From Acidimicrobiaceae bacterium (GTDB taxonomy: Bacteria > Actinomycetota > Acidimicrobiia > Acidimicrobiales > Bog-793), in the NCBI GenBank assembly GCA_025463965.1, contig JAODBN010000104.1, positions 1-32,701 on the forward strand: a DNA stretch of 32,701 nt, given 5' to 3'. The notes beneath the pieces are model-generated. The model was not told the origin of the DNA, searched no databases, and worked only from the letters and a program-made list of their open reading frames with translations. This document shows positions 1 to 32,701 of the stretch, piece after piece. Numbering within the stretch: the first letter of the stretch is position 1; each line of letters starts with the position of its first letter. Made by a program: the position numbers and the translations under genes.

Positions 1-318
1 GTCTACGACTTCCTTCGAACGGGAGGCGGGATCATTGGCCGAGCGAGCGGCTTTCTCGACCAGATTCTGCTCGTGCTGATCCTGGTCGAGATCGTTCACA
101 CCGTGGTCCTCTCCCTTCGGTCCCACAGGCTTCAACCGGAGCCGTTCATCATCGTCGCCTTGATTGCGGCGGTGAGAAAGCTTCTCTTCGTACTTGGCAA
201 TCAACAACAGCCATCGACCGCCCAATTTGCGCTTTTTCTGTCGACGGCGTTGGTCTTCATCGCCGCCCTTGTGGCGGTACGTCGGTGGGCACCCACCGAT
301 GAGGAGCGCTCGGTCTGA
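1..318 (+). CDS. PsiE-family membrane protein, 5'-truncated by window edge
   Basis: The frame is open from base 1 to a TGA at 316-318, so only the last 105 residues are present; the ATG at 73 in the ORF track is internal. The visible part is strongly hydrophobic with about three membrane segments. It contains ILVEIVHTV and a stretch with PFIIVALIAAVRKLL, which resemble the phosphate-starvation-inducible PsiE family of small membrane proteins. The molecular role of that family is poorly known. A T-tract hairpin follows, so it is probably the last gene of its transcript. Family assignment rests on recalled resemblance only. Confidence 0.65.
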   Translation, partial: VYDFLRTGGGIIGRASGFLDQILLVLILVEIVHTVVLSLRSHRLQPEPFIIVALIAAVRKLLFVLGNQQQPSTAQFALFLSTALVFIAALVAVRRWAPTDEERSV

Positions 319-340
319 GCATTCTTTGCCTAAGCGCCCC

Positions 341-383
341 AGGAGATAGCGGCATGGCCTCAGCCTAGATCCCCTCTTTTTTT
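341..383 (+). terminator. Probable Rho-independent terminator after the PsiE-family gene
   Basis: AGGAGAT (341-347) pairs with ATCCCCT (369-375) with one mismatch, a short GGC/GCC lies inside, and a run of seven T follows (377-383). It sits 23 bases after the stop codon. This is the only candidate terminator in the window with a clear T-run. Confidence 0.5.
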
Positions 384-560
384 CTCGACAGTGCTACGAT
401 CCGCCAAGAACTGGCGGAATCCTCGGTATCATTGCCGTGAGACCGTGGCAGATCTGTCGGCTTCAGATGTGCGCTCTTTTGTGTCGCCGAGCCCGAGCAT
501 GACGAAGACACCCGCGGACGTCTGTCCGGGGGGCTTGGCACAGCAACCACAGGAGAGCAC

Positions 561-956
561 ATGCGACACAGGCGAGCCATCACCATCGGGATCGCAACGG
601 GCATCGCCCTCGCGGTCGGAGGGGGCGCCTACGCCTTCACCGCGTCGAACACCGTTCCTGCCACAACGGTCGGCGCTGGAGCGGGAGCAGTTACCGGCTA
701 CACGGTGACCAACCTCCACTACTCGCTCGATGCCACGACGCCCGCCAACATCGACTCCCTGACCTTCACCATCAGTCCCGTCGTGCCGAGCGCGGGCACC
801 GGCAAGGTCGTCATCTCGGCGGCACTCAGCACGGGCGGTCCGACCACCTACACCTGCAGCACCGACACGACCGGCGCGACGGTGACGTGCGCGACGACCA
901 GTCCGCAGCTGACCGCCACGCTGTTGTCCGGCGTCACGGTCGTCGCGGCACAGTAG
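561..956 (+). CDS. Small secreted protein, probable SipW-type signal peptidase substrate
   Basis: A 131-residue protein with a basic start (MRHRR), one hydrophobic segment (about residues 6-27) and a Thr/Ser/Gly-rich mature part that should be beta-rich. AGGAG at 551-555 supports the ATG at 561. The next gene is a SipW-like signal peptidase, and the arrangement resembles TasA/camelysin-type cassettes in which a dedicated peptidase processes a short secreted protein. Two cysteines near the C-terminus (YTCS, VTCA) could form a disulfide. I do not recognise a specific family; the role (surface fibre, pilus-like or matrix protein) is inferred from context. Confidence 0.6.
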   Translation: MRHRRAITIGIATGIALAVGGGAYAFTASNTVPATTVGAGAGAVTGYTVTNLHYSLDATTPANIDSLTFTISPVVPSAGTGKVVISAALSTGGPTTYTCSTDTTGATVTCATTSPQLTATLLSGVTVVAAQ

Positions 957-1053
957 GCGGGCGACGGATCGAGCGTGTGATCATCAGTGTCCACTCCCGT
1001 GGACCTGACTTGCGAGTCCGGCGATCGAGCCAACAAGACGCCGAGGAGCATCG

Positions 1054-1617
1054 GTGGCAACACGGAGGGCAAAACGACAGGGTGCGCGGGGACGCAGGGC
1101 GCTGACAGGCGCGCTGGCCATCGTCGCCTCCGTCATCTTCTGGGTGCTCTTTGCGCCCGTACAGCTCGGCGGTTCGATCACGTACTCGGTGACCGCAGGA
1201 ATCAGCATGCAACCCCTGCTCTACAAGAACGACCTCGCGCTCGTCCGGACCGAGTCCTCGTATCGAGTCGGCGAAGTAGTGCTCTACAACAGCCCGGTGC
1301 TGCACAAGCCGGTGCTACACCGGATTGTGCTGATCCAAAATGGCAACTACTTCTTCAAGGGAGACAACAACGACTTCGTCGACCCGGGGTACGCGACGAG
1401 AGCGGAGCTCGTCGGCAAGCTCTGGGTCCATGTCCCTCAGGCGGGGGCGGTCATTGGTTGGCTCGGCAAGCCCGCCCATTCAGCGATCCTGGCAGGGCTC
1501 GGAGCGTTCATCCTCGTCCTCGTGAGCGGCAAACCGGCCCGCAAGCGCAAACGTCGTCGGCATCGTCCCCGAGTTCGCATTGCTCTGGATGGCGTGGACG
1601 TGGGAGGTTCCCGCTGA
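1054..1617 (+). CDS. SipW/ER-type signal peptidase I
   Basis: A 187-residue membrane-bound signal peptidase. GTG start at 1054 with GAGGAG at 1043-1048. One membrane segment lies at about residues 17-38. The catalytic Ser box GISMQP (Ser51) follows, then HRIV with His89 where bacterial LepB enzymes carry Lys, then the conserved GDNND (103-107). Ser-His rather than Ser-Lys is the mark of the archaeal/ER/SipW group. A second hydrophobic segment (about 144-158) and a very basic tail (ARKRKRRRHRPR) end the protein. It lies between its likely substrate gene and a DUF5305-like gene, 29 bases before the latter, so the three probably form an operon dedicated to exporting and processing the small secreted protein. 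Confidence 0.85.
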   Translation: MATRRAKRQGARGRRALTGALAIVASVIFWVLFAPVQLGGSITYSVTAGISMQPLLYKNDLALVRTESSYRVGEVVLYNSPVLHKPVLHRIVLIQNGNYFFKGDNNDFVDPGYATRAELVGKLWVHVPQAGAVIGWLGKPAHSAILAGLGAFILVLVSGKPARKRKRRRHRPRVRIALDGVDVGGSR

Positions 1618-1645
1618 AAGCCTCAGTGTTCGCCATGGAGACATA

Positions 1646-3343
1646 ATGCCAAGCAGCGAGGGCCCTTCGGTCGAGCGCCGAGGGGCACAGCCGGTGAACC
1701 CGGGTGCACAAGCCGTGCGGACTTCTCGGTCGTCCGACAACGAGCGTCGGTCGGGAATCGAGATGACGCCCGATCAGGTAGCGGCCCGGCGCGCTCCGCC
1801 CTTCCTTTCCGGCCCGAGGACCACGCTCGCTCTCCTGCTCGCTTTCCTGTTGCTTGGCGCGCTCTGCCTGGGCGTCGGGTTCACCCGACCGATCCACCGT
1901 GTCGCGCCGCTAACAGGAGCGTATGAGCAGGCCGGCCACTTCTCGTACAAGGGGGCCGTCAACTCCCCAACGCCCGTCTATCCCTCTGGTTTTGTCACGA
2001 GCGGCGAAGCCATCTACCCGAGCCTCATCAGCACTCTCGTCGTGACGTTCCACTACGAGTTCAAGTCCGGCCTACCTCACCAGGTGCACGGCACAATCCA
2101 GATGCGGGCGCTGCTCCTGTCGCAGTCCGACACCTGGCACCAGTTGACGAGTCTCGCGAATACGACCTCGTTCAGCGGAGATCAGGCCACCGTTACCGCG
2201 TCCCTCCGTCTAAAGGGCCTCTACACCCTCATAAATCGGGTTTCCGAACAGTCCGGCCTCACGGCGCAGAGTTATTTGGCGGACCTCCAGCCCGTCGTCC
2301 ACCTCGTCGGGCACGTCGGCGGACACCCGATCGCACAGACCTTCCTTCCGGTGATTCCCTTCGAGATCACCCCGACCGCGATCACCTTGAATATGGTCAC
2401 GGCCCCGGCGCCACCTGGCGCTACCTACGTACTGCCGTCCGCCAGCGTCGCGCTTGCGGCGACGCTCGCTCCGACAGCCTCGGGGAGCATTCCCCACCAA
2501 GTAGACGACTTCGTCGCCGTCGCGAGGTACCAGATAGACGTCTCGAGCATCCGCGTGCTGGGGATCGTGCTCGCCACCTTGGCCCTGCTCTTCGCCCTCT
2601 TCCACGACCAGCTTCGTCGCCGCCAGACGTTGCGCAGCGACGAGGAGCTGATCGCCTCGAGACTTCACTCCCTCATCGTTCCTGTGCGCTCGCTATCGAC
2701 GCCTGCTGGTACCGAGTGGATCGAAATACCGAACTTTTCGCATCTCGCCGGCATGGCCCAGTTCCTGGAACGGCCCATCCTCTACTGCGTGAACGACGGC
2801 AAGCGCAGCTATGCGGTCGATGACGACCCACGTCGCTACATCTACCGGCCTGCACAGCTCCTGCCGACACTGGGTGGCGCCGACGAGCCGCTCGGGGAAC
2901 GCGAGTCGGCGTTCGTCGCTCAGCGTGGGACCGAGAAACGCGCGAGAAACCGCTCCCGGCGCGTGATCGCGACCCGCTCCGCCGCCGGCCTCGTCGTCCT
3001 CACTGTCGCCCTCACTCTCGTCACGAGTTTCACCGCCAGCACCAACGTTCCGACGAGTCGCGCCGGGACGGTTCTCGAGACACGAACCCTCGCAGAGCTG
3101 ACACCCACTGGGTGCTCCAGCCTCGCCCTCACCTCGATCGTCGAGCACGGGGGAACGTTCACCAACAGCGCCTCGCACGTCCTCGTGATCGGGACCTCTG
3201 CGGCCGACACCATCACCGACAGCGGGACCGGTAACTGCATCGTCGGCGGAGCCGGCGTGGACACCGTCCACGCGACTTCGAGCGACATCTGCATCGTCGG
3301 TCCAACCAGCGGGGCGACCTACCGCACCTGCACCAAGTCCTAA
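1646..3343 (+). CDS. DUF5305-like membrane protein with C-terminal RTX-like segment
   Basis: The ORF track starts at 1580 inside the upstream gene; ATG 1646, five bases after GGAG (1637-1640), is the better start and gives 565 residues. Membrane segments lie at about 61-80, 301-320 and 447-467. The first extracytoplasmic part contains AYEQAGHFSYKG, like the DUF5305 proteins found beside SipW-type peptidases in archaea and actinobacteria. After the third segment, residues 510-551 contain GTSAADTITDSGTGNC and IVGGAGVDTVHA, which resemble a degenerate RTX/haemolysin-type calcium-binding repeat, with several cysteines around it. Function unknown; probably part of the secretion or anchoring of the product of the first gene. 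The family name is from memory. Confidence 0.7.
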   Translation: MPSSEGPSVERRGAQPVNPGAQAVRTSRSSDNERRSGIEMTPDQVAARRAPPFLSGPRTTLALLLAFLLLGALCLGVGFTRPIHRVAPLTGAYEQAGHFSYKGAVNSPTPVYPSGFVTSGEAIYPSLISTLVVTFHYEFKSGLPHQVHGTIQMRALLLSQSDTWHQLTSLANTTSFSGDQATVTASLRLKGLYTLINRVSEQSGLTAQSYLADLQPVVHLVGHVGGHPIAQTFLPVIPFEITPTAITLNMVTAPAPPGATYVLPSASVALAATLAPTASGSIPHQVDDFVAVARYQIDVSSIRVLGIVLATLALLFALFHDQLRRRQTLRSDEELIASRLHSLIVPVRSLSTPAGTEWIEIPNFSHLAGMAQFLERPILYCVNDGKRSYAVDDDPRRYIYRPAQLLPTLGGADEPLGERESAFVAQRGTEKRARNRSRRVIATRSAAGLVVLTVALTLVTSFTASTNVPTSRAGTVLETRTLAELTPTGCSSLALTSIVEHGGTFTNSASHVLVIGTSAADTITDSGTGNCIVGGAGVDTVHATSSDICIVGPTSGATYRTCTKS

Positions 3344-3348
3344 GACCC

Positions 3349-3375
3349 GGGCTCCGCAGGAGCCGCCGTGCGGCG
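3349..3375. terminator. Tandem hairpins between convergent genes
   Basis: GGCTCC-GCA-GGAGCC (3350-3364) is followed at once by CGCC-GTGC-GGCG (3364-3375). They start within ten bases of the stop of the plus-strand operon and lie 37 bases from the stop of the minus-strand ATPase gene. There is no T-run, so termination is inferred from position only. Confidence 0.35.
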
Positions 3376-3411
3376 ACAATCGGTGGTGAGACTTAGCTCC
3401 GCCGAAACTTC

Positions 3412-4227
3412 TCAGGTGCGGAATGCAGTCTCGGTGGTGCTAGCTCGCGAAAGCAATTCCTCGGTAACCAGCGCCAGGACCTCGTCCCGGATGTGAGCAA
3501 CCTTCGGATCGCCAATGAACTCGCGTCGGACGCGCGGCTTGTCGAAGGGAACGGTCACAATCTGGTTAACTCGACCTGGAGCCCTCTCCATCACGATGAT
3601 CCGGTCGGAGAGGAACACTGCCTCGTCGACGTCGTGGGTGACAAAGACGGTGGTTGCCTCCGTCCTCGCCACGATGGCCGCGAGCTCCTCCTGCAGGCGC
3701 ATCCGGGTGAAGGCATCGAGCGCGCCCAATGGCTCGTCCATCAAAAGCACACTCGGCTCGGCAACGAGGGCGCGAGCCAAGCCGACTCGCTGCTGCATTC
3801 CTCCAGAAAGCTGATGCGGGAGTGACTGCTCGAAACCCTTCAGCCCAGTCAGCTCGATCTGCGCATCGACTCGGCTTCGCTTCTCGCTCTCAGAGAGGAC
3901 GCCTTTGACGGCCGTCAGCCCGAGGGCGATGTTGTCCCAGACCGAGCGCCAGGGCAGAAGTGCCGCGGCTTGGAACACGAAGCCGATTCTGTCCGGCACG
4001 CCACGAACCACACTCCCCCGGATCTTGATGCTGCCCGCGTCATAGGTGGTGAGGCCCCCGAACATCCGCAGCAGCGTCGTCTTGCCGCACCCGGAAGCCC
4101 CGATGATCGAGATGAATTCGCCCTTCCCGACGTTGAAGGACACGTCCTTCAGGGCGATGAAGGCACCGCTCTTGCCTTGCCAAAAGCGCTTGCCGACATG
4201 ACTGACCTCGATCACCGGAGCTTCCAT
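3412..4227 (-). CDS. ABC transporter ATPase, nitrate/sulfonate/NMT1 class (operon 1)
   Basis: A 271-residue cytoplasmic ATPase of the SsuB/TauB/NrtD/ThiZ group. It shows Walker A GASGCGKT (43-50), Q-loop FQ (about 86), signature LSGGMQQR (140-147), Walker B VLLMDEP (160-166) and the H-loop His at about 198. It powers the permease encoded upstream and is the last gene of the minus-strand operon permease - binding protein - ATPase, starting 40 bases after the binding-protein stop. A second copy of the same system lies at 23487-26486. The group covers nitrate, sulfonate, taurine, thiamin-pyrimidine and purine-related importers, so substrate cannot be read from this subunit. Confidence 0.9.
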   Translation of the reverse strand: MEAPVIEVSHVGKRFWQGKSGAFIALKDVSFNVGKGEFISIIGASGCGKTTLLRMFGGLTTYDAGSIKIRGSVVRGVPDRIGFVFQAAALLPWRSVWDNIALGLTAVKGVLSESEKRSRVDAQIELTGLKGFEQSLPHQLSGGMQQRVGLARALVAEPSVLLMDEPLGALDAFTRMRLQEELAAIVARTEATTVFVTHDVDEAVFLSDRIIVMERAPGRVNQIVTVPFDKPRVRREFIGDPKVAHIRDEVLALVTEELLSRASTTETAFRT

Positions 4228-4267
4228 GGAACTGGTGCTTCCTTCCGTTATCTCGTGTCCGCTGCGA

Positions 4268-5350
4268 TCAGCGGGCAGCCGCGCCGAGGTCTGCCAGCGC
4301 CTTCTTGCCGTAGCTGAGGTCAGACCATCCGGCTACTGCGGGCTGGGCCGTCAATGCGCCGACCTTGTTGTAGTAGATCTCCTGCAGCTTCAGCGGTGAG
4401 GCCGAGAGGATGCTTCCGTCCGGGTAAGCGCCGATGCTGCGCAGCTGATTGAAGAGTGACGCCGTCTGGGACGTGTTGATGCCGCTGTCGTAACTCGCGG
4501 TCTCCTTGACCAATCCAGCGTTGTTCGCCTTGTTGTTGAAGTACACGAACGAGAGCAGATCTGCCTCGTTCAGGGCGACCGCAGCCGTCTGGTGACTCTT
4601 CGCCCAAGTCGAGCGGGCAAACCACAGACCGTCGTAGAGGTCCTTGTTTTGCGTCATGTAGTCGTAGAGCACGTGGAAGCCCTGACCGGCAAGCGCGAAT
4701 TCCGATGCGTGGCTGAGCATCGTGGCATCGATCCGACCTGCCACCAGCGCGGCGAGGCGAGTCGACTGTCCACCGACGTTGAGGATGTTCACCTGGCTCT
4801 GCTTGAGGCCTGCCGCCTTCAAGGCGATCAATGCATCGACACCATTCTCGCCGACCATGTCCAAGATGCCGAGCGTCTTGCCCTTGAGGTCTGCAAGGGA
4901 CGAGATGTTCGGCCGGCCGAGGAGCACGTAGTCTTGGCGGGGCTCGGGAAGGGCGATCGCCTCGACAGGAATGCCGGAGTTGTAAGCGGCGAGGCCCACC
5001 GACAGGCCACCTTCCATGATGGTGCCACCGTGCAACATGTCGGCGTACTCAATGCTGGTGGAGGGTGCCCAGTGGATGGAGACCTTCGCTCCCCACTTGG
5101 CAAGCAGGTTGATCGCGTGAATCTCGATCTCGTTGCTCGTGGTAGCTGTGCCATCCATGATGAAGCTCATGTCGGTGCCCTTGAGCTTCGGGGGCACGAA
5201 GGAGGCAGTCCGCGGTGACTTCACGGAATGCACCGCGTGGCTCTTCGAGGCGAAGGCGTTCGTCATTCCAACCGAGCTGAGCAAGAGGCCCGCTCCGACG
5301 AGCGCAGCAGCCTTGGTTCCCAGTCCTTTTCTGCTCAACGATCCAACCAT
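4268..5350 (-). CDS. NMT1/THI5-like ABC substrate-binding protein (operon 1)
   Basis: An extracytoplasmic solute-binding protein. The ORF track starts at 5404, but the ATG at 5350 has AGGGAGGG eight bases upstream and gives a normal signal peptide (basic SRKGLGTK, hydrophobic core, AFA cleavage region), so I use 5350 (360 residues). No lipobox Cys is seen, so it may be held by an uncleaved segment or be free. The mature part has the NMT1-type layout: EIEIHAINLLAKWG, then DLKGKTLGILDMVG and LAALVAGRIDATMLS. Family members bind pyrimidine precursors of thiamin, riboflavin, sulfonates or related small molecules. It lies between permease and ATPase and is clearly less similar to its counterpart at 25395-26486 than the permeases are to each other, which suggests the two systems differ in ligand. 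Confidence 0.8.
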   Translation of the reverse strand: MVGSLSRKGLGTKAAALVGAGLLLSSVGMTNAFASKSHAVHSVKSPRTASFVPPKLKGTDMSFIMDGTATTSNEIEIHAINLLAKWGAKVSIHWAPSTSIEYADMLHGGTIMEGGLSVGLAAYNSGIPVEAIALPEPRQDYVLLGRPNISSLADLKGKTLGILDMVGENGVDALIALKAAGLKQSQVNILNVGGQSTRLAALVAGRIDATMLSHASEFALAGQGFHVLYDYMTQNKDLYDGLWFARSTWAKSHQTAAVALNEADLLSFVYFNNKANNAGLVKETASYDSGINTSQTASLFNQLRSIGAYPDGSILSASPLKLQEIYYNKVGALTAQPAVAGWSDLSYGKKALADLGAAAR

Positions 5351-5496
5351 TCTGATGACCCTCCCTAGTCGCATATGTGTGTAACAACAGCAGCCGTGGT
5401 GCATGTGGAACTTCGACGTTTCGCCATCGCCGCTCGAGTGCGCGGAGTCTCTTCAGCAAGCGCCGAGCGTGGCGCCGCAGCGCCGGGGGCTACGCC

Positions 5497-6369
5497 TTAA
5501 AAGCGGACCTGCTGCTCTGACGTGGTCGCGCCGACCCAAGGAAAGAAGCGGCGCTTTACCAGGTTGAGGAGAATGACGCCGATGACGCCCACCACCGATG
5601 CGGTAAAGACGCCCGCCAATAGGTACGCGGTCTGGAACGAGTTCCCGTAGTTGGTGACCAGGCCACCGAGGCCAGTCACGCTGACCTCCATCTCCGCGAT
5701 GAGCATTCCGATGAGCGCTTTTCCTAGAGCAATCCGCAGTCCGGCGAAGATGTAAGGGACCGCGTTAGGAAGCGTGATCTTGGAAACGACCTCCCAGCGA
5801 CTGAGCTTGTAGATGCTGGCCACGTCGATCAGCGCGGACGGGGTGCTCCGCACGCCGACGAAGGTGTTGATGATGACCGACCAGACGGCCAGAACGAACG
5901 TGACCGCGACTCGAGCTTCGAATCCGACTCCGAACCAGATGACCACGAGTGGTACGAGCGCAATCAGCGGCGTCGCCTGGAAGAAGTTGATGTAGGGGTC
6001 GAGGATCTTCTCGGCCACCTCGCTGCGCCCCATGAGAACGCCCGTGGCGATGCCCACCACGATCGCGAGGCCGAAGCCCACCCAGAGGTCTTCCATCGCA
6101 GTGAAGAAGGCTGGTATCAGCTGGCCGCGGCTGATCATGTGGCCGAAGGCGCTGATGGTCGAGGTCGGAGTGGAAAGCAGAATCGGGTTGATGCGGCTGC
6201 CGATCAGCTGCCATAGACCGAGGACAACGAGCACTGACACAACCGGCAAGATCCGCTTCAAGTTGCGAGAGGGACGATCGCTTCGGGCTTTGGGTTCGCC
6301 CAAATCGTCGCTCACTTCGTCAGCAACACCGAACGACGTAACGGACATGCTGGCGACCCGATCTGCCAT
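5497..6369 (-). CDS. ABC transporter permease, NMT1/sulfonate class (operon 1)
   Basis: A 290-residue inner-membrane permease with about six membrane segments after a polar N-terminus. The typical EAA-like region lies in the second half (SIYKLSRWEVVSKITLPNA). FFQATPLIALVPLVVIWFG and IFAGLRIALGKALIGM are shared nearly word for word with the permease at 23487-24365, showing recent common origin. ATG 6369 has AAGGAG at 6383-6378, eight bases away. It is the first gene of operon 1 and is preceded by a TPP-riboswitch-like leader and a promoter whose spacer carries GTATAC. Confidence 0.88.
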   Translation of the reverse strand: MADRVASMSVTSFGVADEVSDDLGEPKARSDRPSRNLKRILPVVSVLVVLGLWQLIGSRINPILLSTPTSTISAFGHMISRGQLIPAFFTAMEDLWVGFGLAIVVGIATGVLMGRSEVAEKILDPYINFFQATPLIALVPLVVIWFGVGFEARVAVTFVLAVWSVIINTFVGVRSTPSALIDVASIYKLSRWEVVSKITLPNAVPYIFAGLRIALGKALIGMLIAEMEVSVTGLGGLVTNYGNSFQTAYLLAGVFTASVVGVIGVILLNLVKRRFFPWVGATTSEQQVRF

Positions 6370-6370
6370 C

Positions 6371-6467
6371 TCGCTAGCTCCTTAGTCGGTCGGCCCAAGC
6401 CCTGGCTTGGTGCGCCGGATCAGGTTCGGACGTGAGCTAGCTCAGCCGCCCTTTCCCCCTACTCAGT
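6371..6467 (-). promoter_or_regulatory. TPP-riboswitch-like leader of ABC operon 1
   Basis: On the minus strand the leader carries GGCUGAG (the TPP J3/2 core) and CGAACCUGAUCCGG (6428-6415), the same words and order as the conserved core of actinobacterial TPP riboswitches. The usual following UAAU..CCGGCGAAGGGA is missing; in its place is a hairpin CGGC-GCA-CCAAGC-CAGG-GCUUGG-GCCG just before the ribosome site. GAGCUAGCUC (6443-6434), next to the CUGAG core, is fully complementary over eight bases to GAGCUAGC at the ribosome site (6380-6373), so the core could hide the ribosome site in one state. I read it as a divergent or derived TPP-type translational switch; known TPP links with THI5-type importers agree. 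Without the 3' core, ligand binding is uncertain. Confidence 0.5.
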
Positions 6468-6473
6468 GGCGTC

Positions 6474-6502
6474 ACCGTACCGATGTATACCGTGTATGTC
6501 AA
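6474..6502 (-). promoter_or_regulatory. Promoter of ABC operon 1 with GTATAC operator in spacer
   Basis: Minus strand: -35 TTGACA (6502-6497), 17-base spacer, -10 TACGGT (6479-6474). The spacer holds the palindrome GTATAC (6490-6485). Predicted start is near 6467, giving a leader of about 97 bases. The same design occurs at 20934-20962 and 23235-23263. FCD-type GntR regulators commonly bind TNGTNNNACNA-like palindromes, which fits. Confidence 0.65.
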
Positions 6503-6740
6503 GCAATATCAGGCATCGGAAGCCGACTCGCAGCCCCCTTTCATAGTGCCGAAACACAGGCGGGAGAGGTCGCCCTTTCAGTAATGAATGTCCAGGTCAG
6601 AGCGATGCGAATGCTTTCCGAGCAGGCCGAGCTGGCGCCGGCAATCGGCTGAGGCGTCGGGTTCATTCGGAGCGTGCTTCACCTCGCGTTGGAGAAACCG
6701 AACGCTGATAGCGGGAAGAAAATGACCGACAGACCGACAA

Positions 6741-6780
6741 GCCACCTATTACTTCCTCCCAGCGAGGGAGAGAAGGTGGC
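6741..6780. other. Extended stem-loop in the regulator-1/ABC-1 intergenic region
   Basis: GCCAC (6741-6745) pairs with GTGGC (6776-6780), and CTTCCTCCC (6752-6760) pairs with GGGAG-A-GAAG (6766-6775) around an AGCGA loop, leaving one internal loop and a one-base bulge. It lies in the 492-base gap 6370-6861, which otherwise holds the promoter and leader of ABC operon 1 and the hairpin at 6831-6846; I see no gene there. Its role is unknown. Confidence 0.4.
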
Positions 6781-6830
6781 TGAGGAGACCGGCGCTCGTC
6801 TCGCGCTCACACTGCCGCCGAGGCGAGCTA

Positions 6831-6846
6831 GGAGGCAACCGCCTCC
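6831..6846 (-). terminator. Hairpin downstream of GntR regulator 1
   Basis: GGAGGC-AACC-GCCTCC is a perfect six-pair hairpin 15 bases beyond the stop of the minus-strand regulator gene. No U-run follows, so it may act as a weak or factor-assisted terminator. Confidence 0.4.
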
Positions 6847-6861
6847 CACAACGTCAGCGCG

Positions 6862-7581
6862 CTACAACTCAGACTTTTGCTGCATGTCCCGCACGACGAC
6901 CTGCAACTGCTCACTGACCTTCGCGAGGTGCTTTCGCAGCCACGAGCGCGCCCCTTCGACGTCGCCCTTTTCGAGACAGTCCAGGAGCCCGCTGTGGGAG
7001 CTAAAGGGCTCCTCGACCACGCTTTGGAGCACCAGGTATCCGCCCACTTCGGAGTGGAGACGAGAGACCAGCCTCAACGCGCGGTTCTGATTTGCGAGTG
7101 AGTACAAGTGCTCGTAAAACGGGATGCGTTGCATGATGGCGCCGCTGCTTGGCGGCGACTCGTCCAGCTCGGCTGCGAGCTTCCGGAGCTCCGCGAGGCG
7201 TTCGGGCGTGATGTGCGGCATCACCTTTTCGATCAAGTCGCACTCGACCAAGGTCCGCAAATCGTAGATCTCTTTGATGTCCTCGGGCCGTAATACCCTA
7301 ACGGTCGCTCCCCGATGGGGATGGATCGTCAGCAGACCCTCGGCCTGAAGCTGGCGCATCCCCGCACGAACGGGGATCCTGCTTATGCCGAGGATGTTCG
7401 CAATGCTGTCTTGAGGGAGCCGGTCGCCTGGCCGAAAGACGCCGCGATTGATCGCCTCGCGGACAAAGGCCTCGGCGAGATCTTCAGCGGTCCTCAGTGT
7501 CGGCTGAAATAGATCTGCCATTGATCGCAGCTCTTCGATGCCTTCCGGCATCTCGGGTCCACGCTCAACGTCTGCCCCCAC
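6862..7581 (-). CDS. FCD-family GntR transcriptional regulator (regulator 1)
   Basis: A 239-residue regulator: N-terminal winged helix-turn-helix (about residues 30-90) with INRGVFRPGDRLPQDSIA and the recognition region GISRIPVRAG, then an all-helical FCD ligand-binding domain (IKEIYDLRTLVE onward, with His residues placed for metal or ligand binding). GTG start at 7581 with AAGGA eight bases upstream. FCD regulators usually repress catabolic or uptake genes and release DNA on binding a small acid or pathway intermediate. It is paralogous to the regulator at 27490-28191, with an identical GISRIPVRAG segment, so both may read the same operator; the repeated GTATAC promoters are the obvious targets. 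No GTATAC is seen just upstream of its own gene. Confidence 0.88.
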   Translation of the reverse strand: MGADVERGPEMPEGIEELRSMADLFQPTLRTAEDLAEAFVREAINRGVFRPGDRLPQDSIANILGISRIPVRAGMRQLQAEGLLTIHPHRGATVRVLRPEDIKEIYDLRTLVECDLIEKVMPHITPERLAELRKLAAELDESPPSSGAIMQRIPFYEHLYSLANQNRALRLVSRLHSEVGGYLVLQSVVEEPFSSHSGLLDCLEKGDVEGARSWLRKHLAKVSEQLQVVVRDMQQKSEL

Positions 7582-7841
7582 CTCACCGGTCCTTTGTCAA
7601 AAGCAGGCACATCATCCGGACCGCTCGTGAGTTCTGAGCGTCCGGCATCATTGACCCTGACATTAGCGGGTGGTGCCTCGCCAGACGTCGTTCCTGTGAG
7701 GCAGCTGTCCGAGGTCCGCGACCCGAAGCGGAGTCCGAGTCTGCTCGGCAGCGAGCGCACCACCGTTGGCCAGAGGCTGTCCGGCTCGGGAGGTGCTCAG
7801 GAGCGAGAGTGTAGGTTGGGCATGCGTGGGGCGGCATTGAG

Positions 7842-9038
7842 ATGCATTCGGTGATCGACACCGTGGCCGCATGGCGAGCCGGCGGACTTCGGGTCGCCTG
7901 GGCCCGCGTCGTGGACACCGAAGGACCGAGCCCTCGCGCGGCGGGCGCCACGATGGCCGTGTCAGAAGACGGCAGGGTCGCCGGTTCTATCTCGGGCGGG
8001 TGCATCGACAGTACCGTCGTCGAGCGAGCGCAGGAACTTCTCGTAGCGGGCGGTTGCCAGCTAATCCGGTTCGGCTACTCGGACGACGAGGCCTTCTCGG
8101 TGGGCCAGACCTGTGGCGGAGTGGTGACGATCTTCATCTCGGGGACGCTGCCCGATGCCTACGACTCGTTTGAGGCGGCGTTCCGGCGATCCACATCGGC
8201 GGTGCTCGTGACGATCATCGACGGTGGTGATGGTCCCGTCTCTCAGGGCGCCTCGATGCTCGTGCACGGGGACGGTCGCTCGGAGGGCACCTTTGGCGAC
8301 GAGTGCCTCGATCGTGCTGTCATCAGTGAGGCGCTGGCAGTGCTCCCGACCTCACGTTCGTCGACTCGTGCCGTCAACTCCAAGATCGACGGACACTCTG
8401 CGGCGCCGGATGCTTTCTTTCACGCTCTCACCGTTCCCCCAAAGATGATCGTCATCGGGGCGGTGGACTTCGCTCTGGCACTCGCCAACCAGGCTCAGCT
8501 TCTCGGCTATGCCGTCACGATCTGCGATCCGAGGGCCACCTTCGCCACCCGGGAACGGTTCCCGACGGCCGGTGATGTCGTCGTTGACTGGCCGGACCGC
8601 TATCTGGCCTCGATCGGGACGACGCTCGGCCAACGCGATGCCGTCTGTGTCCTTTCGCATGAAGCACGCTTCGATGTCCCGGCGATCATGGCGGCGTTGA
8701 GCACAGAAGTGGGCTATGTCGGCGCTCTCGGCTCGAGGCGCACCACCGCAGATCGGCGCTCGCGTCTGCTCGACGCTGGCGCCGAACCGGCTGCCCTTGA
8801 CCGGCTGAACGCCCCGATCGGTCTCAACCTTGGCGCCCGGACGCCGGAGGAGACCGCGCTTTCGATATGCGCCGAGATCGTCGCCCTGCAGAATCGCCGC
8901 ATGGCCCTCCCGCTGCGCGAAGTAGACGGGCCGATTCAGGGAAGTCCTACGCCGTCGGGGACCAGCCCGGGTCGGCTCCGTGCCGACGTCGCCCAGCCGA
9001 CAACCGAGTGCTCTGTTTTCATGCCCTCGCGAACATGA
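7842..9038 (+). CDS. xdhC: XdhC/CoxI-family molybdenum cofactor maturation protein
   Basis: A 398-residue XdhC-type protein. The N-terminal XdhC/CoxI domain shows RVVDTEGPSPRAAGATMAV and GSISGGCIDSTV, followed by FGYSDDEAFSVGQTCGG; the C-terminal Rossmann-like domain contains ALGSRRTTADRRSRLL and LNLGARTPEETALSICAEIVA. Family members bind molybdenum cofactor, help form its sulfurated state and insert it into xanthine-dehydrogenase-type enzymes. It overlaps the MocA-like gene by four bases (ATGA) and most likely serves the Mo-hydroxylase at 13365-17021. The last 40 residues are weakly conserved in appearance. The ribosome site is weak. It is divergent from regulator 1; I see no GTATAC in the shared 260-base gap. 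Confidence 0.88.
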   Translation: MHSVIDTVAAWRAGGLRVAWARVVDTEGPSPRAAGATMAVSEDGRVAGSISGGCIDSTVVERAQELLVAGGCQLIRFGYSDDEAFSVGQTCGGVVTIFISGTLPDAYDSFEAAFRRSTSAVLVTIIDGGDGPVSQGASMLVHGDGRSEGTFGDECLDRAVISEALAVLPTSRSSTRAVNSKIDGHSAAPDAFFHALTVPPKMIVIGAVDFALALANQAQLLGYAVTICDPRATFATRERFPTAGDVVVDWPDRYLASIGTTLGQRDAVCVLSHEARFDVPAIMAALSTEVGYVGALGSRRTTADRRSRLLDAGAEPAALDRLNAPIGLNLGARTPEETALSICAEIVALQNRRMALPLREVDGPIQGSPTPSGTSPGRLRADVAQPTTECSVFMPSRT

Positions 9039-9601
9039 CGCCTGCGGCCATTCTCCTCGCCGCGGGCTCCGGAAGCCGGTACGCGGGTCCAAGCCACAAG
9101 CTGCTTGCGCCCATAGGAGGCCGGCCCGTCGTGGTCGCAGCGCTCCATGCCGTCCTGGCGGCAGGGTTCGACGAGGTGATCGTGGTGACCGGCGCGGCGG
9201 ACCTCAGCGCGGTCCTTCCTGACGCCGTCACGGTACTGGTGAACCCTCGGTGGCACCTCGGCCTCGCCAGCTCACTTTCTTTGGGCCTCGGGCACTGCCG
9301 CCGACGCGGGCACCGGGCCGCGGTGATCGGGCTCGGCGACATGCCATCGGTGGGGACAGCGGCTTGGAAAGCGGTGGCTGCATCGGAGGCTCCGATCGCC
9401 GTCGCCAGCTTCGCAGGACAGCGCCGCCCGCCCGTCCGCCTCGCCGAGGAGCAATGGAAGCTTCTGCCCCTGGAAGGTGACGTCGGCGCCCGCTCGCTCT
9501 GGTCGCAACCCGAAGCGGTCGAGATCCCGTGCGAGGGCGACCCCTGGGACGTCGACACGATCGCAGATCTCGCTCGTCTGCGCGCCGGGGCGGCGAGCTA
9601 G
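9035..9601 (+). CDS. mocA: MocA/MobA-like molybdenum cofactor nucleotidyltransferase
   Basis: A 188-residue NTP transferase. ATG 9035 overlaps the XdhC stop in ATGA; the longer ORF in the track is an upstream extension through XdhC. The N-terminal signature LAAGSGSRYAG with a later Lys (HKLL) binds nucleotide, and GLGDMPSV supplies the metal-binding Asp region. Relatives add CMP to molybdopterin to form the MCD cofactor used by xanthine-dehydrogenase-family enzymes. Coupling to xdhC and the nearby Mo-hydroxylase genes supports MocA rather than MobA function, but this is inference. Confidence 0.82.
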   Translation: MTPAAILLAAGSGSRYAGPSHKLLAPIGGRPVVVAALHAVLAAGFDEVIVVTGAADLSAVLPDAVTVLVNPRWHLGLASSLSLGLGHCRRRGHRAAVIGLGDMPSVGTAAWKAVAASEAPIAVASFAGQRRPPVRLAEEQWKLLPLEGDVGARSLWSQPEAVEIPCEGDPWDVDTIADLARLRAGAAS

Positions 9602-9608
9602 TCCATCA

Positions 9609-9625
9609 CCCCGAGGCGATCGGGG
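9609..9625. terminator. Hairpin between convergent mocA-like and MFS genes
   Basis: CCCCGA-GGCGA-TCGGGG starts eight bases after the mocA-like stop, in the 93-base gap between convergent genes. No T-run is present. Confidence 0.4.
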
Positions 9626-9694
9626 GCCCAACGATCTCCCGGGCGCGAAGCGTCATCTAAGCCTCTCGGGCTGCCCGTCGAGCCGAAGGCCCAC

Positions 9695-10978
9695 TCAGGG
9701 CGAGAGCTCGACCTCAGGAGCATCCGTCGTCCGGCGGGCGAGGATCGCGCCGATCCCTGCGGCGGCAAAACAGGCCGCCGCCCCGACCATCAGCGCGACA
9801 CGAGCACTCGCCGCCGCGACGACCCACCCGATCACCGGCCCTCCGATCGGCGTCGTTCCCTGGAACGCCATCGACCACAGCGACATCGCCCGCCCGCGCA
9901 TGGAGAGCTCGGACCCCAGCTGCACCGTCGAGTTGCTGACCGTGATGAACGAGATGCTGAAGACTCCGACCGCTATCAGAGCGACGTACTCGACAGCTAC
10001 CACCGGGGCGACGGCGGCTGCCACGTTCGCGGAACCGAATCCCACTGCGGCGACGAGAAGCGCCCGGGCTCCGACGCGCTTCTTCCCCGCTGTGAGAACG
10101 CCGCCGGCAACTGCACCGAGGCCCATCGTCGCGTACATGAACCCGAAGGTCCGAGAACCGCTGTGGAACGTCTGGGTCGCGACGAGCGGCAACGACACGG
10201 GGTACTCGTAAGTGAACGTACCGATGATGACCATCATCAGGATCGCCATCGAGAGCTCCCTGCTCTTCTTGGCGTAGCGGATGCCAGCACGAAGCTGGCC
10301 CGAACTTCTGGCCAGAAAGGGAACCTTGTTGAGGGTGGCCTTGTCCATGGTCTTGAGTGCCAAGATCACCGCCAAAAAGGTGGCGGCATTGACCACGAAG
10401 CAGATTGCGACGCCAGCTACCGCTATCACGACCCCCGCGATCGCGGGCCCGATGGCCCGCGCCGCATTGATCATGATCGCGGTGAGGCTGACGGCATTCG
10501 GGACATCGTCTGGGCCGACCAGTTCATAGAGGATCGCCTGGCGGGACGGGAGGTCGAACGCCGTGGTGAAGCCGAGCACCGACGCGAGCACGCAGATCTC
10601 CCAATAGCGGGTGACGTGACTGAGCGTGAGGACCGCGAGCACGACTGCCTGGAAGGCCATGATTGCCTGCAGCAAAATCTGCAGGCGCCGACGGTCGACT
10701 CGATCGATGATGACGCCGGCGTAGGCACCGAGGAGAAGCAGTGGCAGCGTCTGGAGCGCAATGACGATTCCGAGCCTCGAGCTCGAGTGCGTCAGGCTTA
10801 GGACTAGCCACGACTGTGCCGCCGCCTGCATCCAGGTTCCCACCAGGGACGTCGACTGCCCGAAGAAGTACCTCCGGAAATTCGGCAGGCGAAGAGAGGA
10901 GAACCTCCCCCGCTCGGCCGGACCAAGGGTGCTCGCAGTGGTGCGGTCGCCCGACTCGATCATCGAGGCGGAGTCCAC
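9695..10978 (-). CDS. MFS transporter, MFS_3/EntS-like
   Basis: A 427-residue protein with about twelve membrane segments. NFRRYFFGQSTSLVGTWMQ and the loop IIDRVDRRRL are typical of the MFS_3 (enterobactin-exporter-like) group, as is DLPSRQAILYELVGPDDVPNAV. GTG 10978 is the longest start; ATG 10963 is an alternative, and neither has a strong ribosome site. Relatives mostly export small molecules or drugs. It may export an intermediate or move substrate for the catabolic island, but it has no shared operator and could be unrelated. Confidence 0.82.
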   Translation of the reverse strand: MDSASMIESGDRTTASTLGPAERGRFSSLRLPNFRRYFFGQSTSLVGTWMQAAAQSWLVLSLTHSSSRLGIVIALQTLPLLLLGAYAGVIIDRVDRRRLQILLQAIMAFQAVVLAVLTLSHVTRYWEICVLASVLGFTTAFDLPSRQAILYELVGPDDVPNAVSLTAIMINAARAIGPAIAGVVIAVAGVAICFVVNAATFLAVILALKTMDKATLNKVPFLARSSGQLRAGIRYAKKSRELSMAILMMVIIGTFTYEYPVSLPLVATQTFHSGSRTFGFMYATMGLGAVAGGVLTAGKKRVGARALLVAAVGFGSANVAAAVAPVVAVEYVALIAVGVFSISFITVSNSTVQLGSELSMRGRAMSLWSMAFQGTTPIGGPVIGWVVAAASARVALMVGAAACFAAAGIGAILARRTTDAPEVELSP

Positions 10979-11100
10979 AGTGCCGACGGGCGGCCCGACG
11001 GGGCGCGGTCGGTCAGTGGTCCTGGGTACCCGGTCGCCACACTCGTCACCGCCTTGCGTACGGTCGCAACTGCCGAGAGCCCTTGCGGACGCTCCCGTCG

Positions 11101-11115
11101 CCCCGCAGCGCGGGG
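11101..11115 (-). terminator. Hairpin downstream of the cupin-AAA operon
   Basis: CCCCGC-AGC-GCGGGG is a perfect six-pair hairpin about 55 bases beyond the AAA ATPase stop on the minus strand. No U-run. Confidence 0.35.
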
Positions 11116-11124
11116 GTGGTCCTA

Positions 11125-11137
11125 GTTGTCGAACAAC
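11125..11137. promoter_or_regulatory. Short palindrome upstream of the MFS gene
   Basis: GTTGTCGAACAAC is a 13-base perfect inverted repeat (GTTGT-CGA-ACAAC) about 150 bases upstream of the MFS start. It could be an operator; it does not match the GTATAC motif. Confidence 0.3.
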
Positions 11138-11168
11138 GTTCTCCGGCGGACAGCCGTCGTCGTTGGCG

Positions 11169-12071
11169 CTACGAAGCGCTGATGGCGCGCTCGAGATCGT
11201 CCATGTTCAGCGCCCTGCTTCCCAGCGCAAGATCCGTACCACCGCTGACCATCGCCCGGAACACGAGCTTGCGCACTTGGCGCGCGTCAATCGAACGCTC
11301 CGCCAAGCGATCGGCCAGTGATTGCAGCCGGTCTCCTGCCAGGTCCATCGTGGTGTTGGGCAGTTCGCTGAGGCTGTCGCGCAGGATCTCGACGATCGCG
11401 TCGGCCGAAGGGGGGCCCAAGACCTCGAGGATGTCCACTCGGGACAAGACTGCCTCGTCGACAGCCTCGGGGAAGTTCGTCGTGGCGACGAACACCACGT
11501 TCGGGTGAGCACGTGCCACGTGGTCCAGCCCCGTCAGCACTGCTTCGGTCGAGCGATGGACATCCGCCGGGTTGGTGTCGGTCGACGTCCATCGTCTACT
11601 TACTGCAAGCCCCTCGACCTCGTCGATGAGCACCACGACCGGCGCGCCGTCGTGCGCGACGTCGGGGATCGCCCGTTCGAACAGTCGAGCGATTCCCCGC
11701 TGGGACTGGCCCAACAGCTCGCTCGGCAGCGCGTGTGGGTCGATGAGAACGAACCGCACGCCTGAGGCGATACCACGTTGGCGCAGCTCCCTCGCCGCGC
11801 GGTCGGCGAGCCCATGCGCCAACGTGGTCTTGCCGGTTCCGGGCGGCCCACTCAGAAGGATCAGGCCGTGAACCGGGAGTCCAACATCCGACATCTTCCT
11901 GCCAGGACCGAGGCAGAACAGCATCGCATTCAGGAGACGCTCCTTCACCCCGGGCGGGGTGATGATCCGGTCCCATCGTTCGGTCCACTGGTCAGCTGGC
12001 AGATCGACGAGGGCGGAGATGCCCGCCTGACGGTTGGCAGGAGAGAGCTCGAATGCGGACTCGTTGCTCAC
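11169..12071 (-). CDS. TRIP13/Pch2-like AAA+ ATPase coupled to the bicupin gene
   Basis: GTG 12071 overlaps the cupin stop (GTGA), giving 300 residues; the ORF track start at 12260 lies inside the cupin gene. It has a single AAA+ module: Walker A GPPGTGKT (75-82), Walker B VVVLIDE (145-151), sensor 1 around ATTN (196-199) and an arginine finger in LSRVDI. The stretch VLTGLDHVARAHPNVVFVATTN with FPEAVDEAVLSRVDI resembles the remodeller family TRIP13/Pch2, which unfolds HORMA-domain proteins, more than MoxR or FtsH. No HORMA protein, cyclase or CBASS effector is nearby. The N-terminal ~65 residues may serve as a substrate-recognition part. Translational coupling suggests it acts on the cupin protein or another enzyme of the island as a remodeller or activase; that is inference. 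Confidence 0.75.
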   Translation of the reverse strand: MSNESAFELSPANRQAGISALVDLPADQWTERWDRIITPPGVKERLLNAMLFCLGPGRKMSDVGLPVHGLILLSGPPGTGKTTLAHGLADRAARELRQRGIASGVRFVLIDPHALPSELLGQSQRGIARLFERAIPDVAHDGAPVVVLIDEVEGLAVSRRWTSTDTNPADVHRSTEAVLTGLDHVARAHPNVVFVATTNFPEAVDEAVLSRVDILEVLGPPSADAIVEILRDSLSELPNTTMDLAGDRLQSLADRLAERSIDARQVRKLVFRAMVSGGTDLALGSRALNMDDLERAISAS

Positions 12072-13105
12072 TCGGGACGCCCGGCATCCTTGTCCGGCCA
12101 CTGGATGCCGGACAGATCGGGGGCATCCAGCTTGGGCAGCTCGGACCACAGGTCCATCGGGTCGAGCAGGACGCGCATTAGATCGTAGAGGGCGTCGAAG
12201 TTGTGCACCCGGATCAAGCGAGCGGTGTTGTTCTTGTCGTCGTTGAAGTGTTGGTGCCATGCCCAGTGGTCGACGACCACGAGGTCACCAGGCCCCCACT
12301 CGTAGGACACGTCATCGATGTCGCTGTGGCCATGGCCGCTCACCACGTGGAGCCATGCTTCGCCACCGTGGCGGTGCCGTGATTGCCAGAGTCCGGGGGC
12401 AAGCTCGTGCATGACCGCGGTCAGGCCGGAAGTGCGGAACCCGATCGACTGGTCAACGAGAAATGCGCTTCTCGCCCCCCGCTTGGTGACGCGAGGCGTG
12501 ACCTCGTCCCAGCGCGTGATCAAGCGCCGGTCTTCGGTTGACTGGGTCTCCGCGAGCCGCTCGGACCGGCGGGCATAGCCGTCGGAGCCGGGCACCTTGA
12601 CGGTGCGAGGCGCCAGCGGGAGGTCCTTCACCGGCGTGTCCCCGCCGTCTTCGAGCATCGCCATGCCGAGGGCCTCGTGCATGGGCTGCACGCTCCAGGT
12701 CACAAAGCGGGCGTCGGTGGCCCCTTCGTTGCCATGTCGGTGCCAGGCCCATGCGGGCAGGTGGACGGTGTCCCAGGGACGCCACTGGATGCGAACGCCG
12801 TCGATCTCGGTCCAACCCGATCCTGACGTCACGAACATCATGGCGTCCCACGAGTGCCGGTGAATCGTCGAGGTGTTGCCTGCCGGGATCTCGTGCAAGG
12901 TCGCGTCGAGCACCTTGGTCGGGCTCTCCCCGTCAGCGCCCATGTAGACGCCCCGCCGCATCCGGCGGGCGGGCGAGTCCTCGAGCTTCACGTCGGCTTC
13001 TCGGATGATCGTCCGGCGATACTTCCGCCAGTCCTCGACCACCTGGGCACGTCGCTGCTTCTGCACCTCGTAATGCGTCACCGTCTGCGTCACGGTTTTA
13101 GCCAA
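12068..13105 (-). CDS. Double-cupin protein, gentisate-dioxygenase-like
   Basis: The ORF track start (13207) lies upstream of the predicted promoter. TTG 13105, seven bases after GGAGG, gives 345 residues and a leader of about 22 bases. Cupin 1 has HRHSWDAMMFVTSG and later AWHRHGNEG; cupin 2 has RHRHGGEAWLHVVSG and DHWAWHQHFND, so both barrels keep a HxH...E/D...H set that can bind Fe(II) or another metal. The layout is like gentisate/1-hydroxy-2-naphthoate dioxygenases that open aromatic rings, but it is too divergent for a substrate call. It is the first gene of a two-gene operon with the AAA+ ATPase, beside the Mo-hydroxylase operon, and could open a ring hydroxylated by that enzyme. Non-catalytic metal-binding roles cannot be excluded. 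Confidence 0.72.
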   Translation of the reverse strand: MAKTVTQTVTHYEVQKQRRAQVVEDWRKYRRTIIREADVKLEDSPARRMRRGVYMGADGESPTKVLDATLHEIPAGNTSTIHRHSWDAMMFVTSGSGWTEIDGVRIQWRPWDTVHLPAWAWHRHGNEGATDARFVTWSVQPMHEALGMAMLEDGGDTPVKDLPLAPRTVKVPGSDGYARRSERLAETQSTEDRRLITRWDEVTPRVTKRGARSAFLVDQSIGFRTSGLTAVMHELAPGLWQSRHRHGGEAWLHVVSGHGHSDIDDVSYEWGPGDLVVVDHWAWHQHFNDDKNNTARLIRVHNFDALYDLMRVLLDPMDLWSELPKLDAPDLSGIQWPDKDAGRPE

Positions 13106-13133
13106 AGCAACCCCTCCAGGCTCGGATCGCCGA

Positions 13134-13163
13134 AGTATAATGGATACATTCCAGCTCCGGCAA
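13134..13163 (-). promoter_or_regulatory. Promoter of the bicupin-AAA operon with GTAT-N5-ATAC repeat
   Basis: Minus strand: -35 TTGCCG (13163-13158), 18-base spacer, -10 TATACT (13139-13134), with a start near 13127. The inverted repeat GTATAATGGATAC (13135-13147) covers the -10. Its TGGATACAT part is also present in the LLM-2 promoter (22204-22232, as GGATACAT). The 13106-13364 gap otherwise holds a further related word, GATACATCATGG (13314-13325), and no gene. Confidence 0.5.
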
Positions 13164-13364
13164 TGCGCCGACCGTCGAAAATGACGCTTCTCGAGAAACC
13201 AGGGCACAACCCAAGCAACGCCCGATCCCAGGCATTTTCAGGGTTCTTGGTATGCAAAGCAACGTCTTCATCGAGACGCCGTCCGACCCGTCACGAGCCT
13301 CGTACTGCAGACCGATACATCATGGACCCCGTGCGACGCGGCCGGGCCATCTCCGTCGAGCGGC

Positions 13365-15728
13365 TCACTCGTCGTCTGTCCGATCCGAGATCAACCGCCA
13401 GACACGCTCAGGCGTAAGCGGAATGCGATCGGGCCACCGGCCGATCGCCCGAGCCACCGCCGTGACGACGGCCGCTGCGATCGGATTCAAAGACCCTTCC
13501 CCCGAGCCCTTGGCACCGTACGGACCGACTCCGTCACGCCGCTCTGCCAGCATCAAGTCGATCCGCGACGGCAGGTCTCGCATGCGTGGAATCCGGTAGT
13601 CGACCAGGTTGGGGTTGACCACCTGGGGTCCGTCGTAGATGAGCTCTTCGAACAGCGAGAGACCGAGGCCCTGGGTAGCCGCGCCGAGATCCTGCGCTTC
13701 TACAGCCTGAGGATTGATGGCGAAACCTACATCCCCGACCGTCGCCAACTGCTCGACGGTGACGGCGCCGGTCTCGGGATCGATCCTGCAGCCGACACCG
13801 ACCATCCCGATCTCCCAGAACGGTGGCATCTGCTTGGTCACACCGGAGCGCCGCACCGTGCCCACTCCGGTCACCTCACCGGCCGAGGCCCCGAACCACT
13901 TCTTGACGATCTCGCCGTAGCGAAGGATCCTGTTGTCTTCGAGGGAGAAGCCACCGGGGCACTGGGTGATCGTGTCGATGTCGACGTTCTCCACTTCCGC
14001 CGCCATCGCCCGCATCTTGGAGAGCGCGTCGGCACAAGCCCTCTGGAGAGCAAGGCCGGCGAGGGTGGTCGTACGACTTGCTCCCGTGGTGCGCTCGTAG
14101 GCGGTCGAACCGGTGTCGGACTGGCGCACCGCGACCTGTCGCAGCTCGATGCCGAACTCCTCAGCAGCGATCTGTCCGAGCAATGAGCGGCTTCCCTGGC
14201 CCATCTCGGTCGATCCGCTGAGGACGATCACCGAGCCGTCCGTCTCTACTCGCACGGCTGCGGTCGACACGGGAAAGGCGCCGGCGTCGGAGGCAGAGCA
14301 AGCGAACCCCACCCCGTACCACTTCGTATTCGACGGCTCACCCATCTTCAAGGCCGAGAGGAGCATCTCGAGATCGGCGGGAAGATCCGCGTCGATCCCC
14401 CGCTTGCCTTGCAGGATCTCCTCGCCGGGCTGCACCAGATTCCGGCGGCGGATCTCTGCGGAGTCGATGCCGAGCTCCTCGGCGGCACGCTCGAGGTTGG
14501 TCTCGCCAGCAAGCACACCCTGAGGGGCACCGAAGCCCCGGTAGGACGACGCCGGAGACGTGTTGGTGTAGATCGAGCGGCCACGGACGCGCAGGTTGGG
14601 GACACGGTACGGGCCGAAGCAGCGATTGACCGACTTCGCGATCACGAGCGGGCTGTTGTCCGCATATGCGCCGGAGTCCATGACGATGTCGAACTCGCGA
14701 GCAATGAACCGGCCGTCGGCATCGAGGGCGCTACGTACCTTGACCACCGCGGAGTCGACACGCGTCGTGTAGATGGACTCTTCGACGTCCAAGACGAGCT
14801 TCACCGGCCTGCCGACGTGCCACGAGGCGACCGCAGCGAGCGGCTCGACCTTCGTGTACGACTTCGACCCGTAGCCGCCACCAAGGTACGGTGCGCGGAC
14901 CGTGACCGCCGAAAGCGGGAGGCCGAACACCCTCGCGAGGTCGTCACGGACCATGAACGGGTGCTGTGCGGTGCTGTCGACCTCCAGCCGACCGTTGGCG
15001 TAGGACGCGATCGCGTTGTAGGGCTCCATGGCGTACGCGTACAGCATGGGAAAGTGCATCGAGCTCTCGACGACGACCGCGGCCGACTCCCATGCAGCGT
15101 CGACGTCGCCCCACTCGAGCGTCACCTCGTGCGCGACGTTGTCGACCCGGGGCCCACCCTCTGGCGAGCCCGCGCCCTCGCCCGGGCTGAGGTTGTCCAC
15201 GTCCAGAAGCGGCAGGTCTACTTCGTGGACCAGCACCGCCCCAGCGGCGAGGGCGTCCTCCGCCGTGATCACCGCGGGCAGGTCCTCGTACTCGACCTGA
15301 ACGAGCTCGAGCGCGTCAGCTGCAGCCGCCTCGGTTTCTGCGACGACGAGTGCGACTGGCTCGCCGTAGTAGCGGACCTTGCCGTTCGCGAGGATCTCGT
15401 GATCGGCAACGATGTGCCCGAATCGCGAGCAGAGCCCCGTGAGGGTGTCGCAAGTCAGCACGGCGACGACTCCCGGCGCCGAGCGAGCGGCATCAGTGTC
15501 GATGGCGAGGATTCGGGCGTGTGCCCTGGTCGATCGGACGATCTTCGCGGAGGCCGATCCGCTGCGCCGCAGGTCTACGCAGTAGACCGCCGCGCCGGTC
15601 ACCTTCTCGAGGAGGTCGGGCCGGAGCACCGAGTGTCCGACATACGCGTGGCCGGACTCTTGGCGAGCCCCCTGGCCGTGCTCGCCCGAGCCGTCGAGGC
15701 TCGAGGAAATCTGGCCCACGTCAGCCAT
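13365..15728 (-). CDS. Molybdopterin-binding subunit of a xanthine-dehydrogenase-family hydroxylase
   Basis: ATG 15728 overlaps the 2Fe-2S subunit stop by eight bases and gives 787 residues. The N-terminal a/b hammerhead starts at LRPDLLEKVTGAAVYCVDL; the Mo domains show LGGGYGSK, SYRGFGAPQG, EMGQGSRS and the C-terminal GSGEGSLNP, with the catalytic Glu in GEG. The CO-dehydrogenase active-site loop (VAYRCSFR) is absent, so this is a hydroxylase of the xanthine/nicotinate/quinoline type rather than a CO dehydrogenase. It would take electrons from a carbon next to a ring nitrogen (or an aldehyde) and pass them to the small and FAD subunits. Last gene of the seven-gene operon; XdhC and MocA-like genes nearby would mature it. 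Substrate unknown. Confidence 0.88.
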   Translation of the reverse strand: MADVGQISSSLDGSGEHGQGARQESGHAYVGHSVLRPDLLEKVTGAAVYCVDLRRSGSASAKIVRSTRAHARILAIDTDAARSAPGVVAVLTCDTLTGLCSRFGHIVADHEILANGKVRYYGEPVALVVAETEAAAADALELVQVEYEDLPAVITAEDALAAGAVLVHEVDLPLLDVDNLSPGEGAGSPEGGPRVDNVAHEVTLEWGDVDAAWESAAVVVESSMHFPMLYAYAMEPYNAIASYANGRLEVDSTAQHPFMVRDDLARVFGLPLSAVTVRAPYLGGGYGSKSYTKVEPLAAVASWHVGRPVKLVLDVEESIYTTRVDSAVVKVRSALDADGRFIAREFDIVMDSGAYADNSPLVIAKSVNRCFGPYRVPNLRVRGRSIYTNTSPASSYRGFGAPQGVLAGETNLERAAEELGIDSAEIRRRNLVQPGEEILQGKRGIDADLPADLEMLLSALKMGEPSNTKWYGVGFACSASDAGAFPVSTAAVRVETDGSVIVLSGSTEMGQGSRSLLGQIAAEEFGIELRQVAVRQSDTGSTAYERTTGASRTTTLAGLALQRACADALSKMRAMAAEVENVDIDTITQCPGGFSLEDNRILRYGEIVKKWFGASAGEVTGVGTVRRSGVTKQMPPFWEIGMVGVGCRIDPETGAVTVEQLATVGDVGFAINPQAVEAQDLGAATQGLGLSLFEELIYDGPQVVNPNLVDYRIPRMRDLPSRIDLMLAERRDGVGPYGAKGSGEGSLNPIAAAVVTAVARAIGRWPDRIPLTPERVWRLISDRTDDE

Positions 15729-16221
15729 TCTCGCCTGCCTTGATCCCCTGGAGCACCCGCGCCGCCTGCTCGACCGCGGCAACGATCGGCGCGTAGCCGG
15801 TGCATCGACACAGATTGCCGTCCAGGTGCTCCAGGATCTCCTCCCGACTCGGCTGAGGAGTGCTGTCGAGGAGCGCCTTGGCCATCATGATGAAGCCGGG
15901 CGTGCAAAAGCCACACTGGAGAGCCATCTTTTCGACGAACGCGCGCTGCAGGGGATGGAGCTCGCCGTCGCGGGCCAGCCCCTCGATCGTGGTTACCGCC
16001 TTCCCGTCCACGTCCACCGCTAGGTACGTGCACGCGCTGACGGGCTCACCGGCGACGAGCACCGTGCAGGCGCCACAGATCTGCACGTCACAGCTCACCT
16101 TCGTGCCGGTCAGTGCGAGGTCCTCACGCAGCCAGTGCGCCAGGGTCGTCCGGACGTCGATCGCCTGGGTGATCGAGTTGCCGTTGACCGTGCAAGCGAT
16201 CTCCAAAGAGGTGACGCTCAC
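15721..16221 (-). CDS. 2Fe-2S subunit of the Mo-hydroxylase
   Basis: GTG 16221 overlaps the FAD-subunit stop in GTGA, giving 166 residues. The plant-type ferredoxin domain has CDVQICGACTVLVAG, followed by a C-terminal helical domain with QCGFCTPGF and GNLCRCTGY, which hold the two 2Fe-2S clusters. It carries electrons from the Mo site to FAD. All cluster cysteines are present. Confidence 0.93.
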   Translation of the reverse strand: MSVTSLEIACTVNGNSITQAIDVRTTLAHWLREDLALTGTKVSCDVQICGACTVLVAGEPVSACTYLAVDVDGKAVTTIEGLARDGELHPLQRAFVEKMALQCGFCTPGFIMMAKALLDSTPQPSREEILEHLDGNLCRCTGYAPIVAAVEQAARVLQGIKAGENG

Positions 16222-17021
16222 AGCGAGTCCCCTTGAATGGCGAGCTGCATGGCTCGCCGCACGTACACCTCGACGATGTGTCGCTTGTACTCCACCGAGC
16301 CGCTCAGATCCTCGACGAGGTCGATGCTCTCCGCGACGGCATGCGGGTCGAAGCCTGACGGCGAGTCTGCCTCGAGCACCAATGGGATCTCGCCCACCGC
16401 GCCGACGGCGAGACGCCATGGGCCTTCCGCTTCGTCGTGAACGAGCGCCACACCGACGGTCGGCCTCTCGGAGTACTGGTACTTGAGGTAGACGCCGCGA
16501 TAGCGGCGCACCTTCGGGATCAGCACGTTCACCAACAACTCCCCCGGTTCACGAACAGTCTCGTACGCGCCGATGAGGAAATCTCGCATCGCCACTTCAC
16601 GGCTGTCCGTCTGCGACTGAAGGGTCACGGACGCCTCCATCGCGCACAGAAGCGTCGCGATGTCAGAGCGCGGTTCTGCAAAGCACAGGTTGCCGCCGAT
16701 CGAACCTTGCGAACGAACTCGGGCGTTGCCGACCCGACGCTCAACCGAGGCAAGGAGCGCCGAGCCACTGAGCACGTCGTCGTCCGTTGCGAGCCTTGCA
16801 TGGGTCACCGCGCCGCCAACGAGGACGTCATCGCCGTCCCAGTCGAGGCGGCCCAGCTCCGCAATGCCCTTCAGGTCCACCAAGCACCGTGGCCGGAGAA
16901 CGTTCATCTTCATCGCCATCAGCAGCTCGGTCCCGCCGCAATAGGGAACGGAGACATCATCGAGCAATCCAAGGGCCTCGTCGAGGCGGTCGGGGCGCTC
17001 GAGCGCGAAGGGCGGGAGCAT
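16218..17021 (-). CDS. FAD-binding subunit of the Mo-hydroxylase
   Basis: A 267-residue subunit of the CoxM/XdhB type. ATG 17021 overlaps the CoxG-like stop by one base (TGATG). The FAD region shows VPYCGGTELLMAMKMN and VGNARVRSQGSIGGNL, then a C-terminal CO-dehydrogenase flavoprotein domain. It accepts electrons from the 2Fe-2S subunit and passes them to NAD, quinone or another acceptor. The order FAD - 2Fe-2S - Mo with tight overlaps indicates a heterotrimer. Confidence 0.92.
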   Translation of the reverse strand: MLPPFALERPDRLDEALGLLDDVSVPYCGGTELLMAMKMNVLRPRCLVDLKGIAELGRLDWDGDDVLVGGAVTHARLATDDDVLSGSALLASVERRVGNARVRSQGSIGGNLCFAEPRSDIATLLCAMEASVTLQSQTDSREVAMRDFLIGAYETVREPGELLVNVLIPKVRRYRGVYLKYQYSERPTVGVALVHDEAEGPWRLAVGAVGEIPLVLEADSPSGFDPHAVAESIDLVEDLSGSVEYKRHIVEVYVRRAMQLAIQGDSL

Positions 17022-17479
17022 CAGCCCGACGCGAGTGCCTTCTCGGCGCTTCCGAAGAACTGCTCGAGGATCTTGTCCGCCTTGCGGCGGATAGTCCCCG
17101 CGCCGAGCGTCGCGATGCGCCCCGTGACTTCGTAGGTGCCGACGACATTGATGGAGCTGCCCCCATCGGGCGCAGCCTCCAGCTGCAGTGCCGCGTCCAC
17201 CGAGATCCTGGAGCCGACCTGGCGATCTTCACCGGAGGCAGCGATCCGCACGAGCTCGAGCGGGCGCAGCTCGGTCACCCGGATATCGAGGTCGGCTCGC
17301 AGCCGAAAGGGTCCCACCTGGTCCTTGAGGACGGCGATGTACTGCTCGAGGAACGTCTTTTCTTGTACGTCCTCGACGATCGGCACCCAACTCGCGACCG
17401 TGCTCACGTCGAGGAGCACCTTCCAGGCCGCCTCCGGCGCTGCCGCGACAGCGATCGATCGATCGAACGAGGTGGCCAT
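17021..17479 (-). CDS. CoxG-like SRPBCC protein
   Basis: A 152-residue SRPBCC-fold protein of the CoxG family (FDRSIAVAAAPEAAWKVLLD and a basic C-terminal part with GTIRRKADKILEQFF). CoxG in carboxidotrophs helps anchor or recruit the Mo enzyme to the membrane, and its domain can bind hydrophobic ligands such as quinones. It precedes the FAD subunit with one shared base and lies 12 bases after LLM-1. A role in linking the hydroxylase to the membrane electron acceptor is inferred. Confidence 0.82.
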   Translation of the reverse strand: MATSFDRSIAVAAAPEAAWKVLLDVSTVASWVPIVEDVQEKTFLEQYIAVLKDQVGPFRLRADLDIRVTELRPLELVRIAASGEDRQVGSRISVDAALQLEAAPDGGSSINVVGTYEVTGRIATLGAGTIRRKADKILEQFFGSAEKALASG

Positions 17480-17491
17480 GGCGTACCGGCC

Positions 17492-18487
17492 CTACGCCCG
17501 GGCGCCCTGGGCGCGCAGCTTCGGCAGCACCTCGTTGCCGAGCAGCTCGATCTGGTCGAACCAGCGCTCGAACTTGAACCGGAAGTCGAACACGAGGTGG
17601 TCGACGCCAGCCTCTTCAAACTTCTTGCACTCAGCGACAGCATCGTCCGGCGAGCCGACGATGAGCTGTCCCTCGAGGTCCTCCACCGTCTCGAACGTTC
17701 CGGAAGGCGGCTTCACGCTGAACTTGGCCTTGTTCGCCCAGGCGAGCAGCCCAGGAACGTTGACGTCCTCCAGGGCCTTCTCTCGCGTCTCCTCGATGGA
17801 GGTGGGAGGAATGACACCGATAGTCGGAAGCTTGCTTCCCTTTGCGTCGGAGAGCTCGGCCATCGTGGCGATGCGCTGCTTGAGCGTCTCGAGGGCGATA
17901 CGACCAGGCATCCAGCCGTCACAGAATTCGACCGCCAGGCGCGCCGAGCGCGGCGTCGCTCCGCAGTACCAGAACGGCACCGGACCACCCACCGGCTTCG
18001 GCTCGATCGTCACGTCGGTGAATGAGAAGTTGGCGTCCTTGTAGGAGACCTCATTCTCGGTCGCGACCTTGCGAAGGATCTCCGCGTTGGACCGTACGAG
18101 CTCCACGCGGTCCCGATCGCCCCACTCGATGGCCTCGAATTCGTGGTCGAACGTGCCGGCACCAAAGCCGAGGATCAGGCGCGGTCCGACGAGCTGGGTA
18201 ATCGTTCCCGCCATGAGCGCCGTGACGAGCGGGTGCCGGAAGGGGATCAACGAGCCGGTGCCGAGCTCGAGACGCTCGGTCACCGCGCCGATGGCCGTGA
18301 GCGTGGTCAGGGCGTCGTAGAAGGTGCGGTTGGGCTTTTCCATCTCGCCGTGCGGCTCGAAGACGAGGTGGTCCCGCACCCACACCGAGTCGAAGCCGAG
18401 CGCCTCGGCGCGGCGCGCCCCCTCCAGCAGGTTTTCCTTGGACGCGTGCTCACCGAAGTGCGGGAGCAGCAAACCGTATTTCGTCAT
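17492..18487 (-). CDS. LLM-class flavin- or F420-dependent oxidoreductase (LLM-1)
   Basis: A 331-residue luciferase-like TIM-barrel oxidoreductase. MTKYGLLLPHFGEHAS, GFDSVWVRDHL and LELGTGSLIPFRHP are family hallmarks; IVGSPDDAVAECKKFEEAGVDHLVFDF is the usual C-terminal part. ATG 18487 follows GGAGG by five bases. Such enzymes use reduced FMN for oxygen insertion (RutA-like ring opening) or F420 for hydride transfer; the sequence does not settle which. Position between the cyclic amidohydrolase and the Mo-hydroxylase genes suggests a step on the same ring compound. Confidence 0.85.
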   Translation of the reverse strand: MTKYGLLLPHFGEHASKENLLEGARRAEALGFDSVWVRDHLVFEPHGEMEKPNRTFYDALTTLTAIGAVTERLELGTGSLIPFRHPLVTALMAGTITQLVGPRLILGFGAGTFDHEFEAIEWGDRDRVELVRSNAEILRKVATENEVSYKDANFSFTDVTIEPKPVGGPVPFWYCGATPRSARLAVEFCDGWMPGRIALETLKQRIATMAELSDAKGSKLPTIGVIPPTSIEETREKALEDVNVPGLLAWANKAKFSVKPPSGTFETVEDLEGQLIVGSPDDAVAECKKFEEAGVDHLVFDFRFKFERWFDQIELLGNEVLPKLRAQGARA

Positions 18488-18530
18488 CTGGACCTCCGAT
18501 AGAAGATGTTCCCGGTCGCCATGAGGTGAC

Positions 18531-19907
18531 CTAGCGAGGGGTAGCCATCAAGGCTTGGCCGGTCTTGCCGACGACTTCCCCGTCACGGAAGATGAACTCT
18601 CCCCGCAACATGGTGGAGTCGATGCGAACACTCGAGGTGCGGCCGTTGTAGGGAGTCCATCCGCACCGGGAGAGGACCTGGTCGTCGGTGATCACCCAGG
18701 GATCGTCGAAGGCGGCAAGCACCAGGTCCGCGTCACAACCCGGCTCGATCGCGCCCTTGACCCCGCCGAGGCCGAACTTCTGGGCCGGTCGGTATGCGGC
18801 GGCGTCCACGGCTCGATCGAGCGGGATCCGACCCGCAGCGACCGCGTCGAGCAGGAGCGGGTACAGGAATTGGATGCCGGGTGTTCCGGTGTGGGCGGAC
18901 CACATCTGGGTCCAGCCGATTTCCTTTTCTTCCCGGGTGTGGGGAGCGTGGTCCGATGAGTAGACGTCGATCGTGCCGTCGAGCAGCCCCTCCCACACCG
19001 CAGCGCGGTGATCGTCGGGCACCCAGTACGAGAGGGCATAGGGGCCGAGCTTCTCTACGTCGTCCCACGTCGACAGGAAAAGTGCCCAGTGGTTGACCTC
19101 GCAGGTCACGTCGACCCCGCGTGCCTTGGCCCTGCGAACGGCGTCAATGGAGCGCCTCGTCTGCATGTGCGCGATGTGAATCGGACAGTTCGAGGCCTCT
19201 GCGAGGCGCAGGATGACGTCGATTGCCGTGTCCCAGATCACACCGTCACGGGCGGCGTATGCCTGCGCGTACCCCTGTGGCGTGTTCTCGCCCCGCGCCA
19301 GGAACTTGCCCTCGATGTAGTCCATGAGGCTCTGGTCGTGCGGGTGGATGATGAAGCGCTTCCCGGTGGGTGCGATGAGATCCATCATCTCGAGCAGGTG
19401 ACCGTGGTCGTGCATCCCCGTCCCTGCGGGATGCGGGTAGGTCCTGCCCGTATCGACGACCATGTAGATCTTGAACGCACGAATGCCGGCGTCCGACATG
19501 GCTTGGATGTCGCCGAGCTGGGTGGGAGCCGGATTGTGGTTGTAGTCCACGATCGACTTCTCGCGGTAGAGGTCGAGGACCTCGGTCAAGGTCTCGAGGT
19601 TGGTGGTCGGAGGCTCCAGGTTCGGCATCCCGAAGATCGTCGTGACGCCACCCACGGCCGCTTGGATTCCGGTCGTGGTGATGTCCTCTTTGTGCGTGTA
19701 CCCGGGCTCACGCGTGTGAACGTGAACGTCCACCATGCCCGGCAGCACGGTGAGGCCCGACGCGTCGATCACCTCGGCATCGATGGAAGCTCCCGTCTCC
19801 GGCGTCACCAGGCCAGCGATGCGGCCGTCCGAGACGAGGACGTCCAGGTCGTGGACCCCGGTCGGGGTCACTACCCGTCCTCCGGTGATCCGCTTATCGA
19901 TAGCCAT
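18531..19907 (-). CDS. Cyclic amidohydrolase, dihydroorotase/allantoinase/hydantoinase type
   Basis: A 458-residue metal-dependent amidohydrolase. DVHVHTREPG (60-69) gives two metal His, KIYM the carboxylated Lys (about 146), IIHPHD and HIAHMQT further His ligands, and YSSDHAPHT the catalytic Asp. ATG 19907 makes a TGATG overlap with the hydrolase gene; GTG 19910 is also possible. The family opens cyclic amides such as dihydroorotate, allantoin, hydantoin or dihydropyrimidines. Presence in a catabolic operon rather than near pyr genes argues against biosynthetic dihydroorotase. This is the best hint that the substrate is, or becomes, a cyclic amide. Confidence 0.87.
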   Translation of the reverse strand: MAIDKRITGGRVVTPTGVHDLDVLVSDGRIAGLVTPETGASIDAEVIDASGLTVLPGMVDVHVHTREPGYTHKEDITTTGIQAAVGGVTTIFGMPNLEPPTTNLETLTEVLDLYREKSIVDYNHNPAPTQLGDIQAMSDAGIRAFKIYMVVDTGRTYPHPAGTGMHDHGHLLEMMDLIAPTGKRFIIHPHDQSLMDYIEGKFLARGENTPQGYAQAYAARDGVIWDTAIDVILRLAEASNCPIHIAHMQTRRSIDAVRRAKARGVDVTCEVNHWALFLSTWDDVEKLGPYALSYWVPDDHRAAVWEGLLDGTIDVYSSDHAPHTREEKEIGWTQMWSAHTGTPGIQFLYPLLLDAVAAGRIPLDRAVDAAAYRPAQKFGLGGVKGAIEPGCDADLVLAAFDDPWVITDDQVLSRCGWTPYNGRTSSVRIDSTMLRGEFIFRDGEVVGKTGQALMATPR

Positions 19908-20848
19908 CACGCATCTCCCAGCATCTTGAGGGTCTCGGTGTTCATGTCATTGCTCTGAATCCGGATGCCGCCGCCCTGGAGGTACCGGTCGAACCACTCG
20001 ACGATCCTCGGAGTGACGGAGTTCCAGTAGCGGTCGTACGCCGCGTAGTGGGACGTGTGGCGCTGGATCACGAGCTCGCGCGGCCCGAGCGCAGCCGCGT
20101 AGAGCGCCTCCGCGTGGTCCGTGGGAGTGGTCGCGTCGTTCTCCACCCCGATGATGAGCAGAGGGGTCCGCAGGCGACGGGCGGCATCGATGGGCCGGTA
20201 GTCGAGAATTTCGTCCGCGGCGCTCAGCGGGACGGCTGAAGGAATGCGGTCGTCGACGTCGGCCTTCATGTTCGTCGACCGCCGCTCCTGGGTCGGAACC
20301 ATGATCTCTTCGCGCGGGTGCACCAGGCGTCCCTTGCCCGTAACGACCCGTTCACGACGGTCGACGTCGAGAGCGCGGAGGAACGCGAGCCAATCGTCCT
20401 CAGAGCGCATCCGATGGAGCCAGTCGCGGCCATCGGCCACCGGCAGCTGGCTGACCACGGCGCGAATGCGAGGGTCCGCCGCAGCGAGAAGCACCGCATT
20501 GCCGCCGCCGGTCCCGCCAGAGCCGAAAGCCCCAATGGCGTCCGCGTCGACGTCCTCCCTGGTGGTCAGGTAGGAGACCGCATTCCGCAGGTCTTGCAGC
20601 TGGATTGCCGGCGAGAGGATCCGCTCACCCTCGGAGTCGCCGAAGCCTCGGTAGTCGAACACGAGCACTGCGAAGCCGGCGTCGGTCAATGCCTCGTGGT
20701 AGCGCACATAGAGCTTCGCGTCCTTCAGGCCGAGCCAACCCGGTCCTTGAACAACCGTCCGGAAGGGGCCGCTTCCCTCGTCGGGAGTCCGCCAAAGGGC
20801 GGAGACCTGACTGCCCTCGCTGTAGAACGACACTGCAGAAGATCGCAC
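19907..20848 (-). CDS. Alpha/beta hydrolase with non-canonical nucleophile elbow
   Basis: A 313-residue alpha/beta hydrolase of the dienelactone-hydrolase/XynX-like kind. GTG 20848 has AGGAG nine bases upstream. Core motifs are FDYRGFGDSEG and a late acid and base region, GVENDATTP and RHTSHYAAY. The elbow, however, reads AFGSGGTGGGNAVL, not GxSxGG; relative to relatives it appears to have one extra residue, and a Ser or Thr in an unusual place would have to act. It is the first gene of the catabolic operon, about 80 bases from a GTATAC promoter. It may be a hydrolase of an amide, ester or C-C bond, or a catalytically altered member. Confidence 0.8.
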   Translation of the reverse strand: MRSSAVSFYSEGSQVSALWRTPDEGSGPFRTVVQGPGWLGLKDAKLYVRYHEALTDAGFAVLVFDYRGFGDSEGERILSPAIQLQDLRNAVSYLTTREDVDADAIGAFGSGGTGGGNAVLLAAADPRIRAVVSQLPVADGRDWLHRMRSEDDWLAFLRALDVDRRERVVTGKGRLVHPREEIMVPTQERRSTNMKADVDDRIPSAVPLSAADEILDYRPIDAARRLRTPLLIIGVENDATTPTDHAEALYAAALGPRELVIQRHTSHYAAYDRYWNSVTPRIVEWFDRYLQGGGIRIQSNDMNTETLKMLGDA

Positions 20849-20933
20849 CAGCGATCACTCCTCTCGGGTCAGCCATCCACCCGGCTTTCGGGGCGCCAAC
20901 GGCCGGCTGCCCTCGAACTCAAGACTGGGAGGC

Positions 20934-20962
20934 ATCATGTTGCCTGTATACGATCTTGTCAA
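20934..20962 (-). promoter_or_regulatory. Promoter of the catabolic operon with GTATAC operator in spacer
   Basis: Minus strand: -35 TTGACA (20962-20957), 17-base spacer, -10 CATGAT (20939-20934). GTATAC (20951-20946) lies five bases after the -35, almost as in the two ABC promoters. Predicted start is near 20927. Confidence 0.7.
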
Positions 20963-21023
20963 GCTATCCCGTGCCCTGATCTGCTCTCGGCGACGACCAG
21001 CGCGCCAGGCGCGCGACGTTGAT

Positions 21024-21036
21024 CGCCAAATTGGCG
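21024..21036. promoter_or_regulatory. Palindrome upstream of the catabolic-operon promoter
   Basis: CGCCAAATTGGCG is a perfect inverted repeat with a single central base, about 62 bases upstream of the -35 box. It could be an activator site; nothing similar was noticed at the other two GTATAC promoters. Confidence 0.3.
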
Positions 21037-21046
21037 CGCCGCTTCA

Positions 21047-21121
21047 GCCAACGCCTCCCCGGTCGGGCGACAGCCCCTCCCCGAGGCTCCCGGTTTCCTG
21101 GGGCTTAGCGGGCGCGTTGGC
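21047..21121 (-). terminator. Large stem structure after LLM-2
   Basis: GCCAACGC (21047-21054) and GCGTTGGC (21114-21121) close a 75-base region that contains further complementary blocks (AGCCCC and GGGGCT). It begins nine bases after the LLM-2 stop on the minus strand. A terminator or 3' stabilising structure is likely; no U-run. Confidence 0.4.
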
Positions 21122-21129
21122 GCAAAGGC

Positions 21130-22116
21130 TCAGCGCGTGAGGCCGGGCAGTACCTCTCTCCCGAACACCTCGATCCACTCTTGCTGGTTGCGCCCAACAT
21201 TGTGCAAGTAGACGCGGTCGATGCCGAGGTCCAAGAACTTCTGGATCTCCTTTTGGTGAAGATCGGGAGACGAGCTGATCAGCATTCGGCCCTCGAAGTC
21301 CTCGGGCCGCACGAGCTTGGCCATCTGCTCGAAGTCAAAGGGCGACCGAATGTCCTGCTTGGGGAACTTCATCCCACCGTTCGGCCACTCGGTCATCGCA
21401 TTCATGAGCGCCTCTTCGTCGGTCGGTGCCCACGAGAGGTGCAGCTGAAGGATCTTGGGCAGCGTTGCTGCGTCTCGCCCTGCCTCCTTGGCACCCTCGT
21501 CGAACTTGGCGAGGAGGCCCGCCACCTTCTCCGGGGCTGCGCCCGGGGTGATGATGCCATCGACTGACTTGCCGCAGCGCTTTGCTGTGATGGGACCGGC
21601 GGTCGCCACGTAGATCGGGGGCGGCGGCGCCGGGAGGGTCCACAGCCGGGTCGTCTCAAGGATGAAGGTGTCGCCCGAGTGCTTTACGTCCTTGCCCGTG
21701 AACAGCTTTTGAATGATCTCGATCGCTTCCCACATGCGACTGAGCCGCGCAGGAGCCTCGGGCCAGTACCCACCGACGATGTGCTCGTTGAGCGCCTCGC
21801 CCGAGCCCAGGCCGAGCCAGCTGCGACCTGGATACATGGCCTCGAGCGTCGCCGCCGCCTGAGCCACGATCGCCGGGTGGAAGCGGAACGACGGACAGGT
21901 CACACCCGGGCCCATGTCCCCGGTCGTCTGCTCACCAAGCGCGGTGAGCACGTTCCAGACGAACGCCGCGTGCCCCTGCTGAGGGACCCATGGCTGGAAG
22001 TGGTCAGCAGCCATCACTCCTTCGAAGCCGGCCTGTTCGGCCTGCGCCGACAATCGGACCACTTCGGTGGGGTGGAACTGCTCCAGCATCGCTGCGTAGC
22101 CGATATGTGGCTTCAT
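21130..22116 (-). CDS. F420-dependent LLM oxidoreductase, FGD/TIGR03557-like (LLM-2)
   Basis: ATG 22116, nine bases after GAAGGG, gives 328 residues; the ORF track start at 22281 is upstream of the predicted promoter. MAADHFQPWVPQQGHAAFVW, GPGVTCPSFRFHPAIVAQAA and SWLGLGSGEALNEH are the hallmarks of F420-dependent glucose-6-phosphate-dehydrogenase-like enzymes. These transfer hydride between F420 and alcohol or ring substrates in the cytoplasm. It is divergent from the class II aldolase. A reductive or dehydrogenating step in the island pathway is inferred; it is not close to LLM-1. Confidence 0.85.
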   Translation of the reverse strand: MKPHIGYAAMLEQFHPTEVVRLSAQAEQAGFEGVMAADHFQPWVPQQGHAAFVWNVLTALGEQTTGDMGPGVTCPSFRFHPAIVAQAAATLEAMYPGRSWLGLGSGEALNEHIVGGYWPEAPARLSRMWEAIEIIQKLFTGKDVKHSGDTFILETTRLWTLPAPPPPIYVATAGPITAKRCGKSVDGIITPGAAPEKVAGLLAKFDEGAKEAGRDAATLPKILQLHLSWAPTDEEALMNAMTEWPNGGMKFPKQDIRSPFDFEQMAKLVRPEDFEGRMLISSSPDLHQKEIQKFLDLGIDRVYLHNVGRNQQEWIEVFGREVLPGLTR

Positions 22117-22452
22117 GGCCGATCGCCCTTCTCTTTGCTCGTGGCGCGCGCCGCCCGTCCGGCGTGTGCCGGGAGCTGGCGGTTCCGCCAGTCTCGCCGC
22201 CGTATCATGTATCCAATTGCCGGCTGGAGCAACTGCTCCGGCCTCGTCCCGGGCAGGGCGTCGGCCTCCCCGAGAGACCACGGGGGTTCACCTCTTCGAC
22301 GCCACGAGCTCACAACCGCCTCGCCGCAGTCACTCGCCGGTCCGCCGCAATCGGGTGTCGGACCGAAGTGCGCCACGCGCCGCCCTTGTTGGAGCATTTC
22401 GACCACTGGGGTTACCGTAGCCAGTTCATTGCCCCGGGTGAACGGACGGTCG
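22117..22452. other. Divergent intergenic region between LLM-2 and class II aldolase
   Basis: A gap of 336 bases. It holds the LLM-2 promoter (22204-22232) and a hairpin GGAGC-AACT-GCTCC (22226-22239) that overlaps its -35. A weak plus-strand candidate for the aldolase (TTGGAG, 18-base spacer, TACCGT at about 22412) lies nearer the aldolase start. ORFs crossing it in the track are extensions of the flanking genes. Confidence 0.4.
22204..22232 (-). promoter_or_regulatory. Promoter of LLM-2 with GGATACATGATAC operator-like word
   Basis: Minus strand: -35 TTGCTC (22232-22227), 17-base spacer, -10 CATGAT (22209-22204), the same -10 as the catabolic operon. GGATACATGATACGG covers the -10 and resembles the TGGATACAT word at the cupin promoter. 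It may be a variant site for one of the FCD regulators. Confidence 0.45.
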
Positions 22453-23160
22453 ATGCCAAGTACAGACGTGGAAGTAGACCTGCGAGAGCAATTGGCGACC
22501 TGCACCCGGATCCTCGTCTTCAAGAACATCCTGGACTTCAGCGGCCATCTCAGTGCTCGCATCCCCGGAACGGACCACATTCTCATTCAGCCCCGCGATG
22601 CGAGCCGGGCGGCGCTTGTTCCCGAGGAAATCCTCGTGGTGAACCTCGACGGCGAGGTCATCGATGGCAGCGGGCCACCCCCGGCGGAGACGGTTATTCA
22701 CACCGGCGTGTACGGCGCCCGGCCCGACGTCAACTTCGTCTGCCATGGGCATCCAACACTGTCCACCACCTTCTCGATGGTGGACCGACCGCTCGTCGCC
22801 GTGCGGCACTTCGCCTATCGGGCCCCCAAGGGCCTGCCGGTCCACCCCGACCCCACGCACATCCGCTCCCGGGAGCAAGGTCAAGCGGTCGCGAAGACGC
22901 TTGGTACCGGCGGGGCGTGCCTGCTGCGCTCGCACGGAACCGTTGTGGTCGCCCCGAACATTCAGGAGCTCCTCATGGACTGCCTCGACCTCGAGGAGAA
23001 CGCTCGCACCCTGCTGTACGCCACGCAGCTCGGCGAGGTGCTGCCGCTCGATGACGAGGAAGTACGTCTCATCGGTGAGAGCTACGGTCGCGCGGGCCAC
23101 CGCCCCAACAAGCTCTGGGAGCACTTCGTGCACGTCGGGCGAGCGGCCGGGATCCTTTAG
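22453..23160 (+). CDS. Class II aldolase/adducin-family protein
   Basis: ATG 22453 gives 235 residues; the longer ORF in the track runs through the divergent gene and promoter. The zinc site is complete: Glu79 (PPPAET), His98 and His100 (CHGHP) and His161 (LRSHGTV). FKNILDFSGHLSARIPG near the start is typical. Relatives are L-fuculose- and ribulose-phosphate aldolases/epimerases and several non-sugar retro-aldolases or decarboxylases. In this context it could cleave a ring-opened hydroxy acid. The ribosome site is weak. Confidence 0.83.
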   Translation: MPSTDVEVDLREQLATCTRILVFKNILDFSGHLSARIPGTDHILIQPRDASRAALVPEEILVVNLDGEVIDGSGPPPAETVIHTGVYGARPDVNFVCHGHPTLSTTFSMVDRPLVAVRHFAYRAPKGLPVHPDPTHIRSREQGQAVAKTLGTGGACLLRSHGTVVVAPNIQELLMDCLDLEENARTLLYATQLGEVLPLDDEEVRLIGESYGRAGHRPNKLWEHFVHVGRAAGIL

Positions 23161-23234
23161 GAAGCCGGCAGGCCGCCATTTTCCCGAGCCCGCCCAGGTC
23201 GGGTGCAGTTAACACAGCAGACCCAATAGGGCTC

Positions 23235-23263
23235 TTGACTGTTCGGTATACGTACTACAAGAT
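23235..23263 (+). promoter_or_regulatory. Promoter of ABC operon 2 with GTATAC operator in spacer
   Basis: TTGACT (23235-23240), 17-base spacer, CAAGAT (23258-23263). GTATAC (23246-23251) lies five bases after the -35, as at 20934-20962. Predicted start is near 23270, leaving a leader of about 217 bases. The 326-base gap 23161-23486 holds this promoter and the folded leader and no gene. Confidence 0.65.
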
Positions 23264-23283
23264 ACTTCGAAAGGCGCTACTAC

Positions 23284-23342
23284 CTGGGGGGGGAATGCGC
23301 GGCTCAGGCTGATTGGTCGCGCTCGCTCCCCAGTAAAGCGAC
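23284..23342 (+). promoter_or_regulatory. Structured leader of ABC operon 2, possible cis-regulatory RNA
   Basis: CUGGGG (23284-23289) pairs with CCCCAG (23328-23333), and inside it GCGCG (23297-23301) pairs with CGCGC (23318-23322) around GCUCAGGCUGAUUGGU. GUCGC (23316-23320), part of the inner stem, can instead pair with GCGAC (23338-23342). Two exclusive folds in an uncommonly long leader suggest a switch. It does not contain the TPP core and I do not recognise the class. Confidence 0.35.
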
Positions 23343-23486
23343 GCGTCAAAACAAAGCCAAGCTGCCGGGCTCCTTGAGCGCTCCGGTCAATAAGCAATCG
23401 CAATCCCGAGCGTGAAAAGAGGGCGGCGCAGTGGATCTCACGATCGCAGGCTTGTCCCTCGACGGTGGCCGGGCCCGGAGCGAGAG

Positions 23487-24365
23487 ATGGAGCCAACGAT
23501 GATCGCCGTTGACGACCTGGGAAACACCACCAACCCGCCAGAAGCCCCTGTCGTGGACCGTAAGGTCGCTCGCCCGTCGAGGCGAGCATGGAGGCGAGGC
23601 GCGAGCTTGGCGGCCGGACCGCTGTCCGTGGTCGTGTTCCTCGGTATCTGGCAGATCGCAGGAGGACGGATCAACCCGATCCTCTTGTCGCAGCCGACCG
23701 CGGTCGCTCAAGCGTTCGGCCACTTGGCCAGAACCGGAATCTTGTGGCCCGCGTTCGCGCGAGCCATGGAAGACCTTCTCGTTGGATACCTGTCGGCAGT
23801 CGTCATCGGCATTGGCACCGGCGTGCTCATGGGCCGGCACCGTGCAGTCGAGAGAGTGCTGAGCCCCTATGTCACCTTCTTCCAGGCCACACCACTGATC
23901 GCCCTTACCCCGCTGGTGGTCATCTGGTTCGGTCTCGGCTTCATGTCCGAGATCGCCATCACGTTCCTCCTGGCAGTGTGGACGATCATCATCAACACCT
24001 GTGAGGGCGTGAAGTCCACCCCCCCACTCCTGCTCGACATGGCCCGGATTTATCACGCCTCCGAGCGCAAGGTGGTCCGAAAGATCGCCATACCCAATGC
24101 GGTCCCCTACATCTTCGCCGGACTGAAGATCGCGGTCGCAAAGGCATTGATCGGCATGATCATCGCTGGCATGGACATCACCTTGAAAGGCCTCGGCGGC
24201 CTTGTCACCACTTACGGCAACGAATTTCAGACCGCTTCCCTGCTCGCCGCGGTGATCACCTCCTCGGTGGTGGGCGTCATTTTGACCCTTCTCATCAACG
24301 TCCTACGACGGGTGATCGCTCCGTGGAGCATCAATGTCGAGGTGAAGACGAAGGGCCGCTGGTAG
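23487..24365 (+). CDS. ABC transporter permease, NMT1/sulfonate class (operon 2)
   Basis: ATG 23487 has GGAG six bases upstream and gives 292 residues; ATG 23499, also with GGAG six bases upstream, is equally possible. The ORF track start (23412) has less support. About six membrane segments are seen. FFQATPLIALTPLVVIWFG, IFAGLKIAVAKALIGM and GLGGLVTTYGNEFQTA match the operon-1 permease almost throughout, so the two are paralogues or came together by transfer. First gene of operon 2, with ATPase and binding protein following; order differs from operon 1. Confidence 0.87.
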   Translation: MEPTMIAVDDLGNTTNPPEAPVVDRKVARPSRRAWRRGASLAAGPLSVVVFLGIWQIAGGRINPILLSQPTAVAQAFGHLARTGILWPAFARAMEDLLVGYLSAVVIGIGTGVLMGRHRAVERVLSPYVTFFQATPLIALTPLVVIWFGLGFMSEIAITFLLAVWTIIINTCEGVKSTPPLLLDMARIYHASERKVVRKIAIPNAVPYIFAGLKIAVAKALIGMIIAGMDITLKGLGGLVTTYGNEFQTASLLAAVITSSVVGVILTLLINVLRRVIAPWSINVEVKTKGRW

Positions 24366-24459
24366 GCGAGCTCACCGGCGCCTGTCACACACAGCGGGCT
24401 GCGATCCGAGTGCGACCGCGGGATCCGAGATTCCAACAGGGAAGAAAGAACTTGGCTGA

Positions 24460-25290
24460 ATGTCGAATGCAATGAGCACCGACCGTGGACCCTTGCTCGA
24501 GGTCAGTCACGTCACAAAGCGGTTCCCACGCCCAGAAGGGCCTGGACTGCTCACGGTTCTCGAGGACATCAACCTCTCGCTCGCACCCGGAGAGTTCGTC
24601 AGCCTGATCGGGCCCTCTGGGTGCGGGAAGACGACGCTGATCCGCTTGATGAGCGGGCTCATGGGATGCGACGACGGCTGGATCGCCCTACGTAACGAGC
24701 GGTTCGAGTCCGTTCCGAAGGGAGTGGGCTTCGTGTTCCAAGAGCCCGCCCTTCTGCCCTGGTGCACGGTCTCCGAGAACATCGCGTTCGCCTTGACCGC
24801 ATCCGCCGACGCCGGCAAGCGACGGCCGGGGGTCGACGACCTCGTCAACAAGCAGCTCGAGCTGACGAGCTTGACCCCTTTCGCCAGTTACTACCCAACG
24901 CAGATCTCCGGTGGAATGCAACAGCGGGTCGGCCTGGCACGGGCTCTCGTCGGGAGCCCGGATGTGCTGTTCATGGACGAGCCTCTCTCGGCTCTCGACG
25001 CCTTCACCAGGACCGCCCTACAAGCGGACCTCGGTCGCATCATCGAGGCCGCGGCGACAACGACCGTGCTGGTCACTCACGACATCGACGAGGCGATCTT
25101 CATGTCGGACCGAGTGGTCGTCATGAAAGCGAACCCCGGTGAGATCGCCCAGATCGTGGACGTGCCGCTTGCCCGACCCCGCAGCCACGAGGCGCTGCTC
25201 GACGATGCGGACTACGTCGCCCTGCGCACCGAGCTCATGCGGATCCTGCTCAAGGTGTCGCCACACATCTTCAACAACTCAGGCAACTGA
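24460..25290 (+). CDS. ABC transporter ATPase, NMT1/sulfonate class (operon 2)
   Basis: A 276-residue ATPase with Walker A GPSGCGKT (51-58), Q-loop FQ (about 94), signature ISGGMQQR (149-156; Ile replaces the usual Leu), Walker B VLFMDEP (169-175) and H-loop VTHD. ATG 24460 is kept; ATG 24472 is an alternative and both ribosome sites are weak. It lies 94 bases after the permease and drives the second importer. Confidence 0.88.
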   Translation: MSNAMSTDRGPLLEVSHVTKRFPRPEGPGLLTVLEDINLSLAPGEFVSLIGPSGCGKTTLIRLMSGLMGCDDGWIALRNERFESVPKGVGFVFQEPALLPWCTVSENIAFALTASADAGKRRPGVDDLVNKQLELTSLTPFASYYPTQISGGMQQRVGLARALVGSPDVLFMDEPLSALDAFTRTALQADLGRIIEAAATTTVLVTHDIDEAIFMSDRVVVMKANPGEIAQIVDVPLARPRSHEALLDDADYVALRTELMRILLKVSPHIFNNSGN

Positions 25291-25300
25291 GTCTGAAAGC

Positions 25301-25318
25301 CTCCGGCGAAGGCCGGGG
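25301..25318 (+). other. Intercistronic hairpin before the binding-protein gene
   Basis: CTCCGGC-GAAG-GCCGGGG forms a stem of seven pairs including one T-G, ten bases after the ATPase stop. Such hairpins between ATPase and binding-protein genes often stabilise the downstream message so that more binding protein is made; a partial terminator is the alternative. Confidence 0.35.
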
Positions 25319-25394
25319 TAAGCGGCATCTCGTTCCCCCCGCTACGGGTCGGCGCGGATGCTCACCAGTGTCCATCCCAGACCGAAAGGAAGAC

Positions 25395-26486
25395 ATGGAG
25401 CGAATGACAGGACAATCAGGTCCACAGCTCTCAACCCGGCGGCGCCACGGCCGCTTCGGGACCCCGGCATTGGCGATGAGCGCCTTGGCCATCGCTGGAA
25501 CGGTCACCGTGGGGCTCGCTACGGGATCGGGCGCATCGCAGGCACACGCGACGAGCGCCGCGACGACCTCGTTCCCTCCCAACCTCAAGGGCAAGAGCAT
25601 CGTCTTTGCGGACGGTTCGCCGCCCCAGCAGAGCGATACCCAGCTCTACCTGATGACGAAGATCCTCAAGTCTTGGGGGGCAGACGCCCGGATCGTCAAC
25701 GAGACCGGTGACCCAGCTGCAGTGACCGTCGTGCTCTCGGGAGAGGCCAACGCGGCGTACATCAGCACCGGTGACGTGATCAACTCTCACCTGGTCACGT
25801 TCGGCCCCGCACAGCCCCGGCTCGACTACCAGTTCGTCACGACGTCCAGCATCCACAACATGTCGCAGTTGGCCGGAAAGACCTTCGGATGGTCCAACCC
25901 GCATGGGGTCGAGGCCGAGATGTACGGAGTGCTGCTGCGCAAGTTCCACGTGAACCCGAACAGCGTGACGACGGCGCTCGCAGGCTCCTCGAGCGTGCGG
26001 GAAGCGGCCCTGCTGGTGGGCAAGATCCAGGCCACCTTCGTGTCGACCGCGCAGTGGGACACCCTGAAGGCGCACGGGGGGTTCAGGGACATGGAGAACA
26101 TGGCCCAGGTCGCTCCCCAGGTCGCCGACTCCCTCATGGCCGCCTCCCCCGGGTGGCTCGCGAAGAACCACTCAAGCGCGGTGGCGATCGACGAGGCATG
26201 GCTCGAGGCAGCCAAGGAATTCAACACGCAGAAGTCGAAATGGATCGCCGGAGCTGACGTGTACGCGGCCGGATCCGCCACGAAGGCGGACGCGACTGCC
26301 CAGTACGACGTGTTCAAGCTGAACAACACCTTCCCCGCCACGTCGGACGCGTTCTCACCGGCCCACGCCCGGTTCAACGAGGTCGTCGCGCAGTCGGTCG
26401 GGGCGCTCGTAAGTGAGCCACCGCTTTCGAAGTGGTTCATCGACGGGGATTGGACCGACGCACTCAAGGCACTGAACATCAAGTAG
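25395..26486 (+). CDS. NMT1/THI5-like ABC substrate-binding protein (operon 2)
   Basis: ATG 25395, four bases after AAAGGA, gives 363 residues; the GTG at 25368 in the track is less likely. The signal peptide has a basic start (RRRHGRFG), a hydrophobic core and an AHATSAA cleavage region, without lipobox Cys. FPPNLKGKSIVFADG corresponds to FVPPKLKGTDMSFIMDG in the operon-1 protein, and LVGKIQATFVST to LVAGRIDATMLS, but the middle is much more different. The two proteins probably bind related but not identical molecules (for example substrate and a derivative). Confidence 0.78.
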   Translation: MERMTGQSGPQLSTRRRHGRFGTPALAMSALAIAGTVTVGLATGSGASQAHATSAATTSFPPNLKGKSIVFADGSPPQQSDTQLYLMTKILKSWGADARIVNETGDPAAVTVVLSGEANAAYISTGDVINSHLVTFGPAQPRLDYQFVTTSSIHNMSQLAGKTFGWSNPHGVEAEMYGVLLRKFHVNPNSVTTALAGSSSVREAALLVGKIQATFVSTAQWDTLKAHGGFRDMENMAQVAPQVADSLMAASPGWLAKNHSSAVAIDEAWLEAAKEFNTQKSKWIAGADVYAAGSATKADATAQYDVFKLNNTFPATSDAFSPAHARFNEVVAQSVGALVSEPPLSKWFIDGDWTDALKALNIK

Positions 26487-26498
26487 GCAGCCGAGATC

Positions 26499-26543
26499 GC
26501 CGGCCGGGATACGAGACGCCGAGTCTCGTCGTGCCCGGCCGGC
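26499..26543 (+). terminator. Strong two-part hairpin after ABC operon 2
   Basis: GCCGGCCGGG (26499-26508) pairs perfectly with CCCGGCCGGC (26534-26543), and inside it ACGAGAC (26511-26517) pairs with GTCTCGT (26523-26529). It begins 13 bases after the binding-protein stop and ends about 20 bases before the SDR ribosome site. No T-run; termination or message protection are both possible. Confidence 0.5.
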
Positions 26544-26579
26544 GGCTCCGGTCTACTTCCGACTAGGAGGGTGCGGCCC

Positions 26580-27350
26580 GTGGCCGATCGAGTAGCAGTG
26601 ATCACCGGGGCGTCGAGCGGAATCGGCGCCGCGACCGGACAGCTCTTGGCGGAGTCCGGCTATGAGGTGGTGCTCGGCGCCCGACGTGTGGAGCGGTTGG
26701 AGGCCCTCGCCGCTCAGATCGGACCGCGGGCGCGCTGCTATGAGCTCGACGTGTCCGATCCGGCGTCGGTGGAGCGCTTTTGCCTCAAGGTCCCGGCTTG
26801 TCAGCTATTGGTCAACAACGCCGGTGGCGCTCTCGGAGACGAGCCGATCTCGAGCGCGGATCTGGCATCGTGGCGGCAGATGTACGACACCAACGTGCTC
26901 GGGATCGTGCACATGACCAAGCAGCTTCTCCCGAAGCTTCTCGCCTCGGCTGACGGGCACATCGTGACGATCGGCTCAGTCGCAGGTTTCGACCCCTACC
27001 CCAACAGCGGTGGCTACGTAGCAGCGAAGCACGCGGCAAGAGCGGTCATGGACGTGCTCCGCCTCGAGCTCCTCGGCCAGCCGATCCGGGTCTCGGAGAT
27101 CGACCCGGGGATGGTGCACACCGAGTTCTCGTTGGTCCGCTTCGCCGGCGACGAGGAGCGCGCGACTGCCATGTACGCAGGAATGACACCCCTCAGCCCG
27201 CTCGACGTCGCAGAGTGTGTCGCCTTCGTCGCAAACCGCCCGAGCCACGTCGACATCGATCGGCTCGTGGTGCGTCCGCGCGACCAGGCTCGACCGACCC
27301 TCGTCCATCGGCGCCCGGCCGATGCCGATGTGAGTCTGGCCGATCGATAA
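26580..27350 (+). CDS. Short-chain dehydrogenase/reductase (SDR)
   Basis: AGGAGG at 26565-26570 touches the GTG at 26571, so the in-frame GTG at 26580, nine bases away, is the better start (256 residues). TGASSGIG binds NAD(P), NNAG follows the fourth strand, and the Ser-Tyr-Lys set is present (IGSVAG and YVAAK). ARR after the second strand suggests NADP preference. The C-terminal LVVRPRDQARPTLVHRR is unusual and proline/arginine rich. It lies between ABC operon 2 and regulator 2 and would oxidise or reduce an alcohol or ketone of the pathway. Confidence 0.88.
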   Translation: MADRVAVITGASSGIGAATGQLLAESGYEVVLGARRVERLEALAAQIGPRARCYELDVSDPASVERFCLKVPACQLLVNNAGGALGDEPISSADLASWRQMYDTNVLGIVHMTKQLLPKLLASADGHIVTIGSVAGFDPYPNSGGYVAAKHAARAVMDVLRLELLGQPIRVSEIDPGMVHTEFSLVRFAGDEERATAMYAGMTPLSPLDVAECVAFVANRPSHVDIDRLVVRPRDQARPTLVHRRPADADVSLADR

Positions 27351-27489
27351 ACGCCGTTCGAGGCTGGGGGGTACCTAGGATGTCCATGCGACTGAAGCGT
27401 CAACCGGTGAGCGCGTCAGCGCGTGTGCGACAGAGGGGACTTCACCTGTCATCCAGCAGAGGGCACCACGATCGCCGGGCAGCACAGCG

Positions 27490-28191
27490 ATGAAGGCGGC
27501 GAAGGTACAAGAGAAAGAAGACAGTCAGGTCGAAGCCCTGCAGGCTGTGGCCAAGTCTTTCGCCAGCCAGTTCAAATCAGCCGAGGAGCTCGCGCAGGTC
27601 TTCGTCCGTGAAGCGATCATCCGAGGCATCTACCGGCCCGGGGACCGACTGCCCCAGGACGTCATCGCGAACCTCTTGGGCATCAGCCGCATTCCGGTGC
27701 GTGCGGGGTTCCGGCTGCTCGAAGCCGAGGGGCTGCTGACGATCTATTCGCACCGCGGCGCCCGGGTCACGATTCTCAACGCGAAAGAGATCGAGGAGCT
27801 CTACGAGCTGCGCACCGTGCTCGAGTGCCACCTCCTCGAGCTCGCAATCCCCCGGCTCACACCGGAGTACACGAGCGAGCTACGCGCGATGGCCGAGCAG
27901 CTCAACGCTTCGGCGACCATGGGCAGTGCAGAGCCCAGAATGGCGTTCTACGACCGGCTCTACGCGCTAGCCGAACGGCCCAGGATCCGCTCGCTGGTCG
28001 CCCGGCTGCACGCCGAGGTCGGTCAGTACCTGCTCATGAAGCAGGTGACCGAGGAGCCACCCGGTCACTTCGGCCTGCTGAATTACATCGAGGAGGGGGA
28101 CGTGGCCGGGGCGCAGCTCTGGCTCACCGACCACCTCGCTGCCGTGAGCGCCGAGCTTCAGCTCCTCGTTTCCGAGCTGCACGGCGAGTAG
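27490..28191 (+). CDS. FCD-family GntR transcriptional regulator (regulator 2)
   Basis: A 233-residue paralogue of regulator 1. The winged helix-turn-helix reads IIRGIYRPGDRLPQDVIANLL then GISRIPVRAG, and the FCD domain starts near IEELYELRTVLECH; alignment by eye is continuous to the C-terminus. ATG 27490 has only a weak ribosome site. With regulator 1 it brackets the island, each next to a copy of the ABC transporter genes. One may repress the GTATAC promoters and the other the TGGATACAT-type promoters, or both may act on all. Confidence 0.88.
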   Translation: MKAAKVQEKEDSQVEALQAVAKSFASQFKSAEELAQVFVREAIIRGIYRPGDRLPQDVIANLLGISRIPVRAGFRLLEAEGLLTIYSHRGARVTILNAKEIEELYELRTVLECHLLELAIPRLTPEYTSELRAMAEQLNASATMGSAEPRMAFYDRLYALAERPRIRSLVARLHAEVGQYLLMKQVTEEPPGHFGLLNYIEEGDVAGAQLWLTDHLAAVSAELQLLVSELHGE

Positions 28192-28208
28192 GCCCGCTCT
28201 CCTCGGGC
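28192..28208. terminator. Hairpin between convergent regulator 2 and YihY-like genes
   Basis: GCCCG-CTCTCCT-CGGGC lies directly after the regulator 2 stop in the 53-base convergent gap. A second small stem (CCTC...GAGG) follows. No T-run. Confidence 0.35.
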
Positions 28209-28244
28209 GCATCGCCTCAGGAAGCGAGGGAGGCTACGGAGCCT

Positions 28245-29297
28245 TCACCGCCGAGCCGTCTGCGAGGTCACGTTCTCGGCCGAGACGCGCGCCCCTGGAT
28301 GACCCGCCTGCGCCACGGCCTCCCGCTCGAGCTCGGCATTCAGCTCGCCCCCGACGAGCACGGCGAGACCGATGAAATAGAGCCACAGGATCAGGATCGC
28401 AACGCCGGCAAAGCTGCCGTAGGTCCTGCCGTAAGTGCCGAACTTGCTGACGTACAACGAAAAGCCTACCGAGGCGACGACGAAGATCGCCGTGGCTACG
28501 AGGCCGCCGCCGGTCACCCACCGCCAATTCGGGTCCTCCCGATTCGGACCGAGGGAGTAGAGGACAGAGAACAGCAGCGTGACGATCACCAAGGTCACCA
28601 CCCAGCGGACGACCGTCCACAAGACGAGGAACGCCGTGCCGTGCAGGCCGACGTGACCTTCGATCGAAGAACCGATCGAAGCGCCGAAGACCAAGAGGGC
28701 GGCGCTCAGGCCGCCGAGCACCACGATGGCCAGCATGATCGGGAGCGCGCGGATTCGCCGTGCCAGAAACTTCCGGTCCACGGGCACTTCGTAGGCGATG
28801 TCGAGCGCTTGCTCCAGCGCCGAGACGCCACCCGACGCGCTCCAGAGCGCCACGACTATCCCGACGACCACCGCGACGGACGAACCAGAGGACTTCTTGG
28901 TCGCCGAGCTCACCGCCGCCGTGAACACCGCTCCGGTTCCTGCAGGAAGCGCTTTGTCGACGCCGTGCACGATGTGTTGGAGGGTTCCCGAGCTGATGTG
29001 AACCACGGCGAGAAGGCCGAGAAGAGCGACGATCGCAGGAAAAAGCGCGAGGAACCAATGATAGGCAAGGCTGCCCGCGGACATCGAGACTCGATCACGA
29101 ACGATCTTCTTCATGGTCCGCCGCAGGGTCTGCTTCCATGCGGTAGTGCCCAGCTCGAGCGGGCCTTCGGGTGCCCCGGCCACATCCTTCTGCGGCGGAA
29201 TCGACTCGCCCGACCGATCGGTGCGCGTTGTCGGGTCCGCGGTGGTCGTACCGGCCGCACGAGACCCAGCCGGATTTTGCTCAGTCCCCGCTGCCAT
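28245..29297 (-). CDS. YihY/BrkB (UPF0761) family membrane protein
   Basis: A 350-residue protein with a polar, Thr/Pro-rich N-terminus of about 65 residues and six membrane segments. DRVSMSAGSLAYHWFLALFP and later AGVAILILWLYFIGLAVLVGGELNAELE are typical of the YihY/BrkB family, often wrongly called ribonuclease BN. ATG 29297 has AGGAGG upstream. Function in membrane physiology is unknown. It has no evident link to the catabolic island. Confidence 0.88.
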   Translation of the reverse strand: MAAGTEQNPAGSRAAGTTTADPTTRTDRSGESIPPQKDVAGAPEGPLELGTTAWKQTLRRTMKKIVRDRVSMSAGSLAYHWFLALFPAIVALLGLLAVVHISSGTLQHIVHGVDKALPAGTGAVFTAAVSSATKKSSGSSVAVVVGIVVALWSASGGVSALEQALDIAYEVPVDRKFLARRIRALPIMLAIVVLGGLSAALLVFGASIGSSIEGHVGLHGTAFLVLWTVVRWVVTLVIVTLLFSVLYSLGPNREDPNWRWVTGGGLVATAIFVVASVGFSLYVSKFGTYGRTYGSFAGVAILILWLYFIGLAVLVGGELNAELEREAVAQAGHPGARVSAENVTSQTARR

Positions 29298-29455
29298 CCT
29301 TGCCTCCTACGATCGTGGGTTCTGTGACAACGGACTTTCGTCGGCATTCCCGTCCTGTAGCGGACTGGGCGCGGCTCTCGTCATTGAGACGAGGGCGAGT
29401 TGCCCTGGTTGCGGCGCCGACAAACGGGCGAAGCGGCGTGATCAAAGCCGCTCAG

Positions 29456-29540
29456 CACAGAGATCTTCAGCCTCCCCCGAATAGGGGAAGCGCAAAGCCG
29501 ATTGGAAGACCTTTGCCAGCCGTACCTATCGCCGGCCGCT
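29456..29540 (+). promoter_or_regulatory. Candidate c-di-GMP-I (GEMM-like) riboswitch
   Basis: GAUCUUCAG, a hairpin CCCC-GAAUA-GGGG, then GCGCAAAGCC, then GCCAGCCGUACCUAUCG occur in the order seen in GEMM-I RNAs (a GNRA-type P1b hairpin, GCAAAGCC core, CAGCCG...CC..A end). The P3 arm is short and GCAAAG can also pair with CUUUGC, giving a competing fold. The next plus-strand gene is the STAS gene over 300 bases downstream, which is far. Resemblance is by recall and needs a covariance-model test. Confidence 0.35.
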
Positions 29541-29854
29541 AGCGAGAACAGAGCTCCTTGTCTTCGCGGCGGCGCGGAAGGTCTCCAGCAGGCGACGGCA
29601 CCGACACGATCCGGAACGGAGAACGGGCGCAACAGGAGGGCCGGAGCCCGCGCGCTCCACGCGGGAGCTCGCGGAGTGGCCGGGGCGATGAAGCCCGACG
29701 CGGGGCGCCCCCGGGCGGGACAGAGAGCCGTTACCCGCGGGCCTCGCTGGGGTAGTCCCTAATGCGGTCGAACAGCTGGCCTCTGGGATCTCTGTCCCGT
29801 CGTCCGCCCGCACACCGGGTTGGACTAAGCGTCCGCGAGGACGTAGGAGGCACA
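29541..29854. other. GC-rich intergenic remainder before the STAS gene
   Basis: Together with 29298-29540 this makes a 557-base gap without a convincing gene. The stretch 29640-29750 is extremely GC-rich with many local inverted repeats (for example CCCGCGCGCTCCACGCGGG). Short ORFs across it have no recognisable features. It could be a decayed element or an untranslated structured RNA. Confidence 0.3.
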
Positions 29855-30214
29855 ATGACCGAAGCGTCTACGCAGTTTCGAGCGGAGCTGCGAGACACCG
29901 GGCCAGGGCTGGCGACGTTGTACGTCATGGGACGGGTCGATCCCGAGTCCCTTCCAGCCTTCGTGGCTGTCCTCGACGCGGCGATTGCCGCAAGCCCGGA
30001 GCACTTGCTGATCGAAGCTTCTGAAGCGGATTCCATCTCGAGCCAAGGGTTTCTCGCCATCGGCCAGTGCGGACTCGCGCTCAGCCGCCTCACCCTTCGA
30101 ACCCGGCTCCCGGTGGCTCGCCGAGTACTCGCGGTGCTCGGTTTCGAAGGGATCGTGACGGTCGATGAGCTCGAGGAGCCGGACCGCTTGCGCCCGGCGT
30201 TGAGTTGGAGCTGA
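29855..30214 (+). CDS. STAS-domain protein, anti-sigma-factor-antagonist-like
   Basis: ATG 29855 with TAGGAGG four bases upstream gives 119 residues; the track start at 29762 adds an unlikely extension. The order TLYVMGRVDPESLPAF, LLIEASEADSISSQGFLAI and a C-terminal helix fits a STAS domain; the SISSQG region corresponds to the phosphorylatable DSSG loop of SpoIIAA-type antagonists. No anti-sigma kinase or sigma factor is in view, so its partner is unknown. MlaB-like lipid-transport accessory proteins share the fold. Confidence 0.65.
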   Translation: MTEASTQFRAELRDTGPGLATLYVMGRVDPESLPAFVAVLDAAIAASPEHLLIEASEADSISSQGFLAIGQCGLALSRLTLRTRLPVARRVLAVLGFEGIVTVDELEEPDRLRPALSWS

Positions 30215-30262
30215 GCCTGGCCGGCGCCTTCACTGCGGGCGCTCGCCCTCCAGGGGACTCGG

Positions 30263-30559
30263 CTACTTCACCGCGATGATGTCCACCGATCGGATGTCGG
30301 GGTCCTTGGCGAGCAGCTCATCGGCGACCTGAGCGAGCGCCTTGGGGATCTCGCCGTTGAGGTGAGCCTGGCGGGCCTCTTCGGTCTCGAAGGAGTCGAA
30401 GATCGCGTACTCGGTGTCGCTCAGCTTGAGGGCGTACCACGTGACCGTACCCGGCTCGGCTTGGGCGAGCGCCCGGCCGTTCTTCAGGAATTCGCCGAGG
30501 GCGCTTCCCTTGCCGGGCTTGGCCTCGAGCAACGCGAGAAATCCGAGCTTCACGGTCAT
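30263..30559 (-). CDS. Antibiotic-biosynthesis-monooxygenase (ABM) domain protein
   Basis: A 98-residue single-domain ferredoxin-like barrel protein. LGFLALLEAKPGKGSALGEFL, AEPGTVTWYALKLSDTEYAIFDSF and ARQAHLNGEIPKAL are typical of ABM/quinol-monooxygenase-like proteins, which act as dimers and oxidise aromatics without cofactor or bind haem. It stands alone on the minus strand; GAGGAG lies 11 bases before the start. A role in the catabolic island is possible but not supported by a shared motif. Confidence 0.8.
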   Translation of the reverse strand: MTVKLGFLALLEAKPGKGSALGEFLKNGRALAQAEPGTVTWYALKLSDTEYAIFDSFETEEARQAHLNGEIPKALAQVADELLAKDPDIRSVDIIAVK

Positions 30560-30680
30560 GGCTTCTGCTTCTCCTCGGCCACCGCAGACTGGAAGCGGCC
30601 GCTCGCGGGTGGCGCCGAGACAGCTCGCCTGAGGAAGCGTAACGGTGCTTCTTAGCCACCGGCTCCGAGCAATGGCGAGC

Positions 30681-32027
30681 TCAGGAGACTGCCGCGGCGA
30701 GCTCGGGGTCTTTCGTCGAAGCCCGGACGGCTCTCACGGACCCGGCGATCGCCACGGCAACGACCACGACGAAGACCAGCATGGTGTTGCGGGCGGAGAA
30801 ATACTCCGTGGCAACTCCGAGTCCGATCACCGGGACGGATAGCCCGAGGTAGGCACCGAGAAAGAAGAGGGAAAGGGTCTCCGCTCGTGACTCCGGGGGG
30901 GCCACCGTCACAGCGGCGACGAGCGCCCCCTTGAACACCATGCCCCCGCCCGCTCCACTGAGCACGCCTCCCACGATGAAGATCGGAAGGCTGGGAGCCC
31001 ACATGCCACCCGCCAGCAGGGCGAGACCGACAACGAGCATCGGCACGCTGCGCCGGAGCAAGAGGGAGTTGGGCACCCTGGCCTGTGCGATCTGGGCAAC
31101 CGCCCCGCCGGCGAACGCAGAGAAGGCAACCGCACCGGCGAGCGCGTGCGAAGTGTCGTGCAGCGTGGTGGCGAGGAAAGACGGCACCAGCGAGTTGAAG
31201 ACGCCGTACACCGCGAACGAGGCCAATCCGGCCATCGTCGCAGCCAAGACCACGGCCCTTTGGGCCTTGGGGACGGCGATCCGCTGGGGCCGGTACTTCG
31301 GCCGCACGAGCGGCGACTCCCTGGTCTCGGGAGAGAGGGCGACGACCACCGCGAGCACCACCAGTGCGGCGCCGAAGACGATGTACGAAAGCGACAAGGG
31401 GTACGGAGCGAACTGGAGCAGAAGACCGGCGGCCAGTGGACCGACCCCGATGCCGCCGAGGTTGGAGGCCGTCGCCACCACGTCGGCCCGCCTCCTGCCG
31501 GCCGACGGCCGGGCCTTGGCGTGGAGCTCGGAAAGATAGGCGGTCGCCGTGGCGGTCGTCAGTCCGACCGAGACCCCGGAGATGATTCGTGCGATCACGA
31601 GCCCGGGGAGGCTCGGCTCGAAGATGAACACCAACGCGCTCACGGCATTGATGAGCAGTGCGGGAACGAAGACCCGCCGTCGACCGATCCAGTCCGAGAC
31701 GTGTCCGGCGAGGAACAGGCTCACGACGACGCCAATGGCGTAGGCCGCAAATACGAGCGTGACAACGATGTTGGAGAAGTGGTCCCGGCGCTGGTAGAGC
31801 ACGTAGATCGGGGTCGGCACCGCCGAAAACGCCATGTTGAGAAGGAACGCCGCCGCAACGAACCAGAACGCAGTCCCATGCGCGCGCGGGCTCTGGCGCG
31901 GTAATGCGGTTGGGACGGCGGCCATGCTCAGCTCCGGGCCGGCCGCTTGCTCCTCTGGCGTCTCCCCCAGCCCGCTCTCGTGCACTGCGGGCTGCTGCGC
32001 TAGGGGCTGCTGCACTGCGTAGCTCAT
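30681..32027 (-). CDS. MFS transporter, sugar/drug-efflux-like
   Basis: A 448-residue protein with about twelve membrane segments after a 48-residue polar N-terminus. AGHVSDWIGRRRVFVP is the classic loop 2-3 motif of the major facilitator superfamily; FVAAAFLLNMAFSAVPTPIYVLY is common in actinobacterial efflux members. ATG 32027 has GAGGAG upstream. It is divergent from a LysR gene that likely controls it. The 1.85-kb ORF 30652-32502 in the track is a shadow of it. Confidence 0.87.
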   Translation of the reverse strand: MSYAVQQPLAQQPAVHESGLGETPEEQAAGPELSMAAVPTALPRQSPRAHGTAFWFVAAAFLLNMAFSAVPTPIYVLYQRRDHFSNIVVTLVFAAYAIGVVVSLFLAGHVSDWIGRRRVFVPALLINAVSALVFIFEPSLPGLVIARIISGVSVGLTTATATAYLSELHAKARPSAGRRRADVVATASNLGGIGVGPLAAGLLLQFAPYPLSLSYIVFGAALVVLAVVVALSPETRESPLVRPKYRPQRIAVPKAQRAVVLAATMAGLASFAVYGVFNSLVPSFLATTLHDTSHALAGAVAFSAFAGGAVAQIAQARVPNSLLLRRSVPMLVVGLALLAGGMWAPSLPIFIVGGVLSGAGGGMVFKGALVAAVTVAPPESRAETLSLFFLGAYLGLSVPVIGLGVATEYFSARNTMLVFVVVVAVAIAGSVRAVRASTKDPELAAAVS

Positions 32028-32103
32028 CGCTGATGCTCCTCACCCGATTGGTTGTCGTTCCACTGTGCGCCCCTGGCGTCATAGGGTCCAGCGAAAACAA
32101 CCG

Positions 32104-32132
32104 ATAACAGTTATGCGGTCGTATGATGACCG
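32104..32132. promoter_or_regulatory. LysR-type operator and divergent promoter region
   Basis: ATAACAGTTAT (32104-32114) is a perfect palindrome and CGGTC-GTATGAT-GACCG (32116-32132) a second inverted repeat. TATGAT (32122-32127) is a good plus-strand -10, seven bases before the LysR GTG, which suggests a leaderless message. Both repeats lie in the gap between the divergent LysR and MFS genes, as usual for LysR-type control. Confidence 0.5.
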
Positions 32133-32133
32133 G

Positions 32134-32701
32134 GTGGACTTGCGGCAGCTCGAACACTTCCTTGCAGTCGCAGAGGAGCAAAGCTTCACCCGCGCCGCGC
32201 GCCGCATCCACGCCGGCCAGTCCACGCTGTCGGTCTCCGTCCGCTCCCTCGAGCGCGAGCTCGGCACGGCGCTCTTCGAGAGGACCACGCACCGGGTCGC
32301 GCTGACCGACGCCGGCGAGGCGCTGTTGCCCGAAGCCCGTCGCACGCTTGAAGCGGCAGAGCGAGCGAGGGAGGTGGTTGCCGAGGTGAACGGTGTGGTG
32401 CGCGGAACTCTCCGTGTCGGGATCATGCGGTCGCTCAAAGTCGTCGATGTCGCCTCGATGCTCGCCCGCTTCCATCGCAAATACCCGGGCGTCGAGATCC
32501 AACCGCGTCCCGCGATCGGAGGCTCGGCCGCGCTTGCCCAGCAGGTGGCGACCGGTCAGCTCGACCTGGCGTTCCTCGCGGTACCTCCTGATCCCGTGCC
32601 TGACCTCTCGCTGACCCCGCTTGCCTCGGAACCCTTCCTGCTCGTTGCAGCCAGCGACGAGCTCGACGATGCACCTTCCGTGCTCGCCCTGAACGAGCTG
32701 C
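32134..32701 (+). CDS. LysR-family transcriptional regulator, 3'-truncated by window edge
   Basis: The frame is open from GTG 32134 to the window end (189 residues). VDLRQLEHFLAVAEEQSFTRAA and GQSTLSVSVRSLERELG form the usual N-terminal helix-turn-helix, then GTLRVGIM starts the effector-binding domain. In-frame ATG 32113 would add seven residues but lies upstream of the TATGAT box. It is not in the ORF track because it runs off the end. It likely regulates the divergent MFS gene. Confidence 0.88.
   Translation, partial: MDLRQLEHFLAVAEEQSFTRAARRIHAGQSTLSVSVRSLERELGTALFERTTHRVALTDAGEALLPEARRTLEAAERAREVVAEVNGVVRGTLRVGIMRSLKVVDVASMLARFHRKYPGVEIQPRPAIGGSAALAQQVATGQLDLAFLAVPPDPVPDLSLTPLASEPFLLVAASDELDDAPSVLALNEL

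Follow-up and report, generated by a model that had tools for sequence, protein, structure and literature searches.

Gene content of the locus

Seven close-packed genes on the minus strand occupy positions 20833 to 13365 of the window (that is, the whole stretch of 32,701 nucleotides that was analyzed). From the first gene of the operon onward, they are as follows.

19907..20833, minus: ABH, an alpha/beta hydrolase with a YcjY/UilS-like fold, lacking the canonical GxSxG serine
18531..19907, minus: AMIDO, a cyclic amidohydrolase of the dihydroorotase/hydantoinase branch, with a dihydroorotase (DHOase)-like Arg/Asn/His carboxylate site
17492..18487, minus: LLM1, a luciferase-like, TIGR03619-like oxidoreductase, probably an F420H2-dependent reductase
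17021..17479, minus: CoxG-like protein (PF06240, 55.5 bits over a cut-off of 22.2), the presumed partner of the Mo-hydroxylase
16218..17021, minus: Mo-hydroxylase FAD subunit
15721..16221, minus: Mo-hydroxylase [2Fe-2S] subunit
13365..15728, minus: Mo-hydroxylase molybdopterin subunit, xanthine dehydrogenase family

The intergenic gaps, in order from ABH to the molybdopterin (Mo) subunit, are -1, 43, 12, -1, -4 and -8 bp, and we therefore regard the seven genes as one transcription unit. The single operon proposed in a preliminary description, in which an amidohydrolase and a luciferase-like enzyme accompany CoxG and a xanthine-dehydrogenase-family hydroxylase, is thus borne out, with every gene present. 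The hydroxylase carries MoCoBD, FAD_binding_5 and [2Fe-2S] domains on its three subunits, and its Mo subunit scores 415.5 against a cut-off of 780 for the XdhA equivalog. The host is a soil-type actinobacterium.

The following genes surround the operon.

3412..4227, minus: importer 1 ABC ATPase
4268..5350, minus: importer 1 NMT1-type binding protein (PF09084, 44.9 bits over 20.5)
5497..6369, minus: importer 1 ABC permease
6862..7551, minus: GntR1, an FCD-type regulator, 53% identical to GntR2
7842..9038, plus: XdhC, a Mo-cofactor maturation factor
9035..9601, plus: MocA-like molybdenum cofactor cytidylyltransferase
11169..12071, minus: AAA ATPase, overlapping the bicupin gene by 4 bp
12068..13093, minus: bicupin, gentisate-1,2-dioxygenase-like
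21130..22116, minus: LLM2, a luciferase-like oxidoreductase of the F420_G6P family
22468..23160, plus: class II aldolase/adducin-family enzyme (aldolase-II), an aldolase or decarboxylase
23487..24365, plus: importer 2 ABC permease
24460..25290, plus: importer 2 ABC ATPase
25476..26486, plus: importer 2 substrate-binding protein
26598..27350, plus: short-chain dehydrogenase (SDR), a peripheral member
27490..28191, plus: GntR2, an FCD-type regulator

The bicupin and AAA ATPase genes form a second unit 271 bp past the Mo-hydroxylase operon. In relatives, the bicupin recurs beside the ABH-AMIDO-LLM1 triad, and the ATPase adjoins either a bicupin or a smaller cupin. The bicupin has recognizable cupin domains and resembles the solved gentisate dioxygenase 3bu7, and it scores 65.4 against the gentisate 1,2-dioxygenase equivalog cut-off of 442. 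LLM2 exceeds the cut-off of TIGR03557 (287 over 210.4) and falls below that of TIGR03885, a family called FMN-dependent (303 of 398.7). Decarboxylases share the fold of class II aldolases, and the retro-aldol cleavage suggested for this gene in the preliminary description is only one possible role.

XdhC, MocA, the bicupin, LLM2, the aldolase and the importers had all been listed in the preliminary description and are all present, with two amendments. An open reading frame of 493 codons (21679-23160) was rejected as the aldolase gene, its first half being antisense to LLM2 or intergenic; the true start lies near 22468. In addition, the importer 2 binding protein has no Pfam match, and we call it NMT1-like only because it is 25% identical to the importer 1 protein (E = 1e-17) and has ABC partners.

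Conservation of the core and a shared promoter

ABH, AMIDO and LLM1 form a conserved core operon. The triad is contiguous and co-directional in 39 of 79 named loci (designated here by L and a number), which span Actinomycetota, Chloroflexota and Myxococcota, and its recurring neighbors are the Mo-hydroxylase, the bicupin and ATPase, LLM2, aldolase-II and importers. LLM2 counterparts are linked in L058, L070 and L091 at 78-80% identity, aldolase-II is also linked in Mycolicibacterium-type loci, and a homologue of the importer 2 binding protein belongs to an importer adjoining LLM1 in L105. The neighbors therefore stay together in related and distant genomes, as would be expected if the set had been correctly recognized, and we found no curated family or paper that covers all of it, in agreement with its earlier designation as undescribed. 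Among 296 genomes of the class, 14 others carry ABH, and these include all 12 of the other genomes with an AMIDO-clade gene (p = 1e-19). AMIDO relatives without ABH and LLM1 also exist. Searches of plasmids with AMIDO found only Azospirillum relatives of 38-39% identity in another neighborhood (DUF3830, formamidase); ABH, LLM1 and the Mo subunit had no plasmid matches, and viral contigs gave none.

How firmly the Mo-hydroxylase belongs to this core bears on one alternative, in which it oxidizes aldehydes or aromatics in a separate branch, while AMIDO, LLM1 and ABH degrade a pre-existing cyclic ureide or imide, so that one regulon serves several substrates. Only 15 of the 39 contiguous triads have a close homologue of the Mo subunit within roughly 10 kb, and some relatives have genes for a LigB-type dioxygenase or a gentisate-like bicupin in its place, which speaks for this alternative. 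However, the hydroxylase shares a tight unit with the triad not only here but also in Jiangella, L057, L058 and L091; in Jiangella and others, the order CoxG-FAD-FeS-Mo follows directly 3' of the triad. In Acidobacteriota, where the triad is rearranged, its genes are intermixed with those of the hydroxylase (L092 and L094), and the close Mo-subunit clade within the class is confined to genomes with ABH (5 of 5, p = 1e-7). We consider a separate branch unlikely.

Three candidate promoter/operator sites were found in the window.

6485..6502, minus: TTGACA-N6-GTATAC, upstream of importer 1
20946..20962, minus: TTGACA-N5-GTATAC, upstream of the ABH operon
23235..23251, plus: TTGACT-N5-GTATAC, upstream of importer 2

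These are the only GTATAC sites in the window, each lies within a TTGACW-N5/6-GTATAC arrangement, and this arrangement appeared in none of 100 shuffles. GTATAC is also overrepresented in the regions preceding ABH in relatives (8 sites, including the window's own, versus 0.79 expected; P = 1.8e-6), the motif having been spotted by eye before these statistics were computed. No GTATAC site occurs at a second Mo-hydroxylase cluster of the source genome (contig C176). Because the motif is present exactly three times, before the operon and before both importers, these probably form one regulon. The importers had already been grouped with the operon, but this common element had gone unseen.

Active sites and the cofactor of LLM1

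AMIDO has the metal site of dihydroorotase (HxH, a carboxylated Lys, His and Asp), and these ligands are retained, together with the Arg, Asn and His of DHOase, in about 97 of 100 homologues. The latter three residues, which in AMIDO are Arg66, Asn96 and His323 as numbered from the ATG at 19907, are absent from allantoinase 3hm7. An alternative is that the set is an already known route for purines, pyrimidines or nicotinate, such as one using allantoin or dihydroorotate or one breaking down urate reductively. In its favor, the families nearest to AMIDO are allantoinase, dihydroorotase and L-hydantoinase, and the Xdh-reductase-amidohydrolase logic of reductive urate catabolism does fit (PMC12507026). 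We think this alternative very unlikely. AMIDO scores below every equivalog and every dihydroorotase cut-off: 249.2 of 279.05 for dihydroorotase TIGR00857, 284 of 452 for dihydroorotase PRK02382, 272.2 of 357.85 for allantoinase AllB, and 209 of 393 for D-hydantoinase. The Mo subunit likewise falls well short of XdhA, and the window proteins scanned include no recognizable SsnA, uricase, ureidoglycolate, Rut or Pyd member, in line with the earlier view that neither the purine nor the Rut pathway is matched. AMIDO was also considered and rejected as PyrC, which the source genome encodes elsewhere in a pyrB-pyrC-carA run.

ABH has an alpha/beta hydrolase fold (TM 0.87-0.90 to 7qjm). The GxSxG nucleophile is absent in 56 of 56 aligned sequences; an SGGTGGG-type elbow stands where the canonical Ser would be, and the Asp and His are conserved. 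The hydrolase had been noted before as a member of the set, but the lack of the usual catalytic serine had been missed.

LLM enzymes are in many cases FMN monooxygenases. If LLM1 were one, ring opening would be oxidative: LLM1 would use O2 on the hydroxylated heterocycle in the style of RutA or a pyridine monooxygenase, and AMIDO and ABH would process the products. The structure search mixes F420 and FMN enzymes and does not separate the two uses; its top rank is an uncharacterized Bacillus luciferase-like protein, and FMN monooxygenases are among the top matches. Moreover, in one triad-bearing genome, a Myxococcales metagenome-assembled genome (L104) that may be incomplete, CofD and CofE gave no match and CofG none above its cut-off. 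On the other hand, all 34 LLM1 members tested match the predicted F420 family TIGR03619 (best E = 9.5e-52; the window's LLM1 falls short of the cut-off, at 155.2 of 166.9), the best solved sequence relatives are F420 enzymes, and no partner gene for a flavin reductase was recognized in the window.

Genomic evidence for F420 points the same way. The source genome has CofE over its cut-off and pieces of CofD, which indicates that the host makes F420, and the gene run of L058 itself contains FbiC (1465 bits, cut-off 1018) and CofC (131.7, cut-off 105). In Acidobacteriota, CofD or CofG occurs in 5 of 5 cluster genomes, compared with CofE in 6 of 59 others (p = 6e-5, for genomes that are not fully independent). 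Co-occurrence is informative only in this phylum, because nearly all genomes of the Chloroflexota class examined have F420 (54 of 61) and most actinobacteria make it. CofD and CofE were added as markers because genomes that have both, those of Mycobacterium sp. NAZ190054 and Jiangella, were overlooked with CofG by itself; Ruania (L077) also appeared F420-free by CofG, and F420 genes were seen once CofD and CofE were included. PF01933 was rejected as a marker, since its matches extend to E. coli and further genomes in which F420 synthesis is not expected. Given the F420 evidence, LLM1 is more likely a reductase that acts before ring opening, and we hold the oxidative scheme to be possible but somewhat unlikely.

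A proposed pathway and its relation to known systems

From the gene content, the conserved core, the shared promoter/operator, the active-site residues and the co-occurrence with F420, we infer an order of reactions and the kind of substrate and product. On balance, we lean toward a regulon that lets the cell grow on an N-heterocycle, probably one with a carboxylate. The two NMT1-type ABC importers would take up the compound, and the Mo-hydroxylase, assisted by CoxG, would place an oxo group on the ring. LLM1 would then reduce one double bond of the ring with F420H2, ending its aromaticity, and AMIDO, with its binuclear metal site and dihydroorotase-like residues, would hydrolyze the resulting nonaromatic cyclic amide. 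The open-chain amide, ureide or ester could be hydrolyzed by ABH with its remodeled nucleophile elbow, and LLM2, SDR and aldolase-II (in some relatives, aspartate ammonia-lyase) may lead into central metabolism, possibly via aspartate. The outline given previously, in which an N-heterocycle or cyclic amide is imported, hydroxylated and ring-opened, is supported, but it lacked the reductive step.

In three Mycolicibacterium-type loci the operon includes an aspartate ammonia-lyase gene, aspA, and L058 has one alongside, which hints at an aspartate-type product. A narrower proposal, which we regard as an unlikely guess, is an aerobic F420H2-dependent route in which an imidazole- or pyrimidine-type carboxylate is oxidized and reductively dearomatized to N-carbamoyl- or N-acyl-aspartate and then aspartate, with the serine-less ABH performing the final amide or ureide cleavage. 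Literature on imidazoleacetate and hydantoin, and on F420 and orotate, yielded nothing relevant.

If the favored pathway is correct, F420 becomes a cofactor of mainstream N-heterocycle breakdown in Actinomycetota, Chloroflexota and Acidobacteriota, some members of the very large, functionally unassigned F420/LLM group gain a role, and ABH represents a catalytically new kind of alpha/beta hydrolase. The core of three genes also offers a compact annotation signature for many genes that are probably misnamed as "allantoinase" or "dihydroorotase family". Cultured carriers of the core (Jiangella, Mycolicibacterium, Actinomadura and Pseudolysinimonas) make the pathway testable.

AMIDO shares with dihydroorotase (PyrC) the metal ligands, the carboxylated Lys and the Arg-Asn-His site for the substrate carboxylate, but differs in its catabolic context, its subthreshold scores and the presence of a separate PyrC in the genome. 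ABH resembles UilS/YcjY-type hydrolases (7qjm, 5xb6) in fold and in its conserved Asp and His, but not in its elbow. The RutA-RutG set is represented only by a 23.5-bit match of LLM2 to RutA (cut-off 498).

The anaerobic nicotinate pathway uses nicotinate dehydrogenase, 6-hydroxynicotinate reductase and enamidase (PMC9304392). Like the route proposed here, it combines hydroxylation, partial ring saturation and C-N ring opening by an amidohydrolase; unlike that route, its product carries no hint of aspartate, and enamidase is absent among the PDB matches of AMIDO listed. The reductase of that pathway is not known to be an LLM enzyme. The Pyd pathway proceeds by ring reduction, cyclic amide hydrolysis and ureide hydrolysis, and the triad could mirror all three steps. 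However, the places of PydA and the carbamoyl hydrolase would be taken by LLM1 and ABH, members of other families, and the carboxylate site of AMIDO is DHOase-like, not hydantoinase-like.

The reductive urate pathway involves XdhD, YgfK/UacX, SsnA (a cyclic amidohydrolase) and HyuA, and in Chloroflexota variants, a putative F420-dependent luciferase-family enzyme replaces the reductase (PMC12507026). A Mo-hydroxylase-family enzyme, reductive dearomatization (proposed here) and ring cleavage by an amidohydrolase would be common to both systems. SsnA, however, belongs to a different amidohydrolase branch from AMIDO, the urate hydrolases are unrelated to ABH, and the Mo enzyme of the window is presumed to be oxidative; SsnA-family amidohydrolases, HyuA, YgeW/X/Y, UacX and UacY were not among the family matches of the window proteins scanned. 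By this analogy, the best reading is that the locus may work on the same principle as the reductive catabolism of urate and pyrimidines, with different enzymes.

Organization and conservation of the gene set

The gene list of the preliminary description was borne out by gene calling and by Pfam and NCBIfam scans. The window is one whole contig of 32.7 kb in a draft genome of 3.54 Mb (438 contigs, 76.9% complete), and its relevant genes are arranged as follows.

Core transcription unit, minus strand: alpha/beta hydrolase (ABH), cyclic amidohydrolase (AMIDO), luciferase-like oxidoreductase (LLM1), CoxG, and the FAD, [2Fe-2S] (FeS) and Mo subunits of a xanthine-dehydrogenase-family hydroxylase; intergenic gaps of -1, 43, 12, -1, -4 and -8 bp, in gene order
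271 bp downstream of the core unit: bicupin and AAA ATPase genes, with a 4-bp mutual overlap
Upstream of the core unit: a second luciferase-like oxidoreductase (LLM2) and a class II aldolase
Remainder: two ABC importers, two FCD-type GntR regulators (53% identical to each other), XdhC and MocA

The AAA ATPase (11169-12071), whose gene overlaps that of the bicupin and in relatives again lies beside bicupin or cupin genes, maybe functions in assembly or metal loading. Elsewhere in the genome, a 6-kb contig (C176) holds a paralogous second operon that reaches the contig ends: a Mo large subunit (65-66% identical), then an LLM enzyme, ABC permease, ATPase and GntR regulator.

This gene set is real, conserved and undescribed, and it probably forms a catabolic regulon. 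A literature search, with most subscription journals beyond its reach, found no published description of it. We scanned 84,980 species genomes for AMIDO and kept the best 79 loci (42-77% identity), which span Jiangella, Mycolicibacterium, Actinomadura, Solirubrobacter, Gaiella, Chloroflexota, Acidobacteriota and Deltaproteobacteria, among others. In 39 of these best loci, ABH, AMIDO and LLM1 form an uninterrupted same-strand triad, mostly overlapping or at most 30 bp apart. The order AMIDO-LLM1-CoxG-FAD-FeS-Mo recurs in Jiangella and four other loci (L057, L058, L066, L091), and two acidobacterial loci (L092, L094) intermix the triad with Mo-hydroxylase genes. Other parts of the window are also linked: class II aldolase adjacent to LLM1 or close by in five Mycolicibacterium-type loci, LLM2 in three loci (78-80% identity), the bicupin-AAA pair in Chloroflexota (bicupin 65%), and, adjoining LLM1 in Pseudolysinimonas, the importer 2 binding protein with its ABC partners.

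Within the class, 13 of 296 genomes, the source genome included, encode an AMIDO homologue (50-58% identity). Among the other 295, all 12 genomes with the AMIDO clade are among the 14 with ABH (p = 1e-19), as are all five with a close Mo subunit (p = 1e-7).

Some relatives keep different company. An aromatic branch is suggested by L070, L071, L074 and L087, where the triad comes with an extradiol dioxygenase of the LigB type, amidohydrolase-2 and what look like a LigA small subunit and a CoA-transferase. A more distant AMIDO group (L047-L050; 41-44%) lacks ABH; next to it are a different Mo-hydroxylase and a small protein that, by eye, resembles RidA. Relatives on Azospirillum plasmids (L053, L054; 38-39%), annotated as allantoinase or dihydroorotase, belong to a different set, one that includes DUF3830, acetamidase/formamidase and a pair of ABC binding proteins and of which no description was found.

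A shared promoter element

GTATAC occurs exactly three times in the window, every time as TTGACW-N5/6-GTATAC.

6485-6502: directly before importer 1
20946-20962: directly before the ABH operon
23235-23251: directly before importer 2

None of 100 shuffles reproduced this pattern, a figure that is optimistic because the pattern was spotted in intergenic DNA before counting. Counts from other genomes depend little on that discovery by eye: eight GTATAC sites (one being the window's own) lie in 8.3 kb upstream of ABH genes, where the intergenic background predicts 0.79 (P = 1.8e-6). Three of the eight loci are close relatives of one another. The simplest reading is a GntR operator overlapping a promoter.

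Predicted enzyme properties

AMIDO scores below the cut-off of every family profile scanned. Its dihydroorotase-type binuclear site (HxH, Lys146, Asp319) is conserved in 98-100 of 100 homologues, and Arg66, Asn96 and His323 in about 97. In HMMER alignments, this trio matches the corresponding residues of dihydroorotase 3mpg, and the set is not common to allantoinase 3hm7 or L-hydantoinase 1gkr. Since the trio holds the substrate carboxylate in dihydroorotase, the AMIDO substrate, judged from sequence, probably bears a carboxylate. AMIDO is not PyrC itself: besides these scores below cut-off, pyrC sits elsewhere in the genome, in a pyrB-pyrC-carA run.

ABH is confidently predicted to be an alpha/beta-hydrolase (pLDDT 90.8; closest structure 7qjm, TM 0.87-0.90). 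The canonical GxSxG serine is absent from the window protein and all 55 homologues, whose nucleophile elbow is an SGGTGGG-type loop. In the window protein, SGGTGGG joins strand 95-105 to helix 107-119. Asp233, His262 and Thr108 are invariant and residue 105 is nearly always Ser or Thr, and either Thr108 or residue 105 may be the nucleophile.

F420 is a hydride carrier that leaves O2 unactivated; LLM1, if it uses F420H2, would therefore be a reductase. Its predicted structure is confident (92.3), F420 enzymes are its best sequence matches among solved structures, and each of the 34 members hits TIGR03619, a predicted F420 family. Fold comparison did not decide on F420 use, and genome evidence does more. 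CofD or CofG is present in all five acidobacterial genomes carrying the cluster, versus CofE in only 6 of 59 other sampled Acidobacteriota (p = 6e-5), a comparison weakened by differing markers and shared ancestry. In a palsa Micrococcales MAG, FbiC and CofC lie within the catabolic run (L058:3139-7650); another FbiC copy is found elsewhere in that genome. The source genome has CofE and CofD pieces. The one exception to this F420 pattern is a Myxococcales MAG (L104). A review counts LLM-type enzymes among the direct F420-substrate hydride transferases (PMC8498797).

A proposed pathway and its known counterparts

With a Mo-hydroxylase before LLM1 and a cyclic amidohydrolase after it, the economical order would be hydroxylation, reductive dearomatization by LLM1 if it uses F420H2, and hydrolysis by AMIDO. 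We lean slightly toward this general mechanism. Three relatives carry aspartate ammonia-lyase inside the operon (the one scored reached 681 bits, level with the equivalog cut-off), it also lies beside L058, and asparaginase adjoins L109; with such neighbors, aspartate is a fair guess for the product. Ring opening of either hydantoin-5-acetate or dihydroorotate would yield N-carbamoyl-aspartate.

Reductive urate catabolism provides a biochemical precedent for this order, and the study of that pathway also points to a luciferase-family enzyme of Chloroflexota that putatively uses F420 (PMC12507026). The order also parallels anaerobic and fungal nicotinate breakdown (PMC9304392). We read the gene set as a variant within reductive N-heterocycle catabolism, a pathway type already known.
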